From the NCBI RefSeq assembly GCF_000238255.3, contig NZ_CP011040.1:1054001-1118000 (forward strand): DNA of 64,000 bases. The letters run 5' to 3'. Both the position numbers and the translations under genes were made by a program. Of this stretch, positions 1-64,000 are shown piece after piece (within the stretch, counting starts at the first letter, position 1; every line of letters begins with the position of its first letter). The notes under the pieces are model-generated. The model made no database searches. It had not been told where the DNA came from and was given only the letters and a program-made list of their open reading frames with translations. The stretch is from Pseudoalteromonas spongiae UST010723-006 (GTDB lineage: Bacteria; Pseudomonadota; Gammaproteobacteria; Enterobacterales; Alteromonadaceae).

Positions 1-2724
1 GAATTGCCAACGGGCGCTGAAGATCCGGCAATTCAAATTGTACGTGCCGATAGTCCGTACGCGGTTTTTTATCTGGATGTACAATCGCAAGGTTTACCGC
101 GTAGCGAAGTAAGTGACTACCTAACCCGTAACATTGTGCCGCAAATGAGCGATATTGATGGCGTGCAAAAAGTAACCCTTGAAGGCGGTCGCGATCCCGC
201 TATGCGCATTTGGCTTGATACCGATAAACTCGCTGTTTATAACGTGAGTGCCGTAGATGTGTTTCAAGCACTGCAAGCTAACAACACCATAGCAACATTA
301 GGCTACAGTGAAAACAACCGTCAACGCATTGATTTAATGGCTAATACATCGCTAAAAAGCGTAGCTGATTTTGAAAACCTCATCGTAAAAGAAAGTGACG
401 GTGTGCAACTTCGTCTTGGTACAATCGCCAACGTCGAAATTGGCGAAGCCGAAGGCATGGTAACAGCGCGTTTAGATGATCACGATACGGTATTTTTAGC
501 AGTTTGGGCGCTGCCAGGCGCTAACGAAATTGTTATTGGTGATGCACTTTATAAAAAGCTAGATCAAATCAACGAAGTATTACCAAACGGTATGCACATT
601 GAAATCGGTTACGATGGTACGCTCTACATGCGTGATTCGATTAAAGAAATTTTTACCACGCTGGGTGAAACCGTTCTACTCGTTGGCATTGTGGTTCTTG
701 CCATGATGGGCTCATTTAGAACGGCTATGGTGCCACTTATCACCATTCCTATTTCAATTTTAGGTGCGATTGCCGTTATTTATGTGGTTGGGTTTTCACT
801 TAACCTGCTGACAATTCTTGCGATTGTGTTATCCGTTGGCCTTGTAGTAGACGATGCCATTGTGGTCGTTGAAAACGTAGCACGTCATATGCGCGAAGGT
901 AGACCTCGCTGGCAAGCTGCGCTCATTAGTTCACGTCAATTACTTGTGCCAGTAATCGCCATGACCTTAACCCTTGCGGCAGTATACGCCCCCATTGGCT
1001 TTTTAACCGGTTTAACGGGTTTCTTATTTAGAGAGTTTGCGTTTACCCTTGCCATTGCGGTACTTATTTCCGGTGTTGTTGCCGTTACTTTATCGCCCAT
1101 TATGAGTGCGTGGGTTAACGCCGAAGGTGGTAAAGAAAGTAAACTGACGAAAAAAGTAAATAGCTACTTTGATAAGTTACAAAATTTCTACTTTAACGCA
1201 TTAGACACCCTATTTAACTGGCGTGCTCAAGTGTTCTTCGTCGCTATTGTGTTTTCATTGTTATCGGCACCTTTCTACCTTTTATCACAAAAAGAGCTCG
1301 CACCAATTGAAGATCAAAGCAGTATTCAAGTAGTTGTTGAAGCGCCGCCTGAATCATCGCAGGCGTATACTTCAAGCAAAATGAATGATACCGCTGAGGT
1401 AATGAATGCGACCGAAGGTGGTCAGTTTACCTGGCAAATTATTACTGCGGCAGCCGGTTTTGGTGGCGTTGAACTTGCGCCATATGAAGAACGCGAAAAC
1501 TCGGTACACGACTTACTATTTGACCTTTACGGTCGACTAGGCAGTGTAACGGGCTTAAGCTTGTTCCCAATTCTGCCAGCGTCATTGCCTACCGCAGGAC
1601 AGTTTGACGTTGAAGTTGTATTGCGCGCGAATGATAAGCCAGAAACTATGAAGCAATACGCCGACGAGATTATTGCAAAAGCAAACGCCAGCGGCAGCTT
1701 TATGTTTATAAATACCGACCTAAAAATCGACTTACCGCAGGCAGAGCTAGAAATCGACCGCGAATTAATCGCCGATTTAGGGTTAAATTTACAATCGGTG
1801 AATGATCAGCTGAGCATTTTAATGTCGAACAACTTTGTTAACTATTTTAATAAAGATGGCAAAGCCTATCGCGTGATCCCAATTGTTGGCGATAATGAGC
1901 GCTATAACCCTGAAAATATTCTCGATATGAAAATACGCACTGGTAGTGGCGAACTTATTCCTGTGTCGTCATTTGCGACATTACGCACATTTACCAGCCC
2001 GCGCGTATTGGGCTCGTTTAACCAACAAAGTTCATTTAGAATTTTAGCGGGTGTTTTACCTCATATCACCAAAGAGCAAGGTTTAAGCACTATTGAACAA
2101 ATAGCAGCTGACGTTTTACCAAAGCATTATTCTATTGATTATGCAGGTGAATCACGCCAACTTCGTAAAGAAGGTAATACTATGGTTGGCGTACTGTTAG
2201 TATCAATGATTGTGGTTTACTTCCTGCTGACGATTCAATTTAATAGCTTCCGCGACCCACTTGTTGTGCTGCTTGGCTGTGCGCCTTTAGCACTTGCTGG
2301 CGCACTCATGTTGCCATTTCTATCACTCACAACGGTGAATATTTATAGCCAAATTGGCCTTATTACATTAATTGGATTGATTGCAAAGAATGGTATTTTA
2401 ATTGTTGAATTTGCGAATCATTTACAGCTTGAAGGTAAATCTAAACTAGACGCTGTAAAAGGCGCTGCCGCTACACGTTTACGCCCAATTTTAATGACCA
2501 CAGGTGCAACCGTACTCGGTCACTTCCCATTGGTACTCGTAACAGGCGCAGGCGCTGAAGCGCGCAATAGCATTGGTATTATTTTGGTTGCCGGAATGTT
2601 GATTGGTACCTTCTTTACCTTAGTGGTGCTTCCGCTACTTTATGAAAAAATAGCAAAAGATCACCGCGGCGAAATGGAAACAGAAGAAGCGTTATCTCAT
2701 ACGCAATTTCAAACAAGCCTTTAA
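1..2724 (+). CDS. RND-family efflux pump inner-membrane permease (5' partial)
   Basis: Inner-membrane proton/drug antiporter subunit of a tripartite efflux pump. The frame is open from base 1, so the N-terminus lies outside the window; about 900 residues remain of a family usually 1000-1050 long. The visible part starts in the first porter domain, then shows the TM block with VDDAIVVVENV (the paired Asp of the proton relay), the GFLTG segment, the second porter domain and the C-terminal TM block with GLIAKNGILIVEFANH (relay Lys). This matches the HAE-1 (AcrB/MexB-like) subfamily. A strong terminator follows directly. The partner membrane-fusion protein is probably upstream, outside the window. 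The exported substrate cannot be read from the sequence. Confidence 0.93.
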   Translation, partial: ELPTGAEDPAIQIVRADSPYAVFYLDVQSQGLPRSEVSDYLTRNIVPQMSDIDGVQKVTLEGGRDPAMRIWLDTDKLAVYNVSAVDVFQALQANNTIATLGYSENNRQRIDLMANTSLKSVADFENLIVKESDGVQLRLGTIANVEIGEAEGMVTARLDDHDTVFLAVWALPGANEIVIGDALYKKLDQINEVLPNGMHIEIGYDGTLYMRDSIKEIFTTLGETVLLVGIVVLAMMGSFRTAMVPLITIPISILGAIAVIYVVGFSLNLLTILAIVLSVGLVVDDAIVVVENVARHMREGRPRWQAALISSRQLLVPVIAMTLTLAAVYAPIGFLTGLTGFLFREFAFTLAIAVLISGVVAVTLSPIMSAWVNAEGGKESKLTKKVNSYFDKLQNFYFNALDTLFNWRAQVFFVAIVFSLLSAPFYLLSQKELAPIEDQSSIQVVVEAPPESSQAYTSSKMNDTAEVMNATEGGQFTWQIITAAAGFGGVELAPYEERENSVHDLLFDLYGRLGSVTGLSLFPILPASLPTAGQFDVEVVLRANDKPETMKQYADEIIAKANASGSFMFINTDLKIDLPQAELEIDRELIADLGLNLQSVNDQLSILMSNNFVNYFNKDGKAYRVIPIVGDNERYNPENILDMKIRTGSGELIPVSSFATLRTFTSPRVLGSFNQQSSFRILAGVLPHITKEQGLSTIEQIAADVLPKHYSIDYAGESRQLRKEGNTMVGVLLVSMIVVYFLLTIQFNSFRDPLVVLLGCAPLALAGALMLPFLSLTTVNIYSQIGLITLIGLIAKNGILIVEFANHLQLEGKSKLDAVKGAAATRLRPILMTTGATVLGHFPLVLVTGAGAEARNSIGIILVAGMLIGTFFTLVVLPLLYEKIAKDHRGEMETEEALSHTQFQTSL

Positions 2725-2731
2725 TAAAAAT

Positions 2732-2760
2732 GCCAGTCAGCAGCCCTGACTGGCTTTTTT
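2732..2760 (+). terminator. Rho-independent terminator after the RND gene
   Basis: Perfect 9-bp stem GCCAGTCAG/CTGACTGGC with a 5-nt loop and six T's, starting 8 bases after the RND stop codon. Confidence 0.93.
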
Positions 2761-2763
2761 AGC

Positions 2764-2929
2764 TTATACCAACTCTGTTAAGTTTGTGATCAGGGATAGC
2801 GCTGGATGAAAGAATTGGTAACAAGGCGGAATTTTTCTTATGTATTTGTTCTACATTGATAAATTCTAACGCAGTTAGCATGATATTTAGCCCGCTAGGA
2901 TGATCAGCTACTTAAGTGAATTGGTATTA
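2764..2929. repeat. MITE-like palindromic repeat, 166 bp
   Basis: Non-coding element bounded by imperfect 29-bp terminal inverted repeats (2764-2792 and 2901-2929, 22 of 29 positions matching). They begin TTATACCAA and end TTGGTATTA, with TGATCA at the inner edge of each. The interior holds GTAACAAGGC and TAACGCAGT, which also occur in the repeat at 21721-21820. A truncated echo of the right end (AAGTGAATTGG) follows at once. It has no ORF. Similar short repeats are common between genes in Pseudoalteromonas and Shewanella; that link is from memory, not a search. Confidence 0.7.
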
Positions 2930-2946
2930 AGTGAATTGGCATTGCA

Positions 2947-3858
2947 TCACAATTCAATAAATAACTTCTCAACTTCACCGATAAACCAATTAATTGCTGC
3001 ATTATTTGATTTGGATACATGCCAATACAACTGTAAATGATAATTTGGAATATGAATTGGTGGCTTAAGCACCTGTAATTGTAATTTATCAGCCACTAAG
3101 GTTGCTATGCGTTTAGGCATGGTTAGTACATATTCGCTGTTTGGTACTAAATACGGCGCAACCAACACACTTGCCTGTTGGCAACCAATTTCACGGTTCA
3201 AATCTAAGCTTGCAAGCACATGGTCAACCACACCGGCATTCTCACCCCACGGTGCGATTAAAATATGCTTATGCGCCAAAAATTGTTCAAGCGTAATTTG
3301 ATGTTGAACATGCGTATTATGTTTACACGTTACAGTTACATACTCATCACTTAGCCAGGTTAAGTGCCTAACCCCTTCCATTTCACTATCTTGATGTTGA
3401 AAGCCAAGGACAAAATCCAAATCACCTTGTGATAATTGCTGCTTAACGGGCAACGGGCTTGCAGGCAACACTTGTAATTTCACCTTAGGCGCTACGGTGG
3501 CAAAGTGCTTGGTTAATTTGGGTAGTAAACAAAATTCTGAAAAATCGGTTGCAGCAATACGAAAGGTTTTTTCGCTTGTTAACGGTTCAAAAGGCGTCAC
3601 ACTACTTAAGCCTTGTTCAATAAGTGGCAGCGCTTTTTCTATATGCTGGGCTAATAAGTGCGCGCGCTCTGTTGGTTGCATATAATTGTTTTCACGAATA
3701 AAAAGCGGGTCGTTCAGGCTTTTTCTTAAGCGTGCTAAGGCGTGACTAAATGCAGACTGGCTAATACACATCTCATCTGCGGCTTGGCTAACCGAGCCCG
3801 TTACGTAGAGTTTATGAAATAAAACAAGTAAATTCAGATCAAACTGTTTTAGATTCAT
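2947..3858 (-). CDS. LysR-family transcriptional regulator
   Basis: A 303-residue DNA-binding regulator of normal LysR length. Residues 1-62 form the winged HTH (MNLKQFDLNLL, then SVSQAADEMCISQSAFSHALARLR), followed by a LysR substrate-binding domain (about 90-300). The opening NLKQFDLNLL and SQSAFSHALARLR resemble the NodD/LeuO/SyrM-like branch. It is transcribed toward the repeat element and away from the acetyltransferase gene at 3958. LysR regulators often control a divergent neighbour, so that gene is the first candidate target, but no operator was identified. The inducer is unknown. Confidence 0.93.
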   Translation of the reverse strand: MNLKQFDLNLLVLFHKLYVTGSVSQAADEMCISQSAFSHALARLRKSLNDPLFIRENNYMQPTERAHLLAQHIEKALPLIEQGLSSVTPFEPLTSEKTFRIAATDFSEFCLLPKLTKHFATVAPKVKLQVLPASPLPVKQQLSQGDLDFVLGFQHQDSEMEGVRHLTWLSDEYVTVTCKHNTHVQHQITLEQFLAHKHILIAPWGENAGVVDHVLASLDLNREIGCQQASVLVAPYLVPNSEYVLTMPKRIATLVADKLQLQVLKPPIHIPNYHLQLYWHVSKSNNAAINWFIGEVEKLFIEL

Positions 3859-3957
3859 ATACCATGAGCACCTTTCATATATTTATGATTATTATGCACT
3901 GGTTTCATTAGCGCGTTAATCATACACTAGCAAAAAAGTTTAAACGATGAGGTTTCA

Positions 3958-4446
3958 ATGAGCTTAACAATTCGCCCGGCAACACTAAGCGATGTCGATA
4001 CAATTTTGCACTTTATTAAAGAGTTAGCAATATACGAAAAGGCAGAACACGAAGTATTAGCAACGCCCGAGACCATCAAACAGAGCATGTTTTCTGAGCA
4101 CTCTGGTGTTTATGGTTTAATTTGCGAATTAGATGGTCATGCCATTGGCTTTGCCGTATTTTTTTACAACTATTCAACCTGGCTTGCAAAACCAGGTTTA
4201 TATCTAGAAGACTTGTACGTATCACCTGAATACCGTGGTAGAGGCGCGGGCATCGCGTTACTTCAGCATTTAGCACAAATTGCTGTTGAAAAAGAGTGTG
4301 GCCGTTTTGAATGGAGTTGCTTAGATTGGAATACCCCATCGCGTGAATTTTATGAGTCACTTGGCGCCGAGCCTCAGCATGAGTGGATTGGCTATCGTAT
4401 GAGTGGTAAAACGTTAGCGAAGTTTGCTGAAAACGGAAAATCTTAA
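3958..4446 (+). CDS. GNAT acetyltransferase, diamine (SSAT)-like
   Basis: A 162-residue single-domain GNAT enzyme transferring acetyl from acetyl-CoA to an amine. The order TIRPATLSDVDTI...IKELAIYEKAEHEV, then LYLEDLYVSPEYRGRGAGIALL (acetyl-CoA pyrophosphate loop RGRGAG) and WNTPSREFYESLGA, closely follows the spermidine/spermine/thialysine acetyltransferase family (SAT1/SAT2-like) rather than ribosomal-protein acetyltransferases. A polyamine, diamine or thialysine is therefore the likely acceptor, though substrates vary widely in this family. The gene stands alone between a divergent LysR gene and a convergent psiE-like gene. Two hairpins follow it. Confidence 0.88.
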   Translation: MSLTIRPATLSDVDTILHFIKELAIYEKAEHEVLATPETIKQSMFSEHSGVYGLICELDGHAIGFAVFFYNYSTWLAKPGLYLEDLYVSPEYRGRGAGIALLQHLAQIAVEKECGRFEWSCLDWNTPSREFYESLGAEPQHEWIGYRMSGKTLAKFAENGKS

Positions 4447-4475
4447 AACCAAAGCGTTACGCATGAATAGATAAG

Positions 4476-4551
4476 AGTGAAAGCGACTTAAATATGCCGC
4501 TTTCACTACAAGAAGCCAGCTGTTATTACGTTACAATAAGCTGGCTTTTTT
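4476..4551 (+). terminator. Two tandem hairpins, the second a terminator
   Basis: The first hairpin is a 10-bp perfect stem AGTGAAAGCG/CGCTTTCACT (4476-4485/4498-4507) without a T-run. The second is a 9-bp stem AAGCCAGCT/AGCTGGCTT (4513-4521/4539-4547) followed by six T's. The second arm lies inside the 3' end of the convergent psiE-like gene, whose stop is at 4531-4533, so terminator and coding sequence overlap. Confidence 0.85.
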
Positions 4552-4998
4552 CTTATCCTTTACTGCAATCAACCAATAGGTAACGCCAAGCGCAAGTACT
4601 AAGCCTGCTGTGCTCCAAATGTATTCAGGGGCGAGTTTTGTAAAGTCGAGTACAATTACTTTTCGCGCTATCGCCATTAATGCTGTCGCGATTACTAAGT
4701 TAACATGTATTACATCGTCACGCAGATACATAACAATGTTGATAAAGATTTCAATTGCAATCAACACCGCCAAAAATGCGCTGAACACTGCAAGAATGTC
4801 ACTGATTGACAATAAGAAATAAGGCGGTGAACTTAATTTCATGTACATCACGTAGACAACATCTAACACCCCCCAAATAATGAGCAACGTCATTAAAATT
4901 GCGAGTATTTTTACGCAAAAGCGAATAACAGTATGGCTAAAACGGATCGCTTTATCATCATAACTTGCTTCATCAAAGCCACTATCATGCTTTTCCAT
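4531..4998 (-). CDS. PsiE-like phosphate-starvation-inducible membrane protein
   Basis: A 155-residue integral inner-membrane protein with four predicted TM helices: roughly 24-46, 60-88, 95-112 and 125-145. The pattern FLAVLIAIEIFINIVMYLRDD and the following ATALMAIARKVIVLDF are typical of the PsiE family, named after the phosphate-starvation-inducible E. coli protein. Its molecular function is not established. It is preceded by a good RBS (AAGGAGATG just before the ATG). It converges with the acetyltransferase gene and its last codons double as part of that gene's terminator. No pho box was recognised. Confidence 0.85.
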   Translation of the reverse strand: MEKHDSGFDEASYDDKAIRFSHTVIRFCVKILAILMTLLIIWGVLDVVYVMYMKLSSPPYFLLSISDILAVFSAFLAVLIAIEIFINIVMYLRDDVIHVNLVIATALMAIARKVIVLDFTKLAPEYIWSTAGLVLALGVTYWLIAVKDKKKASLL

Positions 4999-5054
4999 TG
5001 CATCTCCTTAATGCGGTAAAATTTAATAATTATAATTTATTGAACTTTACACGT

Positions 5055-6638
5055 TTATGCGTGTTCTTCAATAGCACTGCCAGAATTAATATCAAGATGC
5101 ATATTCACTCCAATTTGCTTAACAAACTGGGTGTCGTGACTCACTAATATAAACGCGCCCGGATAATTATTTAATGAAATCGCCAATGCGGTTTTTGCAG
5201 CGATATCCAAATGATTATCAGGTTCATCAAGTAGCAATAACGCATCTTTTTGTGCGTGGCTTACGATTAGCATCGCCAGCTTCATTTTTTCGCCGCCACT
5301 TAGTGATTCAACAGGTAAAAAAACGCTATCGCCTCGAAACCCAGCAGATGCAAGTAAGGTACGCGCGGTTTGTTCACTTATCTGTGTTGTCAAAGCCATA
5401 ATTGCGGTCAGTACATCACTGTATTGATCGAGCCAGCGACAGTTTTGTTCAAGATAAATCACATCGCAATTACTATTAACTGTTAGGTTTGCCTTACTCA
5501 GGTTCGCTATGTTTTTAAGTAAGGTAGATTTTCCTGAACCATTACGGCCTTGAAGCCAAACACGACTTGTTTGTTTAATGGTAGCGTTCAGTGGTGGATG
5601 ATGATTAAACTCACATTTCCAGTTGCTTATATTAACCAGTACCTTATTTTTATGAGTGTTTATATCGGCCATGTGGAATGTGACTGGTTCGTTTAAAACC
5701 TGATCATCGCATACCGCACGCAACATTTTATTTGATGTATCAATGCGCGCGTTTTGCAATTTCACTTGCCGACTATGGGATTTGGACGCAGCTTCTTTTT
5801 TACTATCGAGTAACACTTTAGGCTGACTGCCCGATGCTCTTTTTTGCTTGCCCTGCGCCGCACGCTGATGTGCTTTTTCTAAGCTTAGTTGTGCAATGCG
5901 CTTAAATTGCGTTTGTTCGCGTTTAATGTGCTCTTGCTTCGCTCTCAGTGCTTTTTGTTCGGCATTAAACTGTGCTTTAAATTGATGATAGCCAACACCG
6001 TATTCATTTACTGTACCATTAATTACGTGCAATGTACGAGTGCTGTGATCCAATAGATTTTCATCGTGACTTGCCATAACCACAATGCCCCTAAAGGCTG
6101 TTATCTGGCCGCTTAACCATTTTCTGGCATTTAGGTCGAGGTGATTGGTTGGCTCATCCAACAATATAACATCTGCATCACTGTTAAAGCAACGATGTAG
6201 CATTAAACGAGCTAGCTGCCCATAGCTTAATTTATTACACGATATGAACGGGTCTTTTGGTAATGCAAGTGACGTTAACAGTGCTATTGTATCTCGTTCG
6301 CAATGCCAATCATCTTGTAACGTTTGATAGTCGTTAACGTCGATGCTACCCGCATTAATGCGCGACAACGCATTTAGTTTATCGGCAATACCCAAATAGC
6401 CTGCAACCGAGCAATTTGGCATAGCATTGAGCTGTGAAAAAATAGTGGTTTTGCCAGTGACTTTAATCGTGTTATTGCAGCCATTAAGCTTTGCTATTGC
6501 GTTTATAAGTGTCGACTTACCGCTACCGTTGTTACCCACTAAGCCGTAAACGCCAGGTGTTAGTTGCAGAGATACGTTTTTTAAAATGTGTTTTTGCGCT
6601 ACGCTGTATGAAAAATTTGAAATCGAAATATGTGGCAT
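5055..6638 (-). CDS. ABC-F family ATPase (ribosome-associated type)
   Basis: A 527-residue soluble protein with two ABC ATPase domains and no membrane segment, the hallmark of ABC-F translation factors and ribosome-protection proteins. Domain 1: Walker A GNNGSGKST at 35-43, signature LSYGQ, Walker B ILLDEPTNHLD. A basic, Gln/Lys-rich coiled linker (about 215-285) stands at the P-site tRNA interaction motif position. Domain 2: GRNGSGKST, LSGGE, LLLDEPDNHLD. Family members either tune translation (EttA, Uup, YheS) or give resistance to ribosome-targeting antibiotics (Vga, Msr). The sequence does not decide between them. The short leader carries a hairpin over the RBS, which suggests regulated translation. 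Confidence 0.9.
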   Translation of the reverse strand: MPHISISNFSYSVAQKHILKNVSLQLTPGVYGLVGNNGSGKSTLINAIAKLNGCNNTIKVTGKTTIFSQLNAMPNCSVAGYLGIADKLNALSRINAGSIDVNDYQTLQDDWHCERDTIALLTSLALPKDPFISCNKLSYGQLARLMLHRCFNSDADVILLDEPTNHLDLNARKWLSGQITAFRGIVVMASHDENLLDHSTRTLHVINGTVNEYGVGYHQFKAQFNAEQKALRAKQEHIKREQTQFKRIAQLSLEKAHQRAAQGKQKRASGSQPKVLLDSKKEAASKSHSRQVKLQNARIDTSNKMLRAVCDDQVLNEPVTFHMADINTHKNKVLVNISNWKCEFNHHPPLNATIKQTSRVWLQGRNGSGKSTLLKNIANLSKANLTVNSNCDVIYLEQNCRWLDQYSDVLTAIMALTTQISEQTARTLLASAGFRGDSVFLPVESLSGGEKMKLAMLIVSHAQKDALLLLDEPDNHLDIAAKTALAISLNNYPGAFILVSHDTQFVKQIGVNMHLDINSGSAIEEHA

Positions 6639-6646
6639 AAGACCAT

Positions 6647-6666
6647 CCTTTTACCCAAGTAAAAGG
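6647..6666 (-). promoter_or_regulatory. RBS-sequestering hairpin in the ABC-F leader
   Basis: On the transcript of the ABC-F gene, CCTTTTAC and GTAAAAGG pair perfectly over 8 bp around a TTGG loop. The second arm contains the AAGG of the only good Shine-Dalgarno sequence (AAGGA, 8 bases before the ATG at 6638). Closing the stem would hide the RBS. A TATAAT -10-like box lies on the same strand about 80 bases upstream of the start codon. Confidence 0.6.
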
Positions 6667-7108
6667 GATCAGCATCACCTGCGAGAAACGCCCAAGCACT
6701 ATTATATTTAGCGTCAATATTGATTTTCAGTGAAAAATTGGCAAAGCAACGCCTACTAATCCCTAACATTAAACAGAAAGTTAAAATTGTTTGGGGAGTT
6801 AGTTGTTCATGTCGGCGCTTGCTCCAATAAGAAAAGTAGGTTTACTTTGCCTTAAAACGACAAAACGCGCAAGTAATCAGCAATACGAAACGAAAAAAGC
6901 GTAGAAAATAACGTTATTATCAGCCTTCAACGCATTGATATTTAAACAAAGCACAGGTATATTGCGCAATTATTACACAGGGACTTTTCTACCTCCCTAA
7001 CAGACCTTCCAAAAACAAACTGAAGTTAAGCCAACTTAACCAAAAAACGATATAAATTAATCAAATACAACTCGAATTACGAGTAGTTTAAATTTTAAAG
7101 GATTTAAA
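6667..7108. other. Intergenic region, 442 bp, divergent promoters
   Basis: No gene seen. It separates the divergent ABC-F and solute-binding-protein genes. It contains a perfect 12-bp palindrome AATAACGTTATT (6907-6918) of unknown meaning and is otherwise AT-rich. The downstream gene at 7109 has a clear RBS (AAAGGA). Confidence 0.6.
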
Positions 7109-7954
7109 ATGCGATATTGGTTTTTTGTTTTAAGCATCGTGTATACGTGTTCGCTTGGGGCAAAAGAAACGCTTAGAATTGGTGTTCAGCTAGAAGGCCA
7201 AAAACATGTCGAACAATTTATTGCGGATCGCGAAATTAGCAGTATAGAGGATTACTCAGGCGAGTTTGCGTATCGCGATGTCATTGAGCAAGTTTTGTTG
7301 TTACAAGCGCTTCACTTTGGCGGGTTTCGTGGCAACATTGAATTAGTACAAGCAGATCACTATAAACGTCGCTTGCGTCTGCTCGAACAAGGACTTCTTG
7401 ATTTAAGCGTTACCGGAGTTTGGCTAAGTGACGCTCTGCCCATTAAAGATAATCTATATATTTCAAGGCCGTTATTACGTGATGGTGAAGCCGAGGCAGG
7501 TTTTTATGTACATCAAAACAACACACGCGCACGTCAGGTAAATGACAAATTTGGCTTACAACGCCTAAACGCAATTTCTAATAAAAACTGGCAAATTGAT
7601 TGGCGAATAATGTCGGCAATTGGTTTTGCTCATTTAGATAGCGTAAGCCAATTTACACAAATGACCGATATGATTATGAAAGGCCGAAGCGATGTTATGC
7701 TTGCGACATTTTACAACACCGACGACCTGAGTTTTTCACAAGACAATGAAACCTTTGTACCAATTCATGGATTGAAAGTTAAGCTCCCCGGTAGCAGGCA
7801 TTTTGTTGTGTCAAAAGCCGCGGGCAACTCAGAAATATTTGAATGTGTGCAACGGGGCTTAAAAGAATTGCGAAGCCGCGGTTTAATCAATAAAGCGTAT
7901 CGACAAAGCGGCTACATAAATGAAAAAGTGAAACACTGGATGGTGATTCGTTAA
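7109..7954 (+). CDS. Periplasmic solute-binding-like protein, orphan
   Basis: A 281-residue protein with a short cleavable signal peptide (residues 1-17, ending CSLGA) followed by KETLRIGVQLEG, the usual entry strand of extracellular solute-binding family 3 proteins. The rest fits a two-lobed periplasmic binding fold of about 250 residues, with a C-terminal helix region (ELRSRGLINKAYRQSGY). No ABC permease or ATPase is adjacent, and no kinase is fused. It may deliver a ligand to a distant transporter or serve as a sensor input. The conserved amino-acid-binding residues are not clear, so the ligand is unknown. The start is set by AAAGGA 9 bases upstream. Confidence 0.75.
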   Translation: MRYWFFVLSIVYTCSLGAKETLRIGVQLEGQKHVEQFIADREISSIEDYSGEFAYRDVIEQVLLLQALHFGGFRGNIELVQADHYKRRLRLLEQGLLDLSVTGVWLSDALPIKDNLYISRPLLRDGEAEAGFYVHQNNTRARQVNDKFGLQRLNAISNKNWQIDWRIMSAIGFAHLDSVSQFTQMTDMIMKGRSDVMLATFYNTDDLSFSQDNETFVPIHGLKVKLPGSRHFVVSKAAGNSEIFECVQRGLKELRSRGLINKAYRQSGYINEKVKHWMVIR

Positions 7955-7988
7955 CCGTACCATGCAAAAGTTTACATTTTTAGATTGG

Positions 7989-8786
7989 TTATTGCGGAAT
8001 TAACCAGGTAATCATAATTCGCGCCCCCATTCCATCAGGCCCATTTTCTGGGCCTTTTGCCCAGTAATGCAATCCTGCACCAAGGCTAAATACATTATCG
8101 CCGATGGTTATCACTTGACTGGCAACCAAATTGATTGGTACCGACTCTACATCATTTTCCCAGTCGATTGTTGTTTCGCTGTTTAAGAATACTGAGGTTG
8201 CACTTGGCCATGTATAACCAATAAATGGTTGAATAAAAGTTGCATTTACATCCGTCTGGCCTTGGTCCTTATCTGCACCAAAACCCCAAATATGATTTGC
8301 CAATGCACCAAAAGTCCAGCCATCACTTTGTTTAAGCAGTACCGCCGTTGGGCCTATTCCCCAATTGTCGCTACCAAACATAGGCTCAGAGGCACTCGGA
8401 AACATTAAAACAGGCCCTGCCCCCCAAATCCAGCCGCTGTCGGTTTGTTGTTTAGGTGAAAAGAAAAAGCTTTGAACTATATCGCCAATGCCGTCTTCAC
8501 GAAACGAGCCAAAGTCTTGACTTACTATGGGAATAATTGTGCGAGAGATTAAATTCCAATCATCGTTTAAATCGTACGGTACAACTGGCTGAACATTAGT
8601 TAACCAACGTTCACCTTGCTCGTCCAGGCCAATATTCGGGTCGTAATTAAACTGCACTGGCACACTGATCATATCGGCAACAGGATTTTGTAATTTTTTG
8701 GCGATATCAGCGGAATTGTTAGCTGTGGCAGTAAGTGAGCTTAGTACAAGCAAGGTACTGAGAATGCGGTATTTCATGCGCTTCAT
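7989..8786 (-). CDS. Secreted beta-rich outer-membrane-type protein
   Basis: A 265-residue protein with an N-terminal signal peptide (cleavage near TATA|NNS, about residue 22). The mature part is rich in aromatic and alternating residues (NLISRTIIPIVSQ, WIWGAGPVLMFPSAS, WGIGPTAVLLKQ, FIQPFIGYTWP), consistent with an outer-membrane beta barrel. Proteins of this kind are often labelled 'neuromedin U' in databases, a misleading automatic name, and are distantly like the phenol-degradation MetA family. Function is unknown; a small-molecule channel is a guess. It converges with the solute-binding protein gene, with only 34 bases between the stops. Confidence 0.65.
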   Translation of the reverse strand: MKRMKYRILSTLLVLSSLTATANNSADIAKKLQNPVADMISVPVQFNYDPNIGLDEQGERWLTNVQPVVPYDLNDDWNLISRTIIPIVSQDFGSFREDGIGDIVQSFFFSPKQQTDSGWIWGAGPVLMFPSASEPMFGSDNWGIGPTAVLLKQSDGWTFGALANHIWGFGADKDQGQTDVNATFIQPFIGYTWPSATSVFLNSETTIDWENDVESVPINLVASQVITIGDNVFSLGAGLHYWAKGPENGPDGMGARIMITWLIPQ

Positions 8787-8848
8787 CCTTAAAGACTAAA
8801 AATCGTTTTAGTTTACTATTTACACACTTACACTAACGCAGTTTGTCT

Positions 8849-10060
8849 TTAAGAGATAGATTTTTCGGAGATTTGTTTCCATTTGCTGTACCAACGCACA
8901 ACTTCATTAATGGGTTTTGGCCGACAGATAAAAAAGCCCTGTAATAAAATGCCAATTTCAGTTTGGCGCAAGTACTCTAAATCTTCAATATCTTCTACGC
9001 CTTCTGCAACAAGCTCTACTTTTTGCTCTTTTGCAATATCGATAAGCGACTTAACAATCACTTGAGAAAATTTATCATCACGAATGCTCGAAATAAAACA
9101 TCTGTCTATTTTAATCTCAGTGAAAGGCAAGGTTCTTAACTGATTTAAATTGGTAAATCCCGTACCAAAATCATCAAGCGCAATACCATAACCATGCATG
9201 CGCAAACGGTTTAACGTTTCCAGTTGTTCAGGCGTACGCAACGCATATTCTTCGGTTACTTCAATAATAAATTGGCTTGGCTCTAATCCGTTAACACACA
9301 ATATGGTCGCCATTTGTTCGGCGCAAAATGAATCTTGCATTTGTTTGGGTGATAAATTAATTGCCAGTTTAAAATCGTGGTCAAAAATCACCTGCAACTC
9401 GCAATAATGTCGTGCGGCTTTTTCAACAAGCTGAAAAGTAATAATATTTTCGATGCAAAGGGATACAGCAGTCGGCAAAAAATGTTGCGGTAAAATGGCG
9501 TCAATACGTCCAGGCTTTACGATTCTTGCAAGAATTTCCAAACTGTCGACGCGGTTAGTTTGGCTGTTAATTTTAGGTTGGTAGTAAGGTTCAATTTGCT
9601 GGTTTTCAATGGCTTCTATCAGTTCTTGTTCAGAGAGGTATTGCAAGGTTTGCATTTTAACAACATTGAGTGTTTTTAGCCGGTCTAACACCATTTCAAT
9701 TTGTTTAACGCTAACAGGCTTTGACAAATTGCCAATAAGCCGGACTTTGTGAATTTTAGCAAGGTCGGCGGCCAGCGAGATTACACGTTCATCCATTTCA
9801 GAAACAATTGCCACACCGCCATTAAAGCCAATTTCACCTAACTGCCTAATAAATGCCATACCGTCTAATTCAGGCATATTTAAATCAGTTAATACGCAGT
9901 GATAAGCTGAACTATCTTTTTTGATTTCGTCAAATGCAAGACGCGCGGAAGAGAAGGTCTCGGTATTTTGATAGCCGAGGCCATTGAGCATTGCTTTTAG
10001 CGTTAACAACATGGTTTTCGAGTCGTCAACAATCGCAATTTTAATTAAATTTTTATGCAT
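8849..10060 (-). CDS. Response regulator with EAL phosphodiesterase output
   Basis: A 403-residue cytoplasmic protein: receiver domain (about 6-125, acid pocket D12-D13, phosphoacceptor D59, conserved Lys in NLSKP) followed by an EAL domain (about 150-395) that hydrolyses c-di-GMP. The catalytic elements are present: SLEILARI (EIL variant of EAL), INLSP, IIEVTEE, ALDDFGTG, EIKIDRCFI, LVAEGVED and LLQGFFICRP. It therefore looks active, with only a conservative A-to-I change in the name motif. No cognate histidine kinase is adjacent. It resembles stand-alone VieA/RocR-type regulators but lacks an HTH. It diverges from the FAS1 lipoprotein gene. Confidence 0.9.
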   Translation of the reverse strand: MHKNLIKIAIVDDSKTMLLTLKAMLNGLGYQNTETFSSARLAFDEIKKDSSAYHCVLTDLNMPELDGMAFIRQLGEIGFNGGVAIVSEMDERVISLAADLAKIHKVRLIGNLSKPVSVKQIEMVLDRLKTLNVVKMQTLQYLSEQELIEAIENQQIEPYYQPKINSQTNRVDSLEILARIVKPGRIDAILPQHFLPTAVSLCIENIITFQLVEKAARHYCELQVIFDHDFKLAINLSPKQMQDSFCAEQMATILCVNGLEPSQFIIEVTEEYALRTPEQLETLNRLRMHGYGIALDDFGTGFTNLNQLRTLPFTEIKIDRCFISSIRDDKFSQVIVKSLIDIAKEQKVELVAEGVEDIEDLEYLRQTEIGILLQGFFICRPKPINEVVRWYSKWKQISEKSIS

Positions 10061-10291
10061 GTCGCATTCCTTGCAAGTAAGAACATCTTTGACGCCAGCC
10101 CTTTCCTTTATAAGTCTAGTAACAAACTGAAAGATTACAAAAATTTAATCGTCAAATAGTAGATCATTTTGCGTTTAGTTTATTCATTAAAAATGATTAA
10201 CAAAACCGAAAGCTCACATTAATTTGATCTAGTTAAATTTTTAACCCGTACAAGATCTCGCCAGTTAATTATCAAAAAAAGGATAAACAAG

Positions 10292-12487
10292 GTGAGAAAT
10301 TTATTAAAAATAGCACTTTTAGTGTCATCAACGCTTGTAGTAACTGGGTGTAACGACGATGACGACGATCATAAAGTGGAAACGCCAACGACGCCTGTTG
10401 CCACACCAACAACAGTGGTCGACGTTGCAGTGAGCGACGGCAACTTTACAACGCTAGTCGCTGCGCTTGAAGCAACGGGTCTTGACGAAACGCTTGCAAA
10501 TACTGATGCCAATTTTACCGTATTTGCGCCTACCGACGCTGCATTTGCGCTGTTACCTGAGGGCACTGTTGAAGCGCTGTTAGCCGATACAGAGACGCTT
10601 TCTAATATCCTCACATACCACGTTATAGCGGACAAAGTCGATGCGGCGACGGCAATATCAAGCGCAGGGTCAAAAGTAACCATGGTTAATGGTGATTCGG
10701 TGGGTTTATCGCTCGACGATGATAATTTACTTGTAAACACTGTTACCGTTACGTCTGCCGACATTATGGCCGACAACGGTATAATTCACGTTATTGATGC
10801 TGTGCTAATGCCCCCAACAGATAAAGGTATGCCAACGGCAAATATTGTTGAGACCGCAGTTGCAGCAGGTACGTTTAATACGCTTGTTGCGGCTTTACAA
10901 GCAACAAATTTAGATGCAGTGCTCGCTGATGAGTCGAAAATGTATACGGTATTTGCACCAACTGATGATGCTTTTGCAATGCTTGGTGAAGAAACCATTA
11001 ATACATTACTTGCAAATACCGATGTGTTAAGCAGTATTTTGTTGCAGCATGTTGTGATGGGTGAAGTTGACTCTGTTACTGCATTTACCCTAAACGGTAT
11101 GGAAGCTGAAACAGCTTCTGGTGCTAAATTGCCTGTATCAATCAACTCAGAAACAGATTCACTGATGTTCGGCGGTGCTAAAGTTGTTACCAAAGACATT
11201 CACACTACCAACGGAATTATTCACGTAATTGATGCTGTTATTGTGGGTGATGTAAGTGTGCCTGAGCCTGTTGGCAATATTGTTGATGTCGCCTCACAAG
11301 CAGGTTCATTCAACACATTATTAATCGCCGCGGCTGCCGCGGATCTTGCTGAAGTACTTGCAGACGAATCTGCAACTTACACCGTTTTTGCACCAACAGA
11401 TGCTGCATTTGCACAACTTCCTGAAAGTACATTAAATGCCCTACTTGCCGATACAGAAGCGCTAAAAAATGTATTGCTCTACCACGTTATTGCTGATGCG
11501 AAAGTAATGTCGGATGGCGCCGTAGCTGTTGCGAATAGCGAAAATAATAAGGTGACTATGGCAAACACTCAAATGGCCGCCTTATCACTTTCAGGCTCTG
11601 ATTTGTACATAAATGCGTCTAAAGTCTCTGCTGCCAATGTTGAAGCAAGTAATGGCGTAATTCACGTGGTTGACCAAGTCATTTTACCTCCATCAATGAA
11701 AGGCGAACCGACTCAGAACATCGTTGAGGTTGCCGTATCCAATCCTGACTTTACAACCCTAGTGACTGCGTTACAAGCTGCAAATTTAGTCGATGCACTC
11801 GCTGATGAAACTAAGTCTTACACGGTATTCGCGCCAACTAATGCTGCGTTTGATAAAATCCCAGACGATGCGTTAACAGCATTACTTGCCGACAATACGG
11901 CTTTAACAAATGTGTTATTGCAACATGTTGTGGCTGCTGAGATCGATTCTGTTTCTGCGTATGCAGCAAATGGTAAAGCAGTAGACACTCTTGCAAATAA
12001 TGATGTATCAGTGGATCTAATTAATTACACCGAATCAACTAATTCGGCGTCAGATGAAGTTGCCTATGATGCTGCAGGTCAAATGCTAGTCGGCGGTAAT
12101 GGCTCTGCCAAAGCAGGTTACACGCTCTATGTGTTCGATAATGACCTCGGTCAAGCTAGTAGTACATGTGTTGATGCATGTGCGGATGCATGGCCGCCAG
12201 TAATGGTTACTGATGAGATGGTTGATAATATTCAAGGCTTAAGCGTTATTACACGTGCTGACGGTACCAAGCAAGCCGCGTTTATGGGTCGCCCTTTATA
12301 CTTCTATGCTCAGGACATGGCACCTGGTGAAAGCAAAGGTGACGGCGTAAATAATCTATGGTGGAAAGTGTCACTGCCTCAGGTGGCACTTCAAGTGCAA
12401 GGCGCAAACGTGGTGACAACCGATATTTACACTACCAACGGTGTGATTCATGTGATTGATACCGTAATCACTGAAACCCTAAATTAA
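10292..12487 (+). CDS. Lipoprotein with four FAS1 domains, the last interrupted
   Basis: A 731-residue surface or periplasmic lipoprotein. The GTG start follows AAAGGA. The signal peptide ends in a lipobox VVTGC (Cys20), then an acidic NDDDDD stretch. Four fasciclin domains follow (about 44-172, 180-313, 328-462 and 472-728), each with YTVFAPT.AAF and a closing NGVIHVIDxVI strand. FAS1 domains mediate adhesion. The fourth is split: about 100 residues (590-690) with TLYVFDND, CVDACADAWPP and RPLYFYAQD match the 'secreted repeat'/Lipoprotein_15 family, after which the FAS1 C-terminal strands resume. It ends at a strong terminator convergent with the sensor gene. Confidence 0.9.
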   Translation: MRNLLKIALLVSSTLVVTGCNDDDDDHKVETPTTPVATPTTVVDVAVSDGNFTTLVAALEATGLDETLANTDANFTVFAPTDAAFALLPEGTVEALLADTETLSNILTYHVIADKVDAATAISSAGSKVTMVNGDSVGLSLDDDNLLVNTVTVTSADIMADNGIIHVIDAVLMPPTDKGMPTANIVETAVAAGTFNTLVAALQATNLDAVLADESKMYTVFAPTDDAFAMLGEETINTLLANTDVLSSILLQHVVMGEVDSVTAFTLNGMEAETASGAKLPVSINSETDSLMFGGAKVVTKDIHTTNGIIHVIDAVIVGDVSVPEPVGNIVDVASQAGSFNTLLIAAAAADLAEVLADESATYTVFAPTDAAFAQLPESTLNALLADTEALKNVLLYHVIADAKVMSDGAVAVANSENNKVTMANTQMAALSLSGSDLYINASKVSAANVEASNGVIHVVDQVILPPSMKGEPTQNIVEVAVSNPDFTTLVTALQAANLVDALADETKSYTVFAPTNAAFDKIPDDALTALLADNTALTNVLLQHVVAAEIDSVSAYAANGKAVDTLANNDVSVDLINYTESTNSASDEVAYDAAGQMLVGGNGSAKAGYTLYVFDNDLGQASSTCVDACADAWPPVMVTDEMVDNIQGLSVITRADGTKQAAFMGRPLYFYAQDMAPGESKGDGVNNLWWKVSLPQVALQVQGANVVTTDIYTTNGVIHVIDTVITETLN

Positions 12488-12503
12488 CACTCCCTTCGTG
12501 TTT

Positions 12504-12527
12504 AAGGGGCTGAAAAGCCCCTTTTTT
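12504..12527 (+). terminator. Rho-independent terminator after the FAS1 gene
   Basis: Stem AAGGGGCT/AGCCCCTT with a GAAA loop, its T-run continuing to six T's. It lies between convergent genes and touches the stop codon of the sensor gene at 12526. Confidence 0.92.
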
Positions 12528-15500
12528 ATGCGTTCTTACAGGCGTTAATTTTACGTGATACGTCGCTTTGGAATTCCTCACTTAAAAACGTAGTTGCCGG
12601 TACCGGTTTGGCAAAATAAAACCCTTGTAGGTTATAACAGCCCAAACGTTTTAGCACAGTAACTTGTGTAAGTTCTTCAACACCTTCGGCAATACAGTAA
12701 CTACCTAAATTTTTCGCTAAATCCGCAATAGTTTGTACGATTGCTTGGTTTGTGCGGCTGGATAACATTTGACGAATAAAACTCTGATCTATCTTAATCA
12801 CATCAATTGGAAATTGGTTGATATAAGTTAACGACGAATACCCGGTGCCAAAATCATCCAAATACAGTTTAAAACCCGCTTTTTGCAAGCGCTCTAGTTG
12901 CTCAAGGGCGTTCACTGTATCTTCAATCAAAATACCTTCGGTAATTTCTAAGCGAATTTGACGTGGCGATACGTTGTTGTCGGCTAAAATAGTGACAAAT
13001 CGCTCAACCAAGTTAGGCTGGGTAATATGTAGTGCAGATAAGTTAATTGATAGATAGCGGTTCGCATTACTTGCTAACCATGACGCTAACTCTGTTGTCG
13101 CTGTTTCAAGCGCTATTTCGGTAATCGCGACAATTTGCCCAATTTGCTCAGCCAACGGAATAAATACTCCCGGTGAAATCATGTCACCGTCTTTAAACCA
13201 GCGCAATAGCAACTCAACACCCACTACTTTTTGTGATTGCGTATTAACAATAGGTTGATAGAAGTTAGTAAGCTGACGATTTTGTACTGCGTTAACTAAT
13301 TCGTTTTCAAGCAACATACGGTTGCGCGCTTCTTTGTTGAGCTGCTCAGTGTAAAAACGGTAACAGTTGCGACCACTGTTTTTTGCGTGGATCATCGCAA
13401 TGTCTGCTTTTTGTATTAATTCTTCAGTAGTTTCGGCGTCAAATGGGTAAAACGAAATACCGATTGATGAACTAATATTGACTGTATTACCGCCAATTTT
13501 ATAGGGTTTGGCAAGTTGGCTGTTGAGCTCGTTAGCGTATTGGCTAATTTCTTGTGGCGAAACCACATCATCAAATAGTACTATAAACTCATCGCCACTT
13601 TGACGCCCCACACTGTGTTGTTCACCAACAACTGCGGTCATGCGTTTTGCAGCTTCAACCAACAACCGATCGCCAATGCTGTGACCAAGTGAATCATTCA
13701 CTTGTTTAAAGCGGTCAAGATCAATAAATAGCACCGCGATCACTTTGTTTTGTGCATGCAGCAAGGCTTGTTCGATGCGATCGTTAATTAAACTGCGATT
13801 AGCCAATTGTGTTAGGTGGTCGAAATTCGCCATTTGCGTAAGCTTCTTCTCAGCCGCCTTTTGCTGCGTCAAATCCGATACAACTACTACATAGTTACTA
13901 ACACTCTCGTCACCAATCGCTGAAATTGATAACAATACGTCAATAGTTTCGTTGTCAAACACCCAAGTTTCTTCGCGACGTAAGTGCTCGCCAACCCTAA
14001 GCCTAGCTAATTGCTCAATGTAAAATGCTTGACGTTGCTCGTCAAACAACGCCAATAATGTATCTTGGGTCGCGTCTTCCGAATGTGTTGAAAAACGTTT
14101 ATTAAACGCTTCGTTTGATACAACTAATTTAAATTTGCTGTCCAGAATAATTAGCCACTCGTTCATTTTACGCAGTGCTTCACCGTAGAGCCGAGCTTGG
14201 ATTTCCTTATTTTTGGTTTCGCTAATATTGGTGTAAGTCCCTGCATAAACGGGGTTTTCTTCATTTTTACTTTCTTTAGAACGCTTACCTAAATCACGAT
14301 ACCATACCCACTCACCGCTTTTTGCACGCATGCGGTACGTCACATCCCACAAATTGGTTTCACCACTTGAAAATGCTCGCCATTTTGCTTCTAAACGAAT
14401 ACGATCTTCAGGATGGATTAGTGACATATGGTCATGAAGAGTGGTAAGCATTTCACGCTCATAACCTAAATCGGAAACAATTCGTTCTTGATCCAACTGC
14501 TGGTTATGACTGTTATACACCCACACACCGCTGTTACTTGCTTCAAGTGCTAAACGTGCGCGCTGCTTTGCCGCCATAGATTCATCATGGAGCTGTTGTA
14601 GCCTATGTTGCTGTTTAACGCGCTTTATATAGATAAACGTAAAACTACCAAGAAACAGAATAATATAGCCAACAATGGCATATGGTGATGTCCAGGGATT
14701 ATGCTTGACATAAAATGAAAACGTTTCAGGCTTGCCAAGTTGCCCATCTTTTAACGAGTAGGCTGCGACGTTGAAGGTATAATCACCAGGCAACAAGCGG
14801 GTAAACTCAATGTTATTTTTACCGTACTGTTCATAAACGACACTGCTTGGCCCTTGTAAATCGACACGGTACTTAATTTGCTTTTGATTGGCAAAGTCAA
14901 AGTTAGAAAAGTGAAATTTCAGGCCAAAATCATCATGTTCAAGCGATAATTGTTGCTCCATTAAACCTGACAAAGTAAGTTTCTCATCACGAGATTTTAG
15001 CTCAACATCAAGTAACCTTACCGGTTTGTCGTTTCGGCTTTTTTCAATTTCTTCGGCGTTAAACAAAATAATGCCCGCGGGTGTAGTAAACGCAATACGG
15101 CCATCTTTTAATTTATGTGGCGCACTGTAGACCTCATCACTTATCAACCCTTGCTCGTGGGTATACTGATTAAGTGCATCTAAGTCTTTATCATATTTGA
15201 TTAAGCCACTTTGCGAACTAAACCACAGTGCGCCGTTATCACTTTGCGTGACACTGAATAACCGATTATCCGGCAAACCATCGGCAAAGGTAATTTCTTT
15301 TTGTTGTTGGTATTTATCATCAAGGGCCACTATGCCGTGAGCGTTATAAGCAATCCAAATTGTATTATCTGCATCTCGTGTCCAGTCAGATACAAATTTA
15401 AAATCGTGTACTTGATAGTTGTCGATCTGATGAATCAAATCAAATGTATCTTCTTGATAGTTATATTGATAAATCGCACCACCAACGCTATAAAGCACGC

Positions 15501-17004
15501 CAGAATCGTCTACAAAGCTTTTCATAAAGCCAATTGATAAATCTGGATCAAAGTGTTTATCAAGACTGTTAAGAGAAGTGAGAGCATTTTTCTGTGTATC
15601 TAAAATAAAATGCCCTTTGTAACTAACAAATATCAAACGATGTTTGTCTAGTGGGTGAACACCGTAAGGATATAGCTCAGTGAATTCTTTATTAACTTCT
15701 GCAGATAAGTTGGTCGGCACAATAACTTCTTTTTCAGTGTCAAAAAGTGTCAATCCCTCACTGTGTACCAGCCAAATCTTTCCATCACCTGCGTCAAAAA
15801 TATACTGAATAAAGTGCTTTCCCCACTTATTTTTGGGGTTCTCATTAACGAAGAAATGTTTAGTTTCTTTTGTTTCAGTATTTAGTTTTGTCAGGCCATT
15901 CTCGGTTGCAACCCAAAGCGTACCTGCTTGCAATTCAATAAAGTCGGTTACCGATGAATTAGACAAATCGATACCAGACGCTTTACTGTAACTTGAAAAT
16001 CGTTGTAAATCAGGGTGCCAGTAATAAACACCCTTTGACTCAGACGCAAGCCAAAGTAGCCCGCTGTCGTCTTGGTAAATGTCTTTAATAGCATCGTTAC
16101 TGACTAACGGGTGGCGTTTTGAATATTGCGCAAGCAAATTTAACTCAAACGACATTGGATCAAAGCGATACAGTCCTTTTTCAGAGCCAATATAAAATGC
16201 ATCTGCATTTCTAACCACACCCCAAATATTTAAATCGGGAATAAGCTGCATGGGTTTAGCATCTTTTTCATCGAGTTTAAGTGCAAACAACCCTTCAACC
16301 GTGCCAATTAATAAACCTAAACGATGATCCCATGCTAAATATTTTACATTGTTGTTATCATAGGTATCTTGTATGTTAGAGGGTTTATGGTGCGTTAACC
16401 CTGCACCACCTGTCTCGATATGATAGACATAAAGGCCTTTCGAAGTACCAAAGTATATGTATTCTCCTTTGTAAAACAGGGTACGAATAAGGTCTTGATT
16501 TTCATTCAATGAAAATAAAATTTTCAATTGTTTATCGGCAACACTATACGAAACCAAGTGGCGACCAATTGCTAATATCAAATCGTCCTTAACTTCAATA
16601 ATGCTCTCAATACTTAAATATTCGTCCTTAGTTTCAACTAATTTACCATCATAAAAACGTGTTGCTTCAAGTGTAAGAGGATCAACGAAATAAGCACCGC
16701 TATAATACGTGCTAACAATCAAACTGCCATTTTTTAGCGAATGAAGTGCAATAATGCCATTGTTTGCGAATACATTATCAGGGCCTATGACTCTCTCAAA
16801 TTCGTACCCATCAAAGCGATTCAAACCATAATCTGTGGCCACCCATAAGTAACCATAGTTATCTTGCAGCGTTTGGTTGACATAGCTTTGTGATAATCCA
16901 TCTTCAACGGAGTAATTTTTCAGATACCGGCTATATTCCGCAGTAAACGCATTGCTGGATGCAAAGAGTAAGACAAGAACAAAAGAAAAGACTTTATGAA
17001 ACAA
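12526..17004 (-). CDS. Propeller-PAS-PAS-GGDEF-EAL membrane sensor
   Basis: A 1492-residue c-di-GMP protein anchored in the inner membrane. A signal peptide (1-22) leads to a periplasmic two-component-regulator-type beta-propeller (about 25-690, repeats such as YGLNRFDGYEF and DDSGLLWLASESKGVYYW) and a Y_Y_Y domain. One TM helix follows (about 775-797), then two cytoplasmic PAS modules (about 820-1050), a GGDEF domain (about 1065-1225; site GRQSGDEFIVLF, SGDEF variant) and an EAL domain (about 1235-1480; VELLLRW, EITEG, DDFGTGYSS, IKIDQSFI, EGVEE, LQGFYF). The phosphodiesterase motifs are intact, while the cyclase site has Ser for the first Gly. The propeller suggests sensing of an extracellular sugar or polymer, but the ligand is unknown. 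Confidence 0.9.
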   Translation of the reverse strand: MFHKVFSFVLVLLFASSNAFTAEYSRYLKNYSVEDGLSQSYVNQTLQDNYGYLWVATDYGLNRFDGYEFERVIGPDNVFANNGIIALHSLKNGSLIVSTYYSGAYFVDPLTLEATRFYDGKLVETKDEYLSIESIIEVKDDLILAIGRHLVSYSVADKQLKILFSLNENQDLIRTLFYKGEYIYFGTSKGLYVYHIETGGAGLTHHKPSNIQDTYDNNNVKYLAWDHRLGLLIGTVEGLFALKLDEKDAKPMQLIPDLNIWGVVRNADAFYIGSEKGLYRFDPMSFELNLLAQYSKRHPLVSNDAIKDIYQDDSGLLWLASESKGVYYWHPDLQRFSSYSKASGIDLSNSSVTDFIELQAGTLWVATENGLTKLNTETKETKHFFVNENPKNKWGKHFIQYIFDAGDGKIWLVHSEGLTLFDTEKEVIVPTNLSAEVNKEFTELYPYGVHPLDKHRLIFVSYKGHFILDTQKNALTSLNSLDKHFDPDLSIGFMKSFVDDSGVLYSVGGAIYQYNYQEDTFDLIHQIDNYQVHDFKFVSDWTRDADNTIWIAYNAHGIVALDDKYQQQKEITFADGLPDNRLFSVTQSDNGALWFSSQSGLIKYDKDLDALNQYTHEQGLISDEVYSAPHKLKDGRIAFTTPAGIILFNAEEIEKSRNDKPVRLLDVELKSRDEKLTLSGLMEQQLSLEHDDFGLKFHFSNFDFANQKQIKYRVDLQGPSSVVYEQYGKNNIEFTRLLPGDYTFNVAAYSLKDGQLGKPETFSFYVKHNPWTSPYAIVGYIILFLGSFTFIYIKRVKQQHRLQQLHDESMAAKQRARLALEASNSGVWVYNSHNQQLDQERIVSDLGYEREMLTTLHDHMSLIHPEDRIRLEAKWRAFSSGETNLWDVTYRMRAKSGEWVWYRDLGKRSKESKNEENPVYAGTYTNISETKNKEIQARLYGEALRKMNEWLIILDSKFKLVVSNEAFNKRFSTHSEDATQDTLLALFDEQRQAFYIEQLARLRVGEHLRREETWVFDNETIDVLLSISAIGDESVSNYVVVVSDLTQQKAAEKKLTQMANFDHLTQLANRSLINDRIEQALLHAQNKVIAVLFIDLDRFKQVNDSLGHSIGDRLLVEAAKRMTAVVGEQHSVGRQSGDEFIVLFDDVVSPQEISQYANELNSQLAKPYKIGGNTVNISSSIGISFYPFDAETTEELIQKADIAMIHAKNSGRNCYRFYTEQLNKEARNRMLLENELVNAVQNRQLTNFYQPIVNTQSQKVVGVELLLRWFKDGDMISPGVFIPLAEQIGQIVAITEIALETATTELASWLASNANRYLSINLSALHITQPNLVERFVTILADNNVSPRQIRLEITEGILIEDTVNALEQLERLQKAGFKLYLDDFGTGYSSLTYINQFPIDVIKIDQSFIRQMLSSRTNQAIVQTIADLAKNLGSYCIAEGVEELTQVTVLKRLGCYNLQGFYFAKPVPATTFLSEEFQSDVSRKINACKNA

Positions 17005-17511
17005 AAAATTAAACCCTAGTCACATGAATCCGTTCAGAATATGAGAAGTAAACCAACGAGCCATCACTGCTGTCGTTTCATTAATACAGTGTAAAACACA
17101 ATGCATATTCAAAGAAGAAAAAATTGATCTGATTTAAAACAACTTCTTAACATTGCAAAACAAACTTTAAAGCAAAGCCAAACCCGTAACAAGCTGAAAT
17201 AGCTAATTATTAACGATAAAACACATATTACGAAATAGTCCTTTTGTCGTATCAAGTACTTTAAAGCTAACTTATACTTACCAAGTCCGATCTTGTCCTG
17301 ACAATATAACTTTATATATGCCTTTCATTTATAATAGCCCGTATTGGCCTAAGTGCGCGTATTTTGGCCATAAAACACAACAAAACATACATATTTAACC
17401 TGCACCCAAGTTAACTCCGTTTAAATTATGAAGTTCTTCACCTGTTTTAGTGCTTTTAAATCGCTTACTTTGTGCTACGACAGGCTGCGTTAAGGCCCTC
17501 TGGGTTACACA
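17005..17511. other. Intergenic region, 507 bp
   Basis: No gene seen. It holds the promoter side of the large sensor gene and the 3' side of the patatin gene, both on the minus strand. AT-rich, with no clear terminator, repeat or operator recognised. Confidence 0.55.
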
Positions 17512-18384
17512 TTACTCAATCAGTAAATAGTTATTTTTAAGCGCTTTTATACAGGTACTGTAGCCAAGCGCAATCATCTCAGCGGCCTTATCAAACTCTA
17601 ATGTGCCACAGGCATTACGGCTAATCTCAACCAGTACATCAGGCGGATATGCCGCTAATTTAGCAGCAGCTAAGTGAGACTGCATGGCATCAAATGCTTT
17701 ATCAGCTACTTCGTACGCCCCCAGTTTATTCACCTCTTTTTCTTCTTTATCAAATCGCAATGAATCAATAAAGCGTGAAATTGGGGATGTATCATCATGG
17801 GTTTCGACTTTTTCGATGGGCTCTGGTGGTGTTGCTTTTTCACTGCCTAAATTAACCGCTATTTTATAATCACTGTCATCATTAAACGTAGGCGCAATCG
17901 GCACAGGGTTTAACACACCGCCATCAATTAAAATTCTATTATTGGTTTCAATCGGTGTAAAAAACAAAGGAAGTGAAATCGATGCGCGGATCGCGTCGAA
18001 TAATGACCCCGAATTTAGCCATACTTCTTTACCGTTTAAAATATCAGACGCAACAGCCGTGTAGCTAATTGGTAACTCGGCAATCGTAATATCCCCTACC
18101 ATTTTCTTTAAGGTGTTGATTATTTTGTCGCCCTTTACCAACCCATTATTGCCCCACGCTAAATCAAGCAATGACACAATATCGTATTTGTCTATTTCTA
18201 AAATCCATTTCTCAAATTCAGGCAACTTACCTGCCGCATAAATACCACCGATTAAAGCACCAATTGAACACCCTGATATGGAACAAATCTCAAAGTTGTG
18301 CTGTTCTAGCGCTTTAATTACTCCGATATGCGCAAGCCCACGTGCACCGCCACTGCCTAAAATAAGTGAAATGCGTTTTTTCAT
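17512..18384 (-). CDS. Patatin-like phospholipase (RssA/NTE type)
   Basis: A 290-residue serine acyl hydrolase with the patatin catalytic dyad. It has the oxyanion loop GSGGARGLAHIG (residues 10-21), nucleophile Ser40 in GCSIG (GxSxG), and Asp154 in the DGG motif (LIDGGVLNPVPI). Length and the near N-terminal oxyanion loop fit bacterial RssA-like proteins. No signal peptide or TM segment is present, so it is probably cytoplasmic or peripherally membrane-bound, acting on phospholipid or lysophospholipid esters. It diverges from the chemoreceptor gene at 18517. No operon partner is visible. Confidence 0.9.
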   Translation of the reverse strand: MKKRISLILGSGGARGLAHIGVIKALEQHNFEICSISGCSIGALIGGIYAAGKLPEFEKWILEIDKYDIVSLLDLAWGNNGLVKGDKIINTLKKMVGDITIAELPISYTAVASDILNGKEVWLNSGSLFDAIRASISLPLFFTPIETNNRILIDGGVLNPVPIAPTFNDDSDYKIAVNLGSEKATPPEPIEKVETHDDTSPISRFIDSLRFDKEEKEVNKLGAYEVADKAFDAMQSHLAAAKLAAYPPDVLVEISRNACGTLEFDKAAEMIALGYSTCIKALKNNYLLIE

Positions 18385-18516
18385 CGTATTTATCTAATTT
18401 TAATGAATTTTTACCATTAATACATAAGATTACATACCGAAACAATAAGATCAGTTAAACTTATTAGCTGGGTTAAAAATCGATACCGTCACATCAACTC
18501 ATTTTGGAATAAGCGC

Positions 18517-20169
18517 ATGAATACACTGCTGTCTAACGTCTCAGTTCGTAACAAAATAAATATCATCTCTGGCGCACTGCTATTTGCCTTAATATTGTTT
18601 GCGAGTTTTGAGATCTATAAGCTCAATTCAATCAAATCGAGCTTTGAGCAGTACAGCCGTGTCGCGGTTAAGTTAGAAGTGACTACACTCAAAATTAATC
18701 GCGATGTAAATTACGTATCGCGCATTAATCGCAGCATTATGCTTGGTGACGATTATCAATCAAACCTTGCTAAAATGCGTGAACGTATCAAGGATATTCA
18801 ATCGCATTTTTCACAGCTAAATTCATTAGCCCTTAACGACAACACCGAGCAAAAAGAGCTCAAGCAACTGATTGTTAAATCACAATCATCCACCGAAACA
18901 TTTTTATCAAAAAGTCTTCAGCTGGTTCAAACGCTCTCATCGACATCGACAAAAGCACAACTTGAACAAGCATGGCAAACGTATAAACGTGATTACAGCC
19001 CTGTTGCTGCAAAATCTCGCGAAGACTTTGCCGCGCTTAACCGCAAAATGAATCAAGAAAGAGAAGTCATTTTTCAGGCAACGACCAACGATATTGACTC
19101 ATCGATTTCCGTTAGTATTTATTTTGCTGTGGTTGCTGCTTTAGTTGCGGCAATATTAAGTTGGCTTGTCACAAACAATATTATTGCCCCGCTTAATACG
19201 TTGCGAAATTCCATTAATGATATTGCAAAGAGCAACGATTTAACGAAACGCACCCAAGTTAAATCGAACGATGAACTCGGCGTAGTGAGCCATGCATTTG
19301 ATACGTTAATTGATAATTTCCACGGCACATTACAACAGGTGGTTAACGCCAGTGAACAGGTACATCAGGCGTCTAACATGCTGGCCCAATCAAGCGAAAA
19401 TACGAGCTCGTTAATAAGCGAACAACGCCAAGAAACCGATATGGTTGCGACTTCAATGAACGAAATGGCGATAACCGCTAACGAAGTCTCTCGCAACGCC
19501 GCCGACACAGCGACAGGGGCGATGGATGCAAACACTCAAGCATCCAGCGGACAACACGTTGTTGGGTCAACAGTCACCAGCATCGATAAGCTAGCACAAC
19601 AAATCGATACGGCTTCACTCTCGGTTGATAAACTATCAAACGATAGCCAAGAAATTGGCCGCGTACTCGATGTTATTCGCGGCATTGCGGAACAAACCAA
19701 TCTACTTGCGCTAAACGCAGCAATAGAAGCGGCCCGAGCTGGTGAGCAAGGCCGCGGTTTTGCTGTGGTAGCAGATGAAGTGCGCTCGCTTGCATCACGT
19801 ACCGAAAGTTCAATTCAAGAAATTCATCAAATGATTGAAAGCTTGCAAAATGGCAGTAAAGACGCGGTCGCATTAATGCTGCAAAGTAAGCAACAAGCAG
19901 AAGACAGTGTAAACAATGCAACACAGGCAGGTGAAGCACTTGATTTGATCACCACTGCGGTGGCAAAAATAAACGATATGGCGGCGCAAATTGCAACCGC
20001 TGCAGAAGAGCAAACCAGTGTTAATGAAGAGATAAATCGCAATGTAGTGAATATTTCTACTATCTCAGACAACACCTCGCAAGAGGCCGCAAACACCAGC
20101 AGTGCAAGTACTGAACTCGCCGCACTTGCCAGCGAATTAAAGAACCAAGTATCGCAGTTCAAAGTGTAA
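18517..20169 (+). CDS. Methyl-accepting chemotaxis protein
   Basis: A 550-residue transmembrane chemoreceptor. TM1 (about 14-34) and TM2 (about 192-213) bracket a four-helix-bundle-like periplasmic sensor of about 155 residues. HAMP follows (about 213-268), then a coiled-coil signalling domain with the hairpin tip core [31 protein letters not shown], the part that contacts CheA/CheW. The C-terminus lacks a CheR/CheB-tethering pentapeptide (it ends QVSQFKV). The ligand is not predictable from sequence. The last codons and the stop lie inside the first unit of a 16-bp tandem repeat. Confidence 0.93.
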
Positions 20170-20208
20170 CGCATTAAAAGTGTAACGCATTAAAAGTGTA
20201 ACGCGATT
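20161..20208. repeat. Three tandem 16-bp repeats over the MCP stop codon
   Basis: Unit AAAGTGTAACGCATTA at 20161-20176 and 20177-20192 is identical; the third copy, from 20193, diverges after AAAGTGTAACGC. The first unit includes the last sense codons and the TAA (20167-20169) of the chemoreceptor gene, so the array looks like slippage duplication of the gene end. Confidence 0.9.
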
Positions 20209-20279
20209 AGCTACGCAGCGTATGCCTATAGCGATAAGCATAGGCACACTTGATATCAGTGAATATTGATACTTAAATT

Positions 20280-20323
20280 AATAACCGAGCCCCAAATTGT
20301 ATACAGTTTAAATCTCGGTTATT
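20280..20323 (+). promoter_or_regulatory. Long hairpin with nested GTATAC palindrome
   Basis: A 10-bp perfect stem AATAACCGAG/CTCGGTTATT (20280-20289/20314-20323) encloses a 24-nt loop that itself contains a GTATAC-centred palindrome. It lies 37 bp upstream of the DUF885 gene. There is no T-run, so it is either a weak terminator of the MCP transcript or a leader element. Confidence 0.5.
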
Positions 20324-20359
20324 ATGTCTGTTATTTCTATCGTTTAAAATGAGTTCGCT

Positions 20360-21562
20360 ATGTCATTAAACTCCCTTGCCGAGCAATACGTAAAGCTTGT
20401 ACTGGCAATTGGCCTTCATCACCCACATTATGTTGACGCTTACTATGGCCCAAGTGACTGGCAACCCACAACGAAAGAGCCGCTTGAAGCTATTCAACAG
20501 CAAGTTACAGAGCTTGTAGATAGCTTAAAAAATACAACATCAAATGAAAGCGAAACACTCAGACATACCTTTTTATTAAAGCAAAGTGAATCAATACTAA
20601 CCTTTATAAATGTGATTTCGGGCAATGCACCAAAATTCGATGAAGAATCGCTAGCGTTATACGATGCCATTTCACCAAACAAAACAGAATCTGAGTTTGA
20701 TAACGTCCTCCTAGAGCTTGAAAACCTGGTACCAGGCGACGGTCATTTAAGCGAACGTATGGTGGCATTTAACGCACAATTTGAAATCCCCAAAAACAAA
20801 CTCGATGACGTATTTAAAGCCGCAGTAGCGCGCTCAAGAGAGATTACCAAACAATTTATTCCCCTCGCAGATAACGAAAATTTTCAGCTGGAATATGTAA
20901 CTAACCAAATTTGGAGTGGTTATAACTGGTATAAAGGCGATAACTTTAGCCTGATTCAAATGAATACCGACTTCCCGATTTATATTTCACGTGCGGTCGA
21001 TTTAGCTGCCCATGAAGGCTATCCCGGCCACCATGTGTTTAACTCATTGATGGAAAAACACCTAGTAAACGAAAAAGGTTGGATGGAATATTGTGTTTAC
21101 CCATTATTTTCCCCTATGTCACTGCTTGCCGAAGGCTCTGCTAACTATGGCATTGAAGTGGTTTTTCCAAAGCCTGAGCGCATGGTATTTGAAAAAGAAG
21201 TGCTCTTCGTGCTTGCCGGTCTCGATGCTTCACAAGCTGAGCGCTATTATGAAGTACAAGCGCTAATGCAAAAACTCTCTTATGCTGACAACATGGTTGC
21301 TAAACGCTTACTTGATGGCGAAATATCAGAGCAACACGCAATCGAGTTATTAATTAAATACACCTTAGTGAGTAAAGCGCGTGCAACACAGCGCTTAGGG
21401 TTTATTAAAGCAAACCGTGCTTATGTGCTTAATTACAACCTCGGCCAAGATATTGTTAAAGCCTACATTGAAAAACATGCCAATATGCAAGATAAAAACT
21501 CTGTTTGGCAAGTGTTTGCCGATTTACTAGCAAACCCAAGACCCGCAAGCTTGCTGGTATAG
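20360..21562 (+). CDS. DUF885-like putative zinc peptidase
   Basis: A 400-residue, mostly helical protein without a signal peptide, so probably cytoplasmic. The motif HEGYPGHH (218-225) and a downstream Glu in LLAEGSANYG (Glu258) match the active-site pattern of the DUF885 family, which is predicted to be a metallopeptidase-type hydrolase. The enzyme is shorter than many DUF885 members (550-600 residues), which are often secreted. The substrate is unknown. It stands alone, with the chemoreceptor upstream and the AEP locus downstream, and a terminator follows. Confidence 0.7.
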   Translation: MSLNSLAEQYVKLVLAIGLHHPHYVDAYYGPSDWQPTTKEPLEAIQQQVTELVDSLKNTTSNESETLRHTFLLKQSESILTFINVISGNAPKFDEESLALYDAISPNKTESEFDNVLLELENLVPGDGHLSERMVAFNAQFEIPKNKLDDVFKAAVARSREITKQFIPLADNENFQLEYVTNQIWSGYNWYKGDNFSLIQMNTDFPIYISRAVDLAAHEGYPGHHVFNSLMEKHLVNEKGWMEYCVYPLFSPMSLLAEGSANYGIEVVFPKPERMVFEKEVLFVLAGLDASQAERYYEVQALMQKLSYADNMVAKRLLDGEISEQHAIELLIKYTLVSKARATQRLGFIKANRAYVLNYNLGQDIVKAYIEKHANMQDKNSVWQVFADLLANPRPASLLV

Positions 21563-21625
21563 CAAATCTCATAAGGCTTTTTTGCTGTTTCACTTTGCTG
21601 TGAGCCTCTTCAACAAATTCCAAAT

Positions 21626-21666
21626 AAGCAGTTACAACCAATACTCTTCGTGACTGCTTTATTTTA
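21626..21666 (+). terminator. Probable terminator after the DUF885 gene
   Basis: 7-bp stem AAGCAGT/ACTGCTT (21626-21632/21653-21659), extendable by G-T pairing, followed by a T-rich tract (TTTATTTTATATA). Confidence 0.65.
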
Positions 21667-21720
21667 TATACAATAAAATCAATATATAAATAACCTGAGC
21701 TAGGAATAACAAATTACTTT

Positions 21721-21820
21721 CTAGCAGCTACTTTTACTTATTACTGCGTTAAATTTGTTTGCAATAGACTCGCTATTGACGCACAAATTTGCCTTGTTAC
21801 TGTTAAAAATTATCAAGCTA
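21721..21820. repeat. Palindromic intergenic repeat, second copy of the 2764 family
   Basis: About 100 bp bounded by CTAG...CTAG. It contains a hairpin with paired arms AAATTTGT/ACAAATTT (21751-21758/21783-21790) and CAATAG/CTATTG (21762-21767/21773-21778). Read on the minus strand it has GTAACAAGGC near one end and TAACGCAGT near the other, the same two landmarks in the same order as inside the element at 2764-2929. No ORF. Confidence 0.6.
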
Positions 21821-21971
21821 GAAGGCTTAAAATAAAAATATATGTATTAAAAATTGTTAGTTAACTTCTTATCCCAAGTTCAGGTTAAATAAAAAACTCA
21901 GTCGATTTTCTATTTTTCACACAAGCGTAACCGATTTGTAAAAAACCCTCGTTAGACTGTTTTTCAGTTTC

Positions 21972-21983
21972 TGGTCTAGACCA
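21972..21983. promoter_or_regulatory. HutC/GntR-type operator upstream of the AEP-locus TonB receptor
   Basis: Perfect palindrome TGGTCTAGACCA, 30 bp before the receptor start codon. This is the classic operator shape of UTRA-domain GntR regulators (DasR, NagR and PhnF sites). The UTRA-GntR gene at 28689 is the obvious candidate binder. A near-identical site precedes phnW at 31778-31789. Confidence 0.75.
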
Positions 21984-22013
21984 TAATAATTTTACTAACT
22001 GAGAAGCCTTAAC

Positions 22014-24818
22014 ATGAAAAATATATCGCGTATTGCCGCCAGTATACTGCTGATAACAAGCCCCCACATTCTTGCCGCCGAAGCAAAACTGACAGGCGTT
22101 GTAAAAGATCAACATGCAACACTACCAGGTGCCATGGTGAAAGTAGTTGGTACTAATAACAGTGCCGTTACCGACTTTAATGGCCGTTTTGAACTGCCTA
22201 AATTAGCACCGGGTACGTATCAACTGGAAGTTAATTACATGGGTTACCAAACAAAGTTACTGAGCGTTTCTGTTAAAGATGATGAAATGAAAGTACTTGA
22301 AACCATTTTCCTCAATGCTAACAACGCCAACAATGAAATTGAAGAAGTGGTTGCGATTGGTCAAATTCAACGTGGCGAAATGGCTGCAGCTAACAGCCAA
22401 AAAAATGCCAGCAATATTATCAATGTGATTTCAAGTGATGGCATTGGCAAATTACCAGACCGAAATGCAGCAGAAGCAGTACAGCGTATTCCGGGTATTT
22501 CCATTGAACGCGACCAAGGTGAAGGCCGCTTTGTTGCTGTGCGCGGTTTACCATCACAATGGAGCTCAGCATCAATTAATGGCAATCGCTTACCAACCGC
22601 TGAAGAAGAAACCACCAGCCGCGCTACCGCATTTGATTTTTTCCCAAGTGAACTTATTGAATTTGTTGAAGTATCAAAAGCCGTCACACCGGATATGGAA
22701 GGTGATGCAATTGGTGGTAACGTTAATTTCATCACCAAAAAAGCCCCTGACGAATTTACCTTAAATACCAATATCGCGCTGGGTGCAAATGAACTTGCCG
22801 AAGGCACTAACTACTCTGCGAGTGTGCTTTATGGCGACCGTATAGCCGATGACAAACTCGGTTATCTAATTAATGCTACTGCATGGAAACGTGATTGGGC
22901 AACGGATAACTTTGAACCTCGTCGCGGGAATGATGGTATTGGTATTCGTCGTTTAGAGCTTAGGGACTATACAGGTACACGCGAAACCTACGGTTTAAAT
23001 GGCTCTTTAGAGTACACCTTAGATCAGGGTAAAGTCAGTGCAAGCGCAATGTACGGCACCTTAATCGACGATGAAACCCATTACAAACATCGTATGCGTT
23101 TTGACAAAGACCGCGTTGAAGTGCAGCATATTCGCAATGAACTTATCACCGAAATGCGTGGCGCTGAACTTGCTGGTGAACATTATTTTGGTTTTGATAA
23201 AACACTTTCTTGGTCACTGTCGAGTTACGAAAATGAGTTCCGCTACGGCGATATGCCAAATGGCGAAGACAACAGTTACTTTGTTGTGCGTTTTGACCAA
23301 AAGAACGTTGGCTATGTTGGCCTTGAAGACCGTGGTACAGGTAAAAACTATGCCTACAACGAAGTGGACGGCGGCAGTGACCCATGGAATGCCATCAGTA
23401 ACCACTTGCCAAATGGCTTTCAAATGTCACCGAGCGATACCAAGCTTGCATGGGTAGAGCTCTATAAAGTTTTCGTGAATGAAAAAGACAAAATCGTTTT
23501 CAGCAGTGATTTTGACTGGCAACTAGATAACAGCTTATTACTTAAATTCGGTGTGAAGTACCGTGATAAAGAACGCGTTGCCGAATTTGCTGATGAATTT
23601 TACGCATGGGATAGTGAGAACTATGGTGATGCGCCTACCCTTGCTGACTTTGCGTTAAGCGACCAACCAGGTCGAAATGATTACTTAAACGAACTCAGCA
23701 TTGATTACGCAAGCCAGTTCTCTCAAGTGGCTTCCACGGATGCCTTAGCACAGTTTTGGACACAAAACCGTAATAAATTTAAGCTCGATGCCGGTGAATC
23801 AGCACTTATTTCAAACGGTGGCGCCCTTGGTCGAAACTTTGATGTAAACGAGCAACACGCCAGTATTTATGGTATGGCAACATGGCAAGCTAATGCACAA
23901 ATCGAAATACTTGGTGGCCTGCGTTTAACCCAAACCGATACCGAAGTATCGGGCTTTACCTATCTTGCCGATCAAGACAAAGTGGTTGAAAGTAAAGCCG
24001 AGAATGATTATCTCTCTGTGCTGCCATCGCTCCATATCACATATAAAATGAGTGATATGACCAATTGGCGTTTAGCACTCACGCGCTCCTTTGCCCGTCC
24101 GGATTTTGGCTCATTATCGCCAGGTGCAACTTACCTAGAAGCAGATAACCAACTGTTTTCAGGTAACCCAGAACTGGATCCAACCTATTCAAACAACATT
24201 GATGTCATGTTTGAGCATTACTTTGACCGCCTTGGTTTAGTGTCAGCTGGTGTGTTCTATAAAGATATTGAAGATCCTATTTTCCAAAGCAGTTCCATTG
24301 GCAGTTACAACGGCCGTGAAGGCGTTAATTTAATTCGCCCAGAAAATGGCGACAACGCATCATTAGTGGGATTAGAACTTGCCTTTAATCGTGATTTTGG
24401 TTTTATCGCGCCAAGCCTTGAGAACTTTGGGGTAATGGCAAATGCGACCTTTATGGATTCTGAAATGACCATCCCAGAGCGCGATGACGTTGTTAGCATC
24501 CCTCGCCAAGCCGATGAATTATTTAACATTACCCTTTACTACGATAACACCTTCTTTGCTGCGCGTTTAGCTGTGAACCACAAAGGTGAGTACGTTGAAG
24601 AGCACGGCAGTGATAAACAAAGTGACAGTTACTACGGTGACTATACCAGCGTTGATTTCACTACTTCGTATCAAATTAATGACGATGCCATGGTTTACCT
24701 TGAGCTTAATAACTTAACGAACGAACCCTTAATGTATTACCAAGGTCAGCAAGGTCGCCCATTGCAAGTCGAATATTACGGTATTCGCGGCATGCTCGGC
24801 CTTAATTATCGTTTCTAA
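22014..24818 (+). CDS. TonB-dependent receptor, carboxypeptidase-regulatory-like N-terminus
   Basis: A 934-residue outer-membrane active transporter. A signal peptide (1-21, ending ILAA) is followed by a carboxypeptidase regulatory-like domain (about 25-100; LPGAMVKVVGTNNSAVTDFNGRFELPKL), the plug (about 120-245; LPDRNAAEAVQRIPGISIERDQGEGRFVAVRGLP) and a 22-strand-type barrel ending in GLNYRF with terminal Phe. This architecture recurs in marine receptors for organic nutrients. Its position at the head of phosphonate genes, and the TGGTCTAGACCA site at -30, suggest import of 2-aminoethylphosphonate or an AEP-containing compound. That substrate is inference from context. A terminator-like hairpin separates it from the next gene. 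Confidence 0.9.
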   Translation: MKNISRIAASILLITSPHILAAEAKLTGVVKDQHATLPGAMVKVVGTNNSAVTDFNGRFELPKLAPGTYQLEVNYMGYQTKLLSVSVKDDEMKVLETIFLNANNANNEIEEVVAIGQIQRGEMAAANSQKNASNIINVISSDGIGKLPDRNAAEAVQRIPGISIERDQGEGRFVAVRGLPSQWSSASINGNRLPTAEEETTSRATAFDFFPSELIEFVEVSKAVTPDMEGDAIGGNVNFITKKAPDEFTLNTNIALGANELAEGTNYSASVLYGDRIADDKLGYLINATAWKRDWATDNFEPRRGNDGIGIRRLELRDYTGTRETYGLNGSLEYTLDQGKVSASAMYGTLIDDETHYKHRMRFDKDRVEVQHIRNELITEMRGAELAGEHYFGFDKTLSWSLSSYENEFRYGDMPNGEDNSYFVVRFDQKNVGYVGLEDRGTGKNYAYNEVDGGSDPWNAISNHLPNGFQMSPSDTKLAWVELYKVFVNEKDKIVFSSDFDWQLDNSLLLKFGVKYRDKERVAEFADEFYAWDSENYGDAPTLADFALSDQPGRNDYLNELSIDYASQFSQVASTDALAQFWTQNRNKFKLDAGESALISNGGALGRNFDVNEQHASIYGMATWQANAQIEILGGLRLTQTDTEVSGFTYLADQDKVVESKAENDYLSVLPSLHITYKMSDMTNWRLALTRSFARPDFGSLSPGATYLEADNQLFSGNPELDPTYSNNIDVMFEHYFDRLGLVSAGVFYKDIEDPIFQSSSIGSYNGREGVNLIRPENGDNASLVGLELAFNRDFGFIAPSLENFGVMANATFMDSEMTIPERDDVVSIPRQADELFNITLYYDNTFFAARLAVNHKGEYVEEHGSDKQSDSYYGDYTSVDFTTSYQINDDAMVYLELNNLTNEPLMYYQGQQGRPLQVEYYGIRGMLGLNYRF

Positions 24819-24998
24819 CGAAGTTTTAACGAATGTTCTAACGAACGTTTTTAACGCGAACAAGCTAACAGGGGTAAGGGTGCATCACATGGCAAACTTG
24901 ACCCCTTTGGTTACACATTAAGTTCACATAACACTATCACAATGGGTTCCCGAAACAATTGCCCTAAATTAACACTGATTTGTTGATAGTACCGAGGT

Positions 24999-25026
24999 TG
25001 CAAAGCACCTGCTTTGCACCCTTTTT
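24999..25026 (+). terminator. Terminator-like hairpin between the TonB receptor and DUF5690 genes
   Basis: 9-bp perfect inverted repeat TGCAAAGCA/TGCTTTGCA (24999-25007/25010-25018), then CCCTTTTTC, ending only about 22 bp before the DUF5690 start. Because it sits between genes of one apparent pathway, it could end the receptor transcript or attenuate the downstream genes. The start codon at 25048 has only a weak RBS. Confidence 0.65.
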
Positions 25027-25047
25027 CAAACGCAGTCGAGACGTATT

Positions 25048-26373
25048 ATGTTGTTTAAAAATGCTAACTGGTTACAAAAGACACAAGGCCCCGCGTTCGT
25101 ATTATTCGCAGCCTCCGCAGCCTTTATGACTTATTTTTGTATGTATGCATTTCGAAAGCCATTTGCCGCATCAAGCTATCTTGCATTTGAGCAAGAAAAC
25201 TGGCTTGTAAGCTTTAAAGTGGCGCTGGTATTAAGCCAAGTATTTGGTTACATGCTAGCAAAATTTATCGGCGTAAAAGTGATTTCCGAAATGCCATCTA
25301 AGCAGCGAGCTAACGCCATCATTTTGATGATCTTAGGCGCAGAGCTCTCGCTGGTGTTATTTGCACTATTGCCAATTGGCCTTAACATTATTTGCCTATT
25401 TTTTAATGGTTTATCTCTTGGCATGATTTGGGGGGTCGTCTTTAGTTATTTAGAAGGTAGACGCACTACTGAAATCCTCGGTGCCATTTTAAGTATCACC
25501 TTTATTTTATCATCCGGTGTTGTGAAAACTGTTGGCCGCTATATTACCAACAACCTAGGCATTTCTGAGTTATGGATGCCTGCCCTAACTGGCCTACTCT
25601 TTTTACCCTTATTGCTGCTCAGTGTTGTGTGTTTAAACGCCATTCCAAAACCTGATCAAAGCGATATTGCTGCAAGGCAAAAACGCACACCAATGGATGG
25701 CAAAGCGCGGTTTAATTTCTTTAAACAATATTGGTTTGGTATTACAGCGCTCGTTTTAAGCTTTTTACTTTTCACAGGCTTTCGTGACTTTTTAGATAAT
25801 TTTCAAGCAGAACTGTGGATGGCGTTAGGTTATGGTGAAGAACCAACCATTTTTGCTTACGCAGGCATTCGCATTTCATTTATCGTGCTGATTGCCCTTG
25901 CCATGATGGTACTGATTAAAAACAACAAAACCGCGTTTTTAGTCAATCATGGTTTTATCTTATTTGGCACATTGTTACTCGGTGCGAGTACCTATGGCTT
26001 TGAATTAGGCATCTTAGATGCTAAAGCCTGGATGGTGTTACTTGGCGCAGGGCTTTATATCGCGTATATCCCCTACAACTGCTTTTTATTCGACCGCATG
26101 ATTGCCGCCGTGGGCGGTGTTGCCAATGTGGGTTTTCTACTCTATTTAGCTGATTCAGCTGGGTATATCGGCTCGGTCAGTATTTTGCTGTACCGCACTT
26201 TTGCCGAACCAGAGTTGTCATGGCTGAGCTACTTTATTGCTACCAGTTACTGGATCTGTGCAGTTGCAAGTGTATTGGTCATCAGCTCCCTTTGCTACTT
26301 CAGCATTATTTTATCTAACAAATACACCTCTAAACGAGCACTTAATGCTAAGTCGCTCGCACCAACTCATTAA
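25048..26373 (+). CDS. DUF5690-family transporter-like membrane protein
   Basis: A 441-residue inner-membrane protein with about 12 predicted TM helices and a cytoplasmic loop near the middle (about 210-232). The features MTYFCMYAFRKPF, QVFGYMLAKFIGVKVISEM and YIPYNCFLFDRMIAA fit DUF5690 proteins, which look like relatives of the organophosphate:phosphate antiporter branch of the major facilitator superfamily. It is 9 bp upstream of phnX, so it is very probably the inner-membrane carrier for AEP or a related phosphonate in this locus, which lacks an ABC phosphonate importer. Transport activity is inferred, not shown. Confidence 0.75.
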   Translation: MLFKNANWLQKTQGPAFVLFAASAAFMTYFCMYAFRKPFAASSYLAFEQENWLVSFKVALVLSQVFGYMLAKFIGVKVISEMPSKQRANAIILMILGAELSLVLFALLPIGLNIICLFFNGLSLGMIWGVVFSYLEGRRTTEILGAILSITFILSSGVVKTVGRYITNNLGISELWMPALTGLLFLPLLLLSVVCLNAIPKPDQSDIAARQKRTPMDGKARFNFFKQYWFGITALVLSFLLFTGFRDFLDNFQAELWMALGYGEEPTIFAYAGIRISFIVLIALAMMVLIKNNKTAFLVNHGFILFGTLLLGASTYGFELGILDAKAWMVLLGAGLYIAYIPYNCFLFDRMIAAVGGVANVGFLLYLADSAGYIGSVSILLYRTFAEPELSWLSYFIATSYWICAVASVLVISSLCYFSIILSNKYTSKRALNAKSLAPTH

Positions 26374-26382
26374 GGACTATTT

Positions 26383-27192
26383 ATGAAACAAGTAGAAGCG
26401 CTTATTCTCGACTGGGCAGGCACCGTTGTTGACTATGGCTCAATCGCACCCACTACCATCTTTGTTGAAGCGTTTAAATCGGCTTATGATTTTGACATCA
26501 CGCTCGAAGAAGCACGAATTCCAATGGGCATGGGCAAATGGGATCATATCGAATCACTTGGCAAGCTCGACACTGTTAATCGCCGTTGGTGCGAACAGTT
26601 TGGTTCGGCAATGACCACCGAGCAAATTGACCATATTTACCAAACCTTTATGCCGCTGCAAAAAGCCAAAGTTGCAGAACGTTCAGCCCCTATCGAAGGC
26701 GTGCTACCAGTGATACAACGCTTACAAGCAAAAGGAGTTAAAATCGGTAGCTGTTCAGGCTACCCGCGCGAAGTAATGACCGAACTTGAAATTGCCGCAG
26801 CTGAGCACGGCTATCGCCCTGATTACTGTGTGGCAAGTGACGAGTTAACAGCGGGCTCTCGCCCTGGTCCTTGGATGGCATTAGAAAATGTTAACAAGCT
26901 GGCAATTAGTTCTGTCAATCACTGTGTAAAAGTTGATGACTCAGTTCCCGGTATTTTGGAAGGGTTAAATGCAGGCATGTGGACAATCGGAGTGGCACTT
27001 ACGGGCAACGCTGTAGGCAAAAGTGAAGAAGAGTGGCAAGCATTATCAACAAGTGAACAAAGCGATTTATCACGCGAAGCATATACCCAATTATCAAGCG
27101 CAGGTGCTCATTTCGTAATTAATAGCTTAGCCGATATTGAACCGGTACTTTTTGAGATTAATGCACGATTAGCAAGAGGCGAACGCCCTTAA
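26383..27192 (+). CDS. phnX: Phosphonoacetaldehyde hydrolase (phosphonatase)
   Basis: Cleaves the C-P bond of phosphonoacetaldehyde to acetaldehyde and phosphate. A 269-residue HAD-superfamily enzyme of typical phosphonatase length. The nucleophile is Asp10 in LILDWAGTVVDYG. The Schiff-base Lys that sets phosphonatases apart from other HAD enzymes is Lys52 in PMGMGKWDHI. The motif-2 region is GSCSGYPREVM, a conserved SRPGPWM loop follows, and the acidic metal site is VDDSVPGILEGLNAGMWTIGV. The gene lies 9 bp after the DUF5690 gene and its stop overlaps the next start by one base (TAATG), so all three are cotranscribed. Cytoplasmic. Confidence 0.95.
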   Translation: MKQVEALILDWAGTVVDYGSIAPTTIFVEAFKSAYDFDITLEEARIPMGMGKWDHIESLGKLDTVNRRWCEQFGSAMTTEQIDHIYQTFMPLQKAKVAERSAPIEGVLPVIQRLQAKGVKIGSCSGYPREVMTELEIAAAEHGYRPDYCVASDELTAGSRPGPWMALENVNKLAISSVNHCVKVDDSVPGILEGLNAGMWTIGVALTGNAVGKSEEEWQALSTSEQSDLSREAYTQLSSAGAHFVINSLADIEPVLFEINARLARGERP

Positions 27193-28607
27193 TGACGTAT
27201 CAACCCTTTTGGTTTGATCAAGCAATGGCTGAAGAAACAACCTTTGTTTCTTCAGCCAGTATTGATGAAAACCCTTATGACATTGCGATTATTGGTGGCG
27301 GATTTACTGGACTTTGGACGGCAATCACTATTAAACAACGCGCGCCAAACACCCGTATTGTGATCCTTGAAAAAGATTTATGTGGCCAAGGGGCTTCGGG
27401 TCGCAATGGCGGTGCCATGCTGACGTGGTCAACCAAGTATTTAAGTTTGAAAAAACGCTTTGGTGAGTCACACGCCAAGTGGCTAGTGCAACAATCTGAA
27501 AACGCCGTTCATGCAATATCCCAATTTGCAAAAGAACATAATATTGACTGTGATTTACGTGTCGATGGCTGTTATATCAGCGCGTCTAATGCTGCGCAAC
27601 AAGGTGTGCTTACACCCTGTCTTAATGCCCTTGACGCTGTTTCACTTAATCAATGGCAAGTAGTAAATAAAGAACAGCTGAAACACACGGGCTCAGGTCA
27701 GAATCAACACGCGGTCTTTTCACCTCACGCTGGCAGTGTGCAACCAGCTAAACTGGTTCGCGGGCTACGCCGTATTGCCATTGAAATGGGCATAGTGATA
27801 AGTGAATCTAGCCGTTATGTTTCCCACGCAAAGATAAACGCACCAAAAAACGAGACTATTAGCGTTTGTTATAGTAATAAAACTCAGTCAATAAAAACCC
27901 TTAAAACTGAAAAATTGTTATTTGCCGTCAATGCCTGGTTACCAAGGTTAATGCCGCAATTTTCACGAAATGTTGTGTTGGTATCATCCGATATGGTGAT
28001 TACTAAGCCGATGACTGAAAAGTTAAAAACACTTAATCTTAACCATGGTGCAGCAGTGATCGATTCGCGTATATTTGTGAATTATTACCGCACAACAATT
28101 GACGGCCGTTTAATGCTCGGTAAAGGCGGTAACTATTTTAGTTTTGCCAATCAGGTGAGTGATAAATTCAACGCACCCAGCCAATATCAAGCTGAGCTAC
28201 AACACTCACTTAATTATTTCTTTGGCGATCATGGCTTTGAAATTGAGCGCACCTGGACAGGTCCATCGGATCGCAGCGTAAGCGGTTTTCCATTTTTCCA
28301 AGAGACCGATAAAAATGTGGTGGTTGCAGCAGGTTACTCGGGTAATGGTGTGGTGCAATCGTATTTAGGCGGGCAAATTCTCGCGTCTATGCTATTAAAT
28401 ACGCACGATGAATGGCAAAGGTGTGGCCTTGTAAACCAAAAGCTTGAACGTTTTCCCATCGAGCCCTTTCGCACACTTGGCGCTTATGTCATTCGCAACG
28501 GCATCAGGCGAAAAGAGCGCGCGGAAGATAATAATTTAGCACCATCTAAACTCGATAATTTCTTAGCTAAGCTTTCTGGTGCTGCTGCAAAGGCAGATAC
28601 AAATTAA
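27192..28607 (+). CDS. FAD-dependent amine oxidase of AEP catabolism (PbfC/PbfD type)
   Basis: A 471-residue DAO-fold flavoenzyme. The Rossmann motif DIAIIGGGFTGLWTA is at about 31-45, the FAD-binding segment CGQGASGRNGGAML is near residue 62, and a C-terminal GYSGNGV loop contacts the flavin. Start and stop are coupled to phnX by a one-base overlap. Flavin oxidases encoded beside phnX are known to oxidise N-methyl-AEP, and sometimes AEP, straight to phosphonoacetaldehyde, releasing methylamine or ammonia. This is the likely role here, in parallel with the PhnW transaminase encoded at 30661. Which named subgroup it belongs to I cannot tell by eye. Confidence 0.85.
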   Translation: MTYQPFWFDQAMAEETTFVSSASIDENPYDIAIIGGGFTGLWTAITIKQRAPNTRIVILEKDLCGQGASGRNGGAMLTWSTKYLSLKKRFGESHAKWLVQQSENAVHAISQFAKEHNIDCDLRVDGCYISASNAAQQGVLTPCLNALDAVSLNQWQVVNKEQLKHTGSGQNQHAVFSPHAGSVQPAKLVRGLRRIAIEMGIVISESSRYVSHAKINAPKNETISVCYSNKTQSIKTLKTEKLLFAVNAWLPRLMPQFSRNVVLVSSDMVITKPMTEKLKTLNLNHGAAVIDSRIFVNYYRTTIDGRLMLGKGGNYFSFANQVSDKFNAPSQYQAELQHSLNYFFGDHGFEIERTWTGPSDRSVSGFPFFQETDKNVVVAAGYSGNGVVQSYLGGQILASMLLNTHDEWQRCGLVNQKLERFPIEPFRTLGAYVIRNGIRRKERAEDNNLAPSKLDNFLAKLSGAAAKADTN

Positions 28608-28623
28608 CGCGCGATTCATACGC

Positions 28624-28663
28624 TTGACATATTTCTTAGGCCTAATAGCATAGGCCTCGTTTT
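28624..28663 (+). promoter_or_regulatory. Promoter overlapping a terminator-like hairpin before gntR
   Basis: TTGACA (28624-28629), a 16-bp spacer and TAGCAT (28646-28651) form a plausible sigma-70 promoter for gntR. The same bases contain a 7-bp stem AGGCCTA/TAGGCCT (28638-28644/28651-28657) followed by CGTTTT, which could terminate the operon transcript. The two readings are not exclusive. Confidence 0.5.
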
Positions 28664-28688
28664 CTGCAGATTTTAAAAGCCGCTTTCT

Positions 28689-29375
28689 ATGTTGCTATAT
28701 CAAAAAATACAAAAGTATATTCAAACACATATCGCCAGTGGCGAACTTGTTATTGGTGATAAACTGCCATCAGAGCGCACACTGCAAGAACACTTTAATT
28801 CTACTCGTATTACTGTGCGTGAAGCATTAAACCGCCTTGAAGCACAAGGCTTAATTTACAGCCAAAAACGTCGCGGCTGGTTTGTTACACCCAATAAACT
28901 TAAGTGGCGACCTGCTACTAAGGTTAATTTTTATCAATTAGCGCAAGAGCAAGGCTTTACGCCAAACACCCATGTATTGAGTATCGAGAAACAAGAAAAT
29001 GTGTCGCTTAACCAGCACTTTAGTGGGAATACGTTATATAAAATCGAGCGTGTTCGCAGCCTTGATGGCCGACCCATTATGTTTGAGCAGATTAACTGCG
29101 ATGCCAGCCGTTTTGATGATTTAGAATCACAACCGCTCAATGGCTCAATCACCACGATTATGACCTCTCATTATCATGTGGATATTAACAACGAAGAATG
29201 CGTAATAAGTGTTACCGTTCTGCCCGATGATGTTGCCAAAAGCCTTGAAAAAAATAGCGGCGCGCCGTGTTTAAAAGTGATTCGTCAGCGTTATGAATCA
29301 AGTGGTATTTTAATCGATTACAACATTGAATACTGGCTGCATGATGCCATTGAAATGATAGTGATTGGCCAATAA
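28689..29375 (+). CDS. GntR-family regulator with UTRA domain (PhnR/PhnF-like)
   Basis: A 228-residue regulator: N-terminal winged HTH (about 1-68; LPSERTLQEHF, TRITVREALNRLEAQGLI, RRGWFV) and a C-terminal UTRA effector domain (about 85-225; FTPNTHVLSIEKQE, LYKIERVRSLDGRPIMFEQI, LKVIRQRYESSG). This HutC subfamily senses small molecules, including phosphonates in the AEP regulators of enterobacteria. It lies 81 bp after the FAD oxidase gene. HutC-type palindromes TGGTCTAGACCA at 21972 and TGGTATAGTCCA at 31778 lie before the TonB receptor and phnW, so it probably controls the whole AEP locus, likely derepressed by AEP or phosphonoacetaldehyde. Confidence 0.88.
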   Translation: MLLYQKIQKYIQTHIASGELVIGDKLPSERTLQEHFNSTRITVREALNRLEAQGLIYSQKRRGWFVTPNKLKWRPATKVNFYQLAQEQGFTPNTHVLSIEKQENVSLNQHFSGNTLYKIERVRSLDGRPIMFEQINCDASRFDDLESQPLNGSITTIMTSHYHVDINNEECVISVTVLPDDVAKSLEKNSGAPCLKVIRQRYESSGILIDYNIEYWLHDAIEMIVIGQ

Positions 29376-29492
29376 AAACTAACGCGTAGGGCTGAAGTTT
29401 CTTATATTTTTCATTAAATTCTGAGCGCTAACATTTTAACTATGCTGGATTTTTACTAAACTCAGAGCATTAATTGTACAGCGGCAGAATGA

Positions 29493-30605
29493 ATGAGTAT
29501 TAGTTACCAAGAAGCAGTGGGTGTGAGTACCACCATAGAGATCATCGCCTGTATTTTCGCGTTATTTATTTTACGCTCGGTGATGAAAGACAACAAAGAA
29601 ACCCCCTATCTTTTTGGCTACTTTATTAGCTCTTTGTTGTTTTTTTATTTTTTAAATGAGCCCCCTTTTGAAATAATAAATACAGGTTGGTACTTAGAGG
29701 ACTTATTTGGCACGATAACGTCTGTACTTTTTGGCCTAACCATCTGTAAAAAAAGCGGTAATCACTTTCTTAGCCGCCTTCTGATTGCTTCTTTTATCCT
29801 GTTTACATGTGTACTGATGTTTAATGAAAGTCATGTCTTTTATACCATGTCGTTTTCGGCTTTTTGCCTTTGTATTTCACTGATAAGCCTAGTAAGAGCG
29901 GAAAATCCCAACCAGGCAGATAAAGGATTAGCAATCTTTCTAGGGATATCGCTGATAGTGATATTTTATGAGCTCTATAATCTTCCCAGTGGTATTAGTC
30001 GCCGCGAATATTTTGAAACAGACTTTTATTATCCACTTGTTTATTTCTCATCGCTTATTTTGGTTCTGACGGTGTTTATATTCACCAGCCAACTGATCAA
30101 CCTCAAATTAAAATACAAAGCCTTAGCAACACAAGACGCATTAACGGGATTATATAATCGCACAGCGGTTTACAATCTTGTTAATAATCAACTGGCATTA
30201 GCCAAACGCAATAAGCAAACATGCTCGGTGTTAATGTTAGATATTGATCACTTTAAACAAGTAAATGATCAACATGGTCATCAACAAGGAGATGATGCAA
30301 TTAAGCTTGTGGCACAGCAAATACAATACTGCACGCGTGAATACGACATTAGTTGCCGTTATGGCGGTGAAGAGTTTTTTATTTTTTTAACCAATACTGA
30401 CAGTAATCTTGGCTTTCAAATTGCCGAACGCATTCGTGGATCGGTGACGGAACACTCAAAAGATAAAGCCTACGGGCCGTTAACCATTAGTGTTGGATTA
30501 ACACAGTTTAATGAAGCCGTGTCTTTGGATGATAATATTGCACAAGCTGATAAAGCCTTGTATCAGTCTAAACAAGCTGGACGTAACCAAACAACCATTA
30601 ACTAA
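29493..30605 (+). CDS. Membrane-bound diguanylate cyclase (GGDEF)
   Basis: A 370-residue enzyme making c-di-GMP from GTP. Six or seven hydrophobic helices occupy residues 1-200 and match no named sensor module I recognise. A cytoplasmic GGDEF domain follows (about 210-370) with DALTGLYNR, LDIDHFKQVND and the active site RYGGEEFFIFL (about 290). No inhibitory RxxD site is obvious just upstream of GGEEF. It sits between gntR and the opposed phnW gene, 117 bp after gntR. Whether it belongs to the phosphonate response or is a bystander is open. Confidence 0.9.
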   Translation: MSISYQEAVGVSTTIEIIACIFALFILRSVMKDNKETPYLFGYFISSLLFFYFLNEPPFEIINTGWYLEDLFGTITSVLFGLTICKKSGNHFLSRLLIASFILFTCVLMFNESHVFYTMSFSAFCLCISLISLVRAENPNQADKGLAIFLGISLIVIFYELYNLPSGISRREYFETDFYYPLVYFSSLILVLTVFIFTSQLINLKLKYKALATQDALTGLYNRTAVYNLVNNQLALAKRNKQTCSVLMLDIDHFKQVNDQHGHQQGDDAIKLVAQQIQYCTREYDISCRYGGEEFFIFLTNTDSNLGFQIAERIRGSVTEHSKDKAYGPLTISVGLTQFNEAVSLDDNIAQADKALYQSKQAGRNQTTIN

Positions 30606-30660
30606 CAAAACAAAAGGCAATAACCTTAGCTATCACCTTTAGCTTATCAACAATTCTATC

Positions 30661-31761
30661 TTAAGCTTCTAACCAAAATCGGCTGCGCTTTATTGCACTA
30701 AGTAATCGCGTTATATCGTCAGGGTAAATTTCGCCAATATTACCAATGCGAAAACAATCAGCATCTGATACTTTACCCGGATAAATTACAAACCCTTGCT
30801 CTTTTAACGCACTGTAAAACAAAGCAAAATTGTATTTATTACTGGTTGGTGAATAGAACGAGGTGATAATCGGCGAATGCAGCTCTTTCGCTAGCAAGGT
30901 CTCAAATCCAAGTGCGTGCATACCATCAACTAAACGCTGTTGATTTTCTTTATAACGGTTATAGCGCGCTTTAACACCGCCTTCCTCTTCTAATTCCAAA
31001 AGCGCCTGATAGAAAGCTCTTACCACATGAGTCGGCGACGTGAAACGCCACTTACCGTTATGATCTTCCATGGTTTTCCACTGCGCGTACAAATCTAAGC
31101 TAAGCGAGCGTGCAATGCCTTGGCACTTTTCAATAATTGCTTTTTTAACAATCACAAAGCCAAACCCCGGTACACCTTGAATACATTTATTAGCAGAGCT
31201 TATAAGCACATCTATGTTAAGTTCAGCCATATCAAGCTCAATACCACCAAAGCTGCTCATTGCATCTAATATAAAGGTTTTATGGTACTTTTTAGCAAGC
31301 GCGCCCATTTCTGCAACGGGGTTAAGCATGCCCGTGGTGGTTTCGCAGTGCACCATTGCAATATGAGTAATATCACTGTGCGCTTGTAACTGCTCTTCAA
31401 CCTCAGCCATATTTGGTAACTGGGTTTCATCTAAATTTACTACCTGCGCATTAATATTTAAGTAATTTGCAATTTCGGCGATACGCTTACCATAAGCACC
31501 ATTGTTAATAATGAGCAGTTTATCGGTGTTTTTAATTAAACTACCAAGTGCTGATTCAACACTAGCGGTACCACTTCCTTGCATTAAAACACTCGTAAAA
31601 TCATCAGTATTACTTGCAAGTGCTGTGAGTTTAGCGCGGATCGCCTGCACAATCTCAATGTTATAGTCGTCATCCCAGGTACACCAATCTTTAAGCATTG
31701 CTTGCTTTACTGTATTACTGGTTGAGAGTGGGCCCGGCGTCAATAACAAGTATTCATTCAT
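30661..31761 (-). CDS. phnW: 2-aminoethylphosphonate:pyruvate transaminase
   Basis: A 366-residue PLP enzyme converting AEP plus pyruvate to phosphonoacetaldehyde plus L-alanine, the substrate for PhnX. Diagnostic features are [11 protein letters not shown] near the N-terminus, [12 protein letters not shown], the [11 protein letters not shown] loop, and the PLP lysine Lys192 in [16 protein letters not shown]. Length is normal. It is on the opposite strand from the rest of the AEP locus and separated from it by a diguanylate cyclase. However, a CTGGTATAGTCCAG palindrome 16-29 bp upstream of its start ties it to the same GntR regulator. The terminal four residues (FWLEA) show no truncation. Confidence 0.95.
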
Positions 31762-31776
31762 TTCATCTTTTCCAAT

Positions 31777-31790
31777 CTGGTATAGTCCAG
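31777..31790. promoter_or_regulatory. HutC/GntR-type operator upstream of phnW
   Basis: CTGGTATAGTCCAG. Its core TGGTATAGTCCA matches the site at 21972 (TGGTCTAGACCA) in 10 of 12 positions. It lies 16 bp upstream of the phnW ATG, where a bound repressor would block transcription or initiation. Confidence 0.7.
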
Positions 31791-31870
31791 ATTATTTAAG
31801 CATAAATAATGGCCTTGAATTATGAAACTTCAATGACAAATAACGGTTCGGGATAAACCTTAGATAGGAG

Positions 31871-32353
31871 TTATTCGGCTTTTAATGGTACAAACTGTCC
31901 ATTAGTCAGTGATAAAAGATCACTTGGTTGAAGTTCAATCTCCAAACCGCGACGACCGGCGCTCACATAAATAGTGGATTGTGCTTTAGCTGAGTCATCA
32001 AGCAGGGTTTTAAGACGTTTCTTTTGTCCTAGTGGGCTTACGCCGCCAAGTACATAACCGGTTGAACGCTCAACATCGAGCGGTTCGGCCATTTTGGCTT
32101 TTTTTGCTTTACTCGCCTTGGCCACAGCTTTTAGATTTAATTTTCGATCGACAGGAATAATCGCGACAACCAGCTCGCCATTATCTAAGCTTGCTACCAG
32201 CGTTTTAAACACAGTGGCCGCAGATACGCCAAGCTTTTCACTGGCTTCTAACCCGAAAGATGCAACACTGCTGTCGTGTTCATACTGGTGTACGGAGAAA
32301 TCTATCTTCGCTTTTTCTGCTGTTTTAATTGCTGGCGTCATGATTTTGCTCAT
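31871..32353 (-). CDS. ybaK: Cys-tRNA(Pro)/Cys-tRNA(Cys) deacylase
   Basis: A 160-residue single-domain YbaK/EbsC enzyme that hydrolyses cysteine mischarged on tRNA(Pro), acting in trans after prolyl-tRNA synthetase. The fold markers are MTPAIKTAEKAKIDFSVHQYEHD, the conserved Lys in VFKTLVA, VVAIIPVDRKLNLK, the GYVLGGVSPLGQKKR motif that closes the pocket, and IYVSAGRRGLEIELQP. Length and motifs match E. coli YbaK. Cytoplasmic. It follows phnW on the same strand in space but is a separate unit, upstream of phnW's operator in the other direction. Confidence 0.93.
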   Translation of the reverse strand: MSKIMTPAIKTAEKAKIDFSVHQYEHDSSVASFGLEASEKLGVSAATVFKTLVASLDNGELVVAIIPVDRKLNLKAVAKASKAKKAKMAEPLDVERSTGYVLGGVSPLGQKKRLKTLLDDSAKAQSTIYVSAGRRGLEIELQPSDLLSLTNGQFVPLKAE

Positions 32354-32420
32354 AAAACTAAGATGTTATAAGCAGCTTACATAAGCCAATTCAAAAGCAA
32401 AAGCACTTTTAATGTGAAAA

Positions 32421-32474
32421 TAGTGCGACCGTAAAAGTATTCATGTCCAACAAAAAATAGTTCAGGTCGCACTA
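32421..32474 (-). terminator. Terminator of the EF-hand gene array
   Basis: 10-bp perfect stem TAGTGCGACC/GGTCGCACTA (32421-32430/32465-32474) with a 34-nt loop. On the minus strand it is followed by TTTTCACATT. It lies 19 bp beyond the last EF-hand stop. Confidence 0.65.
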
Positions 32475-32492
32475 GGGAGGGTTGATACGGGG

Positions 32493-32717
32493 TTATCCTG
32501 TGAATCTGGCGAATTCTTGTGGACTTAATTCGCCATTATTATCACGGTCTAAATGTGTAAATTGTTCAAGTAGTGCGTGATTGCGTTTCGCCTCGTCTAC
32601 GCTGATGGTACCGCTGTTGTCAGAATCGAACAAAGCAAACTCTTCATCTGCAACGGCTTTTACGGTGGCAAATAACATTACATACATTGAGATTGCGATA
32701 ACTAAGGCTTTTTTCAT
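32493..32717 (-). CDS. Small secreted EF-hand protein 1
   Basis: A 74-residue protein with a signal peptide (about 1-23, ending KAVA) and a pair of EF-hand calcium loops: DSDNSGTISVDE and DRDNNGELSPQE. Both have the full 12-residue DxDxxGxxxxxE pattern, so calcium binding is likely. It is the last of four tandem paralogues on the minus strand and the most divergent in its signal peptide. The probable location is the periplasm. Small bacterial two-EF-hand proteins are thought to sense or buffer calcium, but no specific role is known. Confidence 0.85.
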   Translation of the reverse strand: MKKALVIAISMYVMLFATVKAVADEEFALFDSDNSGTISVDEAKRNHALLEQFTHLDRDNNGELSPQEFARFTG

Positions 32718-32827
32718 TTCACTTCACTACTTGATTTAATAAAAAAAGTTGGACTCACTCGGCATACTGATTGACAAGGAGTTAAGTGAGCCCAACTGTA
32801 AAACGGGATATTTAAGAAGCTTTAAAC

Positions 32828-33043
32828 TTATGACGCTTTAAACTTCGAAAATTCCTCTTTGCTTAACTCGCCACTGTTGTCTACATCTAAGTCAGCAAAT
32901 TGGTGAACTAGCGATACGTTTTGCATTGCTTCGTCTTTGCTGATAGAACCGTTACCGTCTGTATCAAGTGTTGCGAAATCGTCCGCTGCAACTACTGAGA
33001 ATGAACTTGCGATAACAAATACTGACATTACTAATTTTTTCAT
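32828..33043 (-). CDS. Small secreted EF-hand protein 2
   Basis: A 71-residue protein starting at 33043, where AAGGA precedes the ATG by 7 bases; an upstream ATG at 33100 would add 19 residues before the signal peptide and is rejected. The signal peptide MKKLVMSVFVIASSFSVVA is almost identical to that of EF-hand protein 3. The two calcium loops, DTDGNGSISKDE and DVDNSGELSKEE, are canonical. It is a recent paralogue of protein 3 (nearly the same N-terminal 28 residues). A conserved 19-bp hairpin sequence lies upstream, between the two genes. Confidence 0.88.
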   Translation of the reverse strand: MKKLVMSVFVIASSFSVVAADDFATLDTDGNGSISKDEAMQNVSLVHQFADLDVDNSGELSKEEFSKFKAS

Positions 33044-33086
33044 TTTAAATTCCTTCATCTTTACTTTGGGTTTGTTACTTAACGTT

Positions 33087-33105
33087 GGAAAGTAGCGCAC
33101 TTCCC
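33087..33105. repeat. Conserved intergenic hairpin, copy 1
   Basis: GGAAAGTAGCGCACTTCCC, identical to 33372-33390. The arms pair over 7 bp (one G-T) around a 5-nt loop. It lies 11 bp downstream of EF-hand gene 3. There is no T-run, so an mRNA-processing or stability role, or simple co-duplication with the genes, is more likely than termination. Confidence 0.75.
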
Positions 33106-33115
33106 CTGGTACGGA

Positions 33116-33328
33116 TTAGCCTTTAAATGCTGCAAACTCGTCTTTGCTTAGCTCGCCGTTACCATCAACATCCAGTGTTTTAAATTGCTCTGAAAGTGCT
33201 TCATTTTGTGCCGCTTCCTGCTGGCTGATTGCACCATTGCTATCACTATCAAGTGTTGCGAAATCGTCTGCTGCAACTGCTGAGAATGAACTTGCAATAA
33301 CAAATACTGACATTACTAATTTTTTCAT
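33116..33328 (-). CDS. Small secreted EF-hand protein 3
   Basis: A 70-residue protein. Signal peptide MKKLVMSVFVIASSFSAVA, then two EF loops, DSDSNGAISQQE and DVDGNGELSKDE. Both keep the calcium-coordinating positions. It differs from protein 2 by one residue in the signal peptide but by many in the helices between the loops (QQEAAQNEALSEQFKTL), so the copies are diverging under different constraints. RBS AAAGGAA precedes the ATG. It is the second gene of the array in transcription order. Confidence 0.88.
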   Translation of the reverse strand: MKKLVMSVFVIASSFSAVAADDFATLDSDSNGAISQQEAAQNEALSEQFKTLDVDGNGELSKDEFAAFKG

Positions 33329-33371
33329 TTGGAACTTCCTTTCATTTTAACTTTGAATATCTAAACTGATT

Positions 33372-33390
33372 GGAAAGTAGCGCACTTCCC
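33372..33390. repeat. Conserved intergenic hairpin, copy 2
   Basis: Same 19-mer as at 33087-33105, located 24 bp downstream of EF-hand gene 4. It shows that gene and intergenic spacer were duplicated together. Confidence 0.75.
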
Positions 33391-33414
33391 TATTATTAAG
33401 TGGTAAGGCGTTTA

Positions 33415-33636
33415 TTAGCCTTCAAATGCTGCAAATTCGTCTTTGCTGATTTGCGCATCTTCGTTTGTGTCTAACTCTTGAAACACTTCAGCTACTTTAC
33501 TGTTTGCAGCTGCTTCTACTTCAGAAATGAAGCCATCTTTGTTAAGGTCAAGCTCATCAAATAATGTGTTTGCTTGTGTATTAAATGCTGCTACACCAAG
33601 TACTGCTGTTAAATATGCAATTGCTCTAATCTTCAT
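33415..33636 (-). CDS. Small secreted EF-hand protein 4 (first in the array)
   Basis: A 73-residue protein with a distinct signal peptide (MKIRAIAYLTAVLGVAAFNTQA). Loop 1 DLNKDGFISEVE is canonical. Loop 2 DTNEDAQISKDE has Ala in place of the invariant Gly at position 6, so its calcium affinity is probably reduced. RBS AGGGAGA precedes the ATG. It is the promoter-proximal gene of the array; a sigma-54-like promoter and two inverted repeats lie upstream, shared with the divergent glrK-like gene. Confidence 0.87.
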   Translation of the reverse strand: MKIRAIAYLTAVLGVAAFNTQANTLFDELDLNKDGFISEVEAAANSKVAEVFQELDTNEDAQISKDEFAAFEG

Positions 33637-33740
33637 GGGTATTTCTCCCTATATTTGGATGTCTGTTAAATTTTTGCTTAACGCAAAATACATTTGTTAA
33701 GCTAGTCTCGTTTTATGCTTTCGCATTGTCGCTAAGACTA

Positions 33741-33758
33741 TTACAAACATGATGCCAA
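33741..33758 (-). promoter_or_regulatory. Sigma-54-like promoter for the EF-hand array
   Basis: Read on the minus strand: TTGGCATCATGTTTGTAA. The -24 GG (33755-33756) and a -12 GT (33743-33744; consensus GC) are exactly 10 bases apart, with TGGCA and TTG matching the sigma-54 consensus. The predicted start would be about 95 bases before the first EF-hand ATG. Two inverted repeats lie about 110 and 175 bases upstream, the distance expected for an enhancer-binding protein. Confidence 0.5.
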
Positions 33759-33830
33759 CTTTTAAAAAAGCATATAAAACAAATAGATAGGATATTTTTG
33801 AAGTATTTCGCTCGAAAATAAGCTGTTTAT

Positions 33831-33850
33831 TTGTTGCTAAATTGCAACAA
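33831..33850. promoter_or_regulatory. Inverted repeat TTGTTGC-N6-GCAACAA, site 1
   Basis: Perfect 7+6+7 inverted repeat in the EF-hand/glrK intergenic region. A possible binding site for the GlrR-like enhancer-binding protein encoded at 35870. An almost full copy (TTGTTGC-N6-GCAACA) occurs inside the kinase coding sequence at 34309-34327. Confidence 0.55.
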
Positions 33851-33895
33851 CAAAACAGCCATCATATTTTTATCTTTATAAAACAATTGGTTATA

Positions 33896-33915
33896 TTGTC
33901 GCAATTTTGCAACAA
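33896..33915. promoter_or_regulatory. Inverted repeat TTGTCGC-N6-GCAACAA, site 2
   Basis: Second copy with one arm mismatch, 65 bp (about six helical turns) from site 1, so both would face the same side of the DNA. It is followed by a CGAACA/TGTTCG palindrome (33939-33955) just before the kinase gene. Confidence 0.55.
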
Positions 33916-33986
33916 CTAATTTAATTTCTACTTTTAATCGAACAAAAGCTGTTCGGTTCAGCCTGTATTTGCAAAGGTTTTTTTTA

Positions 33987-35339
33987 GTGAAACAATTTTT
34001 TTCTCAGTCGTTACAAAAACAAGCGCTAGTTGCCATGTTAGTGGGTGTACTTCCGATCGTATTGCTTACACTGTGGTATGCCACCAGCATCTCGAAACAC
34101 CAGCAAGAAACGCTTATTATTTACGATGAAAATCAGGAGCTTATACTCGAGTACAATTATATAAAAGCAGACGTAAATGGCATTGAAAAGGCGCTCAAAA
34201 ACAACCAACTGTTAAAGAGTGAACAATTACAAATTAGTATCGAACAAAAATGGCAAACCACGCAAAATCGCATCGAATTACTAAAATTAAAACTCGCGAA
34301 AAGTGATTTTGTTGCTAAATTGCAACACGCGACATTATTAGACCCAAAAAGCGCTGACGAATTTGCGCAACTGGTGGCGCAACTTAAACAACTTGATGCC
34401 AACTTTGATGACACACTAGATACCCGCCTAGCAAATAAAAATGAACAGTTTAAGTCGTTACAAACCGAGTTTGTTGTTGGCCTTATTGTGTTACTGCCGA
34501 TATTAGTGATTATTAGTTCGTTTTTAATCTTTCGCATTTGTCGTCAACTCAATCAGGTTGAAACCGTGTTATCTGATGTAGGTAAGGGGCAGTTAGATCA
34601 GCCGATAAAATTATCAGGTAGCCATGAGCTGCAACAACTTGGCAGGCGACTTGACTGGCTTCGCTTGGCACTAAAACGCGTGCAACAACAAAAGGAAACT
34701 TTTTTACGTCATGTCACACACGAACTGAAAACACCGCTAGCCTCGATTAATGAAGGCAGCAGCTTATTAAACAGCGGTTTACTTGGCGAGGTAAGTGATA
34801 AACAAGGTAGAATTCTAACCATAATGCAACAATCGGTAGAAAAGCTTGCACGCATGATTGATGATTTACTTAATTACAGTGCAGCCAGCCACCCTGACGG
34901 ATTACAACAGGTCACCTCTTTCAACACACTTGAAGAAGAAATTAACCGTCACTTAAGTGATACTATTGCGAATAAGGACATCGCTATATGTTGGCACATT
35001 AGCGCTACAAATAAGGTACCTCACTTACCGTGTAAATTGATCCTTACGCAACTAGTCAGCAATGCGCTAAATCATGCGACGAGCACAGTAGATATTTACA
35101 TTAGACAAAATCATAATACCATTGAACTTAACGTGGCGGACGACGGACCAGGCATTAATCAAGAAGAAGCACACTTACTTTTTCAGCCTTTTTACCAAAG
35201 CGAACACAATAAAAACAAGCAAGGTTCTGGGTTAGGGCTTGCCATTGTGTCAGAATGCGTCAATCAATTAAAAGGCGATATCACATGGCAAGAAACAGAC
35301 TCAGGTGCAAACATACTAATTACATTCCCAAGCCAATGA
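33987..35339 (+). CDS. Sensor histidine kinase, GlrK/QseE-like
   Basis: A 450-residue inner-membrane kinase. I place the start at GTG 33987 (AAAGG 9 bases before it) rather than at TTG 33969. TM1 is at about 10-31, a periplasmic helical sensor at about 35-160, TM2 at about 162-183, then HAMP. The dimerisation domain has His245 in RHVTHELKTPLAS, and the ATPase domain has VSNALNHA, DDGPGIN and GSGLGLAIV. The following gene starts inside its stop codon (ATGA overlap), and the order kinase, small lipoprotein, sigma-54 response regulator is the glrK-qseG-glrR (qseEGF) arrangement that monitors envelope state in enterobacteria. Confidence 0.9.
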   Translation: MKQFFSQSLQKQALVAMLVGVLPIVLLTLWYATSISKHQQETLIIYDENQELILEYNYIKADVNGIEKALKNNQLLKSEQLQISIEQKWQTTQNRIELLKLKLAKSDFVAKLQHATLLDPKSADEFAQLVAQLKQLDANFDDTLDTRLANKNEQFKSLQTEFVVGLIVLLPILVIISSFLIFRICRQLNQVETVLSDVGKGQLDQPIKLSGSHELQQLGRRLDWLRLALKRVQQQKETFLRHVTHELKTPLASINEGSSLLNSGLLGEVSDKQGRILTIMQQSVEKLARMIDDLLNYSAASHPDGLQQVTSFNTLEEEINRHLSDTIANKDIAICWHISATNKVPHLPCKLILTQLVSNALNHATSTVDIYIRQNHNTIELNVADDGPGINQEEAHLLFQPFYQSEHNKNKQGSGLGLAIVSECVNQLKGDITWQETDSGANILITFPSQ

Positions 35340-35860
35340 AGATATTTAAACTCATTACACAGTTAAGTGCGGCACTGTTTATTGTCGCATGTACAAGTAC
35401 ACCACCTGTGCAAAATAACAGTGAACACACTCAGCCGACAACAAATACAAATAAAGCGGTAGAACAAACGCATCAACCGATTACCGCGGTTATAAGCGCC
35501 TTGCTTGCAAATTGTACTCAAGCGCCAACACATCCAACTCTTGAAAACGAGGCGTTACAAACATTTATTGGTGAATACTGTACAACAACCTCTACCAACA
35601 AACAGTTAAAACTGATTGAAGAAATTAAAACCAACGCGTTATGGCCAAATGATTACGTGGTTTGGTTTGATTCGCTAACTTGGCATACGGAAAACTTACG
35701 AAAACAAAAGATCACTAACTTTTATTCAGATTCAAAAGCTCAAAAACACGAGCAACAATTGCTCGAGCTGCAAAGGCAATTAATTGAACTTAAACAAAAG
35801 CTAGTCGACATTGAAAAACAACGCCTTGAAACCTCTCTTTCAGAAAACAGAACACAATAA
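35336..35860 (+). CDS. QseG/YfhG-like lipoprotein of the GlrK-GlrR operon
   Basis: A 174-residue lipoprotein starting at ATG 35336, overlapping the kinase stop codon. The signal peptide ends in a lipobox IVAC (Cys at about 19). After a Thr/Asn/Gln-rich linker there are three more Cys, including NCTQ and EYCTT, and a C-terminal coiled coil (about 138-165; QQLLELQRQLIELKQKLVDIEKQ). In E. coli QseG resides at the outer membrane and modulates the kinase; position, size and coiled coil suggest the same job. Sequence similarity to QseG is low, so the call rests mainly on the operon. It is followed 9 bp later by glrR. Confidence 0.7.
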   Translation: MKIFKLITQLSAALFIVACTSTPPVQNNSEHTQPTTNTNKAVEQTHQPITAVISALLANCTQAPTHPTLENEALQTFIGEYCTTTSTNKQLKLIEEIKTNALWPNDYVVWFDSLTWHTENLRKQKITNFYSDSKAQKHEQQLLELQRQLIELKQKLVDIEKQRLETSLSENRTQ

Positions 35861-35869
35861 AGGACACCT

Positions 35870-37204
35870 ATGAAACATTTGGCTAGCGCTGCCAATTTAT
35901 TACTGGTTGACGATGACACTGCGCTTGCAGAACTGCTTGCGATTCGCCTTGAAGGCAACGGATATAATGTCACTGTGGCTGAAAATGGTAATCAAGCACT
36001 TGCCCTGTTAAAGCAAACCGCCATTGATTTAGTGATCACCGATTTTAAAATGGCGAATATGGATGGCTTTGCTCTTAATCAAGAAATCAAAAAATTTTAC
36101 ACTGGCATGCCAGTAATTATGATGACGGCACATGGCTCTATTCCCGATGCGGTAGATGCCATGCACCAAGGGTTTGTTAGCTTTTTAACAAAACCTATCG
36201 ATAGCCAACAAATGCTTGATGTGATTGAAAAAACGCTTGCCGGCAAAGTAAGCCAAAACAGCAGTGTTGAGCCAGATAACTTTCATGGCCTCATTTACCA
36301 AAGTGAAAAAATGCACCAATTAGTGCAGCAAATAAAAGCGCTGGCAAACAGTAAGGTTAATATCCTTATTCAAGGTCAAAGCGGTAGCGGTAAAGAAGTC
36401 GCAGCAAAAGCCATTCACTTAGCCAGTAATCAAGCCAACGGTCCTTTTATTGCTATTAACTGTGGTGCAATGCCAGGTCACTTACTTGAATCAGAGTTAT
36501 TTGGTCATAAAAAAGGTGCCTTCACAGGTGCTGTAAGCGATAAAGAAGGTCTAGTACAAGCGGCCAATGGCGGTACCTTATTTTTAGATGAAATTGGCGA
36601 TATGCCGCTTGATTTGCAAGTTAAATTATTACGGGTGTTACAAGAGAAAAAAGTTCGTCCGGTTGGCAGCCAAGTTGAACAAGAAGTCGATATTCGTGTG
36701 GTCTCGGCAAGCCATAAAAATATTGTGCAAGCGGTCAAAGATAATCAATTCCGTGAAGATTTGTATTATCGCTTAAATGTGGTTTCAATTACCTTACCGA
36801 GCTTAAAAGAACGCTTAGATGATATCCCCCTGCTCGCCACGCGATTTTTAGCCAAACTCACCGACGATGCCAAACAATTTAATCCACAAAGTATCACGCG
36901 CATGCTAAGTTACGATTGGCCGGGTAATGTGCGTCAACTGCACAATATCGTTGAACACTGTATTGCCATTAGCGCCGGAAATATTATTACCGAAGATGTT
37001 GTTGCAAACGCATTGCCTGATTCAGACGAAACGCATAACGCCTTTGTTGGTTTAAATGAAGCCAAACGTCAGTTTGAATATGACTATATTCAAAAGGTGT
37101 TAGCACTGTCTGGTGGCAATGTGTCTGAAGCTGCAAAACTGGCACAACGAAACCGTTCCGACTTTTACAAATTAATGAAAAAACACGAAATTAATAATGA
37201 GTGA
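35870..37204 (+). CDS. Sigma-54-dependent response regulator, GlrR/QseF-like
   Basis: A 444-residue NtrC-family activator. Receiver (about 8-122, acid pocket D14-D16, phosphoacceptor Asp58, switch Lys in FLTKP), AAA+ domain (about 140-370) with Walker A-type GQSGSGKE, the sigma-54 contact loop GAFTGA, LFLDEIGDMPL and the arginine-finger region, then a Fis-type HTH (about 400-440; VSEAAKLAQRNRSDFYKLMKKH). RBS AAAGGA. It is encoded with its kinase and a lipoprotein. Likely targets include the divergent EF-hand genes, whose promoter region has a sigma-54-like promoter and paired inverted repeats; this link is inference. Confidence 0.92.
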   Translation: MKHLASAANLLLVDDDTALAELLAIRLEGNGYNVTVAENGNQALALLKQTAIDLVITDFKMANMDGFALNQEIKKFYTGMPVIMMTAHGSIPDAVDAMHQGFVSFLTKPIDSQQMLDVIEKTLAGKVSQNSSVEPDNFHGLIYQSEKMHQLVQQIKALANSKVNILIQGQSGSGKEVAAKAIHLASNQANGPFIAINCGAMPGHLLESELFGHKKGAFTGAVSDKEGLVQAANGGTLFLDEIGDMPLDLQVKLLRVLQEKKVRPVGSQVEQEVDIRVVSASHKNIVQAVKDNQFREDLYYRLNVVSITLPSLKERLDDIPLLATRFLAKLTDDAKQFNPQSITRMLSYDWPGNVRQLHNIVEHCIAISAGNIITEDVVANALPDSDETHNAFVGLNEAKRQFEYDYIQKVLALSGGNVSEAAKLAQRNRSDFYKLMKKHEINNE

Positions 37205-37230
37205 TCATACAGTTACGTAATAGTGTTCCG

Positions 37231-37624
37231 TTACACTTGGGCGTTATCACCGTTTTTGGATTGGTTTAAGTCTGCAAGTAAAATGAGGCTTAAACCAATT
37301 ATCGCAATATTCGTTGTAACTGGATTAAATGCTTCAATCAGTAACGTCGGCTGTAAAATCGCAACAAACAATAATAAACCACATAACGCTAAGATATTGA
37401 AAAATAAAAGCAGTTTTGAACGATAAAAAAACAAAAATAAGCAAACCGAACAACACTTCCCCGACTCCTGCGGCTTTTGTGATGAAGTAAGAGGTTTCTT
37501 CAGAAAACCCGATACTCGCCGTCATTAATTTTTCAAGTGGCGCAATATGCACTAGTTTTGGAAAAATTCCGTGATACAACCAACTAAAACTCACAATATA
37601 ACGAGCAATTTGAACTGATGACAC
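37231..37624 (-). pseudogene. DoxX-like membrane protein gene, frameshifted
   Basis: Two overlapping frames on the minus strand together encode one four-helix DoxX-like protein. The first (from ATG 37624) gives MSSVQIARYIVSFSWLYHGI...ITKAAGVGEVLFGLLIFVF. The second frame continues FFYRSKLLLFFNILALCG...NIAIIGLSLILLADLNQ to a stop at 37231. The switch falls at a run of seven T's (minus strand, about 37418-37424); six T's would restore a single frame of about 130 residues. The SWLYHGIFPK start is typical of DoxX-like proteins. A recent mutation, homopolymer phase variation and a sequencing error are all possible. Confidence 0.75.
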
Positions 37625-37748
37625 CGAGTTTCGTCCTTGATTTACAGCATTAATATTGACGTCATCCTAACATCAAAACACCCAGCAACGTTTTAAAGAT
37701 TGCAAAAACACCAATTTAAATCGCTTACGAAGTATTACGACCATAAAA

Positions 37749-37781
37749 AACACCCAAACAACGACGCGCCGTTTGGGTGTT
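37749..37781 (-). terminator. Terminator after the cytochrome b561 gene
   Basis: 11-bp perfect stem AACACCCAAAC/GTTTGGGTGTT (37749-37759/37771-37781), followed by TTTT on the minus strand. Confidence 0.88.
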
Positions 37782-37817
37782 GGCCCTAAGCCTTACAGCA
37801 TTTTTCGCAAAATGAAT

Positions 37818-38357
37818 TTAAGCGCGCCCGAGCATGCGCAATAAGGTGACATCTTTACTCAACAGGTGATGTTTAAACGCACCCAGAATATGCAACGCAA
37901 TCAATCCAGTTAAACCATAGGCAATATACGAATGCGCTGCTTTAGCTAAAATGAAAATGGTTTCGTTATAGGGAACAGCTGCAGAATCGATGTAATTACT
38001 GGCAACCAATGTAAAACCAAAAATATCAATACCGTAACCGCCGAAACCTGAGTACAACATACCACTTATAGGCATCAAGATAGTACCGGCTAATAGCGCC
38101 CAGTGGGCTGCTTCGATGAGCTTTTGTTGATGGTGTGACACCGCTGATGTAGGCGTTAGCAACCCTTTTTGAAGACGATACAAAGCACGCGGAAGTACTA
38201 CTAGCAAAGCTAACACACCAATAGACTTATGCGTTGGGTAAAGTGCCCACACCTCCCAATACACCATGTAATAACCTACGCTGATCAGGCCCAACATAAT
38301 AAACGCGCTCAACCAATGAAAGTAGCGAGTGGTACGATTAAGTGACGGTATATTCAT
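37818..38357 (-). CDS. Cytochrome b561 family protein
   Basis: A 179-residue inner-membrane di-heme cytochrome. I choose the ATG at 38357 (GGAG 8 bases upstream; MNIPSLNRTTRYFHW) over 38387. Four TM helices carry the heme-ligand histidines: RYFHWLSAF, the second near YPTHKSIGV, a third in EAAHWALL, and KAAHSYIAYGLTGLIALHILGAFKHHLL. It belongs to the bacterial CybB family, which oxidises ubiquinol or passes electrons to superoxide; the physiological partner is usually unknown. It is downstream of the LytTR regulator gene on the same strand but separated from it by a hairpin. Confidence 0.9.
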   Translation of the reverse strand: MNIPSLNRTTRYFHWLSAFIMLGLISVGYYMVYWEVWALYPTHKSIGVLALLVVLPRALYRLQKGLLTPTSAVSHHQQKLIEAAHWALLAGTILMPISGMLYSGFGGYGIDIFGFTLVASNYIDSAAVPYNETIFILAKAAHSYIAYGLTGLIALHILGAFKHHLLSKDVTLLRMLGRA

Positions 38358-38439
38358 TTTAATTACTCCAATTATGTAATGCGCCATACGTTAAAGTGCA
38401 CAATAACTGGGGTAAAGTTGGCTGTGATAAATTCACTTA

Positions 38440-38476
38440 TTTTGGGATGAACAGCACACCTCCATTCATCCCAAAA
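38440..38476 (-). terminator. Hairpin after the LytTR gene
   Basis: 12-bp perfect inverted repeat TTTTGGGATGAA/TTCATCCCAAAA with a 13-nt loop, starting 8 bp beyond the LytTR stop. No strong T-run beyond the stem's own T's; probable terminator. Confidence 0.65.
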
Positions 38477-38484
38477 GCCGATAT

Positions 38485-39276
38485 TTACTGGGCTAAAAGC
38501 TGTTTCACAAGTTGCCGTTGTGATTTGCTCACAGGTACGTTTTGCGCATTAGCAAGTACTAAATTGGCATTACCTGCTCGAATGTTTTGCATGTGTTCTG
38601 TATGCGCTAAATTAACAATGTAAGAACGATGTGTGCGAATAAAGTAATCACTTGGTAATAAAGCGATAAGCTCTTTCATTGTCATGCGCAGTAAATAGGT
38701 TTTATGTTTTGTCACTATGTCGATATAGTTACCGGACGATTTAGCGTAATAGATATCACTAAAAGCTAACCTCAATTCAGATGTGACTAACTGGCCTGAC
38801 AATGGTGCTTTTTCGTCACTTACAACAACGCTTGAATTTGCGCAGTTTTCTGCGGTACTCGATTCAGAAAAGAGCTGCTTTCTCGCCCAGATCACCAGAA
38901 CAATACCGCCATAAGCAAAAACGTGTTTATGCCAATTATAAAACACACTTTCTTGCCATCTAATTCCCTCAAACAAGATATCTAAACTAGTATTAACGCA
39001 CAGTACAATAAGCAGCGCACTTACACCTATTGATAAGATACGTTTAAACGAAAACTGCGCCTGTAACCCCATACAAATAAGTGGTGTTATCAGTAACCAA
39101 ATACCGTATTTCTGCAATGACCACGCAATAGACGAGGCAATATCAACACGTGTTTTTGCAATAAATAAACTATGAACGGTACAATTTAAACAAACCAAAC
39201 TCAGCATAAATAACCATGCGAGTGTCAGTAATTGATAATCTTTAAGGGTAAGAAATTTTTTAGCGAGCACAACCAT
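38485..39276 (-). CDS. Membrane-anchored LytTR transcriptional regulator
   Basis: A 263-residue protein with four hydrophobic helices in residues 15-130, then a short linker and a C-terminal LytTR DNA-binding domain (about 165-262; FSDIYYAKSSGNYIDIVTKHKTYLLR, LIALLPSDYFIRTHRSYIVNL, VPVSKSQRQLVKQLL). It has no receiver domain, so signal input must come through the membrane part. This TM-LytTR layout is common in Alteromonadales and Bacteroidetes as one-component regulators. The target is unknown; the cytochrome b561 gene just downstream is one candidate. Confidence 0.88.
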   Translation of the reverse strand: MVVLAKKFLTLKDYQLLTLAWLFMLSLVCLNCTVHSLFIAKTRVDIASSIAWSLQKYGIWLLITPLICMGLQAQFSFKRILSIGVSALLIVLCVNTSLDILFEGIRWQESVFYNWHKHVFAYGGIVLVIWARKQLFSESSTAENCANSSVVVSDEKAPLSGQLVTSELRLAFSDIYYAKSSGNYIDIVTKHKTYLLRMTMKELIALLPSDYFIRTHRSYIVNLAHTEHMQNIRAGNANLVLANAQNVPVSKSQRQLVKQLLAQ

Positions 39277-39422
39277 TCCTGTCTTTGCAAAACGAGTGTG
39301 TAATCATAAGAAATGGTCTTGTCTGAGTAAAATGCTATTTTCGAAAGAGATATATTCGATAGCAATAGCAATGCAAGGGTTTAAACGCAGTTCATATTTA
39401 TTCGCCGAGTAATGATCAGCGC

Positions 39423-39464
39423 GTTTACAGTAGATGCCTTGTGCAGGTGTCACCTACTGTAAAC
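39423..39464. repeat. Long inverted repeat downstream of the D-aminoacylase gene
   Basis: 11-bp perfect arms GTTTACAGTAG/CTACTGTAAAC (39423-39433/39454-39464) flank an inner GGTGTCACC palindrome. It sits 12 bp beyond the stop of the D-aminoacylase gene. It lacks a T-run; it may be a 3'-end stem protecting the operon mRNA or a DNA-binding site. The rest of the 39277-39475 gap shows nothing else. Confidence 0.6.
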
Positions 39465-39475
39465 CCCGATTACAA

Positions 39476-41017
39476 TTAATGAGGCTTAATAAATTCGCCC
39501 GCTAGCGCGCCGGTAAACGTGCCCGCTTTAATCACATGCTGGCCATTTATAAACACATCGTTAAATCCACTGGTCAATACATTCCATTGTTTAAAGCTGG
39601 CATTGACCGTTACATCTTTAGGATCAAACACAATCAAATCAGCGGATAGTCCGTGTTTTATTGCGCCTCGGTCTGAAATATTGAGTGCATTTGCTGTGGC
39701 CGTTGTACTTTGATAAATAAACGTTTCTAAACTAAGTACCTGCTGCTCAAGCACATACGTGGTTAGTTTTTTAGCAAAACTCGCATATTTACGCGGGTGA
39801 CCATTGCTTCCATCTGATGATGTGACAACCCACGGTTTAACCATAAAGTGATTAACATCCTGTTCCGACATATTAAACGATGCAACTTTCACGACAGGAC
39901 CTTGTGCCAACTCAATCACGGTATCTGCAGGCGTAAGTGAACGGTCTTTTGCAACCTCAGCGAGGGTTTTACCAGTAATCCCCTCTTGCTCTGTCACGGT
40001 AATAAGCAAGCGTTCAGCCCCACCACGACGACGGATATTTTCACTTATTTCAGTAAAAATTTGTTGATATAAACGTTTATCTTTTAAGCGCTTAATAGTG
40101 GCTTTTTTACCCCCTTCGCGCACCCAGCTTGGTACAACAGCGCCACTGATTGAGGTACCTGATGCAAGCCAAGGATATTGGTCAGCTGTTATCTTTATGC
40201 CGCGTTGCTGCGCGGCTTCAACAAGTGCAATGGCATCATTTGCTTGTCCCCATACATCAACGCCGAGCGCTTTAATATGACCAAGATGCAATGGCATCTT
40301 GGCTTGCTCCGCTACATGAATTGCCTCTTTTACCGCGTTTAAAAAGCCAATATTAAAAGTACTTTCGTCTCGTAAATGCGTTTCATAAATACCTTGGTAA
40401 TTGGCAGCGACTTTAGCAAGTGAAACCACTTCTTCTGTCGTTGCAAACGTGCCCGGTAAATAATAAAGCCCTGTTGATAAACCTAAGGCACCAGCTTGCA
40501 TATTGCGCTCAACAAGGGCTTTCATTTTATTCATTTCTCGCGTAGTGGGTTGACGGTCTTCTTTTCCCATTACCGCATTGCGCACTGTATTATGGCCGAT
40601 AAAAAATGCCACATTTGTACCAATACCGTGCGATAACAGCTGCTTTGTAGTTTTAGCAATTGAGAGCGGGCTTTTGCCATCGTTACCATTAATTACAGTG
40701 GTGACTCCTTGCGTGAGGTAGTTCAAATTAGCGCTCGTTTTTTCGTTTTTCAGTTCAGACAAGCTGTGCGTATGAGGGTCAATAAAGCCTGGACTAATCA
40801 CTTTACTACCGTAATCAATATAATTTACATCTAAAGAACGGTATTTAAAGCGCTGGCCGATATCACATATCGTTTTTCCACAAATTGCGATATCAAGAGC
40901 TTCAAAGGATTTTTTATCGCTATTGAATACGCGTTCGCTACTGATCACATAATCAATTTGTGGCTTGGCAAACACACTAAGACTCAACACACTCAATGTT
41001 AATAGTAGATACTTCAT
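39476..41017 (-). CDS. Periplasmic N-acyl-D-amino-acid deacylase (D-aminoacylase)
   Basis: A 513-residue amidohydrolase with a signal peptide (1-18, ending SVFA). It shows the D-aminoacylase/dihydroorotase-type fold: the metal-binding VISPGFIDPHTHS, a long conserved helix GALGLSTGLYYLPGTFA, ETHLRDES, HIKALG, TADQYPW and a late VTSSDGSNGHPRKYASF Asp. These enzymes hydrolyse N-acyl-D-amino acids or D-amino-acid dipeptides, releasing the free D-amino acid. It is the last gene of a TonB receptor/M14 carboxypeptidase/deacylase operon, 8 bp after the carboxypeptidase. Being periplasmic, it likely finishes breakdown of D-residue peptides before uptake across the inner membrane. Confidence 0.88.
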   Translation of the reverse strand: MKYLLLTLSVLSLSVFAKPQIDYVISSERVFNSDKKSFEALDIAICGKTICDIGQRFKYRSLDVNYIDYGSKVISPGFIDPHTHSLSELKNEKTSANLNYLTQGVTTVINGNDGKSPLSIAKTTKQLLSHGIGTNVAFFIGHNTVRNAVMGKEDRQPTTREMNKMKALVERNMQAGALGLSTGLYYLPGTFATTEEVVSLAKVAANYQGIYETHLRDESTFNIGFLNAVKEAIHVAEQAKMPLHLGHIKALGVDVWGQANDAIALVEAAQQRGIKITADQYPWLASGTSISGAVVPSWVREGGKKATIKRLKDKRLYQQIFTEISENIRRRGGAERLLITVTEQEGITGKTLAEVAKDRSLTPADTVIELAQGPVVKVASFNMSEQDVNHFMVKPWVVTSSDGSNGHPRKYASFAKKLTTYVLEQQVLSLETFIYQSTTATANALNISDRGAIKHGLSADLIVFDPKDVTVNASFKQWNVLTSGFNDVFINGQHVIKAGTFTGALAGEFIKPH

Positions 41018-41025
41018 GGTGTTTC

Positions 41026-42177
41026 CTATTTTGCTGTTTTGGACTGATTAAGTAAGGTTTCACTCAAGGTGTTCGCTGCCGAAATTGCCACTTGCTTAAT
41101 CACCTTACGATTGGTGTTATCACCCATTTCGTATGTAATGGCGTGCACACCATAGGTATCTGATAACCACTGTTTAAATACGCCGCGCCCTGGGTTATGT
41201 CCCGGCTTATCAAGCACAGTGAAATTTGGCTCTGCATTCGCTAAGCGTTCAAGCCAATTAACGGTGGTATCATCAGGTGTTAAGCCTTTGCCTTGCGGCA
41301 TAGTGTAAAACACATCGTGGTGTGTTGAGTGAAAATCAACACCGTAGGTTATCTTGCCGCCACGTTTAACTATCGTATCTAAATATTGCTTAATTGCCGC
41401 GGTTTCAGGTTGCTTAAAGTGTTTCCAATCGCGGTTGAGGTCAACCCCGTTAACATTGTGTCGCCAATGACCAAGTGCTACACCATCAGGGTTAATATTT
41501 GGTACAAACACAATATTGTAGTGTTGCCTAAAAGTTGAATTTTCTAGCAGGGTTTCACTAAATGGGAAATACGCTAAAGCACCGGTAATTTCTGGTGGGT
41601 GCTGGCGTCCTATCACCAATAAATATTTGTCGCTTTGCCCTTTACTCAATAGCGCTGTAATCGCGCGTCCTTGAACCGATTGGCCAAGAGAAACTGAGGT
41701 TAATTCAAACCGCGTTTTAATGTTTTGCATCCAATTTTCATACGTGTGATTAGACACAATTTCTTGTCCTGCAACCAATAATGGCGTGTCGCCAAGTGTC
41801 ACTTGGAACACTAAATCACCGTTTTTAATACGGTACGGTAGCGCGGTCCAACTTACACCATCAACACTAGCCTTGGGATGATAACGATGTTTACCACCAT
41901 AGTACTTAACCCTAACGGTCACTTCACTTGCGGTTTTTGCCTGTAACTTAAACGCGTACCAAGGGCTGTCATTAATCGGTTTATTTTCCGGTTTAATGCT
42001 AATTGAGACATGGTTGCCATTGATTTTGCAATCATTCACTCGTGCACTTTCAAAATCAGTCGTTAACAACAGTGACTCACTTTGACAGCTTGCTTTACCA
42101 TCAAAATTAACGCTTGCGTGTAACGTGCAGCAAATGAATAAAAGCGATGCAGATAAGAGATGTTTATGAAATAACAT
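41026..42177 (-). CDS. Periplasmic M14 zinc carboxypeptidase
   Basis: A 383-residue secreted enzyme. The start is ATG 42177 (AAGG 8 bases upstream), which gives a clean signal peptide MLFHKHLLSASLLFICCTLHA; the ATG at 42210 falls inside a hairpin. A beta-rich N-terminal domain precedes the peptidase domain (about 150-375) with zinc ligands in GRQHPPEITG and VDFHSTHHD, the NPDGV...VNGVDLNRDW substrate region, and a catalytic Glu in TYEMGDNT. M14 members include enzymes that cut gamma-D-glutamyl bonds of murein peptides (MpaA type). The D-amino-acid context makes such a role attractive but unproven. Confidence 0.87.
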   Translation of the reverse strand: MLFHKHLLSASLLFICCTLHASVNFDGKASCQSESLLLTTDFESARVNDCKINGNHVSISIKPENKPINDSPWYAFKLQAKTASEVTVRVKYYGGKHRYHPKASVDGVSWTALPYRIKNGDLVFQVTLGDTPLLVAGQEIVSNHTYENWMQNIKTRFELTSVSLGQSVQGRAITALLSKGQSDKYLLVIGRQHPPEITGALAYFPFSETLLENSTFRQHYNIVFVPNINPDGVALGHWRHNVNGVDLNRDWKHFKQPETAAIKQYLDTIVKRGGKITYGVDFHSTHHDVFYTMPQGKGLTPDDTTVNWLERLANAEPNFTVLDKPGHNPGRGVFKQWLSDTYGVHAITYEMGDNTNRKVIKQVAISAANTLSETLLNQSKTAK

Positions 42178-42202
42178 AATGTGCCTTAAGAATACGAGAA
42201 AT

Positions 42203-42224
42203 AGCGGCATTTGTTCATGCCGCT
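42203..42224. repeat. Hairpin between the TonB receptor and M14 genes
   Basis: 8-bp perfect stem AGCGGCAT/ATGCCGCT with a 6-nt loop, located between the receptor stop (42249) and the M14 start (42177). No T-run follows on the minus strand. Such stems often adjust relative expression inside operons. Confidence 0.6.
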
Positions 42225-42248
42225 GGTTGCTTACATCACGTTTCAGAA

Positions 42249-45068
42249 TTAAAACGATTTGCTGATATCAAAATAGAAATAACGGCCTCGGTTAGAATGC
42301 ACACTTGAAAAGTAACCAAAGCTTTCATCCGCAATCGGTGGCTTCTCGTCAGCAATATTGCGAACGCCAACACGTATACGCGTTTTCGATAACCACCCTG
42401 CGTCTTTAAAACGATAGTCGCCGTATAAGTTTATGGTCGTAAAACTATCTATTGGCAGAGGCTCACCATCTGATGTGGTAATGCTAGTATCGTAAAAATC
42501 ACTTACGTAGTTTGCAGTGGTACCGACTGACCACTGGTCGCGCTTAAAACGCATTGACGCATACGCGCGCCACTCAGGTCGGCCATTTTGCTGGATTAAA
42601 TCGCCAGCGCCCGTAATCACAATAGATTCTGGTACGGCTGGATCGCCAGCTTGCTGCGCCGCTAGCACTTGCGCTGTTATGTCATCAGGTTGTTGCTCAA
42701 AACGAATTAAGCGCGCTGCGTTCACCTTAAAATCAAAATTACCGAAGTCGGTTTTTAAATAATAAAAAACACTAAAATCAACGCCTTCAATTTCTCTTGG
42801 GCTTAAGTTGTCATATTGATTATTAACATGGATCACTTCATTGTCATCGCCGCGAATAACATTTGGGTTACTGCCACCTTGCGAGCGCAATAATGAATCA
42901 TACAGTAAATGCGTTTGACTGTTTAAAATACCCACCACACCATCTTGTTCGATATTCCACCAGTCGGCAGTCACAGTGATGTTATCAAATGGCATAAGTA
43001 CTAAACCAAACGATGTATTAGTATCGTCTTCAGGTTTTAAGTTTTTGTTACCACCGCGAATTTCTGTTATGCCATAAGAACTGTCGGTAATCGGGTCGTA
43101 GCGCGTATTTGAACGTGAAATTCCTTGCTCAACAACCTGTGGTAAGTTTGGCGCTCTAAACCCTTCGGCATAGGCGGCACGTACCTGTAACCAATCGCTT
43201 GGCATCCAACTCAATGCCACTTTAGGTTTGGTCACTGATCCCACATCAGAAAAGTTTTCATAACGCGCAGCAAGTTGAAGCTCTAAATTTTTGGCAAACG
43301 CTCTATCCATTAATAATGGTGCGACAAATTCAACATAGGCTGAAAACACATTGCGTGAACCATTTGAGTCTGGGGTATTGCTAGAGCCTAACACACCACT
43401 TTCAGACAACATTTCGCCGCTATTTTTATCAAAAAACGCTTTACTACCATCTAACAAGGGGTCACGATCATCTGAATAGGTTTCACGGCGGAATTCTACA
43501 CCACTGGCCATTCCCACTTCGCCATCGCCTAATTCAAATAGCGCAGCGTTTGAAACTTTAAAGTCCATAAGTGCCAGAGATGTTTTACTTTCTCGGTCGA
43601 TATTTACTAAAAACTGATCAATCACAGCTTGTGAATTAGGTGTTGCATCACCTGAGTTTAAGTTTGCTGGGTCTGCACCATTAAAAATGTTATATGCTGT
43701 CGCTGCATCTGTACTATTTACCGCATCAAAAAAGGCATTCGCATCAATACGGTTGTAAGTTTTATCATGGGTTTTCGCTTCGCTGTACAGTACCGCACTT
43801 TCCCAATCCCAATCCTGATAATAACCAGACAAACCTGTTAACACCCGAAAGCTTGTATCTTTAACCTGAATGTCTCGCAATCCTGTATCAACTGGACGGT
43901 AACGGCGCATTGTCACTGTTTCACCGAACGGGTTGTAATACGCATCAGGACTGATAGTAAAGCGTTGCGCGGTTAAATTGCCAGCTTGTTCACGCCAGCG
44001 CTGAGTTTCTGCATGGTAATAAATGGCTTCGCCAAATAATGTGATGTCGTTATCCAAGTCGTGATTTAAATAGCCGTAAAAGTTTGCACGTTGCACGTCA
44101 GAGGTCATGCTTTGCTCGAGTGCACGATCATAACGCATGTCGCGCGACAAACTGCCCTTATCAGCACATAAACCGTCGCCTAACTCAACAACACAGCCTG
44201 ACATTGTATTTGGTTGAATATGAAATGTTTTTAGCGTATCTGTTGAAAATTCACCCCAAGGTGATGAGGTTGAACGATTATCAAGTTGCGTATCGCCAAT
44301 ATATTCTTCAGGTAACCCTGCGTATTCTCTGCGGTCTTGCGAAGCCGCATAATCTCTGTCTGACGCGGGCATGCCTTTTCTGTCATATAGGCTTAAGCTC
44401 ATTGTTAGGTGGGTTTTGTCATCATTAAACGATAACCCTGTTGCACCAGAGATACTTGTTTGACTAAGCTCTGTACCTTGTGACGTACCGTGGTTTACAC
44501 TGATACGTGAGCCTTCATAATCATCTTTTAATACATAGTTCACAACACCCGCTACGGCATCTGAGCCATAAATTGCCGCAGCACCATCACGTAAAACTTC
44601 AACACGCTTTAAACCACTTACCGGTAAAGTGTTTGCATTAACCGTTGACACTGGAACAAAGTTTTCAGTTTGCGTGCCTGGGTGTAACACTAAACGACGA
44701 CCATTTAATAAGGTAAGTGTATTACCAGTACCTAAGCCACGTAAGTTAATTGACGATACATCGCCACGTGCATCGTTTACACCACCAATAGCACGTTCGT
44801 TATTAAACGCCATTTCACCGATTTGTGGAATTGAACGTAACAACTCTTCACCGGTTGCCGCCCCTGTTGCTGCGATATCGTCACTGCTCATTACTGTAAT
44901 CGGTAGGGTATCTGCCACTTGAGCACGTTTGATATTTGACCCAAGTACTTCGACACGTTCTATTTCAGTGTCTTTTGTCGTTTGCTCATTTGCGTTTGCT
45001 GTTATGCTGGTTATCACAGCCAGTGCCATTGCACTTAGCTGAAATCTGGTTTTGCCCGTGTTGTTCAT
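42249..45068 (-). CDS. TonB-dependent receptor of the D-amino-acid locus
   Basis: A 939-residue outer-membrane transporter. Signal peptide (1-26), a TonB-box-like region (EIERVEVLGSNIKR at about 33-46), plug (about 50-170; ATGEELLRSIPQIGEMAF, SINLRGLGTGNTLTLLNGRRLV, RVEVLRDGAAAIYGSDAVAGVVNYVLK) and a barrel ending FDISKSF with terminal Phe. This subtype is usually linked to peptide or polymer uptake and has no carboxypeptidase-like prefix. It leads an operon with a secreted carboxypeptidase and a D-aminoacylase, so the cargo is probably a D-residue-containing peptide. An ATAAC-N5-GTTAT palindrome lies 117 bp upstream. Confidence 0.9.
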   Translation of the reverse strand: MNNTGKTRFQLSAMALAVITSITANANEQTTKDTEIERVEVLGSNIKRAQVADTLPITVMSSDDIAATGAATGEELLRSIPQIGEMAFNNERAIGGVNDARGDVSSINLRGLGTGNTLTLLNGRRLVLHPGTQTENFVPVSTVNANTLPVSGLKRVEVLRDGAAAIYGSDAVAGVVNYVLKDDYEGSRISVNHGTSQGTELSQTSISGATGLSFNDDKTHLTMSLSLYDRKGMPASDRDYAASQDRREYAGLPEEYIGDTQLDNRSTSSPWGEFSTDTLKTFHIQPNTMSGCVVELGDGLCADKGSLSRDMRYDRALEQSMTSDVQRANFYGYLNHDLDNDITLFGEAIYYHAETQRWREQAGNLTAQRFTISPDAYYNPFGETVTMRRYRPVDTGLRDIQVKDTSFRVLTGLSGYYQDWDWESAVLYSEAKTHDKTYNRIDANAFFDAVNSTDAATAYNIFNGADPANLNSGDATPNSQAVIDQFLVNIDRESKTSLALMDFKVSNAALFELGDGEVGMASGVEFRRETYSDDRDPLLDGSKAFFDKNSGEMLSESGVLGSSNTPDSNGSRNVFSAYVEFVAPLLMDRAFAKNLELQLAARYENFSDVGSVTKPKVALSWMPSDWLQVRAAYAEGFRAPNLPQVVEQGISRSNTRYDPITDSSYGITEIRGGNKNLKPEDDTNTSFGLVLMPFDNITVTADWWNIEQDGVVGILNSQTHLLYDSLLRSQGGSNPNVIRGDDNEVIHVNNQYDNLSPREIEGVDFSVFYYLKTDFGNFDFKVNAARLIRFEQQPDDITAQVLAAQQAGDPAVPESIVITGAGDLIQQNGRPEWRAYASMRFKRDQWSVGTTANYVSDFYDTSITTSDGEPLPIDSFTTINLYGDYRFKDAGWLSKTRIRVGVRNIADEKPPIADESFGYFSSVHSNRGRYFYFDISKSF

Positions 45069-45184
45069 AATGAATTACCATTTATTGTTATAGTGACGCT
45101 ACCAAACAGGGTTAGCTGTTCATTTCTGAATAACAAAAGTTACAGATGGGCTTCAAAATAACAACTTATAGTTTTTTACCACCC

Positions 45185-45201
45185 CATAACCTAAAGTTAT
45201 G
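45185..45201. promoter_or_regulatory. Candidate DgcR-type operator, site A
   Basis: CATAAC-CTAAA-GTTATG, a 6+5+6 perfect inverted repeat in the 336-bp region between the divergent TonB receptor and LysR genes. It matches the palindromes before dgcN (46302) and before the CapA-family gene (55569). T-N11-A spacing is present, as expected for LysR regulators. Nothing else was recognised in 45069-45404. Confidence 0.65.
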
Positions 45202-45404
45202 CATAGCGATTATTTCGTCACTACCAGGGAGGATTTCACCTTTGTTAATATGACGTTACATCTTTCTCACAGAAACTCGTTTTATTGCATAAAATAATAT
45301 ACAAATATAATAAATCGATAAGTTGAGCAGACTTTTGGTTTACAACGAGTCCAATTTAGCGACTTGCTAAGCATTAAATTCAGCATTACAAGAACGAGAG
45401 CACT

Positions 45405-46280
45405 ATGCGATTAAGACACATTGAAGTATTTCACGCCATATACACAACTGGTTCAATCACCAATGCGGCGCAGTTTCTTCATGTTTCTCAACCATCAGTG
45501 AGTAAGGTGTTGGCTCATGCCGAACAACAATTGGGTTTTGCACTATTTGAACGGGTAAAAGGACGCCTGATCCCCACTTCGCAAGCAGAAGCCTTGTTTA
45601 GCGAAGTTGACAAGGTATACAAGCAGATCCGCGGGGTTAGAAATACCGCAGAAAATATCAAGAAAAGCAGCTCTGGGCACATTAATATTGGCTTTACTCC
45701 AGCGCTTGGTTTTGATCTTATTCCTCTTGTAATTAGCGAATTTAAAAAGCGCTACCCAGGAGTACATATAAACTTGCAAACATTGCATAACGAAGATGTA
45801 CAACAAGCTTTGATGGAACATAAACTCGATTTAGCAATTATGTTTTCTCCTCCACCGATAGCTAACATCAGCGCAATTCCACTTTGTAAAAGCGAGATGG
45901 TAATGGTTGCACCCAAGCCAATTTTACCGTCGCAGCAAACTGATATCGAAACCAGTGAGCTGGCAAAGCATGAACTAATCGGCATTTGGGATAGCGGCCC
46001 GCTCGGTGACTTATTATGGAATCGCTTATCCGAAAATGAAGTCAGTGTGTCAAGTTCGATTCAAGTACAAACCTATTTCATTGCGTCGCGTTTAGTGGCG
46101 CAAAATATTGGCGTATGTGTGGTAGATGAATTTACTGCGCGAGGTAATTTAACAAATGATACCGACTACGCAGGATTCAAACCTAAGCTGGAATTTGATG
46201 TACAAGCGCTTCATTTAAGTGATAAACCTTTATCGGTTAACTGCCAGGCATTTATCGATATTTTAATGAAACAGGTTTAG
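45405..46280 (+). CDS. LysR-family regulator of the D-glutamate locus (DgcR-like)
   Basis: A 291-residue LysR regulator: winged HTH (about 1-60; MRLRHIEVFHAIYTTGSITNAAQFL, VSQPSVSKVLAHAEQQLGFALFERVKGR) and a substrate-binding domain (about 88-288; GHINIGFTPALGFDLIP). It sits between a D-peptide uptake operon (divergent) and dgcN-dgcA (123 bp downstream, same strand). I recall a LysR-type regulator named DgcR for dgc genes of marine Alteromonadales; position and type fit, but identity is not verified here. Predicted sites are ATAAC-N5-GTTAT at 45186, 46305 and 55569. The inducer is probably D-glutamate or its N-acetyl form. Confidence 0.85.
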   Translation: MRLRHIEVFHAIYTTGSITNAAQFLHVSQPSVSKVLAHAEQQLGFALFERVKGRLIPTSQAEALFSEVDKVYKQIRGVRNTAENIKKSSSGHINIGFTPALGFDLIPLVISEFKKRYPGVHINLQTLHNEDVQQALMEHKLDLAIMFSPPPIANISAIPLCKSEMVMVAPKPILPSQQTDIETSELAKHELIGIWDSGPLGDLLWNRLSENEVSVSSSIQVQTYFIASRLVAQNIGVCVVDEFTARGNLTNDTDYAGFKPKLEFDVQALHLSDKPLSVNCQAFIDILMKQV

Positions 46281-46301
46281 TTAACACATTCAAAAATAAC
46301 A

Positions 46302-46322
46302 CCTATAACCTTTAGTTATAGG
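46302..46322. promoter_or_regulatory. Candidate DgcR-type operator, site B, upstream of dgcN
   Basis: CCTATAAC-CTTTA-GTTATAGG, a perfect 8+5+8 inverted repeat ending 81 bp before the dgcN start. It is the longest and cleanest of the three sites. Confidence 0.75.
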
Positions 46323-46403
46323 CCTAAAAAGGCTTGGAAATAGGCAAGATTTGTACATTCACTTAGTGTAGAGGTATCAACATTAAGAACAACGAGACCC
46401 ACT

Positions 46404-47396
46404 ATGCTACAAGCCCCTTATTTAGTTTTCCTTGGCGATGCCACCGATCCACTTTCCATCAAAATGGCCAAAGGCGTAGCCACATGGAAGCCAGAGTTAT
46501 GCGTTGGTCAATATCGTTTAGATGGCTGTTCTGAAAGTGCTAACTTACCCGATATGAGCATTGCCGAAGCTGCTGAAAAAGGAGCGAAAACCTTTGTACT
46601 AGGGTTTGCCAATTCTGGCGGTAAAATTGATGAAAGCTGGCTGCCCTATATAAAAGAAGCAATTAAAAATGGCATGGATATCGTCAGCGGCCTTCACGAT
46701 AAGCTCACTGATTTTCAGGAGCTTGTAGCGCTAAGTTCCCAACATCACTGCAAATTAATCGACATTCGCCACCCAACTGAAAAGTTCGCCACCGGTACTG
46801 GCTATAAACGCGGCGGTAAACGCCTATTGACCGTTGGTACTGACTGTTCGGTTGGCAAAATGTATACTTCGTTAGCCCTTGAGAGTGCAATGCGTGAAAA
46901 CGGCATAAATGTGGATTTTCGCGCAACAGGTCAATGCGGCGTACTAATTGAGGGCAAAGGCCTTGCAATTGACTGTGTAGTGGCAGATTTTATTAGCGGT
47001 GCAGCGGAAACATTATCACCCAATAATACTGCTGATCACTGGGATATAATCGAAGGCCAAGGTTCGTTATCGCATCCCGCCTTTGCAGGTGTCAGCCTTG
47101 GATTATTGCACGGTTCACAACCGGATGCCCTGGTTATTTGTCATGCGCTTGGACGCAGTTCAATGCGCGGGCTAACAGATCGCCCTTTACCTACCTTAAA
47201 GCACACAATCGAACTTAATCTTGCGGCGGCCAGTATCACTAATCCAGCGGTTAAAGTTGCTGGTATTACAATTAATACATCCTCGGTAAGTGAACAACAA
47301 GCCAATGAAATCTGCCGTAATTTAAGTCAAGAGCTGGGACTTCCCGTGGTTGATCCATTACGTCATGGCGTACAATCAATTGTGGACAATCTATAA
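46404..47396 (+). CDS. dgcN: D-glutamate N-acetyltransferase (DUF1611)
   Basis: A 330-residue DUF1611 protein. An N-terminal Rossmann-like domain (YLVFLGDATDPLSIKMAKGV) is followed by a P-loop-like domain with LTVGTDCSVGKMYTSLAL and FRATGQCGVLIEG, both strongly conserved in the family. In marine Proteobacteria DgcN acetylates D-glutamate to N-acetyl-D-glutamate, which DgcA then racemises. The stop of this gene overlaps the dgcA start by one base (TAATG), and the pairing with a muconate-lactonizing-type racemase is diagnostic of the pathway. Cytoplasmic. A palindromic site upstream suggests control by the adjacent LysR protein. Confidence 0.9.
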   Translation: MLQAPYLVFLGDATDPLSIKMAKGVATWKPELCVGQYRLDGCSESANLPDMSIAEAAEKGAKTFVLGFANSGGKIDESWLPYIKEAIKNGMDIVSGLHDKLTDFQELVALSSQHHCKLIDIRHPTEKFATGTGYKRGGKRLLTVGTDCSVGKMYTSLALESAMRENGINVDFRATGQCGVLIEGKGLAIDCVVADFISGAAETLSPNNTADHWDIIEGQGSLSHPAFAGVSLGLLHGSQPDALVICHALGRSSMRGLTDRPLPTLKHTIELNLAAASITNPAVKVAGITINTSSVSEQQANEICRNLSQELGLPVVDPLRHGVQSIVDNL

Positions 47397-48412
47397 TGGC
47401 AATTTCGATATCATTACATCAACAATCTTGGCCCTTAGCACAGCCGTTTCGTATTTCACGCGGGGTTAAAAGCCATGCACAAACGATTGTTGTGACTATT
47501 TCAGACGGCGAATTTCAAGGCTTTGGCGAAGCAGTGCCCTATGCCCGCTATGGTGAAACCTGTGCATCAGTAGCTGCACAAATCGAAGCGCTGGGCTGTG
47601 AATTTTCATCAGACGCTGCGCTTCAGCACGCAATCAGTGAGTTAAAAGCAGGCGCCGCTCGTAACGCGCTTGATTGCGCACTTTGGGACTTTAACGCGAA
47701 GTCACAATCGCAAAGTGTTAGCAAAATGCTGAAAATACCATTACACCCCTTAACGACAGCTCAAACAATTAGTTTAGACAGTACACAAAATATGGCTATT
47801 GCGGCAAAAGCATTAGCCAATGCACCGCTCATTAAGGTCAAACTTGATGCCGATTCGGTGCTAGATAAAATGAAAGCAATTCACGTAGCAGCGCCACACA
47901 GCAAATTTATTGTTGATGCGAATGAAGCATGGAATTTCGATTTATTAAAAGCTGTACTGCCTACGCTGAAACAGTACAATGTTGCATTGATAGAACAACC
48001 CCTGCCAGCCGGTAATGATCAGGCGCTCACTCAGTTAACGCCGTGCGTTCCAATCTGTGCCGACGAATCATGCCATACACGACACCAATTAGCAGAGCTT
48101 AAAAACCGCTATCAGGCAATCAATATTAAGCTTGATAAAACTGGCGGTCTAACCGAGGCACTAGCTTTATTAAACGAAGCAAAACAACACGGTTTTATTA
48201 TTATGACCGGCTGCATGGTAGCGAGTTCGTTAGCGATGGCACCCGCCTTTCTAATTGCGCAGCACGCTGATTTTGTTGATTTAGACGGGCCTTTGCTCCT
48301 TAGCAGCGATATTGCATGTGGCTTTGAGTTTCATGGTACACAAATGTCTCAACCCACCCCCTTTATTTGGGGGGAAGCAAAAGCACACTCAAGCAAAATA
48401 ACGGGACTTTAG
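47396..48412 (+). CDS. dgcA: N-acetyl-D-glutamate racemase (dipeptide-epimerase family)
   Basis: A 338-residue enolase-superfamily enzyme of the muconate-lactonizing/dipeptide epimerase subgroup. The KxK catalytic pair is in LIKVKLDAD, the metal ligands are Asp in VDANEAW, Glu in LIEQPLP and Asp in CADESC, and the opposing catalytic Lys is in INIKLDKTGG. By itself this could be an L-Ala-D/L-Glu epimerase, but coupling to dgcN makes N-acetyl-D-glutamate racemase the better call; the product N-acetyl-L-glutamate can be deacetylated to L-glutamate. Cytoplasmic. The next gene starts one base after its stop, suggesting translational coupling. Confidence 0.88.
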   Translation: MAISISLHQQSWPLAQPFRISRGVKSHAQTIVVTISDGEFQGFGEAVPYARYGETCASVAAQIEALGCEFSSDAALQHAISELKAGAARNALDCALWDFNAKSQSQSVSKMLKIPLHPLTTAQTISLDSTQNMAIAAKALANAPLIKVKLDADSVLDKMKAIHVAAPHSKFIVDANEAWNFDLLKAVLPTLKQYNVALIEQPLPAGNDQALTQLTPCVPICADESCHTRHQLAELKNRYQAINIKLDKTGGLTEALALLNEAKQHGFIIMTGCMVASSLAMAPAFLIAQHADFVDLDGPLLLSSDIACGFEFHGTQMSQPTPFIWGEAKAHSSKITGL

Positions 48413-48413
48413 T

Positions 48414-49367
48414 ATGAGCAAGCGTGACTTTTATACGACATTTGCCCAAGCCAAGCACGCAGCACACACTTTTAACTTTACCAGTGCTATCGACTATCGC
48501 TATCGGCGTTGCCAATGTGATAGTCGTTTACATTCTAATCCGCAGTCCTATTACAAAAATGAGTGGCAAGGCTGGCATGATTTTTTAAACACAGCCCCTG
48601 CCACAGAAAGACTTTACAAAGATTACTCCAGTGCAAAACGCGTTGCTGCAAACGCAAATTTTAAAAATGCCCGTGCATATAAGCTATTTTGTAAAACAGT
48701 TGACGAACGCCTGCCCAAAGTGCCCGAACAGTTTTACGCAGAGCAATGGCAAGGTTGGTCGCACTTTCTCGGCATTAAAAGAAAGACCTATTACCAAGAC
48801 TACAAAGAAGCCCAGCAAGCTGCAAAAGCGCTCGGTATTTCGAGTTCGCTTGCTTATTTTGCAACGCGTAAAGAACATGACGAAAAGCTGCCTCCTAACC
48901 CAATTAAACATTATTTGAATGACTGGGTATCTTGGTATGACTTTTTAGGCACTAAACGTGAAGACAATAAGCTTTACAACGAATACAACACCGCCAAATC
49001 GGTTGCGAAACAATTTAAGTTTACCTCAGCCAGTGATTATCAAAAACGCGCGAAACGTTGTGACATTCGCCTACCCTGTAAACCGCGTGAAAAGTACAAA
49101 GAAGACTGGATTAGTTGGGGTGATTTCTTAGGATTATGCGATTGTAGCCAACACACACTACCTTCGTTTTCAACACTTAAAACTATGGTGCGCGAACAGC
49201 AATTTCGCAGTATTAATGACTATGTTACCAAGCGCCATTTCATTGCAGACAACCTGCCGATTTTACCTAACGAGGTCTATGATGAGTGGCAAGGTTGGCG
49301 AGATTTTTTAGGTGCGAGTTACCGCACCAATCAGTGTTTTCCTACGCTGACTCATTATATGCGCTAG
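48414..49367 (+). CDS. Five-repeat WxGWxxFLG protein (phage-integrase repeat-like)
   Basis: A 317-residue basic, soluble protein made of five tandem units of about 60 residues. Each runs YxxAKxxA...F.SA.DY, then D.RLP.NP...Y, and closes with a W.GW.DFLG signature (EWQGWHDFLN, EQWQGWSHFLG, DWVSWYDFLG, DWISWGDFLG, EWQGWRDFLG). This resembles the 'phage-integrase repeat unit' found N-terminal to some marine integrases, but no catalytic domain is present. The gene starts one base after dgcA, so it appears to be the third gene of the dgc operon. Function unknown; the charge and the repeats suggest nucleic-acid binding. Its end overlaps the convergent DUF2145 gene by four bases. Confidence 0.8.
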   Translation: MSKRDFYTTFAQAKHAAHTFNFTSAIDYRYRRCQCDSRLHSNPQSYYKNEWQGWHDFLNTAPATERLYKDYSSAKRVAANANFKNARAYKLFCKTVDERLPKVPEQFYAEQWQGWSHFLGIKRKTYYQDYKEAQQAAKALGISSSLAYFATRKEHDEKLPPNPIKHYLNDWVSWYDFLGTKREDNKLYNEYNTAKSVAKQFKFTSASDYQKRAKRCDIRLPCKPREKYKEDWISWGDFLGLCDCSQHTLPSFSTLKTMVREQQFRSINDYVTKRHFIADNLPILPNEVYDEWQGWRDFLGASYRTNQCFPTLTHYMR

Positions 49368-50170
49368 TTAGACGCAAGTAACTGACGAGCGGGTTGATTG
49401 TAACTAAGCGTTATGACATTTGATGCCAAATCATACGATGACAGGTATTTCGCTATACTCGTAAACGTGGTGGTATAAATTTTCGTACCATGATCATCGG
49501 TCGACACGCCATCCATAAATAAGTTTCCCATTGCCAATTTTGCACGGTTTACTCTAATACGCTGCGGCTTAAAATACGCTTTGGTGTTCGCTTTTAATTG
49601 CTGTGTATCTGTAGTTTGATAAATCGCTGAGTTAATTAGATCTAATAAATGCTCGTTGCAATTTTGATATTTTGTTGAGTAAGGGTTTGATATAAGTGAG
49701 TAATTGCTATTGTGCAGAGTAATATTATTACCGTTAACAACGGCTTCAATTAGTCGAGATTGTAGGTCGCTGTCAGGAATAATAATACCCGCAGTAAGCT
49801 CTGGCACACCCCAAAAAAAATCCACAGGATAATCTGTCACTAAACTGCTTTTGTCTTTATCTTTTGGCTCTTGATACAAGTTATAAATAGCATACCCTTT
49901 TGCTGTGTCGCCGTTATCAAGGGCAATTTCAGAATAAATCGCTAATGCCGAATGGGTAAAATTAACTCCTTTTGGTAAATCTTTTTTCGCTTGCCCTATG
50001 CGCGCAATAATAAATGCACGCGCACCTTTTTTAGCTGCATAGTGCTCAACTTGTTTAGCAAACGCGGTTACATCCTCAACCGGAAACGTTTGCTTTTGTT
50101 GTTGCTGGCTGCCTGCAATGGCAGCCTTCGATAACAACAAGCAACTAATTAATGCATATGTCCATTTCAT
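49364..50170 (-). CDS. DUF2145 family secreted protein
   Basis: A 268-residue protein with a signal peptide (1-19, ending AAIA). The pattern ARAFIIARIGQAKKDLPKGVNFTHSALAIYSE and the later NCNEHLLDLINSAIY fit DUF2145, a family whose Cys-His arrangement suggests a papain/NlpC-like fold. Here the early 'RIGQ...FTHSA' His and the Cys of YQNCNEHLLD are kept. The biochemical role is not known. It is followed on the same strand by nothing else; the small secreted protein encoded at 50263 lies 92 bp upstream, and the two may form one transcript. Confidence 0.75.
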   Translation of the reverse strand: MKWTYALISCLLLSKAAIAGSQQQQKQTFPVEDVTAFAKQVEHYAAKKGARAFIIARIGQAKKDLPKGVNFTHSALAIYSEIALDNGDTAKGYAIYNLYQEPKDKDKSSLVTDYPVDFFWGVPELTAGIIIPDSDLQSRLIEAVVNGNNITLHNSNYSLISNPYSTKYQNCNEHLLDLINSAIYQTTDTQQLKANTKAYFKPQRIRVNRAKLAMGNLFMDGVSTDDHGTKIYTTTFTSIAKYLSSYDLASNVITLSYNQPARQLLASN

Positions 50171-50262
50171 AATGTTTCTCCCTTAATGCTATTTAACCCG
50201 GAAATAAGTAACAGGAGCTGCTAGAAACTCATTTGTTATCCCGAATTAAGATTATTACTTAA

Positions 50263-50604
50263 TTACTGCTTGCACTTTTTCTTCATTGCATGTGCAGGTG
50301 AACGGTCTACTGTGATAGTCACCTCGGTAATTTCAAGCGGTGCATCCGGTTTTTTGCTAAGTGATTTTGCAGTGCGTATTGCTTTATCGCCCGCAGCCAT
50401 ACTCACCATGCCAACACTGCCAGCGGCAATTAAAGGTACCGCGACTACACCGCTAGCAACTTGTGCTGAGCCTTTTGCTGAATGGACCGTTGCTAGCGAT
50501 GAATGCTTGCTCGCCTCACTAAAATTATCTGATGCTGCATTTGCGTGATACGGCATTGCTGCGAAAAGTACTGAACTGATTACAATTGATTTAATAAACT
50601 TCAT
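50263..50604 (-). CDS. Small secreted protein of unknown function
   Basis: A 113-residue protein with a signal peptide (1-23, ending NANA). The mature part has a hydrophobic glycine/alanine-rich stretch (ASGVVAVPLIAAGSVGMVSMAAG, about 51-73) that could insert in a membrane, then a basic tail KKKCKQ with one Cys. I do not recognise a family with certainty. It is transcribed ahead of the DUF2145 gene with a 92-bp gap, and a good RBS (AGAGGAA) supports the start. It diverges from the HTH regulator gene. Confidence 0.75.
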   Translation of the reverse strand: MKFIKSIVISSVLFAAMPYHANAASDNFSEASKHSSLATVHSAKGSAQVASGVVAVPLIAAGSVGMVSMAAGDKAIRTAKSLSKKPDAPLEITEVTITVDRSPAHAMKKKCKQ

Positions 50605-50733
50605 GTTAATTCCTCTTGGGTGGTTCCGTTTACGTTTTTTAAATTAGGAGAAAGAATTATCTATGTAAACCAAAATGGTTGAAGTATGAAATTTAAAGAC
50701 TTAAAGTATCAAAAAATAATACCAAGGATGATT

Positions 50734-51474
50734 ATGAGCCAAATTAAAAGCGTCACCTTAACGCTTAAACAATTGCTAAAACAACATAAACTTACCTACC
50801 GCGATGTTGCAGCGCATCTAGATTTAAGTGAAGCAAATGTAAAGCGTGTTTTTGCTAGTAATAACTTTTCGCTAACGCGGCTTGAACAAATTTGCCAACT
50901 GCTCAATATTAGCCTTACTGATTTGTTTTCATTAACTGAGAAACAACAAAGCCAATTATCACAATTAAACTTAGAGCAAGAACAACAGCTGGTTGATGAC
51001 CCTAAACTGTTACTTGTTGCGGTATGTATTCGCGATGGCTGGCAATTTGATGAAATTATTGACCAATACGATATAGATCAATTCGAAGCGATCCGTTTGA
51101 TGGCTAAGTTAGACAAACTCAAAATTATTCAGCTATTGCCCAATAATCATTATAAATCGCTTATCGCACAAGATTTTCGTTGGCAAAAAAATGGACCATT
51201 AGAGCGCTTTATGGAAAACGAAGTCATGACTAAGTTTATGGCTAACAAATTCGATAACATTGATGCATCTCGCTTTTATTTACGTGGCCGTTATTCACAA
51301 ACTTCCATCGATTACATTAAGAAGAAACTAGAGCAGCTGACTAAAGAAGCCGCACAACTCAATATTGAAGATGCCGATCTTGCCCTTGATAAACGCAAAC
51401 ACATGGGCATATTGTTTGCGATGCGCCCATGGGAACCATCGTTATTTGAACAGTTTAGACGCGTAAAAAGTTGA
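50734..51474 (+). CDS. XRE-type HTH transcriptional regulator
   Basis: A 246-residue protein. The ATG at 50734 is chosen because AAGGA lies 5 bases before it; an in-frame ATG at 50686 would add 16 residues without an RBS. Residues 5-65 form a Cro/CI-type HTH (LKQLLKQHKLTYRDVAAHLDLSEANVKRVFASNNFSLTRLEQICQLLNIS). The rest (80-246) is a helical domain with no recognised ligand site. Such regulators are widespread in marine gammaproteobacteria and of unknown target. It diverges from the DUF2145-linked pair, which it may control. Confidence 0.85.
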   Translation: MSQIKSVTLTLKQLLKQHKLTYRDVAAHLDLSEANVKRVFASNNFSLTRLEQICQLLNISLTDLFSLTEKQQSQLSQLNLEQEQQLVDDPKLLLVAVCIRDGWQFDEIIDQYDIDQFEAIRLMAKLDKLKIIQLLPNNHYKSLIAQDFRWQKNGPLERFMENEVMTKFMANKFDNIDASRFYLRGRYSQTSIDYIKKKLEQLTKEAAQLNIEDADLALDKRKHMGILFAMRPWEPSLFEQFRRVKS

Positions 51475-51595
51475 TTTGGTAGCATAAATTAATACCAAAA
51501 AGCGTAAAATAAGCAACTTTAAAATATAAAGTTTACTTATACGTAATTATCCCGATACTTGTGTGTAACTTAATTGACAAGCATGGAAAAATAAT

Positions 51596-52027
51596 ATGGA
51601 TAATTTAAAACCAACCAGCGCATTTAAATTAAGCGCTATCGCAAGTTTAGTGATTGGCATGGGCGCGTATTTAATTGGCTTATACAATGCAACATTACTG
51701 TTGAACGAAAAAGGTTATTACCTAATTATTTTGCTTTACAGTTTATTTGCAGCAGTGTCGTTACAAAAAGTGGTACGTGATAAACAACAAGGTTTACCTA
51801 TATCAAAGCCGTACACAATGATTTGCTGGGTATCACTGGCAATTGCTATCGCATTACTTGCGATCGGCCTGTTTAACGCCGATATGTTACTCAGTGAAAA
51901 GGGCTTTTTTGCCATGGCGTATACCTTATCACTGTTTTCAGCCATCACAGTACAAAAGAATATTCGCGATATGTTAGCGTTCAAACAGGATGAAGATGCC
52001 CCTGCATCGCCAGAAATAATTGAATAA
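51596..52027 (+). CDS. YiaA/YiaB-like inner-membrane protein
   Basis: A 143-residue protein with two copies of a two-helix unit (about 12-55 and 78-120). Each has the motif GLYNATLLLNEKGYY / GLFNADMLLSEKGFF followed by a second helix and a Q.V.RD / QKNIRD end, which defines the YiaA/YiaB family. No function is established. It is monocistronic, ended by a strong terminator, and preceded by the HTH gene. The acidic tail (QDEDAPASPEIIE) is probably cytoplasmic. Confidence 0.9.
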   Translation: MDNLKPTSAFKLSAIASLVIGMGAYLIGLYNATLLLNEKGYYLIILLYSLFAAVSLQKVVRDKQQGLPISKPYTMICWVSLAIAIALLAIGLFNADMLLSEKGFFAMAYTLSLFSAITVQKNIRDMLAFKQDEDAPASPEIIE

Positions 52028-52040
52028 TAGTAATTAAAAA

Positions 52041-52063
52041 GGGAAGCTCGCTTCCCTTTTTTT
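52041..52063 (+). terminator. Rho-independent terminator after the yiaA-like gene
   Basis: GGGAAG-CTCG-CTTCCC followed by seven T's, and preceded by five A's that extend the stem. Confidence 0.94.
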
Positions 52064-52164
52064 ACATTTGTAACCACATAATTACAACAATCACCAATAA
52101 CTACAGGCTTACACTTTTCATTACTCTACACTAGCGCGAAATCTTACTATAAAGAGTAACGTCC

Positions 52165-53424
52165 GTGCTTATTAGAAAAACACTTATCGCATCATCGCTA
52201 ATGATGGTGTGTGCAAATGCCACCGCTGGCGCTTTCCAACTCAATGAACACAGTGCATCAGGTTTAGGCCGCGCCTTCGCAGGTGACGCTGCAATTGCCG
52301 ATGATGCCAGTATTGTTGCACGTAACCCTGCAGGTATGAGCAAAATTAAAGATGCACAAATCAGTGGTGTTGTGTCATACATTGCGCCCGATGTGTCGGT
52401 ATCTGGATTAAGTGCCTCAAACGGCAGTGATATCACAAGCTTAAATGACAACAGCATCGCGCCTTCAGCTGTCATACCAGCAGGATATTTTGTGTTACCA
52501 ATCGACGAGCGTTTAACGCTTGGTGGTGGTGCGTTTTCAAACTATGGTTTAAGCACCGAGCTAAATGACGATTACAACGCGGGCCAACTTGCCGGCGAAA
52601 CATCACTTACCACGGTCAATTTTAATCTAAGTGCTGCATACAAGGTAACAGAGCAACTGAGCGTAGGCGCAGGTTTAAATTTAGTCTATGCCGACGCAAA
52701 CTTAGTTCGACACTTTGGTGAAACAGCATTTAACCTACCAAATGAGTTAGAAGCAGCAAACTTAGAAGGTGATGATATTGCGGTTGGTTGGAATATCGGT
52801 GCACTTTACGAATTAAACCACGACCACCGTTTTGGCCTAAGCTACCGCTCTCAAGTAGAGCTCGATCTAGAAGGTGATTACTCTAATCAACTACCGACCA
52901 TGCTCGGTGGCTTACAAGGAAAGGTATTACCAGGCCAACTTGCCATTACCTTACCTGATATTGCTGAGTTTTCGGGTTATCACGCATTAACTCCGGCATT
53001 GGCTATTCATTACAGCGTGCAATGGACCGACTGGAGTGATTTCCAAGAGTTAGCCGCTTATGTTGAAGGCAAAGAAGACGCAGTATTTTCCAAAACTGAA
53101 GATTTCAGCGATGCATATCGTGTGTCGCTCGGTGCGAGTTATCAGCTTACACCGACAGTAATGATCCGTGCAGGTATCGCTAACGACGCGACACCAACTA
53201 ACTCGGCGCACAAGTCAATTTCAATTCCAGATAGCGACCGAATCTGGTATAGCACCGGCTTAAGCTATTCGCCTAACAAACAGCATAAAATTGATTTTGC
53301 AGTCACTTTCATTGACGGTGAGTCGGTTAGTTTTGAAGAACGTGATGATTTAGGCCAAACTTGGGGTTTTGAATCGCACGGCGACGCCAGTTTAGCTGCA
53401 GTGCAATACAGCTACACATTCTAA
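52165..53424 (+). CDS. FadL-family outer-membrane transport protein
   Basis: A 419-residue outer-membrane channel of the OMPP1/FadL/TodX family for long-chain fatty acids or other hydrophobic compounds. GTG start after AAAGAG. Signal peptide ends ANATAGA; the mature N-terminus GAFQLNEHSASGLGRAFAGDAAIADDASIVARNPAGM includes the conserved NPAG hatch motif. The barrel ends VQYSYTF with terminal Phe. E. coli FadL is about 446 residues, so the length is normal. Monocistronic, with a bidirectional terminator after it. The substrate could be fatty acids or hydrocarbons. Confidence 0.93.
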   Translation: MLIRKTLIASSLMMVCANATAGAFQLNEHSASGLGRAFAGDAAIADDASIVARNPAGMSKIKDAQISGVVSYIAPDVSVSGLSASNGSDITSLNDNSIAPSAVIPAGYFVLPIDERLTLGGGAFSNYGLSTELNDDYNAGQLAGETSLTTVNFNLSAAYKVTEQLSVGAGLNLVYADANLVRHFGETAFNLPNELEAANLEGDDIAVGWNIGALYELNHDHRFGLSYRSQVELDLEGDYSNQLPTMLGGLQGKVLPGQLAITLPDIAEFSGYHALTPALAIHYSVQWTDWSDFQELAAYVEGKEDAVFSKTEDFSDAYRVSLGASYQLTPTVMIRAGIANDATPTNSAHKSISIPDSDRIWYSTGLSYSPNKQHKIDFAVTFIDGESVSFEERDDLGQTWGFESHGDASLAAVQYSYTF

Positions 53425-53428
53425 TCGT

Positions 53429-53455
53429 AAAAAAGAGGCATTTGCCTCTTTTTTT
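53429..53455. terminator. Bidirectional terminator between fadL-like and capA-like genes
   Basis: GAGGCA-TT-TGCCTC stem with seven T's on the plus strand and six on the minus strand. It touches the stop codon of the CapA-family gene (53454). Confidence 0.93.
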
Positions 53456-55484
53456 AGCGTTGTTTTATCACAAGCCCTGCAGCTTTTTTCAATGGCTGTT
53501 CAAAGCCAATATAGGTTGCATGGCCCGCCCCATTATGAAAATGTGCTTGCTGTTGTTTTGGCAGAAAAGGGGTTCGCCACTCGATAAAGGCTATATCGTC
53601 TATAAACACCTCTCCACTGTGCTCAAACTCAAACAACACGCGAATACTGCGATACCCTACTCTTGGCGTATTAAATTCACTGGCTATTTCTTGCCAATTT
53701 CCATTAAGCTCAATGCTATCTATTCGATGTTTTTTACCATTTTTTAGTGAGTCGAGTAATTTACCTCGCGTTTTACGCCCCTGCCAATAAACATTAACCC
53801 TACCTTTACCTTTCACCATTGCACTGACGGTTGCTGGGTTTCCTGCTCGGTAAACACGCGTAAAGTTAGTCATTGCCAGTTGCGACTGCCCATTGTCACC
53901 TTGGCTTTTTAGCGCATAATCGCCACTGAAAGCCTGTTTATCACTGATCTGAAACGAACTTTGATCCAAATTAAACCCACGATCATGAGAATAATATGCC
54001 ATGTGGGTTTCTAAATTCGCGTTGTTTATCAAATTTACTCCTAATCGATAGCGGTTTATTTCACTCGTTTTAACGGCCGTAACATGTCCTTCGCTTGCAC
54101 GATAAGGCAAGGGTAAAACACGTTTATTTTGTGCTGAAAGTGTAATTTCAAATTCTTTCGCTACTTTTGTGTTTGGTAATATAACGCCATGGCCAGCATT
54201 TCGTGCAAAATGGGTATTGCGTTTACTGGTTAGCTCATCAAGACGTGTCAAAATACGCGTACGATGACTGCCTGTTGCCGGTGTTGGCACATAGCCCTGT
54301 AGATAAACCGGCACAACTTCAGCACGATAGAAGCGCTCGCCATCCATCCAAACGTACAACATAAATGAGTGATTTGTAGCGTAAAAAAACTGATCAAAAA
54401 TAAAGTTGCCCATTGAATACGCAATCAGCTTTCCGTTATACACTTCAAAACCCTGCGCAACATGCGGATGGTGTGCAATTGCCAGATCTGCGCCGGCGTC
54501 AATTGCTGCTTTTAAGCGTGTCTCGGTCATCATTGACGGTTCATCTTGGTATTCCAGACTGCCATGATATTGCGCAACCGTTACACGATTATCTGCCACT
54601 TCGCGTTTCACTGTAGCAACAATATTGTCATAAGAGCCATGGGCTGCCCCGCCCTTTACCTTTGTTGCTGTTTGACTAGGCTGTGCACTGCCTTCCCATC
54701 CAACATAACCAAGCATTGCGTACTGATTACCTTGAATAGATGTACGATACGCTTTGAGCGCTTCGGCTTCATTAACGCCTGCGCCTGAATACGGCATTTG
54801 GTAATTATTCAGCGCTTCTAGGGTGGATTTTAGACCTGAATCTAAGTAATCGTAAGTATGGTTATTTCCAAGAGTGACGTAATCAACACCCGCATCTTTA
54901 AGTGCGCTAATCGTCTCTGGTGGTGAGAAAAACGTCACCGATTTAGGCGCACGTTGCGTTGGTGTTTTATCCGCTATTTGGCTTTCTAAATTAACTGCTG
55001 CAAAGTCGGCTTTTTTAATGTAAGGCGCCATATACTGAACAATTGCTTTGGTATCAGCGGCAATCGTTTCATCGTGAATGAGAGTAGGATTATCAAAATA
55101 GGGTTTGGCATAACGTCTGCCCATCATTACGTCGCCGCCAAACGCTAACAGAACACGCTCTTTTTTCTTAGCAACTAAGGTGATTTTGCCTAAATCAACA
55201 TTGCCTGTGTGCCTGTTTTCGAGTTCGAAGTGTGAATAGCTAAAGCGCATACTATAAAAATTAGAAGCACTAATATCGAGCGCATATATGGCATGTTTTG
55301 ACAGCTCTAATGAAAAGTCACCTTCACTTGAAGTAACAACGGATGTGTCGCCAATTTTTATATGTGCATTGGCAATTGGTTTATTGCTATCTGTAACAAC
55401 CTTGCCCGACAACATCATTAAGCTCTCTGCTTTGCTCACAAGCGGCAAGAGTAAACAGACTGTAAACGCTATTCGTAAAATCAT
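53454..55484 (-). CDS. CapA-family (poly-gamma-glutamate type) metallophosphatase-fold protein
   Basis: A 676-residue secreted protein. Signal peptide (1-19), a carboxypeptidase regulatory-like domain (about 24-100; LSGKVVTDSNKPIANAHIKIGD), a CapA domain (about 110-405; LLAFGGDVMMGRRY, AAVNLESQI, VTLGNNHTYDYLDSG, AIAHHPHVAQGFEVY, YSMGNFIFDQ) with the Asp/Asn/His metal set of the calcineurin fold, then a carbohydrate-binding-like beta domain (about 500-650). CapA proteins act in poly-gamma-glutamate capsule export or hydrolysis, though many have unknown roles. An ATAAC-N5-GTTAT palindrome 84 bp upstream matches the D-glutamate operators, which supports a link to a glutamate polymer. Confidence 0.85.
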   Translation of the reverse strand: MILRIAFTVCLLLPLVSKAESLMMLSGKVVTDSNKPIANAHIKIGDTSVVTSSEGDFSLELSKHAIYALDISASNFYSMRFSYSHFELENRHTGNVDLGKITLVAKKKERVLLAFGGDVMMGRRYAKPYFDNPTLIHDETIAADTKAIVQYMAPYIKKADFAAVNLESQIADKTPTQRAPKSVTFFSPPETISALKDAGVDYVTLGNNHTYDYLDSGLKSTLEALNNYQMPYSGAGVNEAEALKAYRTSIQGNQYAMLGYVGWEGSAQPSQTATKVKGGAAHGSYDNIVATVKREVADNRVTVAQYHGSLEYQDEPSMMTETRLKAAIDAGADLAIAHHPHVAQGFEVYNGKLIAYSMGNFIFDQFFYATNHSFMLYVWMDGERFYRAEVVPVYLQGYVPTPATGSHRTRILTRLDELTSKRNTHFARNAGHGVILPNTKVAKEFEITLSAQNKRVLPLPYRASEGHVTAVKTSEINRYRLGVNLINNANLETHMAYYSHDRGFNLDQSSFQISDKQAFSGDYALKSQGDNGQSQLAMTNFTRVYRAGNPATVSAMVKGKGRVNVYWQGRKTRGKLLDSLKNGKKHRIDSIELNGNWQEIASEFNTPRVGYRSIRVLFEFEHSGEVFIDDIAFIEWRTPFLPKQQQAHFHNGAGHATYIGFEQPLKKAAGLVIKQR

Positions 55485-55568
55485 TTTTTTAAGTTTGTTT
55501 TTTGGTTATAGAAGCAACACGCTAACACGGAAAACACACCAGCAACAGTGACAGAATAAATGGAGTGC

Positions 55569-55583
55569 ATAACCTGAGGTTAT
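55569..55583. promoter_or_regulatory. Candidate DgcR-type operator, site C, upstream of the capA-like gene
   Basis: ATAAC-CTGAG-GTTAT, extended by CATAAC on one side and GTTATAG on the other. It ends 84 bp before the gene start, almost the same distance as site B from dgcN (81 bp). The rest of 55485-55753 shows only a possible half site, GGTTATA, near 55503. Confidence 0.6.
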
Positions 55584-55753
55584 AGCCCTGTATGGAGACA
55601 AAGTATAGTGTCAAAAACACTTTGCTACTTGATGCGCTCATCCATAACAACAAACCCACTCACGGTAGTATTAGCAAAATAGCAACCATTACTAAACAAC
55701 TAGACTTTATGCTCTAAATCTGTGATGGTGATAGATGGTAGTAAAAATAATAA

Positions 55754-56347
55754 ATGCTTATGCAAACTGAAGTTCCTAATTCAATTCCTCGCACAAACAG
55801 CCAACTTGGTCGTTTTATCGGACGCAACTTTCTTAAGTTATTTGGTTGGCGTGTCTCTGGGGCATTCCCGGACCAAGCAAAGTTTGTTGCGGCTGTGGCA
55901 CCACACACATCAAATTGGGACTTTATAATCGCGATTGCCGTTAAGCTTTCGTTAGGTATCGAGATTAAGTTTCTTGGTAAACACACCATATTTTTCTGGC
56001 CGCTGGGTGTTTTACTTAAAAAGTGGGGTGGCATTGCCGTTGAGCGCTCTTCTAAACACGGCTTAGTTGCACAGGTTGCCGATGTATTTCATCAACAAGA
56101 CAAACTTATTCTGGGCATTGCACCAGAAGGCACTCGAAAACACACCGATGAATGGAAGACGGGCTTTTTACACATAGCCTATGCTGCTAATGTTCCTGTT
56201 GTGCCCATGGCACTCGATTTTCGCACTAAAGAATTTATCGTAATGCCACCAGTTACACTAAGCGGTGATATAGAAGTCGATTTAGCCCTTATCAAGCATC
56301 AATTTCCAAAGGCGATGGCTAAGTACCCAAGAGATGTATCAGGTTAA
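55754..56347 (+). CDS. Lysophospholipid acyltransferase (PlsC-like)
   Basis: A 197-residue acyltransferase of the 1-acylglycerol-3-phosphate family. The catalytic HX4D motif is HTSNWD (residues 51-56), followed by the substrate motif APEGTRKHTDEWKTGF and a PVVPMALDF block. Between them is one hydrophobic segment (IFFWPLGVLLKKWGGIAV) likely to lie in the membrane. It is shorter than housekeeping PlsC (about 245) and belongs to the small group often annotated as 'glycerol acyltransferase', with unknown acceptor. RBS is weak; a second ATG lies two codons downstream. Stand-alone gene. Confidence 0.88.
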   Translation: MLMQTEVPNSIPRTNSQLGRFIGRNFLKLFGWRVSGAFPDQAKFVAAVAPHTSNWDFIIAIAVKLSLGIEIKFLGKHTIFFWPLGVLLKKWGGIAVERSSKHGLVAQVADVFHQQDKLILGIAPEGTRKHTDEWKTGFLHIAYAANVPVVPMALDFRTKEFIVMPPVTLSGDIEVDLALIKHQFPKAMAKYPRDVSG

Positions 56348-56483
56348 ATAGTGCTCTGATTTAAGGGTGAAAACGCAACAAAATTGCGCTTACTGTGTGC
56401 TGTTCATTCACTAAAATATTAAGGGTTGGCACTTAACTTGCTCATATTTTGTTCCACACAATACGTATGAAAGGAACTCAATC

Positions 56484-56927
56484 ATGAATGTATACAGCGC
56501 AAGTAACCTCAGTGCGGTTAACAAACCTCAATCGTTGCGGGTGACGCACGCAGATCAGACGCCTCAAGATACAGTGAACAAAAGTGTCAGTGATTCGGTG
56601 TCAATCAGTGAACAAGCCCATAAAATGAATGAAAACTGGCAAACCATTGCCTCTCAGTACGATTTACACAGTATCTATGGCGATGAAATTCGCAGCCTAT
56701 CTAAAGAGTTATTTGAAGGTGGATTTATTGGCCGCGGTGAAATGATGGCGATTGGTGCCCCCACTTCAATGAATGAATTACCAAATCAAAAACATGATTT
56801 GCTCAATGATATGAAGCACACCTACAAGCTAAGCACATCATTTGGCGGGCAAAACAGTGGAGCGAATGAAGTTTATCTAAATGCCATTGATGTACTGACG
56901 CGACTAGAACAAACGCGCAACCAATAA
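56484..56927 (+). CDS. Small protein of unknown function
   Basis: A 147-residue soluble protein, no signal peptide or TM segment. The start is supported by AAAGGAA just upstream of the ATG. The N-terminus is polar and probably disordered (1-45), with DSVSISEQAHKM, a sequence style seen in FlgM and other flagellar or secreted small proteins but too short to assign. The rest is helical (NWQTIASQYDLHSIYGDEIRSLSKELFEGGFI). I do not recognise the family. It is monocistronic and followed by a strong terminator. Confidence 0.75.
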   Translation: MNVYSASNLSAVNKPQSLRVTHADQTPQDTVNKSVSDSVSISEQAHKMNENWQTIASQYDLHSIYGDEIRSLSKELFEGGFIGRGEMMAIGAPTSMNELPNQKHDLLNDMKHTYKLSTSFGGQNSGANEVYLNAIDVLTRLEQTRNQ

Positions 56928-56986
56928 CCGGTTAGTGACTTCATCTATTCTCGATGTACTATTCGAACTAACGCGAACAGAAATAA

Positions 56987-57010
56987 AAAAGCCGCTATTT
57001 CGCGGCTTTT
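56987..57010. terminator. Bidirectional terminator between convergent genes
   Basis: AAAAGCCGC-TATTTC-GCGGCTTTT, a 9-bp perfect stem with T's on both sides, between the small-protein gene and the PAS-GGDEF gene. Confidence 0.92.
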
Positions 57011-57064
57011 AACTAACAACGGGCTGTAAAATACTCTGTTTTAAAATGAGTAACGTGCAGTAGC

Positions 57065-58336
57065 TTAACTTACGTGCGCGACTACTCGGTTTCGTCCTTG
57101 CTCTTTAGCTTGATAAAGTGCCTTATCAACACGTTTAAACATACTATCGAAAGTATCATCGTCGTGTTCTCGCATCACTAAGCCGATACTCACTTTTGCC
57201 AACACGTCGTCTTGCTCCGTAGCAATGGCATGACATGACTGATAATCACGAATGCGCTCGGCTACCTTACTGGCTTGTTCAAAACTCGTATGTGGCAAAA
57301 TAATCGCGAACTCCTCACCGCCGATACGCGCCAAAACATCTTCTTCACGTAAATTTCCAATCAGGTTTTTTGCCAGTGTTTTTAGCACTTCATCACCTGC
57401 TGGATGACCAAACTTATCATTTATGCGCTTAAAATGGTCGATATCAAGTGACATTAACGCAAGTGGCTCGCCACTACGCACTGCTTGCTTAAATTCCCGC
57501 TCGGCAACTTCAACAAAATAACGGCGGTTATACAGCCCAGTCAAATAATCGGTATTTGCTTGTTTACGAAATTGCTCTTTGAGCTCATAAAGTTCTGTCA
57601 CTTCGGTTGAAAAGCCGATTAGTGAACGGCGCCCTTGTTGTTCAAAGGGTACTTTTACACTTAAATAGTGGCGCGTATTACCACTTTCATCCGTAACGGT
57701 TTCTTCAATTGTTTGTTTTTTGCCGCTGGCAAATAACTCTGAATCACTTTGATGGAAATGTGCAGCCATTTCTTCGGGCAAAATATCTTGTTCTTTCGCA
57801 CCGATAATTTGCGACACCGGCAAGCCGAACAACGACGCTACTTTAGCGTTAACATACATAAACTCACGGGCATCGTCTTTCATATAAATATGTGCTGCTA
57901 CATTATCTAATACAATATCAAGCAGTTGGTTTTGTTCATGTACTTTGCTTTCTAATTCACGCTGTTCACTCACATCATTGGCAATGCCAAATAAGCCGAT
58001 AATATTTGAATCTTCATCATAAATTGGCTTTTTTACAATGTGGTAGGTTACTTCTTTATTAAAAGGCTTTACAAAATTCGTTTCTTCTTTTTCCAGCACT
58101 TTGCCTGTTTGCATTACGGCGCGGTCATTTTCAATGACCTCTTGAGACTTCGCTAAGTTGAAAAAGTGACTATCGTCTTTTCCGAGCACATCTTCTTCAT
58201 TTAAATCAAACACATTTAATACGGCTTGATTAACATAGGTATATCGTCCATCTAAATCTTTACTAAAAATACAAGCACCCACGTTATCTAACATCCTTTC
58301 TAAAATAGCGATTCGCTTCTTTAATTCAGCCGTCAT
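57065..58336 (-). CDS. PAS-PAS-GGDEF diguanylate cyclase
   Basis: A 423-residue cytoplasmic c-di-GMP synthase. Two PAS domains with PAC extensions (about 8-130: MLDNVGACIFSKDLDGRYTYVNQAVLNVF; about 138-250: VLDNVAAHIYMKDDAREFMYVNAKVASLF) feed a GGDEF domain (about 260-420) with DYLTGLYNRRYF, LDIDHFKRINDKFGHPAGD and active site RIGGEEFAIILP (about 337). It has no TM segment. The near-identical layout of the two PAS units suggests internal duplication. PAS ligand (heme, flavin or other) cannot be read. Monocistronic; it diverges from the endonuclease gene across 308 bp. Confidence 0.92.
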   Translation of the reverse strand: MTAELKKRIAILERMLDNVGACIFSKDLDGRYTYVNQAVLNVFDLNEEDVLGKDDSHFFNLAKSQEVIENDRAVMQTGKVLEKEETNFVKPFNKEVTYHIVKKPIYDEDSNIIGLFGIANDVSEQRELESKVHEQNQLLDIVLDNVAAHIYMKDDAREFMYVNAKVASLFGLPVSQIIGAKEQDILPEEMAAHFHQSDSELFASGKKQTIEETVTDESGNTRHYLSVKVPFEQQGRRSLIGFSTEVTELYELKEQFRKQANTDYLTGLYNRRYFVEVAEREFKQAVRSGEPLALMSLDIDHFKRINDKFGHPAGDEVLKTLAKNLIGNLREEDVLARIGGEEFAIILPHTSFEQASKVAERIRDYQSCHAIATEQDDVLAKVSIGLVMREHDDDTFDSMFKRVDKALYQAKEQGRNRVVAHVS

Positions 58337-58588
58337 TGGTCACCTAATGTCAGTTTGCTTGGAATTATTTACCTGCGCGACATAATTAATCGCCACACTA
58401 GTGTGTACGGGCATGAAACAATAGCGTGTATATAGCTTAAGTATATCTTACTTTGCGTGTTTCTCACACTCTAAGGTACCAAAAATTGAGCAACAATATC
58501 AATTAAGTCATACACTTATATTTAGTGCGGTTTTTAAACAGATAAACTAGCGTAAATCTGGTGATTTGACTAAGCACAGAGCTTTTGA

Positions 58589-58618
58589 TTGCATAATTAT
58601 CAATAAACTAGGTACAAT
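58589..58618 (+). promoter_or_regulatory. Sigma-70-like promoter for the endonuclease gene
   Basis: TTGCAT, 18-bp spacer, TACAAT (58613-58618), 26 bp before the endonuclease start. The rest of the 308-bp gap 58337-58644 shows nothing recognisable. Confidence 0.5.
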
Positions 58619-58644
58619 TTAGCGGCCTAAAAAAATAATAATAA

Positions 58645-59529
58645 ATGCGCGTAATGTTAAAACCTTGTTTGTTTTTGCTTGTTTTATATTTGAGTGTTAA
58701 CTCCGTAGTCGCCAAATCGAATGCTCCGTGTACTCATTGCCCTATTGTCGAGACCGTTAAAGACGCGAGTTTATTTGACGCAAATATATATTACCGCGAC
58801 AGTTACCGAGCGCTTAGCGCAGAGCCACACCGGCTCAAGCACGCTATTCACAAAGACATCAATCGCGAATTTCACCCCCTTAAATATAAAGAAGTATGGT
58901 CGGTACTTACCTACAGCGATGAAGAGCCAAATAATCGCGAAAATATTCGGTTAATTTATAAAAACACCTCGATTTCAAAACAACATAATGGCACCGGTAA
59001 ATTTAGTCGTAATCAAGATTATTGGAACCGAGAACATATTTGGCCAAAAAGTCATGGCTTCCCCAAGCGCTCGCAACAAGGCTATACAGATGTTCATCAC
59101 ATAAAACCCGCCGATGTGTCACTCAATACTCAGCGCAGTGATAATGATTTTTTTAATGGGGGCATGCCTATTAAAGAAGCCCCCTGGAATAAAAAGTATA
59201 AATCACAGTCTTTTGAGCCACATAACGGGGTTAAAGGCGATATTGCGCGCATGATTTTTTACATGGATGTGATGTATGAAAATGGTTCGCACCATGATAT
59301 GCCAGATTTACAAGTTGTAACCCATCACGATACTGCACGCAGCAAAATCGAAGACGGCGTTGGCCAGATAGGCGATTTATGCACGTTATTGCAATGGCAT
59401 TTTGCTGACCCAGTTGATAGTTTTGAAATAAACAGAAATACGATAATTTATACTTTTCAGGCAAATCGCAATCCCTTTATCGACCACCCTGAATGGGTTA
59501 CGTTATTGTATGAAGCCGATTGTGATTAA
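58645..59529 (+). CDS. Secreted endonuclease I family nuclease
   Basis: A 294-residue extracellular or periplasmic DNase. Signal peptide (1-23, ending SVVA). The beta-beta-alpha-metal nuclease core is visible: WNREHIWPKSHGF (catalytic His), TDVHHIKPADVSLNTQRSDNDF (magnesium-binding Asn region) and GDIARMIFYMDVMY. These motifs match EndA/Dns/Vvn-type enzymes, which degrade DNA non-specifically for nutrient use or to limit biofilm eDNA. Several Cys (CTHCP, DLC, ADC) may form disulphides that keep it inactive inside the cell, as in Vvn. A LysE-type gene follows 91 bp downstream. Confidence 0.93.
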   Translation: MRVMLKPCLFLLVLYLSVNSVVAKSNAPCTHCPIVETVKDASLFDANIYYRDSYRALSAEPHRLKHAIHKDINREFHPLKYKEVWSVLTYSDEEPNNRENIRLIYKNTSISKQHNGTGKFSRNQDYWNREHIWPKSHGFPKRSQQGYTDVHHIKPADVSLNTQRSDNDFFNGGMPIKEAPWNKKYKSQSFEPHNGVKGDIARMIFYMDVMYENGSHHDMPDLQVVTHHDTARSKIEDGVGQIGDLCTLLQWHFADPVDSFEINRNTIIYTFQANRNPFIDHPEWVTLLYEADCD

Positions 59530-59620
59530 ATCGTCGAATTTAACTTTTGCACGGTCTAAACAAACACGTATGTTGAATTTGCAACACCAGTAAACATAAC
59601 GGCGAAGAAAAGGAACAATT

Positions 59621-60238
59621 ATGGATTTTGCACTTTGGATGAGTCTTGTTGGTGTTTGTGCAATCGGTGCTATGTCCCCAGGACCTAGTTTAGCGGTGGT
59701 GTTATCCCATTCCATGACACGCGGCTTAAAACAAGGTCTGATTGCAAGCGTCGCCCATGGCGTTGGAGTTGGCATTTACGCAACACTTGCGGTTGTTGGA
59801 TTAGCGGGTTTTATCCATGAATTTCCTATTGCGTATAAGGTAATTTTATTTTCTGGCGCCGCTTATTTAGTTTATCTCGCAGTTAATATTCTGCGACAAA
59901 AAACAAATCATTTTGAGATCGCTAATAATGCAAATACAGGGAATTTAGCTGCAGCGCAAGATGGCTTTGCCATTGCATTTTTAAACCCAAAACTCGCCAT
60001 TTTCTTTTTGGCGCTATTTTCACAATTTATTGACCCAGATAGCATAACGATTAGTTCAGCCGCTATTATGTGCATCACTGTTTTAGTGATCGACACACTG
60101 TGGTATTGCTTGGTCAGCCTTATCACTAGTCATGCAAATCAAAAATTTGAATTATTACGATACGGCAAAACCATTAACAATATGCTTGCTATTGCGTTTA
60201 TTCTGTTAGCAATACGCGTTGTAGTAACCAATATTTAG
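59621..60238 (+). CDS. LysE/RhtB-family amino-acid exporter
   Basis: A 205-residue inner-membrane exporter with six predicted TM helices. The signature near the N-terminus, GAMSPGPSLAVVLSHSMTRGLKQGLIASVAHGVGVG, and the mid-protein GFAIAFLNPKLAIFFLALFSQF are typical of RhtB/LysE translocators, which export amino acids such as homoserine, threonine or lysine. Exact substrate unknown. RBS AAGGA. It is independent of the nuclease gene as far as can be seen. Confidence 0.92.
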   Translation: MDFALWMSLVGVCAIGAMSPGPSLAVVLSHSMTRGLKQGLIASVAHGVGVGIYATLAVVGLAGFIHEFPIAYKVILFSGAAYLVYLAVNILRQKTNHFEIANNANTGNLAAAQDGFAIAFLNPKLAIFFLALFSQFIDPDSITISSAAIMCITVLVIDTLWYCLVSLITSHANQKFELLRYGKTINNMLAIAFILLAIRVVVTNI

Positions 60239-60378
60239 CAGCTGGCGTGTATTAAGTTTCAAGCCAAAACGTTTTTAAATTAAAAAGAGGTTAATGGCCG
60301 GGTTAGATTGTTGATCGACTAAGTTAAAACAAAGACCGACCGCAATTAAATTAATAAGATAAAAATTGAGAAAGATAT

Positions 60379-61035
60379 ATGGCGTATAACGTAACAGTGA
60401 TTGGTGCAACAGGCCTTGTTGGTAGCAAACTAGTAAAGCAATTAATTGAATGTGATCAAATTAAGCACATAAATATACTGGTAAGGCGAAATGTTGAGTT
60501 CCATCATGCCAAAATAACCTGTCATAGAATAAATTTTGACGAGCTAGTGCAACATCACACATTGATAAACGGTGATATGTTATTTTCTTGTTTGGGAACA
60601 ACAAAGCGACAAGCAGGTTCAATTAACGCACAACGTATTGTCGATGTTGATTATCAATATACAGTAGCAAAAATTGCAGCGGAAAATGGCGTTGGTCGCT
60701 ATATTTTAGTGTCTTCTAGTGGTGCTAATAGTAAAAGTGTGAGCGCATATCTCAAAATGAAGGGCGAACTAGAAACAAAAATAAAGGCGCTACCTTTTAA
60801 CCATATTAGTATTTTACAACCGTCATTGCTTTTGGGGAATCGAGATACATTTCGCCTTGGCGAATATATGGCAAGTTTAATATTACCTACACTATGTAAG
60901 TTTGCTTTTCTAAAGCGTTTTAAACCGATAACAGCATCACAAGTAGCAACAAAAATGCTCGACGTGTCACTTAATCAAACGTCACCATTAGCGATTTATT
61001 CTCTCGACCAACTGTTTGAGTTACATAAAGACTAA
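60379..61035 (+). CDS. NAD(P)-binding oxidoreductase, HTATIP2-like
   Basis: A 218-residue short atypical SDR protein. The dinucleotide motif VIGATGLVGSKLVKQL is at 6-21, LFSCLGTTKRQAGS and VGRYILVSSSGANSKS follow, and YLKMKGELE holds the YxxxK pair. This matches the HTATIP2/TIP30-like NAD(P)-dependent epimerase group, common in marine bacteria with unknown substrate. Cytoplasmic. RBS GAGAAAG is modest. Monocistronic, followed by a long AT-rich gap. Confidence 0.88.
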   Translation: MAYNVTVIGATGLVGSKLVKQLIECDQIKHINILVRRNVEFHHAKITCHRINFDELVQHHTLINGDMLFSCLGTTKRQAGSINAQRIVDVDYQYTVAKIAAENGVGRYILVSSSGANSKSVSAYLKMKGELETKIKALPFNHISILQPSLLLGNRDTFRLGEYMASLILPTLCKFAFLKRFKPITASQVATKMLDVSLNQTSPLAIYSLDQLFELHKD

Positions 61036-61711
61036 TCAGGCTATTTACTACAAGCTCTTTCGAACTTTTAAATTACCAAGATACCAATTTTCCTGAAATC
61101 ACATTGCGCTAAATGCCTTAAGTAGTACTGTAATCAAGCCTTTAATATTCCCTTTCCATACAAATTAACGTTCAACCTCAAAATAAGCCTCACCATTCAA
61201 ACACCAAAAATATAAGACGAATTTAACTTGGTGTTTGGTGTTAATTTTATGCTTCGCATTTTTATATGTTGTTTGTATTTCGATATAATACAACACTGTT
61301 ACTGTATGCATTTATCAGAACATAAACGTTTTACGCGTTAACAAAGTAAAATTAGCAATGCCTTGCAGATAGACATACGTGTAAGGCGCGATGTCTTGAT
61401 AAAACACCAGCCATGTATGCCATAAAACAAAATCAAAATAGTCTGTTTTTTGCTAAAAAGAAAAGCTCTGTTTTTATGTACATTGCCTAAATTTATTCTC
61501 AATACTTAACATATCCAATTGACTAATGTTGGCATTCTTAAACACATTTTTTACATCGACAATCTTGTAGTGCCGCTAATTAGATAAATTATTATTGTTT
61601 AAATTTCACCCGCAAGCACATCATTAAAAATACATAACCTTTTGTATTTTTTGAATTTTAAATTATTCAACAGAGTTTCATTTCGTGCGTAAATGTAAAT
61701 CAAAACAAAAT
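61036..61711. other. AT-rich intergenic region, 676 bp
   Basis: No gene found on either strand. Contains a weak hairpin GCCTTGCA/TGTAAGGC (about 61360-61388) and otherwise low-complexity AT-rich sequence. The 3' part, from 61712, carries the operator-like motifs of the TonB receptor. Confidence 0.5.
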
Positions 61712-61723
61712 ATAATGTATACA
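61712..61723. promoter_or_regulatory. ATAATGTATACA motif, copy 1
   Basis: ATAATGTATACA, the left three-quarters of the palindrome at 61764, starting 52 bp upstream of it (about five helical turns). Confidence 0.55.
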
Positions 61724-61763
61724 ATCTTTACAGGCTAAGCATATCCGTGTTACATCTATTTAC

Positions 61764-61779
61764 ATAATGTATACATTAT
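61764..61779. promoter_or_regulatory. Perfect 16-bp palindrome before the Oar-like receptor
   Basis: ATAATGTATACATTAT, centred on GTATAC, ending 29 bp before the receptor ATG. GTATAC-centred palindromes are common operators for GntR- and LacI-type repressors. No such regulator is in view near this gene. Confidence 0.6.
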
Positions 61780-61808
61780 ACCTTCACAACAATTCAGGAT
61801 ATGCAACA

Positions 61809-64000
61809 ATGATAAAAACAAGCAACTTACTTAAACGTTCGGCATGCGCCCTTGCCGTTTCCGGCGCAATCGCAATAAGCGCACCAACGTTTGCAAATGA
61901 TACCTTCAACGGCACTGTGAAAGGTGTTGTGTCAAATGCGCAGCAGCAAGTACTAGAAAACGCTACGGTTACACTAAAACATAAAACAAAAGGTGTAACA
62001 CGTACTATCACAACCAACGAAGACGGCAGTTATACCCTACGCAAACTACCTGTTGGTGAATACACTATGACCATTGAAAAAAATGGTTATGAACAGATCA
62101 TCGAGCAAGATCTTCTGGTGACTGTAGGTGGATCAGTTGTATTTAACAATACAATGTATTCTGTCGGCACTGATATGGAAACCATAGAAATTACCGGTAG
62201 CAGCATTGCTCGCGTTAATATGGAATCTTCTACCGGTGGTATCGTTGTAACAAAAGCTGAACTAGAACGTTTACCTGTGGAAACAGGGTTTGAGGCAATC
62301 GCTTTACTGACACCAGGTGTTGTAAGTAACGGTGAATTTGGTGCATCAAGCATTGGCGGAAGTTCGTCTGCTGAAAATGCCTATTATTTAAATGGTATTA
62401 ATATTACCAATATCAAAACCGGTATTGGCTCTATTGGTTTACCGTGGGAAGGTGTTGCGCAAACCGAAGTTATGACAGGCGGCATTGACCCTAAATTTGG
62501 TGGCGCTTTAGGTGGTATTGTAAATGCCGTATCAAAATCAGGTAGTAATGAGTGGGAATTCGAAGCATACGCTCGTATCGACCCAGACTTTACGCGTTCA
62601 CATCACGACAATTTAATCGATAGAGAAGGCAATTACTTCTCAAATACAGCGCAAGACGAAAGCACGTTTACCCGCTACTCAATCTCGGCAGGCGGCGCTT
62701 TAATTGAAGATACCTTATTCTTTTATGGTGTTTATGCGCCGCAAAAGAATGATTACGAAAACGGCAAAAACAACACTATAGATATCGGTGAAAATACATC
62801 AGATCGTTACCTTGCTACTGTTGACTGGTTTATTACCGACGATCACTCAATTACTGCGACAGCCATTGGCTTTACTAACAAAGGCAAAGGTAAAACTTAC
62901 GCAAACGATTGGCAAACAGAAACCATTGGCGAGTTCCTAAGTGATTATAAGTCCCGTACAGGTGGCGATATTTATGGCTTAACATATTCAGGTATTCTCA
63001 ATGACGATATGTCGATTGAATTGGTTGCTGGTCGCACTGTAGATAAAACGTATAACTCAGCAACCAGCTCAGATCCACTCGTGTGGTCCCAACTCTCAGG
63101 TAGCTGGAACAAAATCTCACAAGAGTCAGCATCATCAATTACTGAAAGTGAGTTTATTCGCGATCAGTTCCGCGCTGACTTTAGCTGGACACTCGACGAC
63201 CATGATATCAAGATTGGTTTTGATTACGTAAATATTGATGTTGATTACGAAAACAGCCCAAATGGTGTTGGTGATCGCGCTGGTTGGTGGGAAGTACTTT
63301 ACGCGTGGGAAGGTAACCCAGTTGGGCACCCTGCGGGCGAAGCATTTATTGATCAACGTGTAAGAACCGACTTCACTAATTCAGAGGTCAACTCAACCGC
63401 ATTCTACATCCAAGATACGTGGATGGTTACCGATCAACTAACCTTAAACTTAGGCCTACGTTACTCAAGCGTTTATAACACGGTTTCTACGGGTGAAAAG
63501 TACGTAGATGTTGACGACCAAATCGCCCCTCGCCTGCAAGCGATTTATGATTTAGGTGAAGGCACGTCAAAAGTTTATGCCACATTTGGACGCTACTACC
63601 AGCCAGTATCGGCAAACATGAACATCACGCAAGGTGGCCAACGCCGTGATATTCATTACTACTATGAACTCGGTGATTTAGATGCAAACGGCGAACCAAT
63701 ACTACTCGCTGATGGCTCACCAAGTACAGGTGCATTTTTAGGTGAAGATGTTGTACAAACTGGTGAGATCAACACAGGTATGATTGTGAGCCAAGACCTA
63801 GAAGCCATGTATTCTGATGAAATTACAATTGGTTATCAGGGTGAGTTTTTAGACGGTGATTTAGTTTATGGTGTACGCGGTATTTATCGCGACTTAAAGA
63901 AATCAATTGAAGACACCAACTACGGCCCTGTAATGCGCAAATGGTTTGCAGAAAACGGTATCGACAGCGATCCTGGTTACGCTTATATCTTGAATAACCC
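61809..64000 (+). CDS. Oar-like TonB-dependent receptor (3' partial)
   Basis: An outer-membrane transporter cut by the window end; the frame stays open for 730 codons from ATG 61809 (AGGA 10 bases upstream). Signal peptide (about 1-36, ending PTFA), a carboxypeptidase regulatory-like domain (about 40-125; VVSNAQQQVLENATVTLKH, TTNEDGSYTLRKLPVGEYTM), then a plug (about 140-260; ELERLPVETGFEAIALLTPGVV, NAYYLNGINITNIKTG, MTGGIDPKFGGALGGIVNAV) and barrel strands. The layout is that of the Oar/large TonB receptors (about 950-1050 residues) often tied to protease or peptide use. Two GTATAC motifs precede it. Substrate unknown. Confidence 0.9.
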   Translation, partial: MIKTSNLLKRSACALAVSGAIAISAPTFANDTFNGTVKGVVSNAQQQVLENATVTLKHKTKGVTRTITTNEDGSYTLRKLPVGEYTMTIEKNGYEQIIEQDLLVTVGGSVVFNNTMYSVGTDMETIEITGSSIARVNMESSTGGIVVTKAELERLPVETGFEAIALLTPGVVSNGEFGASSIGGSSSAENAYYLNGINITNIKTGIGSIGLPWEGVAQTEVMTGGIDPKFGGALGGIVNAVSKSGSNEWEFEAYARIDPDFTRSHHDNLIDREGNYFSNTAQDESTFTRYSISAGGALIEDTLFFYGVYAPQKNDYENGKNNTIDIGENTSDRYLATVDWFITDDHSITATAIGFTNKGKGKTYANDWQTETIGEFLSDYKSRTGGDIYGLTYSGILNDDMSIELVAGRTVDKTYNSATSSDPLVWSQLSGSWNKISQESASSITESEFIRDQFRADFSWTLDDHDIKIGFDYVNIDVDYENSPNGVGDRAGWWEVLYAWEGNPVGHPAGEAFIDQRVRTDFTNSEVNSTAFYIQDTWMVTDQLTLNLGLRYSSVYNTVSTGEKYVDVDDQIAPRLQAIYDLGEGTSKVYATFGRYYQPVSANMNITQGGQRRDIHYYYELGDLDANGEPILLADGSPSTGAFLGEDVVQTGEINTGMIVSQDLEAMYSDEITIGYQGEFLDGDLVYGVRGIYRDLKKSIEDTNYGPVMRKWFAENGIDSDPGYAYILNN

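Follow-up and report, generated by a model that had tools for sequence, protein, structure and literature searches.

The window analysed here is a 64-kb stretch of DNA from the probably marine bacterium Pseudoalteromonas spongiae UST010723-006. On its minus strand, a TonB-dependent outer-membrane receptor (42249..45068; PF00593 and PF07715) heads a presumed operon that continues with an M14 zinc carboxypeptidase bearing a cytosolic-carboxypeptidase-like N domain (41026..42210; PF00246 and PF18027) and a D-aminoacylase-like amidohydrolase, DAA (39476..41017; Pfam Amidohydro_3), whose N terminus appears signal-like by eye. DAA has D-aminoacylase (1rjp, 3e-56) and N-acyl-D-glutamate deacylase (3gip, 5e-40) as PDB relatives, and its gene comes after the M14 gene in most receptor operons of related bacteria. 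The M14 protein is a putative gamma-glutamyl or murein peptide carboxypeptidase, with weak similarity to MpaA (26 bits against a cut-off of 157) and PDB relatives 3l2n and 4a37.

The plus strand carries a LysR-type regulator (45405..46280; PF00126 and PF03466), our DgcR candidate, together with dgcN, encoding D-glutamate N-acetyltransferase (46404..47396; NF041892, 520.6 bits, cut-off 480), and dgcA, encoding N-acetyl-D-glutamate racemase (47396..48412; NF042940, 452.7 bits, cut-off 400). These two genes are adjacent and both score above curated equivalog cut-offs, which identifies the DgcN-DgcA pathway.

A long-form CapA is encoded at 53454..55484 on the minus strand. It combines a signal-like N terminus (by eye), a CarboxypepD_reg-like domain scoring under Pfam's cut-off, a PGA_cap metallo-domain that places it in the family (PF09587, 5e-59) and a beta-rich C-terminal part that probably resembles carbohydrate-binding modules. 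The calcineurin-like metal site (D118, E167, N208, H209, D212, H307 and H341) is invariant in 49 sequences. The name CapA denotes a fold family, since the best solved match is MslH (8gq9), a metal-dependent lasso-peptide epimerase (PMC10406935). CapA reaches 49.9 bits with the MslH profile NF038314, far under its cut-off of 700; unlike MslH, it is probably secreted, has an extra N-terminal domain and the beta-rich C-terminal part, and is linked to D-glutamate genes.

No inner-membrane carrier was recognised among the 12 window proteins scanned between 39476 and 56347 (two small ORFs left out). The NhaC-like and GltS relatives encoded in this genome (30-39% identity) lack any site within two mismatches of the refined motif described below, and no importer under the site was found elsewhere in this genome. 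In relatives, a gene of about 577 residues between receptor and regulator was considered as a gamma-glutamyltransferase and rejected, since the three copies scanned (L052, L055 and L061) belong to the PF03553 Na+/H+-antiporter-family carriers.

The palindromic site and its conservation

The first-pass annotation had noted the palindrome ATAAC-N5-GTTAT upstream of the receptor operon, dgcN-dgcA and capA, and these three copies are indeed the exact matches in the window, against a mean of 0.18 and a maximum of 2 in 100 shuffles. The first (45186..45200) lies between the receptor and lysR, with 117 bp from motif end to the receptor ATG and 204 bp to that of the divergent lysR. The second (46305..46319) lies before dgcN, and the third (55569..55583), a perfect 7+7 palindrome, before capA. 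The spacing to these two starts had been given as nearly equal, at 81 and 84 bp; the capA value stands, and that for dgcN is corrected to 84 bp. A T-N11-A palindrome is a hallmark of LysR sites, and one precedes each target here, with the lysR gene adjoining dgcN, as expected of a DgcR regulon. Counted against the refined site, ATAACCTNAGGTTAT, the receptor, dgcN and capA copies have one, two and no mismatches, respectively.

The genome-wide scan that had been proposed found the exact pattern 31 times, compared with 13 for a reversed control pattern, so the bare motif is not rare. Of the 28 copies outside the window, 23 fall within crude ORFs; 11 have two mismatches to ATAACCTNAGGTTAT and none has fewer, so that score alone does not set the dgcN site apart within its own genome. 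Two of the other two-mismatch sites are intergenic: one has no ORF start within 300 bp, and the second lies 73 bp before an HlyD-type membrane-fusion gene with no obvious link to the regulon. The case for the dgcN copy as a candidate regulator site comes from conservation in other genomes rather than from score.

This conservation was seen in upstream regions from relatives, in sets that include related genomes. The exact pattern precedes the TonB-receptor gene in 32 of 38 (shuffle mean 0.07), dgcN in 20 of 36 (0.04) and long-form capA in 9 of 58 (0.05), with shuffle means of 0.04-0.14 over the gene sets; the operon-internal controls gave none in 71 (DAA 0/35, M14 0/36). The pattern also precedes NhaC-like genes (9/15), GltS (6/16), lysR (6/37) and LPLAT (1/2; in L160, LPLAT and capA share an intergenic region), and was found before neither GabD (0/6) nor GabT (0/6). 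Rows were dropped where they came from the same genomes as other loci (L163, L168, L183 and L186), where they overlapped another locus (L144 with L046), where less than 150 bp of upstream sequence was present, where the match started past residue 60, or where identity fell below 38% for receptors and 45% for LysR.

Allowing up to two mismatches to ATAACCTNAGGTTAT, the site lies before dgcN in 24 of 27 loci with the regulator and in two of nine without, and both of these adjoin a more distant LysR (33-35%). At the same threshold it precedes capA in 28 of 58 relatives; the other 30 include L055, L062 and L100, despite capA lying beside the cluster there. Loci with a DadA-like gene (n=8) have such a site before capA in three cases and before the receptor in two of the seven counted. 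Among eight decarboxylase loci, five have a site; L158, L159 and L164 do not.

CapA and the regulator also tend to occur together. Long CapA occurs in 13 of 196 genomes and a DgcR-type LysR in 21, this one included; 12 of the 13 have both (hypergeometric 8e-13 if genomes were independent). Because no more than 6 CapA and 12 LysR candidates were scored in each genome, some genomes counted as lacking a gene may carry an overlooked one. The exception, G015, has no DgcR seen and a weakened capA site. A neighbourhood survey covered 53 of 80 loci (L160-L212, the remainder being weaker matches). The cluster has capA at its side in Pseudoalteromonas, Colwellia, Shewanella, Psychrobium, a Kangiella relative and Alphaproteobacteria, and capA adjoins dgcA in G116, G156, G175 and G186. 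The earlier suggestion of a D-glutamate regulon comprising the receptor/M14/D-aminoacylase operon, dgcN-dgcA and capA is thus strongly supported by footprints and neighbourhoods in other genera.

A proposed outside-in D-glutamate regulon

We consider it likely that one LysR-type regulator, DgcR, acting through ATAACCTNAGGTTAT before three transcription units, controls a D-glutamate pathway that runs from the outside in. DgcR would bind these sites and turn the pathway on, presumably with D-glutamate as inducer. Secreted CapA would then attack a D-glutamate-bearing polymer, the TonB receptor would bring the fragments in, and the M14 carboxypeptidase and D-aminoacylase would release D-glutamate in the periplasm. 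From there it would enter the cell through a carrier of the inner membrane, which in relatives is NhaC-like, GltS or GltP-like, and DgcN and DgcA would convert it to N-acetyl-L-glutamate. What the sequences show are the genes, their families, the site with its conserved position, co-occurrence and linkage; the order of steps and each substrate are predicted.

Could the three sites be chance palindromes, or those of an unrelated regulator, with CapA a bystander? The frequency of the bare motif, mostly inside ORFs, would allow this, as would the distance: the capA and dgcN sites are 9 kb apart, and dgcA and capA have six predicted genes in between. Set against these are the position of the site, which is kept across other genera and families, the empty operon-internal controls, the co-occurrence of CapA with DgcR and the direct adjacency of capA to dgcA in four genomes. 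We reject chance on the relatives' footprints and regard this explanation as very unlikely. A role in producing or remodelling a capsule of poly-gamma-glutamate, as the CapA/PGA_cap family name would have it, is very improbable for these genes. CapC, the poly-gamma-glutamate synthesis partner, is absent from 12 of the 13 long-CapA genomes, among them this one, which has no match (the Bacillus subtilis control was positive); in the thirteenth, G098, the CapC hits are on C192, some 3 kb away from a different capA paralogue. On this absence a role for CapA in capsule synthesis was rejected, and the linked genes with nameable families serve uptake or breakdown. From the original proposal of a system for making, remodelling or consuming D-glutamate polymers, consumption therefore survives; scavenging of D-glutamate from murein peptides or poly-gamma-glutamate agrees with the data and capsule making does not.

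Within the same regulon, CapA might instead be a metal-dependent peptide epimerase like its best solved match, inverting glutamyl residues for the peptidases. We find this unlikely: the metal-site residues belong to the calcineurin-like fold in general, one calcium ligand of MslH, His259, is by position Gln305 in CapA, the sequence alignment is weak, and an epimerase would lessen the need for DgcN-DgcA. CapA most likely hydrolyses a gamma-D-glutamyl or murein bond.

Alternative exits and a predicted D-glutamate decarboxylase

What is new here is that one front end joins three alternative exits. In relatives, the same front end is followed by enzymes for D-amino acids of three unrelated types: DgcN-DgcA, a dehydrogenase resembling DadA, or a LysA-like decarboxylase. 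Of the 53 named loci, 28 have none of the three within the DNA fetched, and none of the 25 with an exit gene carries two. Strict exclusivity per genome was rejected, since G120 has an unlinked dgcN; two of eight Colwellia genomes with the decarboxylase also carry dgcN, a search of 12 genomes for both (the thirteenth, that of L161, lying outside this set) gave neither in three, and one of the 21 DgcR genomes, G115, carries dgcN only as a fragment.

The LysA-like enzyme is predicted to be, possibly, a natural D-glutamate decarboxylase. It shares with LysA and the engineered TmDAPDC variants (PMC8277567) the Fold-III PLP type and a length of about 425 residues, but differs in its linkage to D-glutamate genes and in having Phe in place of the Glu (E315 of TmDAPDC) with which LysA reads the distal amine of diaminopimelate. 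This Phe is present in 8 of 8 aligned proteins and in all 120 homologues listed, of 4581; Glu occupies the position in the five solved LysA shown and in the window genome's own LysA (GPVCETGD). Alternatively, it could be an ordinary or catabolic diaminopimelate decarboxylase using murein diaminopimelate, a reading we hold doubtful but with an appreciable chance. Most public names given are diaminopimelate decarboxylase, diaminopimelate is present in murein peptides, and engineered TmDAPDC E315F had no detectable D-glutamate activity (PMC8277567). Apart from the Phe substitution, this is countered by the score of the one protein compared with TIGR01048 (LysA), 238.3 bits against a cut-off of 297.9, by the occurrence of the enzyme where linked dgcNA is missing, and by its neighbours: it often lies beside GltS or GabD-GabT, and GltS, GabD-GabT or GDH accompany it in several genomes. 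The phrase "D-glutamate decarboxylase" was not found in a search of 5.39 million papers, a set thin on subscription titles.

Taken at its widest, the prediction is of a modular D-glutamate utilisation locus with a fixed front end (CapA, TonB receptor, M14, D-aminoacylase and DgcR) and three interchangeable exits. One exit would be the first natural D-glutamate decarboxylase, forming GABA that GabT and GabD would pass on to succinate, and CapA would be a new enzyme class opening gamma-D-glutamyl or murein polymers. We put this forward tentatively, at slightly less than even chances.

Relation to known systems

Yu et al. reportedly described the DgcN-DgcA-DgcR D-glutamate pathway of Pseudoalteromonas sp. 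CF6-2 in 2023 (ISME J). The present locus resembles it in its dgcN and dgcA, both above equivalog cut-offs, and in the LysR gene ahead of them, but here the presumed regulator site also precedes an outer-membrane and periplasmic harvesting operon and a CapA gene. No paper among the best literature matches listed dealt with a DgcR site. Polysaccharide utilisation loci combine a dedicated regulator, TonB receptor, secreted enzymes, import and catabolism; the regulon proposed here would follow the same logic, although its substrate would be a peptide or D-amino acid.

Peptidoglycan D-glutamate makes up a large reserve of organic matter in the sea, with slow turnover. For the bacterial route to it ahead of the known DgcN-DgcA step, the regulon supplies candidate outer-membrane and periplasmic steps. 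A substrate class would be assigned to a CapA branch whose current name refers to capsule synthesis, and a predicted D-glutamate decarboxylase may lie hidden under the label diaminopimelate decarboxylase.

Palindromic sites in the window and in relatives

The window contains three exact copies of the palindrome ATAAC-N5-GTTAT: one at 45186, in the gap separating lysR from the divergently transcribed TonB-receptor gene, one at 46305 before dgcN and one at 55569 before capA. Shuffles gave a mean of 0.18 and a largest count of 2 (100 shuffles), which bears out the three matching palindromes claimed in the first-pass annotation. Its near-equal distances also held for dgcN and capA, except that the 81 bp given for dgcN was off: from motif end to ATG both measure 84 bp, with 117 bp for the receptor gene and 204 bp for lysR. 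In the genome scan that it proposed, the exact pattern is not rare (31 matches in two contigs, 4.75 Mb), against 13 for a reversed control pattern. Because of these counts, the bare pattern is weak evidence by itself. Most sites outside the window (23/28) fall inside crude ORFs and, compared with the refined 14-position site ATAACCTNAGGTTAT, 11/28 have two mismatches and none is closer.

Neighbourhoods of dgcN and long CapA were taken from relatives plus named genomes. The exact pattern had been set before these counts, while the refined site was drawn up once some of the counted loci had been seen. As the genomes are related, the counts are not independent trials. The exact pattern precedes 32/38 TonB receptors, 20/36 dgcN, 9/58 capA and 5/8 decarboxylase genes (shuffle means 0.07, 0.04, 0.05 and 0.01, respectively). 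With up to 2/14 mismatches, the refined site precedes 32/38, 26/36, 28/58 and 5/8 of the same genes (shuffle 0.12, 0.12, 0.14 and 0.01), leaving 30/58 capA upstream regions without it. Upstream of the operon-internal control genes, encoding the D-aminoacylase-like protein (DAA, 0/35) and the M14 zinc carboxypeptidase (0/36), no site was found. The site accompanies dgcN in 24/27 loci with a LysR homologue and in 2/9 loci without one; these two exceptions (L059, L103) lie near a more divergent LysR gene (35% and 33%).

Linkage of CapA with the regulator DgcR

Full-length CapA relatives (E <=2e-144) are present in 13 of 196 genomes, the window genome included, and relatives of DgcR, the LysR-type regulator encoded before dgcN-dgcA, in 21 (E <=1e-50), with up to 6 and 12 candidates scored per genome, respectively. 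Both occur together in 12 genomes (hypergeometric 8e-13, kinship ignored). In the lone exception, G015, capA and its flanking genes are kept, the capA site is eroded and no DgcR relative was found among up to 12 candidates scored. In G116, G156, G175 and G186, dgcA is followed directly by a convergent capA.

A 317-residue INT_rpt-repeat protein (PF14882) is encoded directly after dgcA (48414-49367); relatives occupy the same place in L160 and follow lysR in L137 and L138, both without dgcNA. In L137 the site persists between lysR and the INT_rpt-repeat gene, as if dgcNA had been lost. A second M14 gene lies directly 5' of capA at L061:14525-15715, with a site between the two genes, and at L144:2180-4765 (G025) an 861-residue M14 protein occupies the position next to the receptor and D-aminoacylase that a shorter M14 holds in other loci.

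CapC, a partner in poly-gamma-glutamate synthesis, is absent from 12/13 long-CapA genomes; in the remaining one, G098, the CapC matches lie on contig C192, ~3 kb away from another paralogue of capA. The best solved match of CapA is the metal-dependent peptide epimerase MslH, whose two catalytic His/Asp dyads, Glu44 and Asn87 (PMC10406935) all correspond to residues invariant across 49 CapA sequences. Such residues are general to the fold and cannot tell a hydrolase from an epimerase. The probably carbohydrate-binding-like tail of CapA would favour a glycan-borne substrate, for instance murein, over free poly-gamma-glutamate. The CapA model also matches predicted giant-virus proteins named capsule synthesis protein (best TMt 0.78).

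Three proposed exits behind one front end

Six genomes (G002, G016, G033, G108, G110, G120) combine DgcR and CapA with a LysA-like PLP decarboxylase and have no linked dgcN-dgcA; at E 1e-60 this decarboxylase is found in exactly those 6/196. The site stands before its gene in L097, L100, L140 and L157, and the gene adjoins that of the glutamate symporter GltS in L097, L140, L157 and L158. Further downstream in L097, past a divergent LysR-family gene, are succinate-semialdehyde dehydrogenase and GABA transaminase genes, and in Colwellia loci L175, L179, L182 and L191 GabD-GabT lies immediately 5' of capA.

Among 53 named CapA loci (L160-L212), 14 have dgcN, 3 the decarboxylase and 8 a DadA-like FAD enzyme; none has two exit genes, and 28 have none within the fetched DNA. 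All six DadA-like genes checked against Pfam, of the eight, are PF01266, both of those that were also scanned in NCBIfam match its D-amino acid dehydrogenase model just below the cut-off, and the assignment in L190 and L204 is by tblastn alone. When the decarboxylase was sought genome-wide in 12 genomes whose capA locus is without dgcN, it was found elsewhere in 8, and in every one of these a site (<=2 mismatches) precedes the match by about 101-113 bp. dgcN is also present in 2 of these 8 and in 1 of the other 4, and 3/12 have neither. The exits thus swap for one another per locus and less strictly per genome.

An NAD-dependent glutamate dehydrogenase gene adjoins the site across from the decarboxylase (L140:10766-15511), a similar one lies by a site upstream of a TonB receptor (L178:3-2414), and L158:7016-8320 (G002), after the decarboxylase and GltS, encodes an N-formylglutamate amidohydrolase-like stretch (33 bits) with a Golvesin C-terminal domain.

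A candidate D-glutamate decarboxylase and a proposed pathway

From its sequence, the LysA-like enzyme of the relatives is a candidate D-glutamate decarboxylase. According to PMC8277567, DAP decarboxylases act on a D-centre, the Thermotoga enzyme reads the distal amine by Glu315 and the distal carboxylate by two arginines, and changes at Glu315 shift the substrate; among the variants tabulated there only Glu315Gln has slight D-Glu activity, and that of Glu315Phe is not detectable. The matching position is Phe in 8/8 aligned candidates, 8/8 Colwellia copies and 120/120 among the matches listed, of 4581 homologues. By contrast, the LysA encoded in the window genome retains Glu, as do five LysA of solved structure. 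Both stretches with the arginines look preserved in the candidate, their numbering being deduced, and it falls below the LysA cut-off. Database names of homologues, where given, are mostly diaminopimelate decarboxylase. No use of the phrase 'D-glutamate decarboxylase' was found in a literature search whose reach excluded most subscription papers.

The analysis shows what the genes are, how the site is conserved and which genes are linked or occur together; we infer DgcR binding, its inducer, secretion, substrates and the order of steps as follows. DgcR would sense D-Glu or a derivative and activate the three units. CapA would attack a polymer, whose pieces may be imported by the TonB receptor, and M14 and the D-aminoacylase would release D-Glu in the periplasm. 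The last steps would fall to a carrier together with either DgcN-DgcA, the decarboxylase or the DadA-like enzyme.
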